Positions 1 through 64,000 of a stretch of DNA of 64,000 nucleotides are shown piece after piece (position 1 is the first letter of the stretch; every line of letters starts with the position of its first letter). Location of the stretch: NCBI GenBank assembly GCA_026709535.1, contig JAPOST010000081.1, positions 1 through 64,000 on the forward strand, written 5' to 3'. Source of the DNA: Rhodospirillaceae bacterium (GTDB lineage Bacteria; Pseudomonadota; Alphaproteobacteria; Bin65). The position numbers were made by a program, and so were the translations under genes. A model generated the notes under the pieces. The model saw only the letters and a list, made by a program, of their open reading frames with translations. It ran no database searches and had not been told where the DNA came from.

Positions 1-2
1 TG

Positions 3-1021
3 CATGATGGTGCGCAGACGCCAGAGCCGTGGCGCATCACGGCCTATTGGGCGACCTATCATCGCCGTATGGTCGAAGAGCTGCGTCGCTCGGGGGGGGG
101 GGCTGGCTCGGTTGCGGCGTAACTACCGTTTGCTGAAGGGCTATGCGCATGGCGGCGTGCCCGAGCCGACACTTCCGTCAAATCTCGCCAAGCGTCTGGC
201 TTTCCGTGTGATCGAGCGGGCGCCGGGCGTATCACGGGTTATAGCGGAGTATCGCCGACTGCTGCGGGCTCAGCACGGCACCCTGCTGGCTCAGGAAAAG
301 CGGCTGGCTGCGCATATGCTCGACGCGGTCGCAGAACGTTATCCGACCTTGCGCCTTCCCGATACGACGGCTGGAGACGGGGCAGATCTCATGCGGTGGC
401 GGGATCAGGATGTCGCCGCCGCCTTTGTCGTCTACCTGGTCCGCGCCGCCGATTTCTACGCTGCGGTTCCCGCCGGACATGTGCGCTCGTTGATGGAGGT
501 TGGCCCTGGCCTCGGGTTCTCGACCTTGGCGCCTGAACCCGGACATCAGGGTCATCGTCAATCTTGATATTCCATCGACGTTGTACATCTCGACGCAATA
601 TCTCAAGGCGACAGGCGCGGTAGACGTTGTCGACTATCTGGATGTGCGAGACTGGGAGCAGATAGTCATCAAACCTGGTGCCGAAAGAACTCGTGTTTAC
701 CAGTTGCCTTCCTGGTGTCTTGATCGGCTGGACGGCAAGGTTGACTGGTTGCATGGCGCCTTCTCCTTCCAGGAGATGGAACGCAGCGTTGCCGCCGCCT
801 ATCTGACCGGTGCCAAGAAACTCGGTTGCACCGGTGCCTGGCTGATGTCGTCGATCGAAGGTCACAAGCCGGGAGCTGGCGGGCAAGCGGCACCGGTTCG
901 TTTTGCCGATTTGGAATCTGCTCTGGAGCCTGAACTTCGCTGCAGCGGTGACATGGCACGGCCGCTGTCCGGCTGCTACGCCTCGGTTCACGAGGCGAGC
1001 CGTCTCTTCGCCCGTGTCTGA
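3..1021 (+). pseudogene. Frameshifted putative sugar O-methyltransferase (SAM-dependent)
   Basis: Continuous homology-like text moves across three frames: frame 3 (TPEPWRITAYWATYHRRMVEELRRSGG) up to an 11-G run at 92-102, frame 1 (RNYRLLKGYAHGG...LMEVGPGLGFSTLA) to about 530, then frame 2 (LNPDIRVIVNLDIPSTLYISTQYLKA...FSFQEMERS). MEVGPGLGFSTL resembles SAM motif I and SFQEM resembles the sugar O-MTase family. 5' end is outside the window. Confidence 0.6.
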
Positions 1022-1490
1022 TTGGTCGTTGCCGCCGTCACCTCGCACGGTGGTTGGATCGTCAAGCCGATTAACAACGAGGCGCTGATGGAGTTCGCCA
1101 GCGCCAGATGGGCGAGCGGTCCGCGCACGAGACCTCGGTCGACACTGCCGACGGCGCCAGGGTCGAGCTGGCCTTGGGGCGTCCGGCTGTCGCGGTGCCG
1201 CCGTTCGTCAACCTCAGTGGCGATCCTGAGCAAGAGTTACGTCGCCTTGCGGACCTGATCACTGCGCTGTCGCACTGGCGCTCGTTCTCGGTCATCGCCG
1301 GAAATTCTATCTTCACCTGTAAGTGTCTGAATCATAAATCTAAGGGGCAGATCGCGAACATCGGGAGGTCGGGGCCGCCCTCGGCGCACGCCATGTGCTT
1401 GACGGAAGTGTGCGCAATGCCCATCAATGATTACGGGTGACGGCCCAATCGATCCCAAATACGGCAGTTGCAGGGTACGATCACCCCGTC
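1022..1490 (+). pseudogene. Degenerate class III adenylate/guanylate cyclase with TPR-type C-terminal region
   Basis: Fragments in three frames: SHGGWIVKPINNEALMEFAS (cyclase catalytic domain), GRPAVAVPPFVNLSGDPEQE...LITALSHWRSFSVIAGNSIFTCK, then REHREVGAALGARHVLDGSVRNAHQ*LRVTAQ, matching the usual 'IAVLPFxNLSGDPEQEYFADG...ITALSRxRxLFVIARNSxFTYKG...LGVRYVLEGSVR...RVTAQLID' text. Confidence 0.65.
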
Positions 1491-1974
1491 GGCGCGCTTC
1501 GGGATGGTCATTTCGGGGCCAGCTTCAGCAAGCTGGCGCGGCCTTCGGGGGTGGCAACTAGGACCGACGGCTCGGCTTGCATCCGTGAAGGTACTTCTTG
1601 AAAGGGGATCCGGCGCCAATGATCCTCGACGATCAACTGCTCCGAATTTTGCGTCCGGGCTCGGAAAGAGCCAGCGACCTTCCTCAACGCCGCACGTTGG
1701 TGTCTGAGGTCATCGTCCCGCTATCGAAATCGACTACAATGTAACGACCCTTCAGGCTTGCAAATCACATCGAAACCGGATCTCACTCTGTGAGCATCGG
1801 GCACATCCTCTGCAACTTGACAAGCATCTGTTGCAAAAGAACTTGCTCACATGCACAGCCCTGATGCACATGACTTTCAGGAAAAATGTCGGCCACATGC
1901 ATTAACCGCTTGCCGGACTGTCTATCGCGGGATTTTGGCCGGCAAATGACTGCGATCAGAATGGATTACACTAG

Positions 1975-3258
1975 GTGTTGCTGTCACGTGTGATGCATGG
2001 TTCCAACCAGACATATCATTCGGTAACCTTGTGGGCCCAACGGGCCTCGGCTCTATTTTTCGGCGCATCAATTCCCTTATTGATTGGCGGCCGCGGGCTA
2101 TTTTTCGCCCTGATAGGCTTGGGCGGTCTCTTCGGGCTGGCAACGATCCTGCCGCGGGTCAAGCAAACCGCCGCCGATCTGGGGCGATCGGCCTGTTCTT
2201 TCACGGGAATTGCGTTCGCACTGCTTTATGTCTGCTGGGCCATCGCAGCGCTTCAGACCATAGATCTGCAGGGTTCTTCGCTACTGTTTGGTCTTGTCGT
2301 CGGTGTTTTGTTGCTTGGATGCCTGCTGCACGCTGGATTCGCTAATGATCCGAACGGCCGGGAACTTGCCATGCGATCCATGATTGTCATGGCTTGGGTG
2401 GCCGCGTTGACCATCTTTGTAGGCGCCTTCATCTGGTTGGATATTTTCGAAACACTGCGACAACAGCCTGTCGACAATAAAGATGGCGTTTTCCTGATAC
2501 TGAAACCCTACGGCGCTGTCGTACCCATTCTCAGCATCGTCATCCTGTGGGCGGGATGGCGCTTGGGCAGGCTCTGGTGCACCGCTGCCGTCGCCTACCT
2601 GCCAGTCGGCTTCATGATCGTCTACCTGGTTGAAAACAAGTCCGCCGTTCTGGCTTATCTTGGCGCCGGGATCGCTACGGTACTGTGCTGGTGGTTCGCA
2701 CGATTGTCGAGTCGCGAAGCCTGGGTCGCCGGAATTGTCCTCGTGGCAAGCATCATCTTGAGCCTGATTCTCGTGTTCTCCAATCTACCGGAGATGCCAT
2801 ACACGATGTCCAGCCACCAGACCTTGCCAACTTGGATGGTGGATGCCCATCGCCAGATCATCTGGTCCTTCGTTCTTGATGCTGCAGACGAACGCCCGTG
2901 GTTCGGCTGGGGGCTCGGGACCTCCGGCCGGCTGCCCGGGGCCAAGGAGGTGATACCCGGCTTGACGGTTGAGTATGTGCCTTCGCATCCTCACAATTGG
3001 GTGATTCAGGTTGCCGCCGAAAGCGGCTGGTCGGCTGTTGGGGCCATGGCACTGGTGATCGTCCTGATCGCTCGACGCATCATCCTGTTGCAGAACCGCC
3101 GACATCCGGGCGCCATGGCTGCGGGATCAGTTCTGGGAGCCTTTCTGGCCAGCAGCTTGGTGAATTTTTCATTTTTTGCTGCTTGGTGGTTGCTGATATT
3201 TGTCCTTGCGATGGCGTTGCCTCTGTCAGACGCAGAGTCAGCGCGAAGCGCCAGTTGA
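1975..3258 (+). CDS. O-antigen ligase family protein (Wzy_C-like polytopic membrane protein)
   Basis: 427 aa, multiple hydrophobic segments, periplasmic-loop motif PWFGWGLGTSG...YVPSHPHNWVIQVAAESGW typical of the O-antigen ligase/polymerase superfamily. Confidence 0.8.
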   Translation: MLLSRVMHGSNQTYHSVTLWAQRASALFFGASIPLLIGGRGLFFALIGLGGLFGLATILPRVKQTAADLGRSACSFTGIAFALLYVCWAIAALQTIDLQGSSLLFGLVVGVLLLGCLLHAGFANDPNGRELAMRSMIVMAWVAALTIFVGAFIWLDIFETLRQQPVDNKDGVFLILKPYGAVVPILSIVILWAGWRLGRLWCTAAVAYLPVGFMIVYLVENKSAVLAYLGAGIATVLCWWFARLSSREAWVAGIVLVASIILSLILVFSNLPEMPYTMSSHQTLPTWMVDAHRQIIWSFVLDAADERPWFGWGLGTSGRLPGAKEVIPGLTVEYVPSHPHNWVIQVAAESGWSAVGAMALVIVLIARRIILLQNRRHPGAMAAGSVLGAFLASSLVNFSFFAAWWLLIFVLAMALPLSDAESARSAS

Positions 3259-3348
3259 CGAAGGATCTTCCGCTCGTTGTCGCGCTAACGCTTCAATGAT
3301 AGTCATTCAACAAGAGCGTCTTGTTTCCGCTTCTGAAGTGATCCTGCA

Positions 3349-4728
3349 ATGTCCACCGCCAACAGTACTGCGAAGATGCTTACCCACATCGGTAATACGC
3401 CGATGGTTGAATTGCGCCATCTCGATACAGGGCCGTGCAGGCTGTTCGCGAAACTTGAGCAAACCAATCCGGGAGGATCTATCAAGGACCGCATTGCCTT
3501 GGGCATGGTGGAGGCAGCAGAGAGGGATGGCCGGCTAAAGCCTGGTGGAACCATTGTCGAAGCAACGTCGGGAAATACCGGGATCGGACTGGCCATGGTG
3601 GCGTCCCTCAAGGGCTACAAGATGATCCTGATCATCCCGGACAAAATGAGCGAAGAGAAGATTCAGCACGGGAGGGCCTTGGGCGCCGAAGTAATCGTGA
3701 CCCGAACGGATGTGCCGCCCGGCCATCCGCTGAACTACCAGACTATGGCCAAGGATATCGCCGAGCGGACGCCGGGTGCGCTGTACATCCATCAACACCA
3801 CAACCACGACAACCCGACCGTTCATGAAATGACGACCGCCCCGGAAATCTGGGACCAGATGGACGGTGATATCGACTCCGTAGTCGGCGGGATCGGAACG
3901 GCCGGTACGATGACCGGTCTGGGCCGCTATTTCCGCAAAGTCGCCCCGCACCTCAAGATGGTTCTCGCCGATCCGGCAGGGTCGCTGCTGGCCTCCTATG
4001 TGCACACAGGTCAGATCACCGAGGCCGGCGCTTGGATTGTTGAGGGCATCGGTGAAGACGAGCTTCCGGCCGTCGGCGATATGAATCTCATTGATGAAGC
4101 GATCGTCATCGACGACCGTGAGAGTCTGACCACTGCACGAAACCTGTTGAAGGCCGAGGGCATCATGGGTGGCTCATCCACAGGCACGATTATCGCTGCA
4201 GCCCTGAAGTGGTGCCAGCTGCAAACAGAGCCGAAGCGGGTGGTCGCCATCATTCCGGATGGCGGGGACAAATACCTGTCGAAGATGTACAACGATCACT
4301 GGATGATCGATCAGGGGTTCATTGACCAGAAAAATTATGGCGACCTGCGTGACCTGATCGCCCGAAGGCATGACGAGCGTGAAGATATCACCGTGCCGCC
4401 AGATGCGACACTGGCGATCGCCCTGGGCAAGATGCGTTTGGCGAACATTTCACAGTTGCCGGTGGTGGAGATGGATGAAGTGGTCGGCCTGATCGACGAG
4501 TCGGACCTGCTGCATACCGTGCTGGGGGGAGGGAATTTTGCCGCCCATGTCGCAGATACGATGACGCGATGTCTTGAGACCCTGTCGCCCGACGACAGCC
4601 TTGATATGCTCAAGGCCACTTTTGACAAGGGTTTTGTCGCCCTGATCCGGGATAATGACCAATATTGGGGACTGGTGACGCGAACCGACCTCTTGAACTG
4701 GCTGCGTCGAAAACGGCTGGCCGCCTGA
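3349..4728 (+). CDS. Cystathionine beta-synthase (PLP enzyme plus C-terminal CBS domain pair)
   Basis: IGNTPMVELRHL, KLEQTNPGGSIKDR (PLP Lys), EATSGNTGIGLAM, GGIGTAGTMTGLGRY; C-terminal CBS-like repeats. Confidence 0.88.
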   Translation: MSTANSTAKMLTHIGNTPMVELRHLDTGPCRLFAKLEQTNPGGSIKDRIALGMVEAAERDGRLKPGGTIVEATSGNTGIGLAMVASLKGYKMILIIPDKMSEEKIQHGRALGAEVIVTRTDVPPGHPLNYQTMAKDIAERTPGALYIHQHHNHDNPTVHEMTTAPEIWDQMDGDIDSVVGGIGTAGTMTGLGRYFRKVAPHLKMVLADPAGSLLASYVHTGQITEAGAWIVEGIGEDELPAVGDMNLIDEAIVIDDRESLTTARNLLKAEGIMGGSSTGTIIAAALKWCQLQTEPKRVVAIIPDGGDKYLSKMYNDHWMIDQGFIDQKNYGDLRDLIARRHDEREDITVPPDATLAIALGKMRLANISQLPVVEMDEVVGLIDESDLLHTVLGGGNFAAHVADTMTRCLETLSPDDSLDMLKATFDKGFVALIRDNDQYWGLVTRTDLLNWLRRKRLAA

Positions 4729-5155
4729 AAGGCACTGCTGACTTATGGTTCTGCCAAGAGCCAGCAGTCATGCGGCATTTCCCGTCAGGCAGGACCTTGA
4801 ACTGCCAGCGGTTCTGCAATGGTCTTCCTTGTCGAACCATGACGCTCCCGACAGGGCGCATGCTCGGTTTTCGGGTTGCCCGATTTCAATCTCTTTCGGT
4901 TCTGGAAAGCCCCCCCGTTCCCGGAAACGGTAGTTGACGTGCATCTGTTTGCGTCTGCCGTTGGCGCCTTGGCTGTCAGCGGCGTGCCTGGAACATAGTC
5001 ATCGCGGGTTACTTGGGCTGCCGGGTCGCGATGCCCGAGCCGTGATCGCTCCGGACGGCTGGCGGCATCAGCCGATTTCTGCTTTGCCGCATTGATCTCC
5101 GGCCGCGCGTCCATATGATATCCGATACTTGCGACTCTGGCAGGAGCTCTCTTGT

Positions 5156-5866
5156 ATGCCTTGGAAATCGGCCCGCAACGGTGGTCGGCGCAACAAGAAC
5201 GTCCAGGTGAAGACGGCTCAAGGGAGACGGTTGTCTTCGACACGATGGCTGGACCGACAACTGAACGATCCCTACGTCGCGGAGGCGCAGAGGGTAGGCT
5301 ACCGATCCCGCGCAGCTTTCAAGCTGATCGAGATCGATGATCGGTTGCGCCTCCTGAAACCCGGTCAGATCGTTGTCGATCTGGGCGCTGCGCCGGGTGG
5401 TTGGACGCAAGTGGCTTTGGAGCGCGCGAAGGCGGATGGGTCTGGTGGTCGGGTGGTAGCGCTCGATCGTCGGGAAATTGATCCCATCGCCGGCGCCGAA
5501 GTGCTGACCGCGGATTTTCAGGCGCCAGAAGGGTTCTCTGCCTTGATGACTGCAATTGGCGGTGCACCGGTCGATATCGTCCTAAGCGATCTCTCACCTT
5601 CAACGACCGGGCACAAGAGCACTGACCAACTCCGTATTATAGCACTCGTAGAAGATGCAGTGCAATATGCTGAGGCTGTGCTCGCGCAAGGCGGCATCTT
5701 GGTCGTCAAGGTTTTTCAGAGCGGCGCCGATACGGATGTACTGAGACGCGTTCGCTCGCGCTTCGACAAGGTCCGGCATATCAAGCCGCCAGCCAGTCGA
5801 TCCGATTCAGCAGAAACCTACTTGGTGGCGCAAGGATACAAGGGAAGGGGAAGCAAGGTCCCGTAA
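5156..5866 (+). CDS. rlmE: 23S rRNA (uridine-2'-O)-methyltransferase RlmE (FtsJ/RrmJ)
   Basis: SRAAFKLIEIDDRLRLLKPGQIVVDLGAAPGGWTQVA, DIVLSDLSPSTTGHKSTDQLR, VKVFQSG; in-frame ATG at 5156 (ORF extends to 5129). Confidence 0.92.
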   Translation: MPWKSARNGGRRNKNVQVKTAQGRRLSSTRWLDRQLNDPYVAEAQRVGYRSRAAFKLIEIDDRLRLLKPGQIVVDLGAAPGGWTQVALERAKADGSGGRVVALDRREIDPIAGAEVLTADFQAPEGFSALMTAIGGAPVDIVLSDLSPSTTGHKSTDQLRIIALVEDAVQYAEAVLAQGGILVVKVFQSGADTDVLRRVRSRFDKVRHIKPPASRSDSAETYLVAQGYKGRGSKVP

Positions 5867-6258
5867 TAACGCTATCAAAAATCCTGCGTAATGCCTTCTG
5901 GCGCGACAACCTCATGGTTGTCTGCCGAACCACCAGACCGGTTGTGGCTGATTTCATAGCGTAAGCGCCCGAGACCAGACGTAGACAGCATTCTCCGATT
6001 CGACCCGCGATCCGCATTGCACCGGACAGGAATATTGACGCTGTCCCAGCGCGATGGCGTCGGCTGGCGCGCATGACCGACATCCTGTGGTGGCTTGCTT
6101 CGATGCGCAGCCCCTCATCGGACCAAAAGCTTGCCGTCGATCACTTGAAGCAGGAATCGGGTGAACTAGACCAACAGGGCCGGAATTGAACCAGATCCCA
6201 CAGCAATGCTGCATTCCCGACGTCATTCAACGATGCGGCTTTCACAGGGCGGGTCGGC

Positions 6259-8652
6259 CTAACCGGACGGTTGAAGCACAAGTACACCGACTGCGTTTTC
6301 GCGGGCTGTCGCTTCGTTGGGCGCAAGCCGCCAGTGCCGAACATCGCGCCAATCCTTCACAAGGTTATCATAGAAGAAGGAATACGGGTTACCGGATTGT
6401 CCAGTGCTGATCGTGTAGACGGATTTGGATAGGTCTGAGAGATCGTAGACGCCCCGGAAACCCGGACCTTGACGAGCGGCAAACGGGTTCTTTTCCCGAA
6501 AGTTCATGGCTGCCTTGTTTACTGTCCGCGGCGATCCGTTGGCGGGAATTCTGATGGTCGTCAGGTCATTGAGAAGCGGAATCATTCCAAAGAGGCTATG
6601 CTTCATTTCCATGTAGTGCAGCGAGCCCCAACGCCACAGGATCGGGTCGTCGCCGAACTTTCCGGAGAGAAAAACCAAGGACGCCTCCAGACTTTCGCGC
6701 AGGATGATCGCGCAATCCTCGATCTTGTCGGTCATGACGTCGTTGCACCAGTCACGGTGGTTGGAGAGGATGTTGATTACCACGTCTGGACGATAGCTGC
6801 TGTAGAACTTGGCCAGATCCCCCAGTTCGTCAGCATACAGCCGGATATTCAGCTCTCTAAGCCAGGCAGTGTAGATTAGCGGTTCGGGGCGGGTCATAGA
6901 CATGGAGCCGTCCCAGGATTTCAGCATGTCGGTGATCCGTTTTTGCAGATCGGTTTGTGGCTCGAACCTGAGCATCAGCGGCAAGGTGGCCCGAACAGCA
7001 AGCGATACATGATCGGCCTGTATGCGAGCAATATCCTCAGGGCTGAATTTCTCCTTGGCCTTCAGCAGTTCCTCTATCCGGCGCGCTCGATAGTGATCGC
7101 CCCAGCTCTTGGACAAGAAGTACGGGTAATTCTCGCCGACGATCCTGTTGTTGGCGGTGACTAGGATTCCGTCCGGTGGGTTGAAGCTCCGGGGCAATTT
7201 CTCGAACGGGATGTAGCCTATCTTGACACTTTGAGAATCTGAGCCATCCTGAGGAAGGTAGCCGGATTCAGCGTTCTTCCGCACCGGGATCAGACCGGGA
7301 ACGAAGTGGCCGATATTACCCTGCTTGTCGGCGTAGAGGAAATTCTGCACAGGACCGACGAATCTCCTCAAGGCGTTATTGAAGTCGTCCCAGTTCTTTG
7401 CCTTGTTGAGCGCCAACAGAGAGCCAGCACTGGTGTCTGCTCGGCTCAGCCAAGGCGCGCGCAGCACGGCAAGACGCCTGTTCTCCTTTTCGAATCTTTT
7501 CAGTTCGGGCCGGAAATCGACTGCCGGTCCATTCCTCGATTCGAGGATCGTGATAATGAGGTCTTTGCCAAACCGGACTTTGATGACTTCGGTCCGAATC
7601 TTCAAGGCGATGGACTTGCTGTCCGCCAAGTAACGCGTGGGATCGCTGGGATCAATCGCTTCGAGGATGATGTCGTCAGTATCAATATACGTCGTGGTCA
7701 GGCCCCACGCTATATGCCCGTTATGGCCCATTATGAGCGCCGGCGCGCCAGGAACTGACGCGCCGCTGAGGTTGATATCCGGCGCGTTGACGCTGACCAA
7801 GTACCAGAGTACTGGCGCATCCATGCCCAGATGTGGATCGCTGGCTAGAATCGCGCTGCTGGTTGTCGTACGATTGGCCCGGATGGCCCAGGCATTTGAA
7901 GCGCCCTTGCTGATCAACTGGCCGGGCAGCGCGGCAAACAGTTTCCTGAAATTCAGGCCGTCCAGCATTCCCTCTTGGTAGTGCTCGATGGTTGTAGGGC
8001 CGTCGCCCGGATAGCTTGGGTACAGAACCGGGATTGCATTCTTTCCCAGCTTGCGGATTATCTGCGCGCGAAGCAGTTCGTCTTGCCAGTTTGTGGAGAG
8101 CCGGATGGCCATGAGCTTGCCCCAGACCAGTGTGTCCGCGGGCTTCCACGGCTCGAAATCCATGCCTATCAGGTTGAATTCTGGCGGCAGGCTGCCCTTG
8201 CGGGTTTCCAGCCACTGGTTGACGCCGGCTGCGTAGGATCTCAGAGCCTTACGCTCATCCTCCTTCAGATGTTTCACGCTATCCTGGGCGCGGCGGTACA
8301 GACCCAATGACCGGAACAGTCGATCGAACTGAAGGCCTGGCGATCCCAGTATTTCTGCGACACGGCCCTGACCGATTCGGCGCTGCATCTCCATCTGGAA
8401 CAGACGGTCCTGAGCGTGCACGTAACCCAAGGCAAAAAAAGCGTCTTGCTGGGACTTGGCGTAAATGTGCGGTATGCCTCTCTGATCACGCACAATCGTG
8501 ACGGCCTGCTCAATACCGGTGACAGCGACTTTCCCGTCAAGATGCGGCAGGGACGTCCGGAACCAGAAGAACATGACCACACCAGAGATCACGAGCATGA
8601 ATGCCAAGGTTATGAGCCCGCGGAATGCCCATTTCAGCGTTTTTCGGATCAT
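6259..8652 (-). CDS. Penicillin acylase family protein (Ntn hydrolase)
   Basis: 797 aa, N-terminal TM/signal, DQRGIPHIYAKSQQDAFFALGYVHAQDRLFQMEMQRR, and SNAWAI with predicted nucleophile Ser after autoprocessing (GASNAWAIRANRTTTSSAILASDPHLGMDAP). Confidence 0.9.
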   Translation of the reverse strand: MIRKTLKWAFRGLITLAFMLVISGVVMFFWFRTSLPHLDGKVAVTGIEQAVTIVRDQRGIPHIYAKSQQDAFFALGYVHAQDRLFQMEMQRRIGQGRVAEILGSPGLQFDRLFRSLGLYRRAQDSVKHLKEDERKALRSYAAGVNQWLETRKGSLPPEFNLIGMDFEPWKPADTLVWGKLMAIRLSTNWQDELLRAQIIRKLGKNAIPVLYPSYPGDGPTTIEHYQEGMLDGLNFRKLFAALPGQLISKGASNAWAIRANRTTTSSAILASDPHLGMDAPVLWYLVSVNAPDINLSGASVPGAPALIMGHNGHIAWGLTTTYIDTDDIILEAIDPSDPTRYLADSKSIALKIRTEVIKVRFGKDLIITILESRNGPAVDFRPELKRFEKENRRLAVLRAPWLSRADTSAGSLLALNKAKNWDDFNNALRRFVGPVQNFLYADKQGNIGHFVPGLIPVRKNAESGYLPQDGSDSQSVKIGYIPFEKLPRSFNPPDGILVTANNRIVGENYPYFLSKSWGDHYRARRIEELLKAKEKFSPEDIARIQADHVSLAVRATLPLMLRFEPQTDLQKRITDMLKSWDGSMSMTRPEPLIYTAWLRELNIRLYADELGDLAKFYSSYRPDVVINILSNHRDWCNDVMTDKIEDCAIILRESLEASLVFLSGKFGDDPILWRWGSLHYMEMKHSLFGMIPLLNDLTTIRIPANGSPRTVNKAAMNFREKNPFAARQGPGFRGVYDLSDLSKSVYTISTGQSGNPYSFFYDNLVKDWRDVRHWRLAPNEATARENAVGVLVLQPSG

Positions 8653-9387
8653 TCAGAAGCCTCGCTCAATTCTGATCTCAGGTTGTCGTCGTGCCGGTTA
8701 AGGCGCGGCACCAAGTGACTGTTTTCCCGAACTTCGGTGACCAACATCTCGATGGGCGCGCTCGACAACCGTATTAGCCTTTTACATTAGCGCTCATTTT
8801 CTAGTTGTTATTCTGCGAATCGCGAAGCTGGTTCAAAACCCGATGAGTAGCGGCGCAAAGAATACCGGCGCATTTCAGCACTTGAAGCCTGTGATCAGTC
8901 GATTCTTGTCCAAACAACAACTCGATTTCCGTGCTCGGCACGTTGATTGTTTTACAATGTCCTCAAACTGTTGATAGCCAAGCAACTTGAGGTGCCCGAG
9001 CCGCCGTTGCAAAGCGGTGATACACAGTACCATGACAAGCGGTGACAATGATATAGTCATAGACGGCGCAGAAGATGCCAAATAGCGCGGCAGTCGCCGA
9101 GACTGCCGACGATCTTCACCGTTCCGCCTAGTACGTATGATCATGTCGGGCGCAAGCCGATGGTGGCTGAAACTAGGATATGACCGCGCCTCTTTCGCAT
9201 TGATTCCATGGCTTTTGGGATGTCAACCAATATCACGCCGACATTTCAGCCATAAGTGGCGGCAATCTCGATTCCCATACTGAACTCGAGCCGTGCTCGA
9301 CCCGCAAGAGTCCGGGTCGATAGCGAACCGGCCGAAAGAACTTGTCGCCGCCAACGACATGAATTCTGTTGGACGGCCTTGATTTAA

Positions 9388-9404
9388 TTTAGAATAATTC
9401 TAGA
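9388..9404. promoter_or_regulatory. Irr/ICE-like inverted repeat TTTAGAATAATTCTAGA upstream of the peroxiredoxin gene
   Basis: TTTAGAA-TAA-TTCTAGA, one position off a symmetric TTTAGAA-N3-TTCTAAA; 33 bp upstream of the ATG at 9438. Confidence 0.5.
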
Positions 9405-9437
9405 TAGAGGATATCATCATCCGAAAGAGACATAGCA

Positions 9438-9989
9438 ATGCGCATCCCAAATGTTACATTCAAGACCCGCATACGGGACGAATCAATCGACGGTCCCAAT
9501 CCATACCGATGGGAAAACCGGACGACTGACCAGATCTTCCTCAATCGCAATGTGGTCCTTTTTGCCTTGCCAGGAGCATTTACGCCTACATGCTCTTCAA
9601 CCCATCTTCCCCGCTACGAAGAACTTCACGATAATTTCCGTGCGCTTGGCGTCGACGAAGTGATCTGCCTGAGCGTCAATGACGCTTTTGTGATGTTCCA
9701 GTGGCGTAAGCATCAAAACGTGAAAAAAGTCACAATGCTGCCTGATGGGTCGGCATTATTTACGCGTCGGATGGGTATGCTGGTGACCAAGGATAATCTT
9801 GGTTTCGGCATGCGCTCGTGGCGTTATTCACTATATGCCGAGGACGGTGAAATCCTGAAAATGTTTGTCGAGTCAGGCTTCGACGACGAATGTCCTGTCG
9901 ACCCGTTTGATGTGTCGGACGCTGATACCATGCTGGAATGGCTAACCGACTGTGTTGGCGTAAAGCAGGATGCCATCAAGGCTGCTTGA
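9438..9989 (+). CDS. Peroxiredoxin (Prx5-like, redoxin family)
   Basis: VVLFALPGAFTPTCSSTHLPRYEELHDNFRALGVDEVICLSVND active-site motif. Confidence 0.9.
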   Translation: MRIPNVTFKTRIRDESIDGPNPYRWENRTTDQIFLNRNVVLFALPGAFTPTCSSTHLPRYEELHDNFRALGVDEVICLSVNDAFVMFQWRKHQNVKKVTMLPDGSALFTRRMGMLVTKDNLGFGMRSWRYSLYAEDGEILKMFVESGFDDECPVDPFDVSDADTMLEWLTDCVGVKQDAIKAA

Positions 9990-10044
9990 CCCGGGTCCCG
10001 GAGGATCGCGCGACCCAACGGCGGGATGTGAACGGGCTGGTAGT

Positions 10045-10872
10045 CTAGACAGGCATCTTACCGAAATTGGGTTTGCGTTTTTCTTTCAACGCCGCAATGC
10101 CTTCCTTGGCTTCCGGACCATCCCAGGCCAGGAACTCCAAGCCTAACGATGCATCAAAGGAGGGGCCGTTGATGCGCAGCCAGTTGTTCAGCGCCGTCTT
10201 GGTGTGGCTGATGGCTGTCCGCGCGCCGTTCGCTAACTTCGACGCGACGCGTAACGATTCGGCATCCAGAGCATCGTCGTCGACCGCCAGTGATATCAGA
10301 CCAATCCGTTCGGCTTCTTCCCCGGTCAGCGTATCGCAGGTTAAAAGATAGTATTTCGCCTTGGCCATGCCGCACAACAGTGGCCAGCAGATTACCGAGT
10401 GATCGCCTGCCGCCACCCCCAGATTGGTATGGCCATCGATAATTCGGCATGATCTGGTGGCGATCGTGACGTCGCAGACCATGGCTGCCGCCAAGCCAGC
10501 ACCAACGGCAACCCCGTTCATCGCCGCGATGGTAGGCCGTGAACAGTCAATTACATTATAGACGATGTCGCGGGCCTCCTTCAGCACCCTCATACGGAAG
10601 CCATGGTCGGCAATGATCTGGTCAATCATGCTGAAATCGCCGCCAGCGGAAAACGCCTTGTCCGATCCGCGCAGAATCACGGCGCCGACATCCCGGTCTG
10701 CATCAATATCTTGCCAGATACGGCCCAGTTCTTCATGCATCTTGATATCGGTGGAGTTCAAAGGATTGTCGGGATTATGCATGGTTACCCGCAAGACGCC
10801 ATCGGCCGGCCAATCGAATTTCAGGCGTTCATAGACGTCATATCGGCTGCTGGGCATGATGGATTCCTTCAT
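10045..10872 (-). CDS. Enoyl-CoA hydratase/isomerase (crotonase) family protein
   Basis: VLRVTMHNPDNPLNSTDIKMHEEL, GSDKAFSAGGDFSMID, AAMNGVAVGAGLAAAMVCDVTIA; ORF extends to 10953 but internal Met at 10872 is a better start. Confidence 0.88.
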   Translation of the reverse strand: MKESIMPSSRYDVYERLKFDWPADGVLRVTMHNPDNPLNSTDIKMHEELGRIWQDIDADRDVGAVILRGSDKAFSAGGDFSMIDQIIADHGFRMRVLKEARDIVYNVIDCSRPTIAAMNGVAVGAGLAAAMVCDVTIATRSCRIIDGHTNLGVAAGDHSVICWPLLCGMAKAKYYLLTCDTLTGEEAERIGLISLAVDDDALDAESLRVASKLANGARTAISHTKTALNNWLRINGPSFDASLGLEFLAWDGPEAKEGIAALKEKRKPNFGKMPV

Positions 10873-11406
10873 TCCTGATCGGTGGAACCGATCTGTAGCA
10901 TTGCATCGAACGCGCTGAAAACCCGGGAAGTGACGATCAGTAACGTGTCTCAAGGAGCGAGATTGTCCATGAAATCCTGGTTGGCTGTCAGACTGAGGTT
11001 ACCGCTCATGTCAAAGCGAATGACTGGTCGGTCCCATCCTTACGGGACTTATCAAGATAGATTAGCCTGATATTTGTGCAATTGACCAATGTAATAGCTC
11101 GTGTTGACAGCGACGGCAGTCGGCTTCGCTTTCCCAAATCAACAGACATCGGCCTAGTGCTTCTTGGCCAGACGTTACAGGATGGAAACGCCCACTACTG
11201 CGATGTCAATTAATTGCGCAGCAACATGTGCTCTGCTTTCATCAGATCAGACTATCCGAGATGTCTGGAATTTCAGCACTGCAATTCGGTCGCCGCGCTC
11301 ATCCTATATCATCGGGAGAGGCAACGGGATGGCGTTCGGCGCAAGCGCCGAGGCACAAAATCGTCTGTATTCACTCAATTGACCGATCTTGATCTTCGGC
11401 GGTCCG

Positions 11407-12717
11407 CTAATCACCGAATACCCGATCAAAAATCGTATCTACATGCTTGGCATGATAGTCGGGGTCAAACATCTCATCAATCCGGTTATTGGTCAGGCAA
11501 GTAGCTATTTCAGCGTCGCTTTTCAGGAGTTCGGAGAAGTTGGCCCTCTCTTGCCAGACTTTCATCGCGTTGCGCTGAACTGCGCGATAGGCATCCTCCC
11601 GGCTCATGCCCGCCTGGGTCAGCGCCAAAAGGACTCGCTGCGAATTATGCAGACCCCCAAGGCTGTCGGCATTTTCCAGCATTCGCTCCGGATAGACGAT
11701 CAACTTGTCCATGATGTTCGTCATCCGCGTGAGAGAGAAGTCCAGCGCAACGGTTGCGTCCGGTCCGATATTGCGTTCGACGGAAGAATGGGAGATATCG
11801 CGCTCATGCCAAAGCGCGACGTTTTCCATCGCCGGGATGACCATGCTGCGGATCAGACGCGCCTGTCCGGTCAGGTTTTCTGTCAGGATCGGATTACGTT
11901 TGTGCGGCATGGCAGATGAGCCTTTCTGACCTTCAGAAAAGAACTCTTCCGCCTCTCGAACCTCGGTGCGCTGCAGGTGTCGGATTTCGACCGCTAACCG
12001 TTCGATGGCGCTGGCAACAACGCCTAGGGTCGCAAAATACATCGCGTGACGGTCGCGCGGGATTACCTGTGTGGAGACCGGTTCCGGATTAAGACCGAGA
12101 TGTTCGGCAACATACGCTTCAACAGCGGGGTCAATATTCGCGAAGGTGCCGACCGCACCGGAGATGGCGCAAGTGGTAATTTCTGCGCGGGCGGCGACCA
12201 TGCGCCTGCGGCAGCGGGCGAATTCTGCGTAGTGGCTAGCCAGTTTTACGCCGAATGTCGTTGGCTCGGCATGGATGCCGTGGCTCCGTGCCATGATCCA
12301 TGTGAACTTGTATTCCTCTGCGCGCTGCTGGAGCGTCGCAAGAAGAGCGTCCAAATCGTCGAGAAGCAGGTCCGTCGCCTGGGCCAACTGGACGGCGAAG
12401 CAAGTATCAAGGACATCCGATGAGGTCATCCCTTGATGAATGAAGCGTGCCTCTGATCCAACATGTTCTGCCAGTTCGGTCAGGAAGGCGATGACATCGT
12501 GTTTGACCTCGGCCTCGATGTCATCGATTCGCGCGATCCGCTCCGGCGTATAGGATTTGTTGCCTTTCCGCCAGACCGTTGCCGTCGTGCCCGGCGGTAT
12601 GATACCCAGATTTTCCTGCGCTTGACAGGCATGCGCCTCAATCTCGAACCAGATGCGGAACCGGTTCGCCGACTCCCAGATGGCAGCCATTGCAGAGCGG
12701 GTATAACGCGGTATCAT
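11407..12717 (-). CDS. purB: Adenylosuccinate lyase
   Basis: MIPRYTRSAMAAIWESANRFRIWFEIE, fumarase/ASL signature GSSAMPHKRNPI, TSSDVLDTC. Confidence 0.95.
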   Translation of the reverse strand: MIPRYTRSAMAAIWESANRFRIWFEIEAHACQAQENLGIIPPGTTATVWRKGNKSYTPERIARIDDIEAEVKHDVIAFLTELAEHVGSEARFIHQGMTSSDVLDTCFAVQLAQATDLLLDDLDALLATLQQRAEEYKFTWIMARSHGIHAEPTTFGVKLASHYAEFARCRRRMVAARAEITTCAISGAVGTFANIDPAVEAYVAEHLGLNPEPVSTQVIPRDRHAMYFATLGVVASAIERLAVEIRHLQRTEVREAEEFFSEGQKGSSAMPHKRNPILTENLTGQARLIRSMVIPAMENVALWHERDISHSSVERNIGPDATVALDFSLTRMTNIMDKLIVYPERMLENADSLGGLHNSQRVLLALTQAGMSREDAYRAVQRNAMKVWQERANFSELLKSDAEIATCLTNNRIDEMFDPDYHAKHVDTIFDRVFGD

Positions 12718-12854
12718 GGGCGGACTCGCTTGGCGCTCGGTCAGTAGCTTGATCTTAAGAAAGAAAAGGCGGTTATTCCAGATCGCTAGGCGACAATTCA
12801 GCCGTCGATGGCTCGCCGCGCCGGAACTGGCGTGAGACGAGCTACAATGCTAGA

Positions 12855-13415
12855 TTGCCGGATGGAAATTTCTCCGAACCTGATACGAGAACACCGGTAA
12901 TGCGCAAAGCTGGCGAACTATTGGCTCCACACCTTGCAGCCCTTGGCATCATCCTCGGCATGGCCGCCGTTGCGCACGCACAGAAGACGAACAATCCACC
13001 TGCGGCGACCTACGGCGAAAAACTGGCTTCAGCCCTCCCGGCTCCGTTGGAAGGATTTAGCGCCCGCGAGCGGGTCGAGGACAATATAGAAACCGGGCAG
13101 GTCCGCGTCCAGCGTGTCTACCTCGACACCGACAATAAACCCGTCATCATGATCATGGTGCGCAGCGAGACGCCAGCGACCTTGAAAAACCGCAAGGATA
13201 CCTTCATGGATGCCAAGGTCGTGAAAGAGAAGAATGGTGAATTCAAGAATATCAACGGCCAGAAATTCTCGATCCTGAAGGTCAAAGGCGAATATACCGC
13301 CATGACCATCGTCGAAGACACTTATTCAGTCCTGTATTTTGGCGCCATAGACCGGACGATGTTATTGGCTCACATTGTGTCGACAGACTTCGCTAGGATA
13401 GCGGCGGCCAAGTAG
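12855..13415 (+). CDS. Hypothetical secreted/periplasmic protein
   Basis: 186 aa with hydrophobic N-terminal stretch (LGIILGMAAVAHAQ) and no frame competitor; no family recognised. Confidence 0.55.
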   Translation: MPDGNFSEPDTRTPVMRKAGELLAPHLAALGIILGMAAVAHAQKTNNPPAATYGEKLASALPAPLEGFSARERVEDNIETGQVRVQRVYLDTDNKPVIMIMVRSETPATLKNRKDTFMDAKVVKEKNGEFKNINGQKFSILKVKGEYTAMTIVEDTYSVLYFGAIDRTMLLAHIVSTDFARIAAAK

Positions 13416-13530
13416 GACGACTTGGTGTCGAACCGTACGCACGAGTGTTGCTCCGCGCCCAAAATCCGGCGAAATTCTCAAGGTCGTCTTCGTGTGACCA
13501 TCGATGGTTGTCACCTTGAATGCGATTTCT

Positions 13531-13596
13531 TGGGGATAACTTTATCCACAGAAAAATATACCTTTATCAAAATGCTTTGAGCCAAGTTGTGGATAA
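13531..13596. promoter_or_regulatory. DnaA-box cluster in AT-rich DNA (two perfect boxes, inverted)
   Basis: TTATCCACA at 13542-13550 and its reverse complement TGTGGATAA at 13588-13596, plus one-mismatch TGGGGATAA at 13531-13539; flanked to about 13665 by AT-rich sequence. Confidence 0.5.
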
Positions 13597-13689
13597 ATTT
13601 AAGGTAAATTACTCGACTTATCTACCGAATTTCCAAGTATTTGTCATAATTTATTGTTGATTATTGCGTCAGAGCATTGCATGTTTCTC

Positions 13690-13996
13690 CATGTAACCGG
13701 CAGCCGTAAGGAAGCAGGTTGCAGCAGCAGTTGGAGCCTTAGGGCACTGGTTGCTATAGCCGGAAAGCAGATCGTGGACTTTCGGGTCAGCGGAAAGATG
13801 GACCGGCATCCGGAAAGCACTCTTCTAGGAGTGTGGACTGGACGGGGCGTCCGAAGGGATGCGCCGAAAGGATCGAAACCTGCGGGTCGATGATCCATGC
13901 GGCGAGCCCTTCCGGGCGGAGCCGCAGAGAAGGTGTCAGGGGCTCTTCGGAGCCATGCTGGGGCGTCCGCGTCGAAGCACCTGACGCCTTCTTTTT
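13690..13996 (+). ncRNA. Putative structured noncoding RNA ending in an intrinsic-terminator-like stem plus T-run
   Basis: Multiple local stems: CCGGCAGC/GCTataGCCGG, CACTC-TTCTAG-GAGTG, GCCC-TTCC-GGGC, GGCTC-TTCG-GAGCC, enclosed 3' stem AAGGTGTCAGG (13930-13940)/CCTGACGCCTT (13980-13990) followed by CTTTTTT; CGGAAAG repeated at 13761, 13791 and 13811. No credible protein. Confidence 0.42.
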
Positions 13997-14111
13997 TCCC
14001 GAGTCAAAAATCAAGCAACGTCAAGCAACATCAGCGGCGATCTGGGCTTTCATCGAAAAGCCGATTTGTTGCGACGATCAAATCGTTGCTGCATTCAGAA
14101 CTGACGCAAAC

Positions 14112-14144
14112 AAAACCCGGTCTTGTAGAAAAGAACCGGGTTTT
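14112..14144 (+). terminator. Strong hairpin, likely (possibly bidirectional) intrinsic terminator
   Basis: AAAACCCGGT...ACCGGGTTTT perfect 10-bp inverted repeat with A and T tails. Confidence 0.65.
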
Positions 14145-14489
14145 GCTGTGTCAGGGCAGGTCCGCGTCTGTGCACCTGTGAAGTAGCAGATACCTGTGAT
14201 ATGAAAATCTGTCAACTAAATTTTGTGGAGTTCCTTAATGGTTCTCCAAGATGTTGTAGTAATTTCCCATGTTTGAAAGACCTCTTGGGATGCCAGTCTT
14301 TCTGCTGGCGACGACAAACGTCTGTCGACGTCTGTCCCGGATCGGTGGCCAACCCGTAGGATGTTTCTGGTTCATGTAAATCCTGCAGCAAGGCTTAGGA
14401 GCGCTGTCACGGGCACATGACGGGCGGATACGACCAGTTCTGGCTTTTCCTCCTTGCCAAGGACATTTGACGCATGCGCCCGAAGCTGG

Positions 14490-14640
14490 TTGTCGCCAGC
14501 TACTGGACACCGTATTTCCCGGTCCATCAAAACCTCACGCGGACTTGCGGCAGCCGGGAATTCCGGACTTGTCGATCCGGTGTCCGACCAGACCGCCGCG
14601 ATGGCGAGAGGGTTGGAAAGAGCGTCCGCGGCGGTCAAAC
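14490..14640 (+). promoter_or_regulatory. Structured 5' leader of rpsB
   Basis: AGCTGG/CCAGCT hairpin, GGACACCG (14505-14512)/CGGTGTCC (14578-14585), and a 10-bp perfect stem GACCGCCGCG (14591-14600)/CGCGGCGGTC (14627-14636) just upstream of the rpsB ATG. Confidence 0.45.
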
Positions 14641-14657
14641 CGGTAAAGGAAATTGCC

Positions 14658-15506
14658 ATGGCGATGCCTAGCTTCACCATGCGCCAGTTGCTTGAGGCTG
14701 GCGTGCACTTCGGACACAATACGCGCCGCTGGAACCCAAAGATGGAACCCTTCATCTTCGGTGCTCGCAATAACGTTCATATCATCGACTTGCAACAGAC
14801 GGTGCCGATGTTGCACCGGGCCATGAACGCCCTGCGCGAAGTGGCGGCTGCCGGCGGACGGGTATTGTTCGTCGGTACCAAACGCCAAGCTTCGCGCATG
14901 ATCTCGCAATCCAACGAGCGCTGCGGACAATTCTATGTTGATCATCGCTGGCTGGGCGGGATGCTGACCAACTGGTCCACGATACAACGATCGATTGCGA
15001 GATTGAAAACGGTCGACGCACAATTGTCGAGTGAGGAGGAAACACAAGGCCTGACCAAGAAGGAAATGCTGCAACTGACCCGTGAAAGAGACAAGCTGGA
15101 GCGAGCCCTGGGCGGGATCAAGGATATGTCTGCGCTCCCAGAGATCATCGTCATCATTGATACCAACAAAGAAGCGATCGCCGTTGCCGAAGCCAACAAG
15201 CTGAAGATTCCCGTCATCGCAGTGATCGACAGCAATAGCGATCCGAAGGGCATCGATTATCCTGTGCCCGGCAACGATGATTCACTGCGTGCGATTGAGC
15301 TGTATCTTGATCTGTTCTGGGGTGCCGTTCTCGACGGCCTGGCGCAAGAAGTGGCCCGGACCGGCGGAGATATTGGCGAAGCCGAGGTGACGCCCTCCGA
15401 AGAACTGCCGACGGCTGATGCCGGCTTGGAAGCGGACACAATTGTCGCGAACCCAGACGCCACCATATCCGATGGTGGCGCGAAGCCGGACGCAGTGACG
15501 AGATAA
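14658..15506 (+). CDS. rpsB: 30S ribosomal protein S2
   Basis: [49 protein letters not shown] at 14658 preferred over the 14454 ORF start. Confidence 0.96.
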
Positions 15507-15575
15507 TTCTGAGTCGCGTTTCACGAACCGCATTGACGCGGCGACCGCCAGACAACCAATCCACAAGAGGACAAG

Positions 15576-16499
15576 ATGTCACAGATCAGCGCATCAATGG
15601 TAAAGGAACTGCGTGAACGCACCGGAGCCGGCATGCTGGACTGCAAAAAGGCGCTGGTCGAGGCCGACGGTGACGTCGAAGTTGCCAGCGAGTGGCTCCG
15701 CAAGAAGGGTTTGGCCGCCGCCGCCAAGAAAAGCGGCCGGATAGCAGCAGAAGGTCTGGTTGCCCTGCGGATCGACGGCGACAGGGGCGTGCTGGTCGAG
15801 GTGAACTCGGAGACCGACTTCGTTGCACGCAACAGTGGCTTCCAGTCGTTCGTCAGCCAGGTTGCCGATCTGGCTCTGTCCGTGAACGGCGACATGAGGG
15901 CCTTGAAAGCCACGGGCTATCCAGGTTGCGACAGGACGGTAGAAGGCGAGATGACCAACCTGATTGCGACAATCGGTGAGAATATCGCCCTGCGCCGTTC
16001 AGCGGGCATCACGGTTGATCAGGGCTTCGTCGCCTCGTACATGCACAATGCCGCAGCACCCGGTTTGGGCAAGATTGGCGTGCTGGTTGGCGTGAAGTCT
16101 GCCGCCGACCCGGAAACCTTGCAGGCTTTAGGCAAGCAGATGGCGATGCATGTAGCGGCAAACGACCCCCAAGCCGTTGGAACGAAAGATCTCGACGTTG
16201 CTGCAGTCGAGAAGGAACGCGACATCCTGCGCGAGCAGGCCGCCGCCAGCGGAAAACCGCCCGAAATTGTGGAAAAGATGATTGAGGGCCGGATTCGTAA
16301 GTTCTACGAGGAGGTCGTGCTTCTGAATCAGACTTGGGTGATCGACGGTCAGTCCAAGGTTTCGGAAATAGTTGAATCGACATCCAAGGAGCTTGGCGAG
16401 TCGATTGAGATTACCGGCTTTCTGCGCTATCAGCTTGGCGAAGGCGTCGAAAAGAAAGAAGATAATTTCGCGACCGAAGTGGCGCAGCTTACAGGCTGA
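15576..16499 (+). CDS. tsf: Elongation factor Ts
   Basis: [37 protein letters not shown]. Confidence 0.96.
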
Positions 16500-16564
16500 T
16501 GAGCTTCTCGCCAGATACGGGCGTTCCGATCGCGCGTGCAAGACAATCGAGGAATTAGACGACC

Positions 16565-17284
16565 ATGAAGGATGAACCGAAATACCGGCGAGTCCTTCTG
16601 AAGCTTTCCGGCGAAGCACTGATGGGTCATCGAAACTTTGGTCTCGATTCCAATACACTGGAGCGTATCGCCGCCGAGGTAAAGTCTATCCGGGATATCG
16701 GTATAGAAGTGTGCCTCGTGGTCGGCGGCGGCAATATCTTTCGCGGTATCCAGTCGGCGGCGCACGCCATTGAGCGGGCAACCGGAGACTATATGGGAAT
16801 GCTTGCCACGGTGATGAACTCCTTGGCAATCCAAGGCGCGCTTGAACAGTTAGGCGTACAAACCCGGGTCCAGTCCGCGATTCCTATGTCAACGGTCTCC
16901 GAACCTTACATTCGCCGTCGCGCCGTTCGACATCTTGAAAAAGGTCGGGTAGTGATCTTCGCAGCCGGCACTGGAAATCCCTTTTTCACTACCGATACAG
17001 CCGCCGCGCTACGCGCTTCAGAAATGACTTGTGATGCGCTGTTCAAGGGCACCAAGGTGGATGGCGTCTACACCGATGATCCCGTGACCAACCCGGACGC
17101 CAAGCGCTACCAAGCACTCACTTTTTCGGATGTCCTGAGTCGCGATCTGAAAGTGATGGACACCACCGCCATTGCCTTGGCCCGGGAAAACGGTATCCCG
17201 ATTCTGGTCTTTTCCATTCAGCGGACCGGATCCATCGCCGAGGTCGTTCACGGTAAGGGTGAATTCACGATTATTTCTGAATAG
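16565..17284 (+). CDS. pyrH: UMP kinase
   Basis: [43 protein letters not shown]. Confidence 0.96.
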
Positions 17285-17382
17285 GGCGTTCCCCCGACAC
17301 GCCATTCTGATAAAATCGTTGCCGGGAGACGCCGCATCAACACGCTGGCAGAAGGCGCCAACAAGAATGAGGAGGCTGAACC

Positions 17383-17940
17383 ATGATTGACCCGATCCTC
17401 AAGGATATCAAACGTCGAATGGATGGCGCGATGGCAGCGTTTCGCAACGATCTGGCGGGCCTGCGCACCGGTCGAGCAAACACCAGCTTGCTGGAGTCGA
17501 TTAGCGTTGAAGCCTACGGCGCCCAGATGCCGATGAAGCAGGCCGGCAATATTTCGGTACCCGAGGCCCGGTTGTTGTCAGTCCAGGTCTGGGACGTAAA
17601 TCTCGTTGGTGCCGTCGAAAAGGCCATCCGCGAATCCGATCTTGGGCTTAACCCGCAGACGGAAGGGCAAGTAATCCGGGTTCCGCTGCCGGAACTGACG
17701 GAGGAGCGGCGCAAGGAACTGGTCAAGGTTGCGGGCAATTATGCGGAGCAGGCACGAGTCGCCGTGCGCAATGTCCGCCGTGATGGCATGGAGCGGTTGA
17801 AGAAGGCTGAGAAGGCAGGTGACATCTCTCAGGACGAACAACGCGCCCGGTCGGAAGACGTTCAGAGGACGACCAACGAGCATGTCAAGGATATTGATGA
17901 TCTCCTCGCCCAGAAACAGGGCGAGATAATGCAAGTTTGA
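17383..17940 (+). CDS. frr: Ribosome recycling factor
   Basis: [42 protein letters not shown]. Confidence 0.96.
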
Positions 17941-17949
17941 GTAGTGCTG

Positions 17950-18681
17950 ATGGAAGCGGTCTCGCCCCAAGCCATAACAGAAGCGCCACCTCGTCATGTC
18001 GCCATCATCATGGATGGTAACGGGCGGTGGGCGGCAGCCCGCGGGTTGCCCAGAACCCAAGGACACCGTCGTGGCGTTGAAGCCGTCCGGCATACGGTCA
18101 AGGCGGCGATCGCGGCGGGGATCGGATTTCTGACGCTGTACGGCTTTTCTTCAGAGAACTGGAAGCGCCCGGCTGCCGAGGTGAAGGAACTGATGAGGCT
18201 GTTACGGTTTTACTTGCGCAGCGAAATCGCAGAACTGCATAAAGAGGGAGTCAAGATCCGTTTCATCGGCGATCGCTCTCGTCTCCCGAAAGACATCATC
18301 AAGTTGATTGAGAGCGCCGAATTGCGAACGGCAGGAAATGATACGCTGACTCTGGTCATTGCCCTGAGCTACGGCGGTCGCGACGAAATTCTTGGAGCCG
18401 TTCGGCGCCTGGCGTCTGATGTGATCCGGGGCGCTGTCGATTTGGAAGCGATTTGCGAGGAAGAATTTTCACGTCACCTTTTGACCAACGACATTCCGGA
18501 TCCAGATCTGGTCATTCGCACTAGTGGTGAGCAACGCCTCAGTAATTTCCTGTTATGGCAGTCTGCCTATGCCGAACTGGTTTTTACCAAGTGCCTGTGG
18601 CCTGATTTCGATGCTGAGGCGCTGTACGCAGCAGTTTCCGAATATTGTCAACGGGAGCGCCGCTATGGCGCTGTTGTATAA
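17950..18681 (+). CDS. uppS: Undecaprenyl diphosphate synthase (di-trans,poly-cis-decaprenylcistransferase)
   Basis: [49 protein letters not shown] at 17950. Confidence 0.95.
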
Positions 18682-19546
18682 GCCCGGAACGGCATCGGAT
18701 TTTGCTATCGCCGTTCGAGTAACAGGTCAGGTGTCCGGCAGCGGGCGAGAAATGTTGGCGCGAACCGTTTCTTCGCTCGTTCTTTCGTCGATCTTGATTG
18801 CCTGCCTTTATTTCGGCCGACCATTTTTTCATTTGCTGGTCTTTGGTGCGGCTGGCCTGATGGCATGGGAGTGGGCGAGACTATGTGGCCGCGGCGCAGT
18901 GGGGGCAGGGGGTGCTGCCGTGCTGCTCGGCTGCCTTGTCGTGGTCGTTTTGGCCACCTTCAAGGTGAATGGCGGAGCGTCTTTGGCTTTGATTCTGGCA
19001 GCGTTGACAGCCGCTTTGATCGGGCGGCAAAAGACATTCGGTGAGTCGGCATGGCTGGGGGCGGGCGTGATCTATGTTGGCGGCGGCGCCTGGGCAGCCA
19101 TCGCCTTATATGACCAATTCCAGAACGGCGTCTGGGTCGTGGTCTGGGTTTTCTGTGTAGTCGCCTTCACCGATATCGGCGCTTTTCTGGCCGGGCGCGT
19201 GCTGGGTGGTCCCAAATTGGCGCCGCACGTCAGCCCTCGGAAGACTTGGTCCGGATTCTTTGGGGGTCTTTCCTGCGCCGCGTTGTCAGGACTTGTATTT
19301 GCCTTGGCTGCTGATCGCGACGCAGTTGGCTTCCACATCGCGGCTGCGCTGGTCGTCAGCCTGGTCGCCCAAGTGGGAGATTTGTTTGAATCCCTGCTGA
19401 AACGACGGTTTGAAGCCAAGGATTCGAGTAGCCTGATCCCGGGGCATGGTGGCTTTCTGGACCGGGCTGACGGCCTTATCTCAGCAATGATCGTAGTCGC
19501 ACTGCTGGCTTGGTGGCGCGGCGGAGTGGAGACACCATGGATTTAG
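18665..19546 (+). CDS. cdsA: Phosphatidate cytidylyltransferase
   Basis: Polytopic, C-terminal signature [12 protein letters not shown]...[36 protein letters not shown]; overlaps uppS 3' end. Confidence 0.93.
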
Positions 19547-20727
19547 CATTGCCTGAAACACCCGGTGAGCCTCGTCGGATTACCATTCTTGGCGCAACGG
19601 GTTCGATCGGCGAAAGTACGCTGGATCTGGTTTCCCGCCAACCAGACGCATACTCCGTAGAAGCCTTGACAGCCTATCAGAACGTTCCCTTGTTGGCGAA
19701 ACGGGCTAAGCGCTTCGGGGCGCGGTTGGCCGTGATCGGCAATTCTGACCTTTACACCGATCTAAAGGAAAACCTGGCCGGAACCGGTATCGATGTGGCG
19801 GCCGGCGCCGCGGCGATTGCCGAGGCTGCAGCGCGTCCGGCAGACTGGATAATGGCTGCAATCGTGGGTGCCGCCGGGTTGAAGCCGACGTTGAACGCAG
19901 TGCGTCAGGGAAAAATAGTCGCTTTGGCCAACAAGGAATCCCTCGTGTGCGCCGGCAACCTCGTCCACGCAGAAATCCAGCGATGCGGCGCGACGTTGCT
20001 ACCCGTCGATTCGGAGCACAACGCCATCTTTCAGGTTTTCGACTTCGAACAACCTGAACGCGTGGAGCGCATCATTTTGACAGCATCAGGCGGACCTTTT
20101 CGGTCGTGGAGTCAAGAAGCAATGGCCGCCGCGACGCCTGCGCAAGCCGTGGCGCACCCGAATTGGGATATGGGAGCCAAGATTTCCGTCGATTCCGCAA
20201 CCCTCATGAACAAGGGACTGGAGGTCATCGAGGGGTGGCATTTGTTCCCGGTCGAAAAAGATCAGATCAGCGTTGTCGTTCATCCGCAATCGGTGATCCA
20301 CTCCATGGTCGAATATGTCGACGGGTCGACGTTGGCGCAGATGGGTTCACCCGACATGCGGACACCTATTGCCTATACCATGGCTTGGCCGCGCCGCATG
20401 GCCACGCCGTCTCCAAAGCTGGATCTGACCGCCATCCGCTCGTTGACTTTCCATGCGCCGGATCGTGAGCGCTTTCCAGCCCTCGATCTGGCCTATGCCG
20501 CCTTGCAGGAGGGAGGCTCCGCGCCAGCGATCCTGAATGCTGCCAACGAAGTTGCAGTCGCAGCGTTCCTTGAACATCGTATCGGATTTCTTGAAATAAC
20601 CGAAATTGTAGGAGAAACGCTGACGCGGATGTCTGGCGGCTCCATTTCTTCGATCGAAGAAGTGATAGCAGTCGATCAAGAAGCGCGTAACACCGCAGAA
20701 GACTTGATTGCGAATTTATCAAAATAG
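19537..20727 (+). CDS. dxr: 1-deoxy-D-xylulose-5-phosphate reductoisomerase
   Basis: RRITILGATGSIGESTLDLV, VDSEHNAIFQ, DMGAKISVDSATLMNKGLEVIE. Confidence 0.95.
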   Translation: MDLALPETPGEPRRITILGATGSIGESTLDLVSRQPDAYSVEALTAYQNVPLLAKRAKRFGARLAVIGNSDLYTDLKENLAGTGIDVAAGAAAIAEAAARPADWIMAAIVGAAGLKPTLNAVRQGKIVALANKESLVCAGNLVHAEIQRCGATLLPVDSEHNAIFQVFDFEQPERVERIILTASGGPFRSWSQEAMAAATPAQAVAHPNWDMGAKISVDSATLMNKGLEVIEGWHLFPVEKDQISVVVHPQSVIHSMVEYVDGSTLAQMGSPDMRTPIAYTMAWPRRMATPSPKLDLTAIRSLTFHAPDRERFPALDLAYAALQEGGSAPAILNAANEVAVAAFLEHRIGFLEITEIVGETLTRMSGGSISSIEEVIAVDQEARNTAEDLIANLSK

Positions 20728-20891
20728 CCAAATAATACCTTAAGTTGACATGAATTTTTTTGTGAATAAATATTTTCTCGTAATGATTTACTTATGTCAA
20801 GTTACCTTTGTAATTCCCAAAGATATCCCATCTTCCGCCAAGCGCGGTTTCAAGGAATGCTGGTGACAACTGGTTCAATCAATTAATAACG

Positions 20892-20925
20892 GGAATTAGT
20901 GCTTTGATTCTAAATTACTAATTCC
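20892..20925. repeat. Perfect 9-bp inverted repeat GGAATTAGT...ACTAATTCC in AT-rich dxr-rseP intergenic region
   Basis: GGAATTAGT 20892-20900, ACTAATTCC 20917-20925. Confidence 0.6.
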
Positions 20926-21003
20926 TCATCAAACCTAAGTCAGGGAAAGTAGGCAACAGCAAAAACCTGCTCCTTGGCGCACCCTTGATCAGGTCATCGT
21001 TCA

Positions 21004-22395
21004 ATGGAATTCATTGCGGTTCTCTGGACTTACGTCCTTCCATTTTTCATCATCTTGACGGTGCTCGTGTTTGTCCACGAGTGGGGTCACTATCATGTCG
21101 CCCGCCGGAACGGCGTGAAGGTGGAGGTATTTTCCATCGGGTTTGGACCGGAACTGTTCGGCTGGAATGACAAGATCGGGACGCGCTGGAAATTCTGCAC
21201 CATTCCCCTTGGTGGATACGTAAAGATGTTTGGTGACGCTGACGTCGCGAGCCAGTCAGATGACACGGTCCGTTCCATGACCCGGGAAGAAAAGAAGATC
21301 AGCTTTCATCACAAGACCGTCGGACAACGCTCGGCGATCGTTTTTGCCGGTCCCTTCTTCAATTATGTCTTTGCAGTGCTAGTCTTCGCCCTTCTGTTCA
21401 TGACTGCCGGCCAGCGGCATACGCCCGCGATTGTTGGACACGTTCTTGCTGGCAGCGCGGCAGAGAATGCCGGACTGCGGGTTGGCGACCTGATCGTGGA
21501 ATTCAACGGTCGATCGATCGAACGTTTCGAGCAAGTCGAACAGCTGGCACTGCTCCATCCAGGCGAGGCATTGCCGCTTATGATCCGACGCGGCGCCGTT
21601 GGACGCGCGCTGACCCTGACGCCAGAACCACGCATGATCCCCGACAAGCATGGCAACGAGCAGGAGTTCGGGTTTCTGGGCGCCTGGCGCATGGTGGCGC
21701 CAGTGGTCGGTCGAATCCTGGACAATTCTGCCGCTGCCGATGCCGGACTCTCCAGCAACGACCGCATACTGAGTATTGATGGCCAGAGGGTCGCCACTTT
21801 CCAGGAGGTGCGCAAGATCATCGTCGCCAACCCAGAAAAGCCGATGGCCATGCGAGTTCTGCGAGATGGTCAGGAAGTAACGCTGACTGTTGTGCCAAAG
21901 AAACACGACTATACCGACTCCGACGGTATTAAGCGCACTGTCGGTCAGCTGGGAATCGGCGTTGCGCCGCCGCCCAAAAAAGTGTACGCGCCATTAGCCG
22001 CAATGTGGGCTGCGGTGAAGGAAACTTGGTTCCTGACGACCACGACAGCCACTGCGATCCATCAGATGATCGTGGGTAAACGAGAGTTCCGTGATTTGGG
22101 CGGCCCCCTGCGCATCGCAGAAATGTCCGGCGACATGGCGCAAATTGGGCCGTATGCCTTCGTCTGGTTCATGGGCGCCTTATCGCTCTCTCTCTGCCTG
22201 ATCAACCTTGTTCCGGTGCCAATGCTGGACGGCGGACATCTGTTGTTCTATGGAATCGAAGCGATTCGCGGCAAACCTTTGGGACCTAAGGCCCAAGAAT
22301 ATGGTTTTCGTATCGGAATGGCTTTGGTATTAACGTTGATGGTCGTTGTAACGTGGAACGATTTGCTCCGACTGTTCGGAGCACACAATTCGTGA
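21004..22395 (+). CDS. rseP: RIP metalloprotease RseP (site-2 protease, two PDZ domains)
   Basis: HEWGH zinc motif, PLGGYVKMFGD, NLVPVPMLDGGHL. Confidence 0.94.
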   Translation: MEFIAVLWTYVLPFFIILTVLVFVHEWGHYHVARRNGVKVEVFSIGFGPELFGWNDKIGTRWKFCTIPLGGYVKMFGDADVASQSDDTVRSMTREEKKISFHHKTVGQRSAIVFAGPFFNYVFAVLVFALLFMTAGQRHTPAIVGHVLAGSAAENAGLRVGDLIVEFNGRSIERFEQVEQLALLHPGEALPLMIRRGAVGRALTLTPEPRMIPDKHGNEQEFGFLGAWRMVAPVVGRILDNSAAADAGLSSNDRILSIDGQRVATFQEVRKIIVANPEKPMAMRVLRDGQEVTLTVVPKKHDYTDSDGIKRTVGQLGIGVAPPPKKVYAPLAAMWAAVKETWFLTTTTATAIHQMIVGKREFRDLGGPLRIAEMSGDMAQIGPYAFVWFMGALSLSLCLINLVPVPMLDGGHLLFYGIEAIRGKPLGPKAQEYGFRIGMALVLTLMVVVTWNDLLRLFGAHNS

Positions 22396-22419
22396 TATTG
22401 CCAGCAGCGCGGTTACCGG

Positions 22420-24759
22420 TTGGGGTCGGAAATCGCGCTGAATTGTTGCGAAAGGGACGGCGTGCGGATATTGACGGGTTTGTTGCTGGGCGTAGTGCTG
22501 CTAGCAGGGATCATGGCGGCAACATCCGTCGGTCCTGCATCGGCCCAGACCAGAGACGGTTTTGTACGCAACATCATCGTCCAAGGGACGCGGCGCATTG
22601 ATCCCCAAACGATCGCCGGATATTTGATCATCAAGCAGAGGGACCGCTTCGATCAATCCAAGATCGATGAATCCCTGAAAGCACTTTACGGCACCGGCTT
22701 GTTCCGGGACGTGTCATTCCGACGCCAAGGCAACGACTTGATCATTCGCGTCGTCGAAAATCCCATTGTCAATCGTGTCGCCTTTGAAGGGAACGTCCAG
22801 ATCAACAACGAGGATCTGGCGTCCGAAGCCAATATTCAGCCCCGCACTGTTTATTCCCGCGCCAAGGTCGAAGAGGCCGTCCGTCGAATGCTGGCTGCCT
22901 ACAGGGTTGCCGGGCGCTTTGCAGCGACCATCACGCCAAAGGTCATCCCACGCTCGCAAAATCGCTTGGACATGGTTTTCGAGATTGAGGAAGGTGATAA
23001 GACGCTGGTGCGCCGGGTCAGCTTTATCGGCAACAAGGTCTATTCCGACAGCACGTTGCGTGACGCGATCAATACCAAGGAATCCGCTTTCTGGCGTTTT
23101 TTCGGAAGTTCCGACGTCTATGATCCGGCCAAGCTGGATGCGGACAAGGAAATCCTGCGCAGCTTTTACTTGGATCGCGGATTTGCCGAATTCCGCGTAT
23201 TGTCGGCGGTCGCCGAGTTGTCGCCTGACAGGCAGGGCTTTTTCATCACCATCACGGTGCAGGAAGGACCGCGCTACCGGTTCGGAAAGCTGACCATCGA
23301 ATCACAACTGCGGCGGATCGATTCCAGTCGTCTTCGCGGCGCCGTCAAGGCGGCTGACGGCGGCCGCTACAGTGCAGACAAGGTACAGCGAACCATCGTC
23401 GCACTGGCAGATGTTGCTGGCAGCTACGGGTATGCTTTTGTTCGGGTGCTCCCCCGTGTCAACCTCAACAAAGAAGCCAAGACGGCCGCCGTCACCTTTG
23501 TGGTTGAACAGGGGCCAAGGGTATTCATCGAACGGATCGACATTATCGGCAACGTGCGTACACGGGATTCCGTGATTCGACGCGAAATCCTGGTTGCCGA
23601 AGGAGACGCCTTCAACACCACCAAGATTCGCCAGTCACGTCGGCGCCTGGTCAACACGGGCTATTTTGAAAAGGTCGACATCAACCGATCTGCCGGTACG
23701 GCGCCTGACAAGGTGCGCCTGACGGTTGAAGTTACTGAAAAGTCGACCGGAGAATTGTCAATAGGCGGGGGATTTTCAACCCAGGACGGCCCGCTCGGTA
23801 CCATCGGTGTCAGGGAAACCAATTTCTTGGGCCGTGGCTACGACCTTCGCTTGTCTCTGCAGTTGTCTTTACGATCATCCCAGATCGACTTCAGTTTCAC
23901 GGACAAGCATTTTCTGGAACGAGATGTTGCTTTTGGCGTCGATGTCTTTCGGATAGATCGAGGCTATCAAGGCAACTTCTCTCAGGATTCGTCTTTTCGA
24001 GTCGAATCAATTGGCGGTCGTCTTCGTGCGGGATATTGGCTGACAGAGAATGTCCGACAAAGCATTGTCTACGAACTGTCCAATCGACGTGTAAAGGGTG
24101 TCGCATCGTCAGCTTCCGAATTCATCAGGGCCGAGCGCGGCAGTTCGACGACCTCCATAATTGGCACGGCAGTTACGTGGGACACGCGAGACAACCGGTT
24201 TGACCCGACGGATGGTTTTGTCGTCCGCGGCGGCAGCAATTTCGCAGGCTTGGGTGGATCTGAAGCCTTCTACAAGATATCCAGCAATGCTGGATACTGG
24301 ATGTCCGTGAGTGAGGGCTGGGTTATCTGGCTCCTCGGCGAAGCCAATCACATTGGCGGTATCGGGCAGGATGTGCGCCTGCATGAACGCTTTTTCTTGG
24401 GCGGTAACAACCTGCGTGGGTTTGAATTCGGCGGCGTAGGCCCACGTGATCGCCGTACAGGCGATTCGCTCGGTGCCAACAATTTCTGGGTCGTCACAGC
24501 AGAAATGGCGTTTCCGTTGGGGCTGCCCAAGGAGTTGGGACTGAAAGGCCGCGTTTTTACGGATGTCGGCAGCGCGTTTGGTATTGATGTCTCTGGTCCC
24601 GCGCTGCTGGACCGGGCAACGCCGCGCGTCACGGTGGGTTTCGGCCTATCTTGGCGGTCGCCGCTGGGGCCCCTGCGGCTCAATTTCGGCTTTCCGGTCG
24701 CAAAACAATCTCTTGACCAAACCCAATTGTTCAACTTTCGATTCGGAGTCAGATTCTAG
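22420..24759 (+). CDS. bamA: Outer membrane protein assembly factor BamA (POTRA repeats plus Omp85 barrel)
   Basis: IIVQGTRRIDPQTIAGYL, repeated POTRA-like units, barrel motif HERFFLGGNNLRGFEFGGVGPRD, C-terminal FRFGVRF. Confidence 0.94.
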   Translation: MGSEIALNCCERDGVRILTGLLLGVVLLAGIMAATSVGPASAQTRDGFVRNIIVQGTRRIDPQTIAGYLIIKQRDRFDQSKIDESLKALYGTGLFRDVSFRRQGNDLIIRVVENPIVNRVAFEGNVQINNEDLASEANIQPRTVYSRAKVEEAVRRMLAAYRVAGRFAATITPKVIPRSQNRLDMVFEIEEGDKTLVRRVSFIGNKVYSDSTLRDAINTKESAFWRFFGSSDVYDPAKLDADKEILRSFYLDRGFAEFRVLSAVAELSPDRQGFFITITVQEGPRYRFGKLTIESQLRRIDSSRLRGAVKAADGGRYSADKVQRTIVALADVAGSYGYAFVRVLPRVNLNKEAKTAAVTFVVEQGPRVFIERIDIIGNVRTRDSVIRREILVAEGDAFNTTKIRQSRRRLVNTGYFEKVDINRSAGTAPDKVRLTVEVTEKSTGELSIGGGFSTQDGPLGTIGVRETNFLGRGYDLRLSLQLSLRSSQIDFSFTDKHFLERDVAFGVDVFRIDRGYQGNFSQDSSFRVESIGGRLRAGYWLTENVRQSIVYELSNRRVKGVASSASEFIRAERGSSTTSIIGTAVTWDTRDNRFDPTDGFVVRGGSNFAGLGGSEAFYKISSNAGYWMSVSEGWVIWLLGEANHIGGIGQDVRLHERFFLGGNNLRGFEFGGVGPRDRRTGDSLGANNFWVVTAEMAFPLGLPKELGLKGRVFTDVGSAFGIDVSGPALLDRATPRVTVGFGLSWRSPLGPLRLNFGFPVAKQSLDQTQLFNFRFGVRF

Positions 24760-24762
24760 ATC

Positions 24763-25374
24763 ATGATCAAGACCGGATTAGCGGCTATTGCCGCGACTTT
24801 GACAATGGCCATGTCGTCTGCTGCCATTGCGCAGTCGGGCAACCCCACCGCAAAGGTTGCCGTTGTCGATGTTCAAAGGGTTCAGCAGTCATCGCGGGCC
24901 ATGCAGGCCATTCGCGATGCGTTGCAGGCGTTGCGGAGGAAGTACGAAAAAGAATTTGTTTCCAGCGACAAAGAAATGCAGGCGGAGTATACTCGACTTC
25001 GCAAGGACAAGGAAATGTCCCGTGGAGAGTACGAACGGCGGGTCCGGGTGCTTCAGGCAGACATGGTCAAGATGCGCCGCCAGAGTCGGGCACGCAGCGA
25101 AGCCCTTAGCCAGTCTTTCCAGCAGTCTTTTGCCAAGTTTCGCCAAGAAGTCGTTCTGGTCGTGAAGTCGCTAGCTGTAGAAGCAGGCTACACGCTGGTG
25201 CTTAACCAGGCCACATTGATCCACGCGGCGCCCCAGTATGATATTACCGATAAGGTCGTCGCCCGCTTGAACAAACGCTTGCCCAAGTTGCCCTTGAGGT
25301 ACAAGGACCCCGTAAACAATAAGAAGGACGAAGTCCGGCAAGGGCGCGGCCAGGCGCAGGAAGACAAGAAATAG
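24763..25374 (+). CDS. OmpH/Skp family outer membrane chaperone
   Basis: Signal-like N-terminus, KVAVVDVQRVQQSSRAMQAIRDAL then coiled coil; located between bamA and fabZ. Confidence 0.87.
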   Translation: MIKTGLAAIAATLTMAMSSAAIAQSGNPTAKVAVVDVQRVQQSSRAMQAIRDALQALRRKYEKEFVSSDKEMQAEYTRLRKDKEMSRGEYERRVRVLQADMVKMRRQSRARSEALSQSFQQSFAKFRQEVVLVVKSLAVEAGYTLVLNQATLIHAAPQYDITDKVVARLNKRLPKLPLRYKDPVNNKKDEVRQGRGQAQEDKK

Positions 25375-25423
25375 CGCGGCTGCGGCTGGATTTCCCGAGC
25401 CGTTGCATCAGGGCGGTTGACCG

Positions 25424-25888
25424 GTGACTGACGATAAGCTTCCATCGATACTTGATATCAAGCGGATCATGCAACTGCTGCCGCACCGCTATCCTTTCCT
25501 GATGGTTGACCGTATGGAGGATGTGGTCCGCGGTGAAAGCGCTATCGGGATCAAGAACGTAACGATCAACGAACCCTTTTTTTCAGGTCATTTCCCAGAT
25601 GCGCCAGTAATGCCCGGCGTACTGATGGTCGAGGCCATGGCGCAAGCGGCCGGGATTCTGGTGGTCGAGACGATGGGCTCGGAGATGAAAGGAAAGCTGG
25701 TCTACTTCATGTCGGTCGAGGATGCGCGGTTTCGAAAGCCTGTTGGACCCGGTGATCAACTGAAAATTCATGTTCGAAAGCGCCACGCCCGCAAGCTCGT
25801 CTGGAAATTTGATGGTCAGTGCAAAGTGGGTGACGACATTGTGGCCGAGGCTACGTACACCGCCATGATCGTCGCTGACAGCGGTTGA
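25424..25888 (+). CDS. fabZ: 3-hydroxyacyl-[ACP] dehydratase FabZ
   Basis: [40 protein letters not shown]. Confidence 0.95.
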
Positions 25889-25903
25889 AATCGACTGCAG
25901 CTC

Positions 25904-26701
25904 ATGCCCGACATCCCGTCTTCAGCCATCGTCGATCCGGCGGCGTCGGTACCTGAATCGGTCAGCATTGGGTCGTATGCCACAATCGGGCCAGACGTTA
26001 TTTTGCACGACAACGTTACGGTAATGCAACATGCCGTGGTCGACGGGCATACGACCATTGGCGCAGGAACCACCATTTACCCCCACGCCTGTGTCGGTCT
26101 GCCGCCTCAGGATTTGAGCTACAAGAGCGAGCCCACCCGTCTGGTGGTCGGCGAGAACAACATCATTCGCGAACACGCGACGTTGCACACCGGGACCGTA
26201 AAAGGGCGTGGCGTGACTGTGGTCGGCGATAGTTGCATGTTCATGGTAAATTCTCACGTCGCGCACGATTGCACAGTTGGCAATAACGTGATCATGGCCA
26301 ACAATTCTGTAATGGGCGGACACGTTACGATCGGCGACCATGTGATTATTGGCGGCAATTCAGCAGTGCAGCAATTCTGCCGTGTCGGCAAGCATGTCAT
26401 GATTGGCGGCATGTCTGCAACCGAAGCCGACATTATTCCGTACGGCCTGGTCACGGGAGTGCGGGCTGGACTGTCCGGTCTGAACCTGATCGGTCTCCGG
26501 CGGCGCGGATTTACCCGAGATCAAATCCATACCCTTCGACGGGCCTATCGCATGCTATTTGCCGCAGAAGGAACGCTGACGGAGCGCACCAACGATGTGG
26601 CGGACCTTTTTGGCGAGCATACGGCCGTGCAGGAGATTATCGAGTTCCTGCGGGCAGACCCCGTGCGGCCGATCTGCCAGCCCGCGACAAGCAGTGGCTG
26701 A
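25904..26701 (+). CDS. lpxA: Acyl-[ACP]--UDP-N-acetylglucosamine O-acyltransferase
   Basis: Hexapeptide repeats, HAVVDGHTTIGAGTTIYPHACVGLPPQDLSYKSEPTRLVVGENNIIREHATLHTGT. Confidence 0.95.
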   Translation: MPDIPSSAIVDPAASVPESVSIGSYATIGPDVILHDNVTVMQHAVVDGHTTIGAGTTIYPHACVGLPPQDLSYKSEPTRLVVGENNIIREHATLHTGTVKGRGVTVVGDSCMFMVNSHVAHDCTVGNNVIMANNSVMGGHVTIGDHVIIGGNSAVQQFCRVGKHVMIGGMSATEADIIPYGLVTGVRAGLSGLNLIGLRRRGFTRDQIHTLRRAYRMLFAAEGTLTERTNDVADLFGEHTAVQEIIEFLRADPVRPICQPATSSG

Positions 26702-27554
26702 CGACGAGAATCGCAAGCTTGCCATAATCGCCGGCGGCGGTGATATCCCGGCGCTTGCCATCGAAGCTTGCGAAAAGGCGGACCGACCCTACTTTGTCTT
26801 CGCCTTGGAAGGACATGCCGACGACCCGGCGGTCTTCAAAGCCCCGCACGAGCGTATCCGCTTGGGTTCCGTGTCCCAGTTTGAGAAGAGCGCCAAGAGG
26901 GAAGGCGTCCAGGATGTGGTCATGATCGGCCGCGTACGACGTCCGGGAATGCGCGAACTGCGCCCCGACGCAAAAGGCGCTGCCTTCATGGCTCGGGCAG
27001 CGATGAAGGCGATGGGTGACGATGGTCTGTTGCGCGCCGTTATCGGCGAACTGGAGCGAATGGGTTTCCGGATCCTGGCCATCCAAGACCTCGTAACGGG
27101 CCTGTTGGCGCCCGAAGGCGTCATGACGAGGCGAAAACCCGATGCCAAGGCGGAGATTGACATTGCGCGCGGCCTAGAGGTAGCGCGCAAACTCGGCGAT
27201 CTGGATGTCGGCCAAGCCGTGGTCATCCAGGAGAAGCTTGTGTTGGGCGTTGAGGCGATCGAAGGCACTGACGCCTTGCTTGAGCGCTGCAGGAACCTGC
27301 ACCGCAAGGGCAGTGGCGGTGTCCTGGTCAAGATCAAGAAAGTCCGCCAAGACCGCCGCGTGGACATGCCGACTGTCGGCGTAGCGACGGTCGATAAAGC
27401 GGCTGACGCCGGCTTGCGCGGCATCGTCGTCCAAGCTGGCGGAACGCTGGTTGTCAACCGCGAAGCTGTGCTGGCGGCAGCGGACAACGCCAAGATGTTC
27501 CTTGTCGGTATTCGGCTTGATGACAGCCAGATGCGCCCCGATGCCGATGGCTGA
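26694..27554 (+). CDS. lpxI: UDP-2,3-diacylglucosamine diphosphatase LpxI (DUF1009)
   Basis: KLAIIAGGGDIPALAIEAC; GTG at 26694 overlaps lpxA stop; position between lpxA and lpxB. Confidence 0.88.
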   Translation: MADDENRKLAIIAGGGDIPALAIEACEKADRPYFVFALEGHADDPAVFKAPHERIRLGSVSQFEKSAKREGVQDVVMIGRVRRPGMRELRPDAKGAAFMARAAMKAMGDDGLLRAVIGELERMGFRILAIQDLVTGLLAPEGVMTRRKPDAKAEIDIARGLEVARKLGDLDVGQAVVIQEKLVLGVEAIEGTDALLERCRNLHRKGSGGVLVKIKKVRQDRRVDMPTVGVATVDKAADAGLRGIVVQAGGTLVVNREAVLAAADNAKMFLVGIRLDDSQMRPDADG

Positions 27555-28737
27555 AAGCCTGGAATGCGCATCGAAACCGCCGCTGGTCTATTTCATCGTC
27601 GGCGAACCTTCCGGCGATCAGATCGGCAGCCACCTGATCTCGGCGCTGTTACACCAGTCGGAAGGCAATATCGCGATTGCCGGCATCGGTGGGCCGGCCA
27701 TGGCGACAGTCGGCATGGAGAGCCTCTTTCCGATTGATCTGTTTTCAGTCATGGGCCTCGATTTTCTGCCAGGCATCTGGCATATCCTGCGCCGCATGCG
27801 CCAGTTGGAGGACGATATTGTGGCCTGCCGGCCGGACTGTATCGTCATGATTGATGCCCAGACCCTGTCTCAAAAAATGGGCGAGCGCCTCCAGCCGCTG
27901 AATATCCCGCTAGTCCAATATGTAGCACCGACGGTTTGGGCATGGCGGGCGGGTCGAGCCAAGCGCATCTCCCGCCATCTTCGTCACTTGCTGACCATCT
28001 TCCCGTTCGAAGCGCCTTGGTTCGAGGCACATGGCTTGCCTACTACTTTTGTAGGTCATCCAGCTGCCGAGCCGGATCCACCGATTGATAAAGAGATTAA
28101 ATCTTTTCGTCTGGCCCATTTGGCAAACACCGCAACACCTACTCTTGCCCTCCTGCCCGGGAGCCGCAGGAAAGAAGTGCGGCGCCACCTTTCGCTCTAT
28201 CGCACCGTGATGCAGCGGTTGACAGCTCAAGGGATGACGCCCACCTGCCTCGTCCCGTTGGTCAGATCGGTTGCAGACTACGCCAAGGCTTTTCTGGAAG
28301 ACTGGCCGACATCGCTGGTAACCGTGCCGGCCGAACAGTACAAGCATGTCGTCTTTGCCATCAGCGACGTAGCGCTCGCCGCGTCTGGCACTGTTACGAT
28401 CGAACTGGCGGTGGCAGGCACGCCGACAGTGGTCTGTTACAAGCTGCCTTGGCACGAAGGCAAGGCTGCCCGCCTTATCATCAATACCCCTCATGTGTCG
28501 GCAATCAATATTCTGGCGGCCGCAGAGATCATGCCGGAATACGTACTCGACCGATGCACGCCAGATGGCATCGTTTCGGCGTTGGCACCGCTGTTGCACG
28601 ACCCGTCATTGCGTGCAGCGCAAGCGAAGCGTATTCGTGACACCGCTGCACATCTTTCGGTGCCAGGACAAAAACCAAGTGACATTGCCGCACGGGCGAT
28701 CTTGAGGATCATTAGCGAGGGCTGCGAGCATGAATGA
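27541..28737 (+). CDS. lpxB: Lipid-A-disaccharide synthase
   Basis: VYFIVGEPSGDQIGSHLISAL, GGPAM...SLFPIDLFSVMGL, LLPGSRRKEV. Confidence 0.94.
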   Translation: MPMAESLECASKPPLVYFIVGEPSGDQIGSHLISALLHQSEGNIAIAGIGGPAMATVGMESLFPIDLFSVMGLDFLPGIWHILRRMRQLEDDIVACRPDCIVMIDAQTLSQKMGERLQPLNIPLVQYVAPTVWAWRAGRAKRISRHLRHLLTIFPFEAPWFEAHGLPTTFVGHPAAEPDPPIDKEIKSFRLAHLANTATPTLALLPGSRRKEVRRHLSLYRTVMQRLTAQGMTPTCLVPLVRSVADYAKAFLEDWPTSLVTVPAEQYKHVVFAISDVALAASGTVTIELAVAGTPTVVCYKLPWHEGKAARLIINTPHVSAINILAAAEIMPEYVLDRCTPDGIVSALAPLLHDPSLRAAQAKRIRDTAAHLSVPGQKPSDIAARAILRIISEGCEHE

Positions 28738-29137
28738 CAACAAACCTGTTTTCCGCCTGCTGCACACGATGTTGCGGGTTAAGAATCTCGACAAGTCGAT
28801 TGCCTTTTATACCGAGCATCTGGGCATGAAGTTGCTGAGGAAGAACGATTATACTGAGGGCCGGTTTACCCTGGCTTTTGTCGGTTATGGCGATGAAGCA
28901 TCGAACACGGTTCTGGAGCTGACCTACAACTGGGATCAGGAAGAGCCCTATGAACTGGGCACTGGCTATGGCCACATTGCGCTTGGCGTTCCGGATATCT
29001 ATCGCACCTGCGAAAAGTTGAAAGCTGCAGGCGTCAGCGTCCCCCGACCGGCGGGACCAATGAGGCACAGCAGGACGCTGATTGCTTTCATTGAGGATCC
29101 GGATGGCTACAAGATCGAGTTGGTGGAGCGTTCCTAG
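28730..29137 (+). CDS. gloA: Lactoylglutathione lyase (glyoxalase I)
   Basis: LLHTMLRVKNLDKSIAFYTEHLGMKLLRKNDY...FIEDPDGYKIELVE. Confidence 0.94.
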   Translation: MNDNKPVFRLLHTMLRVKNLDKSIAFYTEHLGMKLLRKNDYTEGRFTLAFVGYGDEASNTVLELTYNWDQEEPYELGTGYGHIALGVPDIYRTCEKLKAAGVSVPRPAGPMRHSRTLIAFIEDPDGYKIELVERS

Positions 29138-29140
29138 CGC

Positions 29141-30466
29141 TTAGCGCTGGTCCAACGGCACATAGGGGCGGCGTCGTTTGCCAGTGTAGAGTTGGCGGGG
29201 GCGTCCGATCTTCTGTACCGGGTCCTCAATCATTTCCATCCACTGCGCGATCCAACCGACGGTCCGCGCCAGCGCGAACAGTACCGTGAACATCGAGACC
29301 GGGAAGCCTGTCGCCCGGAGGATGATACCCGAGTAGAAATCGACGTTCGGGAACAATTTGCGATCCTGGAAATATTCGTCTTCCTGGGCAATCCGTTCCA
29401 GTTCCATGGCCAGTTCCAGCAGCGGCTCGTGGCGCACACCCAACTCGTCCAGCACCTCGTCGGCCGACTTCTTGAGGACCGCGGCTCGCGGATCATAGCT
29501 CTTGTAGACCCGATGCCCGAAGCCCATCAGGCGGAACGGATCGTTCTGGTCCTTGGCCTTTTGCAAGTATTCCGGAATACGGTCCTTGGATCCGATCTCG
29601 TTCAACATGTTCAGGACGGCTTCGTTCGCCCCGCCATGCGCCGGTCCCCATAAGGATGCGATGCCGGAGGCAATGCAGGCAAAGGGGTTGGCGCCCGACG
29701 AACCTGCCAACCGGACAGTGGAAGTCGACGCGTTCTGCTCATGGTCGGCGTGCAGGATGAAGATGCGATCCATTGCGCGCGACAGTACCGGCGATATGGG
29801 CTTGTCGGCGCAAGGTACTTCAAACGTCATGTGCAGGAAATTTTCCGTGTAGCTGTAATCGTTTCGTGGATACAAGAATGGTTGGCCAATCGAGTATTTG
29901 TAGGCCATGGCCGCAATGGTCGGCATCTTGGCAATGAGGCGGTGCGATGCAACCATCCGCTGATGCGGATCGTGGATGTCCGTACTGTCGTGATAGAAGG
30001 CAGACATTGCGCCAACAACACCCACCATGATCGCCATGGGATGCGCGTCGCGACGGAATCCGCTGAAAAAGGTTCGCATCTGCTCGTGCACCATGGTGTG
30101 CATGGTGATGGTTTGTTCGAAGTCCGCTTTCTCCGCGGCGTTCGGCAGACTGCCGTAGAGCAGCAGGTAGCAGACTTCCAGAAAATCGCTTTTCTCAGCC
30201 AGATCCTCTATGGCGTATCCCCGGTGCAGCAGCACGCCTTCGTCGCCGTCGATGAAGGTGATTTCCGATTCGCAGCTGGCTGTGGAGGTGAAACCGGGAT
30301 CATAGGTAAGAATGCCCATATCACGGTACAGTCGCCGAATATCGGCAACACGCGGTCCTTCAGTTGCATGAAAAACAGGAAGTTCCAGGCTCTTGCCCGT
30401 GACGTTATCGGTAACCGTGATTGTTTCCCTGACGACGGCGCCGACAGCTTCGGACACTTTTTCCAT
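29141..30466 (-). CDS. gltA: Citrate synthase
   Basis: [66 protein letters not shown]. Confidence 0.96.
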
Positions 30467-30666
30467 AATTCTCGCGTTTCCTGTTCTATCGTTTCAAGCG
30501 GCGCACCATCATTCATGCTCTGCATTCAACTCGCTCGTCGACTGCCTGTGGCCCAGAGTGCAGTGCAACATGAAGCCAGAAGATAAACTCTTAAGAGACT
30601 CAGGCAAATCAAGAGCTGATACGAATCAGGAAGTTGAGCGCGGTTAGGGGCAATCTAGCCTGCGAC

Positions 30667-32067
30667 TTACTGGAGCACATCATCAATCCGGCTGATGCTT
30701 TCCGTTTTTCCAAAGACTCCAAGGACTTCAAAGATGCCTGGCGATACCGTGCCGCCCGTCAGCGCTACCCTCAAGGGCTGGGCAATCTTGCCCAATTTCT
30801 CGCCAGCGTCGTTGGCTGCCGTGCGCAGTGCCGCCTCGGCGGCGTTCTCCGACCATCTCTCGACGGCTGCCAAAGCCTCGCGCGCCAAGGCCAACTTGGC
30901 CTTGGCCTCGCTGTCCAGCAGCTTGATCGCGTTGTCGTCCGGCTCCAGTGGCCGCTCGCGACAGTAGAGCAGCGCAATTTCCGACAGCTCCAGCAGGGTC
31001 TTTGCCCGTCCCTTCAACCCAGGCAGACCAGCCGCAAGCCGGTCCCGCTGTTTGCCAGTCAGTGCCCGACCTAGCCGGTCCGCAATCAGCGGCATCACCT
31101 TCTCAATCAGTCGTGTGTCGTCCATCTCCTTGAGATAGTGGGCACTGAGGCTGGTCAACTTGACGAGGTCAAAGCGGGATGGCGACTTGCCGATATCGCC
31201 GATTTCGAACCAGCCGGAGGCTTGCTCGATGGAGAAGATTTCATCATCTCCATGGCTCCAGCCCAATCGTGCGAGGTAGTTGCACACGGCTTCTGGCGGA
31301 AACCCCCTGTCGCGGTAGGCGTCAATGCCCAGCGCCCCGTGCCGCTTCGACATCTTCGCGCCGTCCGGGCCGAGAATCAGCGGGATGTGGGCAAAGGCGG
31401 GCAATTCCCAACCCATTGCCAGATACAGCTGTTTCTGCCGGATCGCGTTGGTCAGATGATCGTCTCCACGAACTACATGGGTGATCGCCATGTCGTGATC
31501 ATCGACTACCACGGACAGCATGTAGGTCGGCGATCCGTCCGCGCGAAGCAGCACCATATCGTCCAATTGATCGTTCTGGACAGTGACTGCGCCCTGGACG
31601 ATGTCCTCCACTACTGTTTGTCCCTTGAGCGGGGCCTTGAAGCGTATCACCGGCGCAACACCCCTTGGCGCCTCCGACGGGTCCCGATCACGCCATTTCC
31701 CGTCGTAAAGCCGCCCGCTACCGCGCTTGCGGGCGGCTTGGCGCATCACTGCCAGTTCCTCGGGGCTGCAATAGCAACGGTAAGCCTTGCCTTTGCTCAG
31801 CAGCGCTTGCGCAATGTCGACGTGTCGGTCCGCTCGAGTCGACTGGTAAACCGGTTCGCCATCCCATTCCAAGCCCAGCCAGCGCAAACCGTTGAAAATA
31901 GCGCGTTTGGCCTCCTCGGTGGAGCGCGTCCGATCAGTATCCTCAATCCGCAGCATAAACCGCCCGCCATGCTTCCGCGCATACAGATAGTTGAACAGCG
32001 CCGTCCGGGCGCCGCCGATATGAAGGAACCCCGTCGGCGAAGGAGCGAAACGAGTAACAACAGTCAT
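30667..32067 (-). CDS. gltX: Glutamyl-tRNA synthetase
   Basis: VTRFAPSPTGFLHIGGARTALFNYLYARKHGG (HIGH), KMSKRHG (KMSKS-like). Confidence 0.95.
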   Translation of the reverse strand: MTVVTRFAPSPTGFLHIGGARTALFNYLYARKHGGRFMLRIEDTDRTRSTEEAKRAIFNGLRWLGLEWDGEPVYQSTRADRHVDIAQALLSKGKAYRCYCSPEELAVMRQAARKRGSGRLYDGKWRDRDPSEAPRGVAPVIRFKAPLKGQTVVEDIVQGAVTVQNDQLDDMVLLRADGSPTYMLSVVVDDHDMAITHVVRGDDHLTNAIRQKQLYLAMGWELPAFAHIPLILGPDGAKMSKRHGALGIDAYRDRGFPPEAVCNYLARLGWSHGDDEIFSIEQASGWFEIGDIGKSPSRFDLVKLTSLSAHYLKEMDDTRLIEKVMPLIADRLGRALTGKQRDRLAAGLPGLKGRAKTLLELSEIALLYCRERPLEPDDNAIKLLDSEAKAKLALAREALAAVERWSENAAEAALRTAANDAGEKLGKIAQPLRVALTGGTVSPGIFEVLGVFGKTESISRIDDVLQ

Positions 32068-32559
32068 GGGACCATCATGCAGATTTCCGGAAAGGGCCGA
32101 ACACGGCGCAATCCTTTCGGTGTCGGGCGACGTTTGTCGACTTGGGCAAGGTCATATCCCGGCAGGATATAACACGGAAAATGCCGCGGCGCACTCTTTG
32201 GCGACTGAACGAGCGAATGATCAGCCGAGCGCCGGCGGCGGTCAAAAGCCCTGTCGGATGGCCATGATAACCGATCAGCAAACATCGGCAGCTTTGCCGA
32301 TTCGTCTATTGAACCAGCGTGCGCTGCTTCGTTATCATCGCTCCGGATATTGTACAACAGCGGTCAGCGGGCATCCTTGAACGTCTGCACGGCCATGTTG
32401 TCTGCTTGATTTACGCATCGCTTTCTGGCGAAGCTCCGGAGAACACCAAATCGTGGAAGGCTAGGCGGGCGACCGGTCAAGCTGCCGTCCATCAAGGCGC
32501 ACGCCTTCTTGTGTCATACTGCATTTACTTTATGCCGACTTCACGAGTATGGAGGGGCC

Positions 32560-32946
32560 ATGCGCAAACTCATCTCCTCCGGCTCTCGGTTGGAAGCCGA
32601 CTACGCCTATTCCCGCGCAGTCGTTGACGGGGACTGGGTGTTTGTCGCTGGTACTACCGGCATGAATTACTCCGAAGGCACCATCTCGGATGATGTCGTG
32701 GAGCAGGCCGAACAGGCCTTTCGAAATATCGAACAGGTTCTGAAGGAATCCGAAGCGTCAATCAACGATACGGTACGGGTGCAGTATACGCTGACAGATT
32801 CAGCCGACATGCAGCGCCTGATGCCCGTAATGCATGAATGGTTTGGGGTTGCCCGGCCAGCCGCGACGGCGGTAATCGCGCAACTGATCGACCCGCGAAT
32901 GAAAATCGAGATCGAAGTAACTGTACGAAAAAGGAATATCCGATGA
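32560..32946 (+). CDS. RidA family protein
   Basis: SRAVVDGDWVFVAGTTG...QAEQAFRNIEQVLKESEAS...RPAATAVIAQLIDPRMKIEIEVTV; Met at 32560. Confidence 0.85.
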   Translation: MRKLISSGSRLEADYAYSRAVVDGDWVFVAGTTGMNYSEGTISDDVVEQAEQAFRNIEQVLKESEASINDTVRVQYTLTDSADMQRLMPVMHEWFGVARPAATAVIAQLIDPRMKIEIEVTVRKRNIR

Positions 32947-33623
32947 CCAATGTCCTGATCACCGGCGCCGGTCGTGGCATCGGCCTGGAACTTGCACGAC
33001 GTTTCCTTGCGGCTGGCGCGCGGGTCAACGCCACTGTCCGAGACATGGCAAAGGCGGATAGCCTTCGCTCTCTTGGCAACATGGTGACGATCAATGTCTG
33101 CGATGTCACATCCGATGCCGATGTCTCGGCTCTTGCTGAAGGTTTGGCCGACAAGCCCATTGATGTTCTGATCAATAATGCAGGTATCCTGTTGAACCGG
33201 GGCGAAGCATTTGGAAACATTGACTTGGAGGCATTCGAGGAAGTCCTGCGAGTCAATACCATCGCTCCAATTCGGGTGGCGCAAGCCTTCGCCGACAACG
33301 TCGCCGCTTCGTCGAAGAAGTTGATCGTCAATGTCTCCAGTCGGATGGGCAGCATCGGCGAGGGTGGGGTCGCCGCGTATTCCTATCGGGCGTCCAAAGC
33401 AGCACTGAACATGGCGATGACGACCATCGCGAAAGACCTTGAAGGGCAGGGCGTGACTGTTATTGTGGTCCACCCTGGTTGGGTTCGAACGGATATGGGA
33501 GGTTCATCGGCGTCGCTTTCAGTCGAAGAAAGCGTGGATGGATTGATGCATGTGATTGACAGCGTAAGCATGGTCGATACCGGGAGCTTCTTCAACTATG
33601 ACGGCACGTCGATTCAATGGTGA
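32943..33623 (+). CDS. SDR family oxidoreductase
   Basis: VLITGAGRGIGLELARRF, NNAG, YRASKAALNMA; ATGA overlap with RidA gene. Confidence 0.9.
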   Translation: MTNVLITGAGRGIGLELARRFLAAGARVNATVRDMAKADSLRSLGNMVTINVCDVTSDADVSALAEGLADKPIDVLINNAGILLNRGEAFGNIDLEAFEEVLRVNTIAPIRVAQAFADNVAASSKKLIVNVSSRMGSIGEGGVAAYSYRASKAALNMAMTTIAKDLEGQGVTVIVVHPGWVRTDMGGSSASLSVEESVDGLMHVIDSVSMVDTGSFFNYDGTSIQW

Positions 33624-34234
33624 GCACATGATTCAGTCTGTCTTGATCACTAACGACAACAAGGATATCGGACCGCCTTGGGTCGGCCCGAAAACCGGTT
33701 GCACAAGATCACGCCTGCCTTGGTATCGGGTAGCCAATTCAAGCCGGGTTGTGTATTTTCGTGTCTGTCTCTGACCCCAAAAACATGGCGGTTGTCACGA
33801 TGGCCTTGCCGGCAGCGGCACTTTGGGAAGCGAAAGTCTGCCGGATCTGTTGCTGACAGTGCCAACAGAATGTCGTGATGCGCTGCTGACACGGACATTC
33901 TGACGATTCCGAACATTAACAGCAATATCCCTTGATCCAGTTGTGAAAATATCCGAGCCAGCGCCGCCGTCTCATGAGGCCCATCACCCTTGAACCGCAA
34001 GAAAACGACACCTTTGCCGAAAACGTCTCAGACAGTCAGAAGATATCCGGTGAAAATCCGGCCCAGGACATGTTCGCGTTTGCCGGGTTTCTGAGAGCGC
34101 TGGTGACGTCAGGATGATTGCCAGCCAAGGTATCACGGCCTCACGATTATGGCGGTGATTTGCAGCCGTTGAATGGTTCTGTGAGTGATCGGTGTTGGAC
34201 TGAAGTCAAATGAGCATCTGATCGGAGTCTCCGC

Positions 34235-35452
34235 TTGACTGCCCGAGCCGCAACCAATCATGCCGAATTTCCGCAATACAAGCGGAATATCAGCCTTCTT
34301 TTCGTCTGCTGGGCGCTCGCCAGCACCTCCATGATGCTTGTCGTAACGGTGACTGCACTGGTAGGGGCCAGTCTGGCTGAGAACAAGGCATTGATGGCGC
34401 TGCCGATCGCGATCCAGTGGTACGGCTCAGCCTTTTTTACCGTCCCCGCCAGCTTCATCATGGTGCGGGTCGGGCGCCGCAATGGCTTCCTGCTGGCAGC
34501 GGGATGCATGTGTATAGGCTCCGGCCTGGCCATACTGGCAATCTTTGAGGGTAGTTTTCCTCTCTATTGTCTGGCCAGTTTGCTGGTCGGATTTGCCACC
34601 GGCTTTCAGTGGTACTACAGGTTTGCGGCAGCTGAGGTGGTGCCGGAATCTTTCCGCAGCAGGGCTATTTCGCTGGTCTTGGCCGGTGGCGTGGTCGCGG
34701 CCATCATTGGTCCGACTCTCGCACTTTACTCCGTCGATTGGCTGGCGCCGGTGATGTTGGCCGGCGCCTACGTTGCCGTGATTGGTCTGCAGTTTGTGAT
34801 CATGCTGATCATGCTGATGGTCAATATTGCGAAGCCGCCGAAAATGGCGCTGCGTGGAGGCCGGCCGCTGATGGAAATCGCCAAGCAGCCAAAGTTCATG
34901 CTGGCGGTGGCGGGTGGCGTCATCGGCTACGGCATCATGGTGCTCCTGATGTCGATCACGCCCAAGGCCATGGAGATGTGTGGACTGGACTTTGCCGAAG
35001 CGACCCAGGTGATTCAGTGGCATGTTCTGGGAATGTACGTACCAGCTTTCTTCACCGGTCATCTGATCAAGAAGTTCGGGCCACAACGTATCATGCTTGC
35101 AGGCGGCATGCTGAATGTCGCCTGTCTGATCATCGCAATGTCCGGTATCGCCTTCGAGAACTTTCTGGTAGCTCTCCTGCTGCTGGGCGTTGGCTGGAAT
35201 TTCCTCTATACAGGGGCGACGACCCTCCTGACGGAAACCTACACGGTCGCAGAGCGCGCCAAGACCCAAGCGTTGAATGAGTTTCTGGTATTCACTTTCG
35301 TGGCGACGGCGACCTTCTTTTCTGGCGTGACGCTACAATACTACGGCTGGCAAAATCTGGCGATCGGCGTCCTGCCGCTTCTGTTGATCGTACTGGCGGC
35401 TACTGTATGGATCATGATGTTTTCAAACCGCCGCGCGCAAGCAAGTAGCTGA
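34235..35452 (+). CDS. MFS transporter
   Basis: 12-TM-like hydrophobicity, RVGRRNGFLLAAG loop 2-3 motif; TTG start. Confidence 0.83.
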   Translation: MTARAATNHAEFPQYKRNISLLFVCWALASTSMMLVVTVTALVGASLAENKALMALPIAIQWYGSAFFTVPASFIMVRVGRRNGFLLAAGCMCIGSGLAILAIFEGSFPLYCLASLLVGFATGFQWYYRFAAAEVVPESFRSRAISLVLAGGVVAAIIGPTLALYSVDWLAPVMLAGAYVAVIGLQFVIMLIMLMVNIAKPPKMALRGGRPLMEIAKQPKFMLAVAGGVIGYGIMVLLMSITPKAMEMCGLDFAEATQVIQWHVLGMYVPAFFTGHLIKKFGPQRIMLAGGMLNVACLIIAMSGIAFENFLVALLLLGVGWNFLYTGATTLLTETYTVAERAKTQALNEFLVFTFVATATFFSGVTLQYYGWQNLAIGVLPLLLIVLAATVWIMMFSNRRAQASS

Positions 35453-35715
35453 AAATCATCCGCTTCTAGCCATGATCCGCGTCGTTGATTGCTGTGCGCG
35501 GTAGCTTGTTCAGTTGCCATCCTCTCGCAAATGATGAAATGGGCGCCCCTTAGGACGGTATCGCGAGGTGCCAAGTTGATGGTGTCGCAAATACTAGGAA
35601 AGGAAAGAGTGCGTCTACTCTCCATCGCTAAATCCCCTTTTCCAGACCGGTTTTTCTTGAGAATTTCAACCAGAAGAAATTAACTAAAAAAAGTAATTAT
35701 ATCAATGTTTTATGA

Positions 35716-38700
35716 TCAAGTTTCTCGATCTTCTTCATCAATGACGATACGAAGGTCCGCGATGTGCGTGTTGGTGAAGTATACGCTCACCGGTCGATCA
35801 GCGAGAGTGAGTGCTAATTCATTTCCATCAAGGGCAAGAAACAAATCCTTCATGCCCTCTTTTGAGGCGTTGGCATGCCTGAACATCGCCGCGTGATTGG
35901 GGCATAGTGCGAGGTAGTTCTGGAAGTGGTGCCTTTTGAGCTCGGGCAGAAACTCGACTGCTTCGAAATAATAGCGTCCATCGGCGAGCTTAAAGGGTAG
36001 TCGGATCCGACACGCTTGGCAGATCGTTTCGCCATCCGTATTGGTATAGAGATCGCGAAGGTAGGGATCGGTATTTTCCTTCTTGACCGCGTCTCGGTCC
36101 ACCGAGACTGACCGTTGACGCTTCTCTTTACTGCGCCCGGGTGCTTTACGAGCTTTCTTTCGAAACGATTCCGCTCTTCGGTCAGGGTTGCGCGGTTCGT
36201 GCGTTGGCAGGCTGGCGGGGCTGGTGTGCTCTGCAAGGATTTTCTGACGGGTGTCGCGTGACAGTTCGGCAAATCGTCTCCCGTCGGCAAGGGCAGCTTC
36301 ATCAGTAAATCCGAGTTCGTCAGCAATATACTGGGTTCTGCGATGTTGTGCGGCGCGTTCTTCGGTTTCCGCGCCGAAGTGGATGGCAGCAAGCCAGGGC
36401 CAGTCGGGATCGAATGGAAAGTCGTCCGGCAGCAGATCTCTCGCGGCCTTGGCGGGGCGAACGAATTCGTTGTCCCGCTGCGGAATCCAGACGGCGTTGC
36501 GCAACTGGTGAACGAGCTGGGATTCGGCGTCGCGCGGGCAGTTGGATCGATTGCGCCGATAGATCGCTTTCAGGACGGTTTCGTCGTCCGATTTGTCTGA
36601 AAGAGTATTCCAGACGAGACGGGAAAGTGCCAGGCTCGGTGTATCGAACAAGACTTGTAGCCTGTGGATCTTGAAGTCGCAGTCGATCCCCGTTTGAGTC
36701 CACATTGACCCCGGGGCGCTATGCAAGTGAGCCCTCTCGGGATTGTCGGAGCAACTGACAGGTGTGATCTTAAGGCGGTCGGCTACGCCGCATGTCTGGG
36801 CGAAGGAGACGAGTTTTGCCGAAAAGTCGATCGTCCGGTAACTGTCGGATAATGCGACTCGATCTGCATCCGCTGCGAGCGGTCCGTAGTAGGCTTCCAA
36901 ACCGGTTTCGATGTGGGGAGAATCGAGGTAGAGGCTGCTCGGTTGATACCAGAGACGGTCCGCCCCCTGAAGGATAAAAAAGTCCACGAAGATGTCGCTT
37001 GCGCTCTTGTTCTTTTCGACGAGCGAGATGAAGCGCCGTAGGTCGGATACATAGATATTCCAGGAAGGGATGCCTTCGGGGTCCGCGTAGCGCCGTTCGA
37101 GGATAGCCTTGATCTGTTCGCGTTCTCCCACTTCGCTGACGCCGATGCCCTCCAGAAACGCCCGGGCGTGTTTCTGCTCGGTCTTGGTTCCTCCACCTGC
37201 GTACGTGTCTTTCGCCACGCGAGGATGGATGGAGTCTTCGCGTGTCTCCAGGGTAGGGAAATAGCATTCGCTGCCTGTTCCGTATTGGCCGTCCGAGCGT
37301 CTTACGATGCAGATCTGATTGAATCGATCGAGATCATCTCCCATCTCCCGGTGAAAGAGCGCATACAGTGCACGGTGCCACCCCGGCGGCTTTTGGCGCA
37401 TCCAGTCGAGAAATTGTTGATCGGGTGCATGCTTCCAATCCCGTGTTGCGCAGCAAAACCGTCGCCGGTTGGAGAAACGCTCGTCCAGCGTTTTCACGAA
37501 TTTTTCTACCCCCCATTCCTCGATATCGAGATCGCTCAGGAAACGATCGACCCGGTTGTTCCTTTGCGTGGCTGCGATTGCCCAATCGCGTTGGTCATCG
37601 TCGCTATCGGTCAGGAAGCGGATATCCTCGCCGTCAAGCAGGTTCTTCAATCCAGCCTCAGCCTGCAGCAGGAGACCGGCCGGCGCATGGCCGCTGGTAT
37701 GCTTTGGCGTCAGCGGCTCTTGATTCATCGCTTCAAAGATGGCGTCCCGAATCGGCGCATACGGAGCCGGAATTTCGTCGTGACTGTTCGGCAAGACGTC
37801 CAGAAACTCGCGGTCGAGCAATCCGTAGTCGCAGATAGTGAATAGCGACTGCGCCGCGAGTTTTGCAAGCTGCTGGAATAGTGGTTTATTCGTCGGCGTT
37901 TCCTTGATGCTAGAACGGCTAAGTTCCGGAACGAAGGGAGCATGGAGATGGAAGTGCAGGTATGAGGTCTCTTTGGCTGCAGTGAAGTAGACCGCAACGC
38001 GTCCCGGTTTAGCCGGAACAATGCGGAACTGTTCGGCGAAACGTCCGCGTGTATCAGGCAACTGCTCTCGGAACCGCGGCTCGAGTTCGAACGCGATGGC
38101 GATGTGCTGGTGTTCCAGCCCGTCGACTGGTTCGCGGAAGCGGAGGAAATGCGAGCTATCGGTCCGTCCGCCGTCGATCTCGCGAAGAATCTCCAAGTGG
38201 TGATCCGAATGCGGAATTCGGAGCAGCCGGCCTTCGCGGCCACCGTCAATTCGCCACTGAATCTCTTCGAGGTGGGACAGGAACAGCAGGGTGTTGTCGG
38301 ATATCTCCTCCAGACCGGCTTGGATCTCGGTGACAGCTTGATCTTGCGGCTTCTTCCCGGAATTGAAGGGGAATTCAAATCGCGTGCGCTCACCTAGCTC
38401 CGAATGCGACGGAATCTCCGAGGGGAGCACCATTTCGGAAATAGCAAAGGAATAGCTTGGTGACCAGATGCGCGGCGTGTCCGTGTAGGGGAATACGGCC
38501 TTGAAGCCGATGCCGAAGCGGCCGATCTGCTCCTCGTCCTGGGCTTTGGTGCCTTCGCCAATATCGGTAATGCCCCTTATGTCCTGTTCGTCGAAAGTTC
38601 GTCCGTTATGCTCGAAGACTAGTCTGTCCGAGGAAAGGATGAAGGCTACCGCTGACGCCTGCGTGTCCTCGGCGTTCTGAAGCAACTCGTAGATGAAATG

Positions 38701-38808
38701 CGCGTTATCGGGATACAGATCCTCCACGATTCGCCGAATTCCGGCATGGTTTTTCAGGACTCGAGCTAGATCCTTTCTGTCACGGTGAACCCGCTCGATC
38801 ACGCTCAT
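35716..38808 (-). CDS. Sacsin-like GHKL (Hsp90-type) ATPase with C-terminal HNH-like Cys/His module
   Basis: 1030 aa; Bergerat-fold motifs YELLQNAEDTQ (N box), DIGEGT (G1), GRFGIGFKAVF (G2); C-terminus CQAC-(x36)-CPNHAAMF resembling an HNH/zinc finger. Confidence 0.8.
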   Translation of the reverse strand: MSVIERVHRDRKDLARVLKNHAGIRRIVEDLYPDNAHFIYELLQNAEDTQASAVAFILSSDRLVFEHNGRTFDEQDIRGITDIGEGTKAQDEEQIGRFGIGFKAVFPYTDTPRIWSPSYSFAISEMVLPSEIPSHSELGERTRFEFPFNSGKKPQDQAVTEIQAGLEEISDNTLLFLSHLEEIQWRIDGGREGRLLRIPHSDHHLEILREIDGGRTDSSHFLRFREPVDGLEHQHIAIAFELEPRFREQLPDTRGRFAEQFRIVPAKPGRVAVYFTAAKETSYLHFHLHAPFVPELSRSSIKETPTNKPLFQQLAKLAAQSLFTICDYGLLDREFLDVLPNSHDEIPAPYAPIRDAIFEAMNQEPLTPKHTSGHAPAGLLLQAEAGLKNLLDGEDIRFLTDSDDDQRDWAIAATQRNNRVDRFLSDLDIEEWGVEKFVKTLDERFSNRRRFCCATRDWKHAPDQQFLDWMRQKPPGWHRALYALFHREMGDDLDRFNQICIVRRSDGQYGTGSECYFPTLETREDSIHPRVAKDTYAGGGTKTEQKHARAFLEGIGVSEVGEREQIKAILERRYADPEGIPSWNIYVSDLRRFISLVEKNKSASDIFVDFFILQGADRLWYQPSSLYLDSPHIETGLEAYYGPLAADADRVALSDSYRTIDFSAKLVSFAQTCGVADRLKITPVSCSDNPERAHLHSAPGSMWTQTGIDCDFKIHRLQVLFDTPSLALSRLVWNTLSDKSDDETVLKAIYRRNRSNCPRDAESQLVHQLRNAVWIPQRDNEFVRPAKAARDLLPDDFPFDPDWPWLAAIHFGAETEERAAQHRRTQYIADELGFTDEAALADGRRFAELSRDTRQKILAEHTSPASLPTHEPRNPDRRAESFRKKARKAPGRSKEKRQRSVSVDRDAVKKENTDPYLRDLYTNTDGETICQACRIRLPFKLADGRYYFEAVEFLPELKRHHFQNYLALCPNHAAMFRHANASKEGMKDLFLALDGNELALTLADRPVSVYFTNTHIADLRIVIDEEDRET

Positions 38809-41800
38809 TCTGTGTCGCTCCCGGTCACCTCAAGGACGCCTTCGACGACCAGGGTGGTGTGAATGTCGGCGCTGTCCGCCAGTCTCTGTAGATCTTCAAT
38901 CCGCCGCTCATAGTCATAGTTGGCGCGCGCCAGTTCGCCCTCCTTCATTCGGCGGATATTCTCGTTGGTTGCGCTGTCGATCTGGTCCTCCAGCAGCTTG
39001 CAGCGGGCTTGATGACTGACTGTGAAGCTCTGTTCCCGGTACTGGACAAGATCACGGTTTTCGGCCATGTGGTTTGCTCGCGCTGCTCGCCACAGTTCGT
39101 GATGCCGCTCGTCAAGAGCATCTATCTCGGCAGCATCGGGCGTTTCGGCAGGAGCATCAGCAGCCTTTTCCAGAAGAGACATCACAGTGCCATCAAGCTT
39201 CGAATCCGAGGCTACGGCCACGAGAGAGTCGTCGGGCCGGACGCCGACTTTGCGCCACTGGTATACGGCGAAAGGGTAGTCACCCTTTGGGACTGCCTTG
39301 CTCGCTACGGTCAGATTGACTTGCACAGCATCCGAGCGTTCAAGATGCCGGGCCGCTTGGCGAACGAGGGGATGAAGAACGTTGAGATGGACAGCCCTCT
39401 GCTCCGTAGCGGCGGTTTCCTGGTCGAACGTGACAGATAGCAACGGCTCGGCGCCCCTAAGCCACCTTTCCCACTGTCGGGCCACAGGATCAGTGGAGCG
39501 AGGCAGTCGGCGGAAGTCGTCCAGAAGTCTGGTGCGCAGTTGCTGGCCTAGTCTCAGCGTTTTGAGCGGCCTATCGCCCATGAGAAATCCGCCGCCGGTG
39601 TTGGAAATACTGGACAAGTAGCGGGAGACGCACCGTTGCAGGGCTTCAGGAGAGAGCCAGAAATTCTCGGCCTCCGCTATCTCCTCGCGCCAGGACTGGT
39701 TGGGGACCGCTAGGCCGAACAGCTCCGCCTGCTTCTCTTCCAGTGCGGTCTCTTCCTGGACTTGGCGGATCTTGTTGTCGCCGAGTTGCTGTAGCCGTTC
39801 GGCGCGCTGTTCCGACGTGAGCGTGAAGCTCTCGGCGATGTTGTGTATCTCCCGCGTGATCTCGCCGAGGATTTCCTCGCTGCCGCCGACTGCATGGTGG
39901 AACACACCGATGCGCATCAAGCAGCGTTCATAGATATCGGCATCGACCGTACCCGGTGTGATAAGGTTGACGATCGCTACGCTCTCGCTCTGCTGGCCGT
40001 AACGGTCGATACGGCCGATGCGCTGCTCAATACGCATGGGATTCCACGGCAGGTCGTAGTTGATCAGCAGGTCGCAAAATTGAAAGTCGAGGCCTTCACC
40101 GCCGACCTCTGAGGAAAGCAACACGTCCAACGCCTCCGGATCGTCCTTGGGCAGGGCGAAACGGTGGCGCAACTCTGAGCGCTGCTCATCGGGGATGCCG
40201 CCGTGCACTAATCCGTAGCGCAGCCCCGCGTGCGCAACGTGATTCTCGATATACGCGAGCGTGTGCCGGAAGGTACTGAAGGCCAGAGCCTTGTTGTTGG
40301 CCATCCGGTGTTTGTCCTGCAAGACCTTGACGAATGCCTGCACCTTGGGATCGACGGAATCGAGATTGTCGGCCATGTCCAGCAGCGCTTGGATATCGGC
40401 CCGGATTTCCGCAAGGAACTCGCCGTCGACGGAGGTTTCGCTGTCGATGTCGTCCGTCGCTTCGAGACTATCGAGCCTTCCGGCGAGTATGTCGCGCAGG
40501 AGAGGGGCGAGGCCGTAGAGACAGCTTGCTGCCTGACGACGGATCGTGGTCATCATGAACTTGACGTTCTGCTCGCCGTGAACACGTGCTAGGATGCGGC
40601 TCACGACGTCGAGCAGGCCGTCATGCAACTGACGCTGGTCGGGTGTGAACTCCACCGTGAGCGTTTCGGGTTGGCGGGTCGTGAACTCGCCAATATCGCG
40701 CCGACGAGTCCGGTTGATCATGGGGCTGAAGGTGTAGAGTTCCTCAAGCGATCGGACGAGACGGACGCGGTCCTTGTCATCAATCCTTTCTTCCGCCAGT
40801 TGGTCGTAAGCGTCCTGGAACGCGGGAGCCTCACGCAGGAACAGTCGGCCCCATTCGGTCTGCGCTGCCTCTTCCAAGCAGGAACGGGCCTCATTCCGCC
40901 AGCCCTTCTCAGCAGCGCGGCAATGGCCAACGGCGGCGTTAATGAACCCGTTGGGCGCAGCCATCTGCTCGAAGCTCGTCCGGTCGATGACAAGATCAGG
41001 GCGCAACACATTGAGCAAGGTGAATAGATCCTGGCTTCCCAGCTGAACCGGAGTGGCGGTAAGAAAGACGGCGGCTTGGGCGTTGTCGCAGAAATAGCGC
41101 ACGGCCTGGTGGAGGTATGTGTCCGCGTTGCGGATGTGATGCGCCTCATCGACGATCACGAGATCGAACCTGGGCGGCGGGTCGAGGGCAAGTAGGCCTT
41201 CGTCGGTTCGCGAACCTCTTCTGTCTCTGCCGAACAGGAGGTCAGAGTCGAACAGCGAGAACGGGACGATCACTCTCGAGTGCCGGTCGGGCCATTCGCC
41301 CTCGAGATGCGTTTCTCGCAAGCAGTGACGCAGAGTTCGACCGTCGAGTGCCTCGAAATGTTCGTCGAAGCGCTTCATTTCCAGGAACCATTTGCGCTCG
41401 GAAACCAATGCCTTGGGGCAGATGATCAGCACCGAAGAAATGTCCATTCGAGCCCGCAACTCCCTGACTATGAGTCCGGCTTCGATGGTCTTGCCGACGC
41501 CGACCTCATCGGCAATCAGCAGGCGCGGGCGGTCGGCTCTGATCAATCTTAAGACGGGACGATATTGGTACGGCACGAATTGAACGCGCCCTGATCGAAG
41601 CGAATAGAGGTTGGCAGTAGACGGCGACAGCAAATGGAAACTGGTGATATAGGCTCGCAGGTCACGGGCGGTGAGCAAGGAGGGTTTGTCAGTCGTTTGG
41701 AACGGCTGAAGTTGGCTCTCGTAATAGGTCGCCTGACGATTGTGCTGAAACACTCGGTAGCGGGTCTCGGCGGCACCGGCTACGATACCGATGATCGGCA

Positions 41801-42383
41801 TTGCGGTGTCGGGATTGGAGCGCAGAGCGACCAGTTCGCCGACGCTGAACAAGGCATCACCTGATCTGGTGGAGACGGGTGCTTCACTGGCTGCCGATTG
41901 GGCTGATGGTTGCCCTTCCTCATGTGTCGCTTCCCGAACCGATCCATTCGGAACCATTGCCGCAAGTGCCGCCGTCCTTGCTTTTTCGACAGTTGCCAGC
42001 GAAGCATCTTCCGCCTCCAGCATGTTCAGCAGCCGGCCAAGGGTATCTGCATCGCGGAACTGTTCGCTCGCAGGAGACTCCTCGATTGATGCATGCGCCC
42101 ACCTGTTTCGCGCTGTCTGAAGCTCCCTGACCCAGTTTCTTCCTTCTCGCGGCATCCGGAGTCGACCCGACAGATCGAACCAGTTCTGGTCAAGAATCCG
42201 AAGTAGAGCGGCGAGATCGAGTTGCTCCAGTCGCTTGTAGTCTCGTTCCTGTACTGTTCGCTGTTGCTGGAAGGTGAGATGACCTACGACCTGTTTCTCC
42301 CACCAGTCGTCCGAGATGGCTGGCAGATGCATTGTGAGGAACCGCACGAGTTCGGCCATTGCGATGCGGACCAGATCATTCAT
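38805..42383 (-). CDS. SNF2/RapA-type helicase with N-terminal Swt1-like HEPN domain
   Basis: 1192 aa; HEPN motif RNRWAH; Walker A LLIADEVGVGKT; DEAH (VIVDEAHH); motif VI RIEQRIGRIDRYGQ; 4-bp ATGA overlap with the downstream GHKL gene. Confidence 0.85.
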   Translation of the reverse strand: MNDLVRIAMAELVRFLTMHLPAISDDWWEKQVVGHLTFQQQRTVQERDYKRLEQLDLAALLRILDQNWFDLSGRLRMPREGRNWVRELQTARNRWAHASIEESPASEQFRDADTLGRLLNMLEAEDASLATVEKARTAALAAMVPNGSVREATHEEGQPSAQSAASEAPVSTRSGDALFSVGELVALRSNPDTAMPIIGIVAGAAETRYRVFQHNRQATYYESQLQPFQTTDKPSLLTARDLRAYITSFHLLSPSTANLYSLRSGRVQFVPYQYRPVLRLIRADRPRLLIADEVGVGKTIEAGLIVRELRARMDISSVLIICPKALVSERKWFLEMKRFDEHFEALDGRTLRHCLRETHLEGEWPDRHSRVIVPFSLFDSDLLFGRDRRGSRTDEGLLALDPPPRFDLVIVDEAHHIRNADTYLHQAVRYFCDNAQAAVFLTATPVQLGSQDLFTLLNVLRPDLVIDRTSFEQMAAPNGFINAAVGHCRAAEKGWRNEARSCLEEAAQTEWGRLFLREAPAFQDAYDQLAEERIDDKDRVRLVRSLEELYTFSPMINRTRRRDIGEFTTRQPETLTVEFTPDQRQLHDGLLDVVSRILARVHGEQNVKFMMTTIRRQAASCLYGLAPLLRDILAGRLDSLEATDDIDSETSVDGEFLAEIRADIQALLDMADNLDSVDPKVQAFVKVLQDKHRMANNKALAFSTFRHTLAYIENHVAHAGLRYGLVHGGIPDEQRSELRHRFALPKDDPEALDVLLSSEVGGEGLDFQFCDLLINYDLPWNPMRIEQRIGRIDRYGQQSESVAIVNLITPGTVDADIYERCLMRIGVFHHAVGGSEEILGEITREIHNIAESFTLTSEQRAERLQQLGDNKIRQVQEETALEEKQAELFGLAVPNQSWREEIAEAENFWLSPEALQRCVSRYLSSISNTGGGFLMGDRPLKTLRLGQQLRTRLLDDFRRLPRSTDPVARQWERWLRGAEPLLSVTFDQETAATEQRAVHLNVLHPLVRQAARHLERSDAVQVNLTVASKAVPKGDYPFAVYQWRKVGVRPDDSLVAVASDSKLDGTVMSLLEKAADAPAETPDAAEIDALDERHHELWRAARANHMAENRDLVQYREQSFTVSHQARCKLLEDQIDSATNENIRRMKEGELARANYDYERRIEDLQRLADSADIHTTLVVEGVLEVTGSDTE

Positions 42384-42702
42384 TGGTTGTGCCCTGTCAT
42401 AGCCAACCCATTACTTCCGGATTGTCTGGAAGATTGTTTGCCAGCAAGGCAATGCGCTCGATCAGCGAGCAAACCGCTTTGCCATGAGCTTTTCTTGTGC
42501 ATGTAAGGACTTCAAAAGCCCGCATTATAGCATGATGGCTTTTTGATTTCTTCATTGGTGTTGAAAAACAATGGACCGGCGCACCGACTTCCACAGACGC
42601 CGTAAATTGGACGAGGCGCCCTCAGTGCCAAATTCGCGCGCTACCCAATCGGGTCGGTCATGCTCTAAATCATTGCCTCTGGCATCTACTGGGGACGCTT
42701 CC

Positions 42703-44310
42703 GTGGCGGCTATCCGCTCAACTCTCAATTCGCGTACTGAACAATTCCGGGCAAACGAGGCATACAACAGGGCCTTGGTCGCCGATCTGCGTGAGACTGT
42801 TGCAAGGATCAAGCAGGGCGGCTCGGACCGAGCCCGGGAAAAGCATCTGTCGCGTGGCAAGCTTCTACCCCGAGAACGGGTTGGCGCCTTGGTTGATCAA
42901 GGTTCTCCTTTCCTGGAGTTCAGCCAGCTGGCTGCCCATGACATGTATGGTGGCGATGTTCCTGCTGCCGGGATCATTACAGGCATTGGCCGAATATGCG
43001 GCCGCGAGTGCGTCATCGTCTGCAATGATGCAACGGTAAAAGGCGGCAGCTATTATCCGATGACAGTCAAGAAACACCTTCGAGCTCAGGAGATCGCGAT
43101 CCAGAACCGGTTGCCTTGCGTGTATCTCGTCGATTCCGGCGGCGGCAATCTCCCCACCCAGGACGAGGTTTTCCCGGATCGTGATCATTTTGGACGAATA
43201 TTCTATAATCAGGCCAACATGTCGGCCATGGGCATTCCACAACTGGCTGTCGTCATGGGGTCCTGCACGGCTGGCGGAGCGTATCAACCGGCGATGTCGG
43301 ACCAGGCCATTATCGTCAAGGAACAGGGGACGATCTTTCTGGGTGGTCCGCCATTGGTAAAAGCGGCAACGGGCGAGGTGGTGAGCGCAGAGGATCTGGG
43401 CGGTGCTGATGTTCATTCCAGGCGCTCCGGTGTGACGGATTACTACGCCTTGAATGATTGTCACGCCTTGACAATGGCTCGCAGGATCGTGGCCGACATG
43501 AATCTGGTCAAACCCATGACAACGACGCTCAAAGAACCTGTGCCGCCGCTATATGATCCCGAAGAACTCTACGGCTTGATCCCGACCGATGTCAAGAAGC
43601 CCTTTGACGTGCGGGAAGTCATTGCACGTGTCGTGGACGGCAGTGATCTGGACGAGTTCAAGGCTCTTTACGGCACGCAGCTGATCTGTGGTTTCGCTCG
43701 GATCTGGGGTTACCCGGTCGGCCTCGTGGCCAACAACGGCATCTTGTATTCGGAAGAAGCGCTGAAAGCCGCGCACTTCATGGAGCTATGTAGTCAACGG
43801 TGCATCCCGTTGATTTTCTTGCAGAATATTGCCGGCTTTATGGTCGGCCAAAAGTATGAAGCTGGGGGGATTGCAAAGGATGGCGCCAAGATGGTGACGG
43901 CGGTGGCTACCACCAAGGTGCCTAAATTCACTCTCATCATTGGCGGCAGCTACGGTGCCGGCAACTACGGCATGTGCGGTCGAGCCTATTCTCCGCGCTT
44001 CCTGTGGATGTGGCCTAATGGACGGATTTCGATCATGGGCGGAGAACAGGCAGCAAGCGTTCTTTCCACAATCCGCCGCGATGCCCTTCAGGCGAGGGGC
44101 GACAGTTGGTCGGCGGCAGAGGAAGAAGATTTCAAGATGCCGATTCGGGAACAATATGAACGTCAAGGGCACCCATATCATGCGTCCGCACGATTGTGGG
44201 ACGACGGCGTCATCGACCCGGTCGATACCCGGATGACCCTGGGGCTGGCCATTTCCGCGGCCTTGAATGCACCGCTAGAAGACACGCACTTCGGCGTCTT
44301 CCGGATGTAG
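42703..44310 (+). CDS. liuB: Methylcrotonoyl-CoA carboxylase beta subunit (acyl-CoA carboxyltransferase)
   Basis: [60 protein letters not shown] at 42703 (ORF extends to 42571). Confidence 0.9.
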
Positions 44311-44321
44311 GACCCGAACAG

Positions 44322-45119
44322 ATGACCGAAAAAAAAACCGTTTTAACGGATATAGACAACCGGGGGGTTGCCCGGATCACGCTGAACCGGCCTGAAGTTC
44401 GCAATGCAATGAACGAAGTCTTGATTCGCGACCTTACGGATGCAGTGGACGTCGTGGCCGCGGACGATGGGGTCCGGGCCGTCATTCTGACGGGCAGAGG
44501 CAAGGGCTTCTGTGCTGGAGGCGACTTGAGGTGGATGCGCAAGACAGCAGACTGCACCGTCGAGGAAAACCACGCCGACGGCCAGAAGCTGGGCTGGATG
44601 TTGAACAAGCTCAACACGATGCCGAAACCGATCATTGGGCTGATCAACGGGCACGCGTTCGGCGGCGGTGTGGGAGTCGTTGCTTGCTGCGACATCGCCA
44701 TTGCAAGTACGGGTGCAAAATTTTCGTTGTCTGAAGTGCGTCTGGGGCTGATACCCGCTACCATAGGTCCCTATGTCGTCAGGAAGATCGGCCAGGCCCA
44801 CAGCCGCCGGTATTTCCTGACTGCCGAGATATTCGATGCTCATCGTGCTGAGGCCATCAGTCTGGTTCATGCAGTGGCGGAGCCTGACCAACTGGAGGCT
44901 AAAGGCGAAGAATTTGTTGGCCATCTGCTGCTAGGCGGTCCCAAGGCTCACGGCATCTGCAAGGACCTGATCCTCCAGGTCAGTGATCGGGAAGTCGATT
45001 CCGATCTGATCGAATGGACGTCCCGCCTGATTGCAGATACCCGCGCATCGGCTGAAGGCAAGGAAGGCAGTAGCGCCTTCCTGGAGAAACGGAAGCCTGC
45101 TTGGCAGGTCAGCGATTAA
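44322..45119 (+). CDS. liuC: Enoyl-CoA hydratase family protein (probable methylglutaconyl-CoA hydratase)
   Basis: RNAMNEVLIRDL, GKGFCAGGDLRWM, INGHAFGGGVGVVACCDIAIA; located between carboxylase beta and alpha genes as in liu operons. Confidence 0.82.
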   Translation: MTEKKTVLTDIDNRGVARITLNRPEVRNAMNEVLIRDLTDAVDVVAADDGVRAVILTGRGKGFCAGGDLRWMRKTADCTVEENHADGQKLGWMLNKLNTMPKPIIGLINGHAFGGGVGVVACCDIAIASTGAKFSLSEVRLGLIPATIGPYVVRKIGQAHSRRYFLTAEIFDAHRAEAISLVHAVAEPDQLEAKGEEFVGHLLLGGPKAHGICKDLILQVSDREVDSDLIEWTSRLIADTRASAEGKEGSSAFLEKRKPAWQVSD

Positions 45120-45133
45120 GGCTGTCCGTAGCA

Positions 45134-47134
45134 ATGTTTGACAAGATTCTCATAGCTAACCGTGGCGAGATCGCGTGTCGTGTAGGACGCACGGCTCAGC
45201 GCCTCGGCGTGCGAACCGTTGCGGTCTATTCCGATAGCGACATCGACGCGCAGAATGTTTTGCAAGCGGATGAGGCTGTGCGCATCGGGCCAGCACCAGC
45301 GGCAGAAAGCTATCTGGTCGGTGAACGGATTCTTCAAGCAGCAAGGTCTACCGGAGCTCAGGCCATTCATCCCGGATACGGGTTTCTCTCGGAAAACGCA
45401 GCCTTCGCCGATGCATGTGAAGCAGCAGGCATCAAGTTCATCGGCCCATCTGCCAAAATCATCCGCACCATGGGCTCAAAGAGCAGCGCCAAGACCTTGA
45501 TGGAAAAGGCGAAGGTTCCGGTGGTGCCGGGCTATCACGGCGACGATCAGAATCCGGATCTCCTGGCCGAAAAGGCGGAGAGCATCGGCTATCCTGTCCT
45601 GATCAAGGCGTCAGCGGGTGGTGGCGGCAAGGGTATGCGGTTGGTCAGTTCGGCGCAAGACTTTGGAGCCAGTCTCGAATCGGCGAAGCGCGAAGCAACC
45701 AGTGCCTTTGATGACGATCATGTCCTGATCGAGAAGTTCGTTACCAATCCACGCCATATCGAAATTCAGGTGTTCGGTGATAGCCACGGCAACGTGGTGC
45801 ATCTGTTCGAGCGCGATTGCTCGATTCAGCGGCGGCATCAGAAAATCGTGGAAGAGGCACCAGCGCCAGGTATGTCGCAACGTCTTCGGACGAAAATGGG
45901 CGCCGCCGCAGTCTCGGCGGCCAGAACAATCGGCTACGAGGGTGCGGGAACTGTGGAATTTATCGCTGACGGGCTTGGCGATTTCTATTTTATGGAAATG
46001 AATACCCGATTGCAGGTCGAGCATCCGGTGACGGAAATGATTACGGGACAGGACCTTGTGGAATGGCAACTGCGTGTTGCAGCAGGTGAAGTACTGCCCG
46101 TACACGAGAAGGACCTGGCGATATGTGGACATGCCGTTGAGGTCCGCCTGTATGCCGAAGATCCGGAGCGTGAATTTCTTCCCCAGACTGGAACTCTACG
46201 GCGGCTGCGCCTGCCCCAGGGCGAGGGCATCCGTTGTGATTCGGGCATCGCAGAGGGAGACACCATCTCGATACATTATGATCCGATGATTGCCAAGTTG
46301 ATTGCTTGGCATCCGGAAGGACGCGCCAGAGCATTGCGAAGGCTTCGCCGTGCGCTTGACCAAACGGAAATTGTCGGGCTGGCCAATAACATTGCCTTGC
46401 TTCAAAGGGTTATTGATCATCGTGCCTTCGCAGAAGGAGATCTTGACACGGGTTTTATCGATACGCACGCTGACGAGTTGATGCTCAAGCCATCTTGTCC
46501 CTCCGACCGGACGTTGGCCTGTGCTGTGCTGGCGATTGAATTGGATCGTCGGGAAAAGGCTGTAGCGCAAGCCGCACAATCCAGTGATCCATGGTCACCA
46601 TGGAACGAAGTAAACAGCTGGCGACTAAACGATAGCGGCAGGCATGAAATTCGCTTGGGGCAGGGCGAGCAGATTTTCGTGGTGCAAGTCAGTTGTGAAG
46701 CGACGGGGCATGAACTCGACCTGCCGGGCCACCATTGCCAGTGCGCGGTGGAGCGGGACGGCGAGCGGCTGCGGGTATGCATCGACGATACCTGGCTTTC
46801 TGTCAGCGCCCATGTCGAGGATACCCTGGTTGCAATCTGGCTGGACGGACGGCAAACGATCTTCAACCGCCTTGATGCGTTGGTCGATGAGGCCGGCATC
46901 GAAGAAAGCAACGACCGGATGGTGGCACCGATGTCCGGGAAGGTCATTCAAGTGTTTCTTGATGCCGGGACCGCGGTGGAGGCTGGGACGCCGATTCTTG
47001 TGCTGGAAGCAATGAAGATGGAACACATCATCACTGCGCCAGCCGATGGGACGGTGTCCGCGGTCCACTTTCTGGCTGGTGATCAGGTGGAGGAAGGAGC
47101 CCGTCTGGTGGATTTCGAGCGCAAAGAAGGCTGA
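45134..47134 (+). CDS. liuD: Methylcrotonoyl-CoA carboxylase alpha subunit (biotin carboxylase plus BCCP)
   Basis: FDKILIANRGEIACRV, ASAGGGGKGMR, EMNTRLQVEHPVTEMITG, biotinyl motif VLEAMKMEH. Confidence 0.92.
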   Translation: MFDKILIANRGEIACRVGRTAQRLGVRTVAVYSDSDIDAQNVLQADEAVRIGPAPAAESYLVGERILQAARSTGAQAIHPGYGFLSENAAFADACEAAGIKFIGPSAKIIRTMGSKSSAKTLMEKAKVPVVPGYHGDDQNPDLLAEKAESIGYPVLIKASAGGGGKGMRLVSSAQDFGASLESAKREATSAFDDDHVLIEKFVTNPRHIEIQVFGDSHGNVVHLFERDCSIQRRHQKIVEEAPAPGMSQRLRTKMGAAAVSAARTIGYEGAGTVEFIADGLGDFYFMEMNTRLQVEHPVTEMITGQDLVEWQLRVAAGEVLPVHEKDLAICGHAVEVRLYAEDPEREFLPQTGTLRRLRLPQGEGIRCDSGIAEGDTISIHYDPMIAKLIAWHPEGRARALRRLRRALDQTEIVGLANNIALLQRVIDHRAFAEGDLDTGFIDTHADELMLKPSCPSDRTLACAVLAIELDRREKAVAQAAQSSDPWSPWNEVNSWRLNDSGRHEIRLGQGEQIFVVQVSCEATGHELDLPGHHCQCAVERDGERLRVCIDDTWLSVSAHVEDTLVAIWLDGRQTIFNRLDALVDEAGIEESNDRMVAPMSGKVIQVFLDAGTAVEAGTPILVLEAMKMEHIITAPADGTVSAVHFLAGDQVEEGARLVDFERKEG

Positions 47135-47136
47135 AG

Positions 47137-48060
47137 ATGACATCAATGTCGCGTAGTTCCGACACATATGTGCGCGTACAGGAAGTTGGTGTGCGCGATG
47201 GTCTGCAGAATGAAACGAAAACTGTTTCCACTAACGTAAAGGTCGAACTGATCGAACGGCTGGCCGAAGCCGGCCTGCCTGTCGTGGAGGCTGGCGCCTT
47301 TGTATCCCCCAAGTGGATCCCGCAAATGGCGAACTCGGAAGATGTGTTCCGCCATATCAGGCGCAAGGATGGGGTCAGCTATCCGGCATTGGTACCAAAC
47401 ATGAGGGGGCTCGAGCGGGCCGTCGCGGTTGGCGTGACGGAAGTCGGGATATTCATTGCCGCTTCCGAGAGCTTTTCGAAGCGCAATATCAACTGCTCCA
47501 TTGCAGAAAGCATTGAACGATTCCGTCCCGTGTGCGCCGCCGCGGGTGCCGGGGAAATAAAGATACAGGGCTATGTCTCGACAGTACTCGGGTGCCCTTA
47601 TGAAGGTGACATTGACCCGGGGATAGTCGCCGAGTTGTGCGGGGCGCTCCATGAGATGGGCTGCTACCGGGTATCTCTTGGTGATACCATCGGTGTCGGT
47701 ACGCCGGCCAGGGCTGCAGCACTCATTGATCGTGTCGCCGATTCGGTTCCGCTGCCGGTAATCGGCATCCATTTCCACGACACCTATGGTCAGGCGCTGG
47801 CCAACACACTGGCCTGCCTGGACCGCGGTGTACGCACTATCGATTCTTCCGTTTCCGGCCTGGGGGGCTGCCCATATGCTCCAGGTGCGACAGGCAATCT
47901 GGCGACGGAAGATCTGATCTACATGCTGGACGGGCTGGGCATGAACTCCGGAGTCGACTTGGATGGTGTAGTTGCTGCCGGTGCGTTCATCACGGATTAC
48001 CTGGACAGGATGCCGGCTTCGCGCGTCGCGATGGTCTATGCCGGAAAGAAAGCGGCTTAG
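47137..48060 (+). CDS. liuE: Hydroxymethylglutaryl-CoA lyase
   Basis: VQEVGVRDGLQNE, VEAGAFVSPKWIPQMANS, GLGGCPYAPGATGNLATED. Confidence 0.93.
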   Translation: MTSMSRSSDTYVRVQEVGVRDGLQNETKTVSTNVKVELIERLAEAGLPVVEAGAFVSPKWIPQMANSEDVFRHIRRKDGVSYPALVPNMRGLERAVAVGVTEVGIFIAASESFSKRNINCSIAESIERFRPVCAAAGAGEIKIQGYVSTVLGCPYEGDIDPGIVAELCGALHEMGCYRVSLGDTIGVGTPARAAALIDRVADSVPLPVIGIHFHDTYGQALANTLACLDRGVRTIDSSVSGLGGCPYAPGATGNLATEDLIYMLDGLGMNSGVDLDGVVAAGAFITDYLDRMPASRVAMVYAGKKAA

Positions 48061-48066
48061 GAACCG

Positions 48067-48483
48067 GTGTCGCTCCACCTGCTGAAACTGAGCGTCGGAT
48101 CGGAATCCGTGGAAACGATGGCGCGATGGCAGGCTGGCCGTTTGGCCCGCACGAGAGCATTGTTTCACGAGACGCGCAATTTCCCGCGACGGGCTGGCGA
48201 AATTCTGGATGGCGGATCGATTTACTGGATCATCAAGGGCCATGTACGAGTCCGTCAACGGATCATCGGTCTGGAGCGCCGGGAGGATGAAGAACGTGGG
48301 CGGGTATGCCGAATCATGCTGGATCCGAACCTGATTCCGACAGAAATCCAACCCAGGCGACCCCATCAGGGATGGCGCTATCTTGAAGCGGATGACGCTC
48401 CGCCAGACGCCCGTCACGCAACGTCGGCCGACGACCCGGCGCCTGAAATGATCGCTGAACTTCGGGAATTGGGTCTTTTGTGA
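48067..48483 (+). CDS. DUF1489 family protein
   Basis: LHLLKLSVGSESVE...GGSIYWIIKGHVRVRQRIIGL...PHQGWRYLEADDAPPD; conserved alphaproteobacterial family of unknown function. Confidence 0.83.
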   Translation: MSLHLLKLSVGSESVETMARWQAGRLARTRALFHETRNFPRRAGEILDGGSIYWIIKGHVRVRQRIIGLERREDEERGRVCRIMLDPNLIPTEIQPRRPHQGWRYLEADDAPPDARHATSADDPAPEMIAELRELGLL

Positions 48484-48964
48484 TGCTGTGACATCCGGTG
48501 CATCGCCAGCGGCAGCAGGCGTATCGCTCGTTGAAAGAAGCAAGCGGCTGCGCTTTGTCGCTTGGCGCTCCAGATATCAGCACATGACAATGTCCTCGTC
48601 ATCACAAGAATCACGAAGAAGCCGGGAATGGTATATGGTTCTGTCGGGGTTGCTTCCGGGCTGGCGTCTCAGGGCCAGCCTACGATTGCCCTTTGATTGT
48701 CAGGTGGAAAAATTGCTTTCCATCCTGTAATTCCGAGTATCGCACAGGATCAGACATGCAGCCAGACTGAACGTGTCAATTATTGGGTGCGATCTTGCCG
48801 CTGTCGCTGTGTCATTTGCCCTGGCTGAGCCAAGAACAGGGATATTGTGGATTAGATCGATTGATCTGATCGACATTTGGAAAACGTCAACCATATACAT
48901 CGCGTAATTTGTTCTGGACTGATCAATCTTGAGTCTTGGCGGTGAATAATCAGAAACACACGAA

Positions 48965-49891
48965 ATGAACCAAAAGGGGGACGCGCAAGGACGTATAATA
49001 GTACTCGGCAATGAGAAGGGCGGCACCGGCAAATCGACGACTGCCATGCATCTTGTGGTTGCCCTGATGCGGAGTGGCCATGACGTAGGCACGGTCGATC
49101 TGGACAGTCATCAGGGTACCTTCAGCAGGTATGTTGAAAATCGGAAAACCTTTTCCGATTTGAAGAATATGAACCTGCTGTTGCCGGACCACAGGCTCTT
49201 TCGATATCCGCCCAGCGGCGATGTTGCCGATACGTTGTCCAGCGTCGACCAACTCGTGACGGCACTTCGGGCAGAGAACGACTATGTGGTATTGGACTGT
49301 CCCGGGTCGGACAACCCGGTCGCCCGGCATGCCATATCGCTCGCCGATATACTGATTACTCCGGTCAACGATAGTTTCATCGACATTGACCTTTTGGCGC
49401 TGATTGGCGGCACACCACCCCGGATTATAGGTCCCAGCGTCTATGCCCAGATTGTATGGGAACAGAAACAGGAACGTGCTGTTAAGGACGGAGGCAGGAT
49501 CGACTGGGTCGTTCTGCGCAACCGTTTGAGCCCTTTGGGATCACGGAATCAGAAGAACGTTGGTATTACTCTGGAGCAACTGGCCACAAGAATCGGTTTC
49601 CGCCTGATCGACGGTTTTCTTGAACGGGTAATTTTCCGGCAACTGTTCCTTCAGGGATTGACCGTCCTTGATCTGCGCGACGAAGGCGCCAATGTCTCCC
49701 TGAATCTGTCTCACGTCGCTGCCCGCCAGGAAATTCGAAGTCTTCTTGAAGCCTTGAAGTTGAACGACGATCCGGCGCTGGTTTCCGTGCCGGTCGACAG
49801 AGCGACTCTTACCAGTTCCAAAGTCGCAAGGAATCCAGATTCTGATGGTGAATACGGAAAAGGCGAGAACTGCAAGCCACTGGACGCCTGA
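48965..49891 (+). CDS. mipZ: Division-plane positioning ATPase MipZ (ParA/MinD family)
   Basis: IIVLGNEKGGTGKSTTAMHL deviant Walker A, DLDSHQGTFSRYVENR, VLRNRLSPLGSRNQKNVG. Confidence 0.9.
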   Translation: MNQKGDAQGRIIVLGNEKGGTGKSTTAMHLVVALMRSGHDVGTVDLDSHQGTFSRYVENRKTFSDLKNMNLLLPDHRLFRYPPSGDVADTLSSVDQLVTALRAENDYVVLDCPGSDNPVARHAISLADILITPVNDSFIDIDLLALIGGTPPRIIGPSVYAQIVWEQKQERAVKDGGRIDWVVLRNRLSPLGSRNQKNVGITLEQLATRIGFRLIDGFLERVIFRQLFLQGLTVLDLRDEGANVSLNLSHVAARQEIRSLLEALKLNDDPALVSVPVDRATLTSSKVARNPDSDGEYGKGENCKPLDA

Positions 49892-49937
49892 CTGGCCGGT
49901 CACTATCTACGACAAACGGGTGAAAGGCGAGACACCG

Positions 49938-50663
49938 ATGGCCAAACCGGTTGCGCCCCGGAGTGGCGCGATGGCAAATTCCGATTCTGTACGTGAAGTT
50001 GACTCGTTTCTGCAGTCAATGGCGATGATGCCGACGCCATCGGCGGGACAGCGCGGCCGGCTGATCTTTGCAATGGACGCGACCGCCAGCCGCGAACCGA
50101 CTTGGGACATCGCCTGCGATATCCAGGCAGAGATGTTTGCAGAGACCGATACGTTGGGTGGCCTCGAAGTGCAGTTGGTCTTCTATCGCGGCATCGGCGA
50201 GTGCCGATCGACGAAATGGTTGTCGTGCTCCAATGACTTGGTCGATCGTATGGTCAAGGTACGGTGTCTGGGCGGACGGACTCAAGTCGGTCGGGTGCTG
50301 AAACATGCTGTCAAGGAGGCTCGTAAAGCCTCGGTTGGTGCACTGGTGTTGGTTGGCGACGCTTTCGAGGAAGCGATTGATCCTGTTTGCGAAATTGCCG
50401 GCCAGCTTGGCCTTCTGGGCACCCGCGCTTTTCTGTTCCAGGAAGGCGATAACCCTGAAGCGAGACGTGCATTTCGGCAGATCGCCCGGCTGACAGGGGG
50501 CGCCTGCTGCCGCTTCGATGCCGGTAGCGCGCGACAATTGCGCGATCTTCTGTCCGCAGTAGCCGTATATGCGGCGGGAGGCAGGCAGGCGCTGGAGAAT
50601 TTCGCCGGCAGCCGCGGAGGGGCTGCCCGTCAGATTACCTCGCAGATCAGCGGCAAGGACTAG
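49938..50663 (+). CDS. VWA-like domain protein
   Basis: RLIFAMDATASREPTWDIA, GGRTQVGRVL, VLVGDAFEE, ARLTGGACCRFDAGSARQL. Confidence 0.72.
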   Translation: MAKPVAPRSGAMANSDSVREVDSFLQSMAMMPTPSAGQRGRLIFAMDATASREPTWDIACDIQAEMFAETDTLGGLEVQLVFYRGIGECRSTKWLSCSNDLVDRMVKVRCLGGRTQVGRVLKHAVKEARKASVGALVLVGDAFEEAIDPVCEIAGQLGLLGTRAFLFQEGDNPEARRAFRQIARLTGGACCRFDAGSARQLRDLLSAVAVYAAGGRQALENFAGSRGGAARQITSQISGKD

Positions 50664-51338
50664 ATGGGGTATTTCCTTCTCGGGATCACGCTGATCGTGG
50701 CGGCGATTCTGATCCTGTTCTCGTTACCGAAGGCCAGCGTGGGACAGTTGACCAGAGTCTTTCGCGCTGTCGCCCTGGGATGCTCCGCTCTATTTGGTCT
50801 ATTTGGCCTCTTGACCGGCAAGTTGCTCTGGGCGGTTGCTGGCCTGGGTGGCGCCCTGATCATCTATTTCATGGGCGGTGCTCTGCCATGGAACATAAAC
50901 CGGCCTGAAAAAGGTACTTCAGCCGTCGAAACGCCTTGGCTGAGACTGCAATTGGATCATTCGACCGGCGGTATCACGGGCGACGTCTTGGCGGGTAGCT
51001 ATGCCGGTGCGCGTATCGAGCAATTGGTCCGGGATGACCTGATTATCCTCCTGCATGAATGTGCACAGGACGACGCACAGTCCGCCCGGTTGATCGAAGC
51101 CTATCTAGATCGTATGTGGCCCGATTGGCGCACCAGCACCCAATCCTCGGACAGTGGAGGCGGTCCGATGGAACGCTCCGAAGCCCTGTCGGTTCTTGGA
51201 CTGGAGGACGGGGCAAGCGCCGAAGAAATCCGTCGTGCGCATCGTGAGATGATGCGTCGTCACCACCCGGACCGTGGCGGTTCCGATTGGCTGGCTGCAA
51301 AACTCAACCAGGCCAAGGAAGTACTTCTCGGCGAGTAG
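50664..51338 (+). CDS. Membrane-anchored DnaJ-domain protein (TIM14-like)
   Basis: N-terminal TM segments; C-terminal J-domain EALSVLGLEDGASAEEIRRAHREMMRRHHPDRGGSDWLAAKLNQAKEVLLGE. Confidence 0.87.
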   Translation: MGYFLLGITLIVAAILILFSLPKASVGQLTRVFRAVALGCSALFGLFGLLTGKLLWAVAGLGGALIIYFMGGALPWNINRPEKGTSAVETPWLRLQLDHSTGGITGDVLAGSYAGARIEQLVRDDLIILLHECAQDDAQSARLIEAYLDRMWPDWRTSTQSSDSGGGPMERSEALSVLGLEDGASAEEIRRAHREMMRRHHPDRGGSDWLAAKLNQAKEVLLGE

Positions 51339-51706
51339 ATGCTGAGTTGTGCGCTTCTGCAACCAGCAGTCGTTGATGCCAAGCGACAAGAGGATGTGTC
51401 GTCGCGCAATCAAGGCCGATCTGGCGAGGACCATCTTCTGGCTCCAACGCTTGATCCAGGTGTCAACATTTCTGTTGACGCGTGGAATTGCAGTTTTCCA
51501 GGATCTGATTGATGTCGGTTGTCGATGCTTGATGATCCCAACCTGGATTCGCCGGAAATTATCCATGAAGAGACAGCCTGCCGCCAAAGGAGCTTGAGGC
51601 AATACATTCAACGATTTCCAGGCAGAGTTCAGATCAGTCACTCGATCGGAAGAGGAGGCACGCCACGATACTGATGCGCAGTTGAGCATGCTGGTTATCC
51701 TCGCGC

Positions 51707-51724
51707 GCGCCAACCGGTTGGCGC
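51707..51724. repeat. 18-bp perfect palindrome GCGCCAACCGGTTGGCGC
   Basis: Directly read; lies in the noncoding region about 190 bp upstream of galU. Confidence 0.75.
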
Positions 51725-51915
51725 ACATTGGCAGAGTGCTGATAGCCGAGAAATGCTTGTGTTACAAACGGCGTGCTCGCACAGATCCGATCTGTCCGAT
51801 CCGCTATTTCGCGCGTATTCAGATATTCTGATGTATGCTGCGAAGCGGAAACTTACAGAAGATAGTGTGTACGTTCGATCTTGTTCATCATTCCAGAAAC
51901 TGGGCCGAGACGCTG

Positions 51916-52803
51916 ATGTCCCATACCATTCGCAAGGCAATATTTCCCGTCGCCGGGCTGGGTACCCGTTTGTTGCCGGCGACCAAGTCCATTCCGAAAG
52001 AAATGCTGCCTATCGTTGATCGGCCCATCATAGAATATGCGGTTGCTGAAGCCACAACCGCTGGCATCACGCATCTTATTTTTGTCAATTCGCGAGGCAA
52101 ATCGGCGCTGGAAGATCATTTCGACCGCCATGTCGAACTCGAAGAAGCCTTGATGCAAAAAGGAAAGACGGCGGAACTACACAGACTGACCGACATTATT
52201 CCGACCGGTGTATGCTGGAGCGTGGTGCGCCAGTCGGAAGCCCTGGGATTGGGACACGCTGTATGGTGCGCTCGTCATCTTATCGGTAACGAACCGTTTG
52301 CTGTCCTGTTACCGGACGATGTGATCATGGCCGACACGCCGTGCCTGCAACAGATGATGGACCGGCATCGGGAAGTGGGAGGCAATCTGGTAGCCGTCGA
52401 GAACGTGCCGGCAAATCAAACCAATCGTTACGGAATTCTGGATGCCGGTGCCGATGACGAGCGGCCTGACGGCCTCGTCGAGGTACACGGGCTGGTAGAG
52501 AAGCCCAGGCCGGAATACGCACCATCCACGCTGTCGATCATCGGCCGTTATATTCTGCAGCCGAATGTGTTTGACGCGCTTGAGAGCAGCAAAAAGGGTG
52601 TCGGTGGTGAAATTCAACTTACAGACGCCATGGCCGCCTTGATTGATCATCAGCCCTTTCACGGCTACAGGTTCGATGGAGTCAGATACGACTGTGGCGA
52701 TCGTCTGGGGTGGCTCAAAGCCAACGTGGCTTTTGCCTTGCGGCGGTCAGACTTGCTGGATGTGCGAGCAGCCCTGCAGGATATCCTGTCTCAATCTTCA
52801 TGA
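51916..52803 (+). CDS. galU: UTP--glucose-1-phosphate uridylyltransferase
   Basis: IRKAIFPVAGLGTRLLPATKSIPKEMLPIVDRPIIEYAV; Met at 51916. Confidence 0.95.
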   Translation: MSHTIRKAIFPVAGLGTRLLPATKSIPKEMLPIVDRPIIEYAVAEATTAGITHLIFVNSRGKSALEDHFDRHVELEEALMQKGKTAELHRLTDIIPTGVCWSVVRQSEALGLGHAVWCARHLIGNEPFAVLLPDDVIMADTPCLQQMMDRHREVGGNLVAVENVPANQTNRYGILDAGADDERPDGLVEVHGLVEKPRPEYAPSTLSIIGRYILQPNVFDALESSKKGVGGEIQLTDAMAALIDHQPFHGYRFDGVRYDCGDRLGWLKANVAFALRRSDLLDVRAALQDILSQSS

Positions 52804-52844
52804 TCTGTATTGGCGCGTAACGGCGCGCTATCCCGGAGGACCTG

Positions 52845-54167
52845 ATGCGAATCGCAATGATCGGAACCGGCTATGTTGGACTTGTGTCCGGCGCGTGTTT
52901 CTCGGAGTTCGGCACGACGGTCGCTTGCGTCGACAAGAATGCTGTCAAGATCGACATGCTCCGCGCCGGCAAGATGCCCATCTACGAGCCCGGCCTGGAT
53001 GATCTGGTGGCCCGAAACGTCGAAGCTGCCAGGCTGACCTTTACCACTGACCTGAAGGAAGCTGTAGCGGCCAGTGACGCTGTCTTCATTGCCGTGGGCA
53101 CGCCATCACGGCGCGGCGACGGGCACGCGGACCTCAGTTATATCTATGCTGCGGCGGAGGAAATCTCGGCGGCGCTGCGGGATTACACGGTCGTCGTAAC
53201 CAAATCGACAGTTCCGGTTGGCACCGGTCGCAGGGTGGAAGAGATCATTCGCAAGGCGAATCCCGATGCAGATTTCGACGTCGCTTCCAATCCGGAGTTT
53301 CTCCGTGAAGGATCAGCCATCAACGATTTCATGCGCCCGGACCGGGTTGTAATCGGAACAAGCATCGAACGCGCCCGTAATGTCATGCGCCGATTGTACC
53401 GACCGCTGTACCTCATTGAGACGCCCATTATATTCACTCGCCGGGAAACATCCGAGTTGATCAAGTACGCAGCAAACGCTTTTCTCGCGACCAAAGTCAC
53501 GTTCATCAACGAAATTGCGGATCTGTGCGAGAAAGTAGGGGCGGACGTGAATCAGGTGGCTCGCGGGATCGGCCTGGATGGACGTATCGGATCGAAATTT
53601 CTGCATGCTGGGCCTGGCTACGGGGGATCCTGCTTTCCCAAGGATACCCTTGCTCTGGTAAAGACAGCCCGTGACTACGCCTCTCCCTTGCGCATTGTCG
53701 AGGCTGTGGCCGATATCAACGACACACGCAAACGATCAATGGCGCTGAAGGTCATCGATGCATGCGACAGCGATGTCGACGGCAAGACAATTGCGGTCCT
53801 GGGTGTCACCTTCAAGCCTAATACCGACGATATGCGCGAAAGTCCTAGTCTTGACGTGATCCCGACGCTGCAAAATGCCGGCGCTTCGATTCGCGCCTAT
53901 GATCCGCAAGGCATGGAAGGAGCAGAGTTGCTGCTACCTGACGTTCAGTGGTGCGATAGCGCCTATGATGCCCTGTCGGATGCCGACGCTGTGGTGATCT
54001 TGACGGAATGGAATCAGTTTCGGAACCTGGATCTGGATCGGGTGAGAAACTTGCTGAAGACGCCGGTGTTTGTTGACCTCCGGAATATCTACGATCCTCG
54101 GGACATGCTTGAAGCCGGGTTCCGCTACAGTTCGATCGGGCGACCCGTCGAAGCCCGTGTCGACTGA
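52845..54167 (+). CDS. ugd: UDP-glucose 6-dehydrogenase
   Basis: MRIAMIGTGYVGLVSGACFSEFG, GPGYGGSCFPKDTLAL, GVTFKPNTDDMRESPS. Confidence 0.95.
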   Translation: MRIAMIGTGYVGLVSGACFSEFGTTVACVDKNAVKIDMLRAGKMPIYEPGLDDLVARNVEAARLTFTTDLKEAVAASDAVFIAVGTPSRRGDGHADLSYIYAAAEEISAALRDYTVVVTKSTVPVGTGRRVEEIIRKANPDADFDVASNPEFLREGSAINDFMRPDRVVIGTSIERARNVMRRLYRPLYLIETPIIFTRRETSELIKYAANAFLATKVTFINEIADLCEKVGADVNQVARGIGLDGRIGSKFLHAGPGYGGSCFPKDTLALVKTARDYASPLRIVEAVADINDTRKRSMALKVIDACDSDVDGKTIAVLGVTFKPNTDDMRESPSLDVIPTLQNAGASIRAYDPQGMEGAELLLPDVQWCDSAYDALSDADAVVILTEWNQFRNLDLDRVRNLLKTPVFVDLRNIYDPRDMLEAGFRYSSIGRPVEARVD

Positions 54168-54441
54168 CAACAGTGAGAGCGGATTTCTTTTTCGGCAGGA
54201 CGCTGGCGATGGATACAGCAACATCACAAACGAAGGACGCCGGCACAGGAGTACAGCGATGACGGATGGTCGCTCGGGGCTGGTTTTTTCCGGCCTGTCA
54301 GGAATGTCGGGTCGGGCTCTCTTCTCCGGTATCCGACCAAGTCCGCGCCCCGGCAGGCCAACCCGTCGGTGGCACACCATGCAACTGCGCCGCCACGACA
54401 GGTCTATCGAACAAGTCTTCCACTTTCATGAAAAATCCAGA

Positions 54442-56157
54442 CTAGCTGTTGGCCAAGACTTTGACTGCGAGGCAGCGCAAGCTCCTTTTTTTCAGAATAT
54501 CACAGGCCTTGTATGCCTCAGCCCGGGACATACCGGTGATCCGCGCTCGGTACAGCGCGTTGTTCGAGTTGTTGCGACGTGCAAGGATGCGAGTGTTTTT
54601 GCCCCGCGTAAATCGGTGGGGTAGCGCTTTCTGTGCCCGGTTCAGACCCTTTCTTGCCATCTTGTACTTGCTGAAAGCGCCAACCTGGATGGCGTAGGTT
54701 GACTTTTGGGAAGAGACCGTATCAACCACTCGCTGTGAAACGGTTCGCGTGACCGGTATGCGGCCGCTCACCGCAATGCATTCGATACCTCGACGGCGCA
54801 AGGAGCCACAGACCCGGCGCGCCTGGTTGGCGCGATAGCCCATCAGGCGGGCGATATAGATCGAGCGCCCTCGCTTGAGCCTGCGCTTGATTGAGGTCCG
54901 CGCCCGCGAACGATCATGCCGAGACAATCTTTTTCTGGCTTGCCGGATTGCCAACTGCGCCCGCCGCTGATTGTAAAAGGCACCAACCTGGACACCGTGG
55001 GACTGCTGGTATCGTATGACGCGTCTCTTGACGTAACGGGTGATCTGTTTGGTGCGCCGCCCATCATGCGACTTCTGCCCCGCATTGGGCTTGGAAGCAG
55101 AAGCGGATCGGGCCTCACTTCTGGATGAATTTTGTTTCGCAAGTGTCGATGAAATCTTTCTTTTTTGTCCTGATGAAGCAACCGCTCTGCGCGAGACAAC
55201 CGATTTCGATTTCGCCTGTCGCTGCGCCAGATTTCCGCCCACGCGAGAACGGGACGCAACGTGAATCTTGTGGATGCCACGTTTCCCCGCAACCCGGATG
55301 CGCCGCGCTTTGCGCCACCCGCTTGCGATCAGTTGGCTGGTTGCGCGATAGCGAATTTCGGAAGTCCTGGCTCCCAGAACGATGGTGACAAGCCGCTCTC
55401 GGCCTCTGCGAGCGCTTGATGCCAGATTAAAACGCGCGCGCCTCGTGTATCCCGTCTTCATTCCGTCAATATCGGGGTGAGAATGGAGCAGCCGATTCGT
55501 ATTACGAAACGTCCTCCGGCCAAACCTGTAATAGCGGGTTGCGAAAATTCGATAGTGTTGCGGGTAATGGCGGATCAGGGCGCTAGCCAGTACGGCCATG
55601 TCCCGTGCTGTGGTGCGTTGTCCGGAAGCCGGCAGGCCGGAAGCGTTCCGAAAGACAGTCCGGCGCATGCCCAATTGTCGTCCGCGGACAGTCATCAGAC
55701 GGGCGAAACGCCGTTCGCTGCCGCCGATCTTCTCAGCCAGGGCCGCCGCCGCGTCATTGGCAGACTTTAGCGCGGTGGCATAGACTAGGTCACGCACGCT
55801 CACTCGAGTGCCAGCACGAAGATTCAGCCTTGTCGGGGAACGAGTAACGGCGTGCCGTGATAGTGTGACACGGGTATTCCAGTGGATACGCCGTTGCGAC
55901 AGGGCTTCGAAAACCAGATAAAGCGTCATCATCTTGTTGAGCGACGCTGGCGCGTGACTGGCATCAGCATTTCTGGACTGCAAGATCGCGCCTGTTGCCG
56001 CATTCACGGTGATCGACGATTTGACACGTCCCTGCGCTGCGGTCGTTGCGACAACCAGAGTACCCAAAATGCAAGCGCCAAGGGCGAGGCTGCCCAAGGA
56101 CCGCCTCGTGACAATCGCGCCGGTTTGTGTTGTACGTGCTAGCATCAAGGATATCAA
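54442..56157 (-). CDS. D-alanyl-D-alanine carboxypeptidase with two C-terminal SPOR-like repeats
   Basis: SxxK (SLNK), SxN (SAN), KTG (GMKTGYTRRA); two repeats GVQVGAFYNQRRAQLAI...RRRGIECIAV and AIQVGAFSKYKMARKGL...KKRSLRCLAV; very Arg-rich. Confidence 0.88.
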   Translation of the reverse strand: MISLMLARTTQTGAIVTRRSLGSLALGACILGTLVVATTAAQGRVKSSITVNAATGAILQSRNADASHAPASLNKMMTLYLVFEALSQRRIHWNTRVTLSRHAVTRSPTRLNLRAGTRVSVRDLVYATALKSANDAAAALAEKIGGSERRFARLMTVRGRQLGMRRTVFRNASGLPASGQRTTARDMAVLASALIRHYPQHYRIFATRYYRFGRRTFRNTNRLLHSHPDIDGMKTGYTRRARFNLASSARRGRERLVTIVLGARTSEIRYRATSQLIASGWRKARRIRVAGKRGIHKIHVASRSRVGGNLAQRQAKSKSVVSRRAVASSGQKRKISSTLAKQNSSRSEARSASASKPNAGQKSHDGRRTKQITRYVKRRVIRYQQSHGVQVGAFYNQRRAQLAIRQARKRLSRHDRSRARTSIKRRLKRGRSIYIARLMGYRANQARRVCGSLRRRGIECIAVSGRIPVTRTVSQRVVDTVSSQKSTYAIQVGAFSKYKMARKGLNRAQKALPHRFTRGKNTRILARRNNSNNALYRARITGMSRAEAYKACDILKKRSLRCLAVKVLANS

Positions 56158-56499
56158 CGTTCCACTGCCCGGTTTCGATTTGTCCCAACCTTGGCCTGAC
56201 CTGCGTTTGCAAATGGTTGACGTCCGAACCGGTCATCAATTTTTTGCAATATCAACCGGTGCAGCATCGGAACGCGTCCAGCAACATTCTCGGGCTTTGA
56301 CATTTGACCATGCCAGTCTTTCCGCGACCTCATTGACCGGATACTATCAGCATCTTCGCAACCTTGCAATGATCAGGATAGTCAGCAAAAAATACGCAAG
56401 AAACAAAAAATGTGAGGCAAAGTCAATCAACAGTTCTAATCTTGGTCAATAATATTGGCTCATTTTGCGAATCGCAGCATGATGGCATCCTTGCTTGCG

Positions 56500-57030
56500 T
56501 TCTGCTTTGGAGGGTCAAGCGGTTTCTGGACCGGTTTTGGCGTGTTGACGAGTTCAGGGTGCCGCCATTGCTTTCTGTCGGCAACGTGCCTTGACGCCGG
56601 ACCGGCTGGCCGGGATCGTGGAGGCAGATAAGATTTTCGTCCTTGCAAGCCGTAAGGGGAATCGAAAACTGGATTACAGGCTCTGCCGACGCAGTGGCAA
56701 GGCTGGGAAGCGCGGCCTTTCATGCAAGCCATTGCCGCTGCCGACTGTGAGCAGGAAGGGTGAAAAGACGCGAGAGCCGTTTCTTGCTCCGAATGCGCTG
56801 CTTGTCTCCGACGTCAACCGCTGTTTCCCGCCTGACGTGGCGTCCCTCACGAAGGCATCAATGCTTCAGCTGGCGAACGGATCCACGGCGCGGTGCACAT
56901 CCAGACGATCAACAACCAATATCGCCAGTTCAAGGGCTCCCTGCGCCGCCAACGCGACATCGCCACCAGATGATCTGAGGTGGTTCATCTCATTGCACTC
57001 GGACATCAGCCAGCGCCCAAAGCCTGCCTC
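56500..57030 (+). pseudogene. Degenerate IS1595-type (ISXO2-like) transposase
   Basis: DRLAGIVEADKIFVLASRKGNRKLDYRLCRRSGKAGKRGLS, then LAPNALLVSDVNRCFPP, then in another frame EGINASAGERIHGAVHIQTINNQYRQFKGSLRRQRDIATR, then LRWFISLHSDISQRPKPAS, collinear with the usual 'GIVEADETY..ESRKG...LVSDGNRCYP...NxSAGERxRGALHIQTVN...RGIATKYLDSYLRWF' text but split by frameshifts and stops. Confidence 0.72.
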
Positions 57031-57414
57031 CAACCGCAAGGGCAGGGTTGCCGTTGACGACGTACTCCCATGCCGCGTCGGGGATGTCGCGAATATGGCT
57101 GACGTGGAACGGCTTGTTCAGGAAACATGACGGCCAGACCCGGTTGATGATCAGGTTGCCTGTTCCTCGGCAGGCGTCTGCTCTTCGACTCCATGTCACC
57201 GAGACGCGGCGGAATGATTTCCTTGCAACCGGACCAATTCTCCGAAGCCGCCTGAAGCCAATAATGCGCACGTTCATCGACCTGCACGGAAAAATCCGGA
57301 TCCGATAGCGGCCGACATTGCGTTTGTCGACAGCAGGAGCTGCTTGACAGCATAGTACGGCGACATAAAGCATGCTGCGGGCATGACCGACATAGTGAGG
57401 GGAACGCCAGCGTC

Positions 57415-59244
57415 ATGGTTGACATGATCCGAATTGGCGGCGCGAGTGGTTACTGGGGCGAATCGGCAATGGCAACGCCCCAATTGCTTGCTGACCGGTC
57501 AGTCGATTTTCTGGTCTACGACTATCTGGCCGAGATCACGATGTCGATTATGTCCCGCGCCCGGGCGAGTGACCCTGCCATGGGCTACGCTACCGATTTC
57601 ATATCGACGGTACTCAAGCCGAATATCCGGGATATTGCCGCTCAAGGCGTGAAGGTGATCAGCAACGCTGGCGGCATGAATCCCCAAGCCTGCGCAGCGG
57701 CGGTTCGCGCAGTCAGTGACGCGGCAGGGCTCGACCTGAAAATCGGCGTGATTCGTGGTGACGACCTGTTGGCAGAAAAGAACAGGTTTGCCTCCGCCGT
57801 CCCGACCGAGATGTTCAGCGGTCAAGCTTTCCCGCCGCCGGAAAAGCTGGTCAGCATCAATGCCTACATAGGTGCATTCCCGATCGCAGCGGCGCTGGAT
57901 GCAGGCGCCGACATCGTCATTACGGGCCGATGCGTTGACAGCGCGGTCACGTTGGGAGCCTGTGTTCATGCCTTTGGTTGGCAGCCTGGCGACTGGAACC
58001 GACTGGCGGCCGGAAGCTTGGCCGGTCACGTGCTGGAGTGCGGGCCGCAGGCGACCGGTGGCAACCACACCGACTGGGAGGATATAGCAGAGACAATCCA
58101 CGCCATCGGATATCCGATATGTGATATCCAGAGGGACGGCAGTTTCATGGTGCGGAAGCCGAAAGGAACGGGCGGCAAGGTGACGATCGGTACGGTCGCC
58201 GAGCAAATGCTCTACGAAATCGGCGATCCGCAAGCCTACCTGCTGCCTGACGTCTCCTGCGACTTCTCGACCGTAGAATTGAATCAGATCAGCGAAGATT
58301 GCGTCCGGGTGGCGGGCGCGACCGGATTTGCCGCGCCGTCCACCTACAAGTCCAGCATCACATGGGCCGATGGGTTTCGCGCCGGCGCATATTTTACCTT
58401 TACCGGCCGTGATGCTGATCGGAAGGCGACAGTGTTTGCGAATGCCGCTCTTGCGCGGGCACGGGCGGCTTTGCGTGGTCGGAGCATGGACGAATTCACC
58501 GAAACCAGCGTCGAAGTCCTCGGCGCCGAAAGCCAATATGGCGACGCGCGAAAGATCGGCAGCGCCCGGGAAGTCGTGCTGAAGCTGGCTGCCAAGCATC
58601 CGGAAGCAGTCGGCGTCGACATCCTGTTGAAGGAAGCCTCCGGCATGGGATTGGCGACTCCATCGGCGCTCTCAGGGTTTGCCGGTACACGGCCGAAGCC
58701 TTCTCCGGTGGTTCGTCTGTTTTCCTTCCTGGTACCGAAAGAAGATGTGACATTGCTGGTCGAAGTGGATGGCCAACCACTCGAATATGCAGAACCTGTG
58801 ACGCAGGACGACGGTCGCCGGCCTTGCCGCCCGGAGCCTCCCTTTATTATCACGAATACCGAAGACATGATGATGATTCGGTTGGAGGAGCTCGCCTGGG
58901 GCCGCAGTGGCGACAAGGGCGACAAGGCCAATATCGGCATCGCCGCCCGCAACGCGACTTACCTGCCGTGGATCTGGCAGGCCCTGACCGAAGACGCAGT
59001 TGCGCAGTACTTTGCGCATTTCCTGACCGGTGCCGCCGGACAGTCGGTCGAGCGCTTTCTGCTGCCCGGCATCAACGCGATCAACTTCCTTTTGCATGAC
59101 GTTCTGGGCGGCGGCGGCATCGCCAGTCTGCGCAACGACAGCCAAGGCAAGGGCTATGCCCAATTGCTGCTGGATTATACCATTCCGGTCCCACGAGATC
59201 TGGCGCTACAGGCCGAATCAGGGCGAGAGGAGCGGGCTGCATGA
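57415..59244 (+). CDS. atuA: Acyclic terpene utilization AtuA family protein (DUF1446)
   Basis: IRIGGASGYWGES, VISNAGGMNPQACAAAV, C-terminal LAWGRSGDKGDKANIGIAAR. Confidence 0.85.
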   Translation: MVDMIRIGGASGYWGESAMATPQLLADRSVDFLVYDYLAEITMSIMSRARASDPAMGYATDFISTVLKPNIRDIAAQGVKVISNAGGMNPQACAAAVRAVSDAAGLDLKIGVIRGDDLLAEKNRFASAVPTEMFSGQAFPPPEKLVSINAYIGAFPIAAALDAGADIVITGRCVDSAVTLGACVHAFGWQPGDWNRLAAGSLAGHVLECGPQATGGNHTDWEDIAETIHAIGYPICDIQRDGSFMVRKPKGTGGKVTIGTVAEQMLYEIGDPQAYLLPDVSCDFSTVELNQISEDCVRVAGATGFAAPSTYKSSITWADGFRAGAYFTFTGRDADRKATVFANAALARARAALRGRSMDEFTETSVEVLGAESQYGDARKIGSAREVVLKLAAKHPEAVGVDILLKEASGMGLATPSALSGFAGTRPKPSPVVRLFSFLVPKEDVTLLVEVDGQPLEYAEPVTQDDGRRPCRPEPPFIITNTEDMMMIRLEELAWGRSGDKGDKANIGIAARNATYLPWIWQALTEDAVAQYFAHFLTGAAGQSVERFLLPGINAINFLLHDVLGGGGIASLRNDSQGKGYAQLLLDYTIPVPRDLALQAESGREERAA

Positions 59245-60860
59245 ACCGGTTTCAATCCCGAATCGATCCGTCCGGCGGGGAATTCAAGAACAATCGGGCC
59301 GACATGCTTGGCCTGATCGACAAACTTCGGGAATTGAACAGCCGCGGGGCCAGCCGCTCGGAAGTTCGCAAACCGCGCTTCGAGCAACGTGGCCAGATCA
59401 CGCCACGCGAGCGGCTGACGCGACTGCTTGATCCCGGGATGCCTTTCCTGACAATCGGCAATATCGCCGGATATCTGTTCGATGCCAAGAAAGAGGAAGA
59501 ATCGCTGCCGGGCGGCAACGTGATCGCCGGCATTGGCTATGTCAACGGCGTGCGTTGTGCGATTGCCGTTGACGACAGCGGAATCCAGGCTGGCGCCCTG
59601 ACCGGCGCCACGGTGTATCGAATCCAGCGCAGTCAGGAAATTGCGCTTGAACAGAAGATGCCCTTCGTTCATCTGGTCGAAAGCGCCGGCGCGAATTTGA
59701 TGGAATACAGGGTCGAAGGCTTTCTTGCCGGCGGAAAGCTTTTCGCAAACCAGGCTCTCCTCTCGAAAGCCGGGATACCCGTCATCACGATCCTGCACGG
59801 TTCATCCACGGCGGGTGGCGCCTACATGCCGGGGATGAGCGACTATGTCATCGGCGTAAGGGGCAGGGGCCATGCCTTTCTGGCCGGACCGCCGCTCCTC
59901 GAGGCTGCGACGGGAGAAATCGCGACAGAGGACGAGTTGGGCAGCGCGGCGATGCACGCCACCGTCTCCGGCCTGGTCGAATATCTGGCGGAGGATGACG
60001 GCGAAGGAATCGATATCGCTCGCAATGTGATCCGACACCTGCACTGGAATAGCGGTGAGATGTCAGGATTTCATGAAGGCCGCCCGCCTGCCTACGACCC
60101 GGATGAGATCGCCGGGATCGTTCCGGTCGATTATCGCAAGCCATACGACGTGCGGGAGGTCGTGGCGCGGGTCGTCGATGATTCGGACTTCCTGGATTTC
60201 AAATCAGGCTTCGGTATTTCGACAGTTTGCATGCAGGCGGAGGTTCATGGTCAGGCCTGCGGGCTGATCGGCAACAACGGCCCGATTGATCCGGACGGGG
60301 CCGCCAAGGCTACCCAATTTCTGCAGCTCTGTGACCAGTCCGGTATTCCCGTGGTGTTCCTGCAGAACACCACGGGCTACATGGTGGGCGCAGCCTATGA
60401 ACGCGCCGGAATGATCAAGCACGGTTCCAAGATGATCCAGAGCGTGCGCAATATCGATGTGCCGCGCCTTACCTTCATGATCGGCGCGAGTTTCGGAGCC
60501 GGTAATTATGGCATGTGCGGCCGCGGTTACGATCCGGATTTTCTCTATACCTGGCCTAACGCCACAACTGGCGTTATGGGTGGCGACCAGGCGGCAAGGA
60601 CCATGTCCATCGTCGCTGAACGGGCGGCGCAGGAAAAAGGAGAAAAAATCGATCCGGAGATGCGGAAACAGCAGGAAGCCATGCTGACGCATCACTTCGA
60701 CAGCCAATCAGGCGCTTTCTACACATCCGGCCATATGCAGGATGACGGCATGATCGATCCGCGGGAGACGCGGCAAACGCTCGGGTGCCTGCTGTCGATC
60801 GTCAATGAAGGACGACGGCGTACGGTGCGTCCCAACAGCTTCGGCGTGGCGCGGATATAG
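59241..60860 (+). CDS. Acyl-CoA carboxylase, carboxyltransferase subunit (AtuC-like)
   Basis: [71 protein letters not shown] overlap with atuA. Confidence 0.88.
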   Translation: MNRFQSRIDPSGGEFKNNRADMLGLIDKLRELNSRGASRSEVRKPRFEQRGQITPRERLTRLLDPGMPFLTIGNIAGYLFDAKKEEESLPGGNVIAGIGYVNGVRCAIAVDDSGIQAGALTGATVYRIQRSQEIALEQKMPFVHLVESAGANLMEYRVEGFLAGGKLFANQALLSKAGIPVITILHGSSTAGGAYMPGMSDYVIGVRGRGHAFLAGPPLLEAATGEIATEDELGSAAMHATVSGLVEYLAEDDGEGIDIARNVIRHLHWNSGEMSGFHEGRPPAYDPDEIAGIVPVDYRKPYDVREVVARVVDDSDFLDFKSGFGISTVCMQAEVHGQACGLIGNNGPIDPDGAAKATQFLQLCDQSGIPVVFLQNTTGYMVGAAYERAGMIKHGSKMIQSVRNIDVPRLTFMIGASFGAGNYGMCGRGYDPDFLYTWPNATTGVMGGDQAARTMSIVAERAAQEKGEKIDPEMRKQQEAMLTHHFDSQSGAFYTSGHMQDDGMIDPRETRQTLGCLLSIVNEGRRRTVRPNSFGVARI

Positions 60861-61145
60861 ATGATTGCAATGGGCATCTCCGGTTGCATCTGTAGCCCAC
60901 CGGACAACCCGACGCCGGACGCTGTATTGCGCCCCATGCCGACAGCCTGGCGGGTGCTTCAGGCCGACATCCGCCACAATGGAACGCGCTACGCAAGAGA
61001 TGCTGACGCCGAGACGACGGAAACCATCGTGCAGACCGTTCACCTACCGTGGGACCAGATGATCGCATGTGCGGCGTGCGTATCGGGCGACAGATCGACA
61101 GAAGCATTGCGGTCATTTCGAGTCGATGTCGAGAAGACCCGATAA
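60861..61145 (+). CDS. Small hypothetical protein between carboxylase subunit genes
   Basis: 94-aa ORF starting immediately after the carboxyltransferase stop, filling an otherwise noncoding gap; no family recognised. Confidence 0.4.
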   Translation: MIAMGISGCICSPPDNPTPDAVLRPMPTAWRVLQADIRHNGTRYARDADAETTETIVQTVHLPWDQMIACAACVSGDRSTEALRSFRVDVEKTR

Positions 61146-61149
61146 CGCC

Positions 61150-63141
61150 ATGCCTCGCATCAACACCATTCTTGTAGCGAACCGAGGCGAGATTGCCGTC
61201 CGGATCATGCACACGGCGCAATCGCTGGGTTACCGGACCGCCGCGGTATACTCGGAGGAGGACGCCGGCGCCCTGCATGTCCAGATGGCTGACATGTCGG
61301 CCCTGATCGGTCCGGGGCCTGTGAAAGAAAGCTATCTTGTCATTGAAAATATTCTGAAAGCGGCCGAAGAGATGGGCGCGGACGCGGTGCATCCGGCTTA
61401 CGGACTCCTGTCAGAGAACGCTGCGTTTGCCAGGGCTTGCGCAGAAGCCGGTCTGACCTTTATCGGTCCGACTGCCGAGACCATCGACCTGATGGGCAAC
61501 AAGGCGGAAGCCAGACGCCGGATGATGGCTGCCGGCGTCCCCTGCGTGCCGGGATACGAAGGGGAAGATCAGAGCGACGTGGCTTTCCTGACCGCGGCCC
61601 GCGATATTGGCTTTCCGGTCATGGTCAAGGCGGTGGCCGGAGGAGGGGGGCGCGGGATGCGTCTGGTCAACTCCGAGGAATATCTGCCGGATGCATTGGC
61701 TACTGCTCGTTCGGAGGCGGAAAGCGCGTTTGGGTCCGGCGAGCTGATCCTGGAAAAGGCCATCGTCCGACCTCGGCATGTGGAGTTTCAGGTTTTTGCC
61801 GACCGGCAGGGCAACACAATTCATCTCGGCGAGCGGGATTGCTCGATCCAGCGGCGACACCAGAAGGTGATCGAGGAAGCGCCATGTCCGGTCATGAAAG
61901 AGAATCTGCGGGCGACGATGGGCGCAGCGGCGGTCGACGCGGCAAGGAGCATCGGCTATCGGAGCGCAGGTACCGTCGAATTCCTGCTCGATGACGACAG
62001 CTGTTTCTACTTTCTGGAAATGAATACCCGGTTGCAAGTAGAGCATCCGGTAACGGAGATGATTACCGGTCTTGATCTGGTCGCACTCCAGATCCAGGTC
62101 GCAGAGGGTCGACCCCTGGGTCTGGTTCAGGACGACATCAACTTCTCGGGCCACGCCATCGAGGCCCGGCTGTATGCCGAAGACACGAGCAACGATTTCC
62201 TTCCGGCGACGGGGACTATTACCCGATGGCTCCCGGCATCCGGCGATGGAATCCGCGTGGATGGCGGCGTTGCCAGCGGCTTTTCCGTCTCGCCGTTCTA
62301 CGATCCGATGATCGCCAAGGTCGCCGCACACGGCGAAAATCGCAATATCGCGCGCCGACGTCTCGCCCGAGCATTGGAACAAACTGTTGTCTTTGGTCTG
62401 ACAACCAACAAGCCCTTCCTGATCGATTGTCTGGAAGACGAGGTCTTCGCCGACGGCGGAGCAACGACGGCCTTCATCGACGAGCGCTTTGCGGCGGATG
62501 ATCTCTCAAGGACCGAACCGGGTTTTGACTTGGCCGCAGTCGCTTCTGTTCTGCAGTTCGTGGCAGATCGCAAGAATGCGGTGGCCCGCAGTTTGGGACT
62601 TTCCCGGGAGTTGCTGAACTGGAGCGGTAGCGGCGCCTTGGTCAGCCGGTACAAGTATGCAGTCGGCAAGGCGACATTCGACCTGGCCGTTTCTCCGACC
62701 GGCGAGGCGACCTTTCGGGTAACCGATGACAGACAATCCGCAGACATCGCGATCATCATTCTCGACGACGGCCGTGCGAAGCTGATCGTCGACGGATGTC
62801 CGCAAGTCATTTTCTTCCATCACGACGGAAGGTCGGTGTTTGTCTCCGCGAACGGCCATGATTACCGCTTTGACAACATGCCCATCGGGAGTCGCTGGGG
62901 CGAGGAGGTGGTCGATGGAAGCCGTGTTGCGGCACCGATGCACGGCAAAATCCTGAAAGTCAGCGTGGCGCCGGGCGATACCGTATCCAAGGGCGATCGT
63001 CTCCTGGTCCTGGAAGCGATGAAGATGCAGCACGAAATTACGTCTGACGCTGACGGGACGGTTGCAACTGTTCTGCACAAGGCAGGAGCACAGGTGGCGA
63101 CCGGCGATCACCTGATCGAAATCACGGTAGCGGAGGAATAG
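61150..63141 (+). CDS. Acyl-CoA carboxylase, biotin carboxylase/BCCP subunit (AtuF-like)
   Basis: INTILVANRGEIAVRIMHTAQSLG, AGGGGRGMR, EMNTRLQVEHPVTEMITGLD, LVLEAMKMQHEI. Confidence 0.9.
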   Translation: MPRINTILVANRGEIAVRIMHTAQSLGYRTAAVYSEEDAGALHVQMADMSALIGPGPVKESYLVIENILKAAEEMGADAVHPAYGLLSENAAFARACAEAGLTFIGPTAETIDLMGNKAEARRRMMAAGVPCVPGYEGEDQSDVAFLTAARDIGFPVMVKAVAGGGGRGMRLVNSEEYLPDALATARSEAESAFGSGELILEKAIVRPRHVEFQVFADRQGNTIHLGERDCSIQRRHQKVIEEAPCPVMKENLRATMGAAAVDAARSIGYRSAGTVEFLLDDDSCFYFLEMNTRLQVEHPVTEMITGLDLVALQIQVAEGRPLGLVQDDINFSGHAIEARLYAEDTSNDFLPATGTITRWLPASGDGIRVDGGVASGFSVSPFYDPMIAKVAAHGENRNIARRRLARALEQTVVFGLTTNKPFLIDCLEDEVFADGGATTAFIDERFAADDLSRTEPGFDLAAVASVLQFVADRKNAVARSLGLSRELLNWSGSGALVSRYKYAVGKATFDLAVSPTGEATFRVTDDRQSADIAIIILDDGRAKLIVDGCPQVIFFHHDGRSVFVSANGHDYRFDNMPIGSRWGEEVVDGSRVAAPMHGKILKVSVAPGDTVSKGDRLLVLEAMKMQHEITSDADGTVATVLHKAGAQVATGDHLIEITVAEE

Positions 63142-63193
63142 TAATGTCCTTTCTCCTTGGAAGCGGTGGAACAGGACAGTAAGGAAAACGGTC

Positions 63194-64000
63194 ATGATTC
63201 TGACACAAGCGCTGGATTTCAACGCTGAAAGCGATTTGCTCCATGATCTGTTGAAGGACAGGGACAATTCCGATTTCGATCGGGTAACCCTGTTCAGGAA
63301 CTGGTCGGTCAACGATGTGTTGGGACATCTGCACATGTGGAACCATGCGGCCGATCTCTCGGCAACCAACGAGGCAGGGTTTCGGGAGTTTCTCAGCGCT
63401 TTTGGCGCAGCCGGCGCGCAGCATTTTCCTTATACTCACGAGTGGTCCGGTGGTTTGAAGGGCCAAGCCTTGCTGGACGCCTGGCGTGAACTCTATAGCG
63501 ACATGGCTCGTCGGTGGCAGTCTTTCGATCCAGAGAAACGGGTCAAGTGGGCCGGACCTGACATGAGCGTCCAAATGAGTATCGTCGCCCGACATATGGA
63601 AACCTGGGCGCATGGCCAGGAAGTCTTCGATCTGTTCGGTGTACGGCGGCAGGATGAAGATCGTATTCGCAACATTGTCGATCTCGGTGTTCGGACCTTC
63701 GGTTGGACCTTTGCCAATCGGCAAATCGACCGGCCGCCGATAAAGCCCTTCGTTGAACTCACCGCTCCATCCGGTGCCACTTGGAGGTGGAACGACGAAA
63801 GTGATCGCGATTACATCAAGGGGGCGGCTACAGATTTCTGTCAGGTCGTCACACAGACTCGGAGCGTTGCCGATGTCGCCCTTGATATTGCCGGGGTCTC
63901 GGCACGGCAGTGGATGGCGATTGCCCAATGCTTCGCGGGTCCACCCGTTGACCCTCCGGCCCCGGGGATGCGTTTCTGCGCGCCGCCGACGAGCGATTCG
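63194..64000 (+). CDS. TIGR03084-like metal-binding/maleylpyruvate isomerase-like protein (runs off window end)
   Basis: Manual translation from ATG 63194 stays open for 269 codons to the window edge (absent from the ORF track): MILTQALDFNAESDLLHDLLKDRDNSDFDRVTLFRNWSVNDVLGHLHMWNHAADLS...MSIVARHMETWAHGQEVFD...ARQWMAIAQCFAGPPV. Confidence 0.83.
   Translation, partial: MILTQALDFNAESDLLHDLLKDRDNSDFDRVTLFRNWSVNDVLGHLHMWNHAADLSATNEAGFREFLSAFGAAGAQHFPYTHEWSGGLKGQALLDAWRELYSDMARRWQSFDPEKRVKWAGPDMSVQMSIVARHMETWAHGQEVFDLFGVRRQDEDRIRNIVDLGVRTFGWTFANRQIDRPPIKPFVELTAPSGATWRWNDESDRDYIKGAATDFCQVVTQTRSVADVALDIAGVSARQWMAIAQCFAGPPVDPPAPGMRFCAPPTSDS

Follow-up and report, generated by a model that had tools for sequence, protein, structure and literature searches.

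The DNA analyzed here, referred to below as the window, is a 64,000 nucleotide stretch of a Rhodospirillaceae bacterium contig. Within it, two very long genes lie on the minus strand, as do all their features mentioned below. Gene 1 (positions 38805 to 42383) encodes a HEPN-SNF2 protein of 1192 amino acids with a RapA/DrmD-like motor, recognized from its open reading frame (ORF), from a profile, and from sequence and fold matches to RapA in the PDB. Gene 2 (35716 to 38808), directly downstream, encodes a sacsin/Tiamat-like GHKL protein of 1030 amino acids, recognized from its ORF, from profiles, and from fold matches to sacsin SR1, MutL and Hsp90. A preliminary description of this DNA had proposed such a pair, translationally coupled and embedded between unrelated metabolic genes. 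Both ORFs were recovered with exactly the coordinates and strand it gave, and its placement of an ATGA stop/start overlap at 38805 to 38808 is correct, since the minus-strand overlap reads GACACAGAATGAGCGTG. ORFs of 1030 and 1192 codons are far above chance length and, with the strong profile matches, chance is excluded. The scanned flanking genes of the window (citrate synthase, gltX, MFS and acyl-CoA carboxylase) are indeed metabolic or housekeeping ones, and there is no defence island around the pair. A scan for sigma-70 promoters found none at the locus, and was uninformative.

Profile matches place HEPN_Swt1, SNF2-rel_dom and Helicase_C in this order along gene 1, in agreement with the Swt1-like HEPN domain and complete SNF2/RapA motor previously attributed to it. 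The HEPN domain (residues 14 to 121; 42021 to 42344) reaches 49.2 bits against PF18731, for a cut-off of 27.5, and is predicted to form a helical bundle. It carries the R-x4-6-H motif in the form RNRWAH (R92 to H97; 42093 to 42110), and its site R92-N93-x3-H97 is intact in the window copy; of 25 aligned homologues with a HEPN domain, 24 keep RNxxxH and one has Tyr instead of His. Ahead of the motor, a small beta-domain (residues about 182 to 227; 41703 to 41840; predicted strands at 184 to 227) is conserved in HEPN-less homologues, and may be placed as the N-terminal domains of RapA are. The two-lobe SNF2 motor itself (residues about 255 to 845; 39849 to 41621) was delimited by profiles, conserved motifs and a RapA alignment. 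The motifs of an SNF2 translocase are present and intact, namely Walker A (GVGKT, 294 to 299), DEAH (412 to 415) and motif VI (QRIGRIDR), and GVGKT, DEAH and R791/R794 are invariant among relatives. RapA is the best solved relative of gene 1, over almost its whole length (about 1000 alignment columns).

The GHKL (Bergerat) ATP-binding domain of gene 2 was located by profiles and motif alignment at residues 24 to 118 (38455 to 38739), where SACS (PF25794) and P_loop_sacsin match with 78.7 and 97 bits, respectively. Its motifs are an N-box, ELLQNAED (41 to 48), followed by HNG (67 to 69) and IGRFGIGFK (95 to 103). This ATPase core had been called intact, a statement that holds for the N-box residues E41/N45 and the IGxFGxGFK loop (G-rich lid), all invariant among relatives; it needs qualifying because the Asp of the canonical DxG motif is replaced by His67, with His also found in 58 of 60 relatives. 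The predicted model of gene 2 has a mean pLDDT of 85, and its N-terminal part matches the sacsin SR1, MutL and Hsp90 folds. Among solved structures, those of SR1 from the human chaperone sacsin (PDB 5v44-5v47) come closest to this GHKL domain, but only about 220 to 240 residues are shared, and the middle of gene 2 is without a clear solved relative.

At its C-terminus, gene 2 has the CxxC...CPNH module announced in the preliminary description (CQAC 930-933 to CPNH 969-972; 35893 to 36021). This tail can be aligned to the HNH domain of the McrA-type endonuclease (6ghc, E 0.0018), with which it has in common a CxxC...CPxx treble-clef arrangement, and the PADLOC model mREase_IV matches weakly. 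It is on these grounds that a restriction-type module could be proposed, the tail cutting invader DNA after recruitment by the SNF2 motor. Unlike in McrA, however, both catalytic His positions are replaced: VHH and CPNCH of McrA become AVE and CPNHA in gene 2, and YYFEAV and CPxCAA in most paired homologues. The HNH pattern was matched by no relatives other than L043 and L065, both from Poribacteria and both lacking a helicase neighbour. The HNH-like nuclease role was therefore rejected, the catalytic histidines being lost in paired homologues as well, and a restriction-type module appears very improbable. The tail is better designated as a McrA/HNH-derived, zinc-finger-like module, which can still bind DNA.

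To assess how widely the two genes occur together, 85,488 species genomes were searched with gene 2 alone as the query. A helicase lies directly upstream, in the same orientation, in 53 of the 64 loci found; nine loci are without it, and in the other two a contig end cuts the locus. The nine include short contigs, and in L034 a single gene lies between the helicase and gene 2; stand-alone gene 2 relatives include L014, L035, L043, L065 and L117. When the plasmid copies and the window are counted, there are 57 adjacent pairs, of which 52 are spaced by 100 nt or less and 21 have the 4-nt overlap in common. The loci come from Pseudomonadota, Actinomycetota, Chloroflexota, Chlorobiota, Planctomycetota, Bacteroidota, Campylobacterota and others, and one is carried by an archaeal plasmid, so the conserved adjacency across distant genomes that the preliminary description had named as support was found. 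In a reverse search of 399 genomes of the phylum, four helicases outside the window's own genome reached 50% identity (G163, G119, G122 and G195), and all four adjoin or are fused with a gene 2 sequence; those at 32 to 34% identity resemble other DrmD-like proteins, and at the threshold applied they had no gene 2 match. The two proteins also diverge together, with a Mantel r of 0.63 over 49 loci, compared to a maximum of 0.25 in 2000 shuffles; this test on pairwise protein distances includes any shared host phylogeny, and the helicase tree itself mixes phyla. No third core gene emerged when 725 neighbouring ORFs were clustered, as no family was present in more than five loci.

The pair lies on an inserted segment (35420 to 42700). 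In two genomes of the same genus (G005 and G006), the MFS and acyl-CoA carboxylase genes that flank the insertion are joined, with only 145 and 120 bp, respectively, separating the homologous stretches, compared to 7281 bp in the window. In two others (G001 and G003) the site is occupied by 1.7 to 1.9 kb of other sequence, and in G002 and G004 contigs break there; at another place in its genome, G002 carries a divergent pair of its own, without HEPN. A search for flanking direct repeats that could mark the insertion ends gave only short, chance-like matches. Counting the window's own genome, gene 2 was found in 5 of the 399 genomes of the phylum (about 1%), and it is absent from most genomes of the same genus. 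Phyla are intermixed in the helicase tree, and plasmid copies exist in Rhizobium, Ensifer (a conjugative one) and the archaeon Methanomethylovorans. This is the pattern of accessory, horizontally transferred genes, and the locus is a mobile insertion. A housekeeping or stress module, in which a RapA-like RNA polymerase recycler would work with an Hsp90-like partner, would suit the best solved relatives of the two proteins (RapA for gene 1; sacsin, MutL and Hsp90 for gene 2), but it is improbable in view of the rarity of the pair, its empty-site pattern, the mixing of phyla, the plasmid copies, and the defence neighbours described below.

The genes next to the relatives' pairs are of another kind than those in the window. 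Their 104 immediate neighbours of at least about 200 amino acids matched 128 PADLOC models (E ≤ 1e-20), including PglZ, BrxL, BrxHI and AriA, compared to 8 models, mostly generic, for 102 control genes taken from 19 regions chosen arbitrarily in genomes of the phylum, although these figures overstate the enrichment in independent genes, because many models are redundant and the control was not taxon-matched. The enrichment in defence genes is clear, if not quantified. For example, L034 stands in an array resembling an operon, together with a type IIG restriction-modification gene, a DruE-like gene and a GajB-like gene; L006 has an ABC-three-component system in its neighbourhood; L008, on a conjugative plasmid, is beside a RecB-like nuclease; and csa3 and a restriction endonuclease are near L110. 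The defence association envisaged in the preliminary description thus applies to the relatives but not to the window, with its metabolic neighbours. Since the two genes have been transferred, kept together across phyla, and are often found beside anti-virus genes, the pair is probably an immune system, and we consider it a candidate for an uncharacterised one.

Each of the two proteins resembles a component of a named system, and the pair might be a two-gene offshoot of one of them, either what remains of a DISARM system or a Tiamat subtype to which a helicase was added. Like TmtA, gene 2 has a sacsin-type GHKL ATPase at its N-terminus, and it matches the PADLOC TmtA model (2.6e-49), which we take to represent Tiamat, a system reportedly described by Millman in 2022. 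However, the match is mainly to the N-terminal part (residues 5 to 441 only, model positions 44 to 485 of 1486), and whereas Tiamat is a single-gene system, gene 2 has a zinc-finger-like tail and a dedicated motor partner, the adjacent helicase of the 53 loci. As for gene 1, its RapA-like SNF2 motor resembles that of DISARM DrmD (NF038317; PADLOC DrmD) over residues 182 to 1165, with a match to the PADLOC profile at 7e-114. Its score against the NCBIfam equivalog DISARM_DrmD is nevertheless 319 bits, for a cut-off of 610, and unlike DrmD it has an N-terminal HEPN domain and close relatives paired with a sacsin-like gene. The DISARM set comprises a methyltransferase, the helicase DrmA, the DUF1998 protein DrmB and the PLD protein DrmC (PMC9142583), none of which is among the scanned flanking genes of the window. 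With a DrmD score of about half the cut-off and no DISARM partners in the window, the pair is not DISARM, and no third gene recurs across loci; an offshoot of either system is rather unlikely. As a two-gene unit, the pair appears to fit neither DISARM nor Tiamat. The same domain fusion as in gene 1 was recorded in 2013 for the HEPN-SWI2/SNF2 protein WQE_15321, listed as active in the Swt1-like HEPN family, in an entry that describes no sacsin-like partner gene (PMC3710099). As had been anticipated for a pair devoid of methyltransferase, PLD or DUF1998 partners, no named system containing it was found in PADLOC, in profiles, or in the main text of open-access journal articles.

The HEPN domain, conceived at first as a fixed component of a sense-and-kill cassette, turned out to be variable. 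It is missing from 25 of the 52 helicases with readable N-termini, and no separate copy is encoded nearby. The latter was established with a profile derived from 25 copies of the domain and run across all six frames of the loci, which among HEPN-less loci recovered the domain solely in L010, where the gene is split, in L023, whose start had been missed, and in L111, a contig from a phage collection; a HEPN encoded as a separate gene was accordingly rejected. Presence and absence switch at least four to six times on the tree and, as about half of the pairs are without the domain, HEPN is modular. Because its site is kept in 24 of 25 copies while roughly every second pair lacks the domain, HEPN is a putative accessory effector, and not a fixed part of the pair. 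No consistent replacement effector was found upstream of HEPN-less helicases. A small upstream protein is common to the Rhizobium and Ensifer loci.

It is conceivable that the core is nuclease-free: the SNF2 motor, together with an ATP-gated clamp akin to Hsp90 and MORC, would mechanically silence or clear invader DNA, HEPN being an optional kill switch gained or lost several times. We regard this as possible, if doubtful. The reading that we favour, with moderate confidence, is that of a mobile defence module which has two subunits and is directed at nucleic acids, with gene 1 as the motor, gene 2 as the clamp and, in this copy, HEPN as the effector. The two proteins would form a complex, in which the RapA/DrmD-like SNF2 ATPase of gene 1 may track along invading DNA, or along the polymerase on it, and the sacsin/Tiamat-like GHKL ATPase of gene 2, with its zinc-finger-like tail, may serve as an ATP-gated clamp or switch for gene 1. 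Recognition would then release the Swt1-type HEPN RNase attached to gene 1, adding RNA cleavage, and hence growth or translation arrest, to the defence; we infer this order of events. Family members without HEPN, about half of the total, would have to rely on the motor and the GHKL protein, either unaided or assisted by a factor whose gene lies elsewhere; these could, for instance, stall or clear replication or transcription of the invader.

Should the pair prove to be a defence system, it would be a compact one, made of two genes and present across bacteria and on at least one archaeal plasmid, and PADLOC models report it only as DrmD- and TmtA-like matches. About half of the pairs being without a recognisable nuclease, the family would test directly whether a motor and a GHKL clamp suffice for immunity, and it would offer a tractable system of two proteins in which a prokaryotic sacsin-type ATPase takes part.

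The pair, that is, the SNF2 helicase gene and the gene for the sacsin/Tiamat-like GHKL protein, also occurs in other settings. In Phycicoccus elongatus (locus L057) the HEPN-type pair is present in two copies, at 6301-13153 and 15320-22172, spaced by about 9 kb and identical to each other in ORF lengths and scores; either the pair was recently duplicated in tandem, or the doubling is an artefact of the assembly. A complete pair, with a HEPN-like domain, lies on a 16.8 kb contig from human faeces (MT835838.1) that carries the unverified label 'bacteriophage', and represents either phage cargo or bacterial contamination. The Rhizobium and Ensifer pairs (L006, L007 and L008) have in common a small ORF upstream of the helicase, annotated at about 176 to 184 aa; judged by eye, its product looks like an HTH protein of the sigma-factor-like kind.

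The domains are also found in other arrangements. At locus L118 (564-2492), a single 643-aa open frame combines the HEPN domain with a portion each of the helicase and the GHKL protein, as if an internal in-frame deletion had produced the fusion. The genome that contains the window encodes a second Swt1-type HEPN domain (62.5 bits; contig C87, 3041-3367) inside a 1117-aa open frame, and a second sacsin-like ATP-binding domain (contig C189, 5156-5491) inside a 1779-aa open frame, the latter possibly a single-gene Tiamat-like protein. Finally, two relatives of the GHKL protein (L043 and L065; 1234-1251 aa) lack an adjoining helicase and carry an HNH motif that appears intact; this type may be an ancestral, single-gene form.
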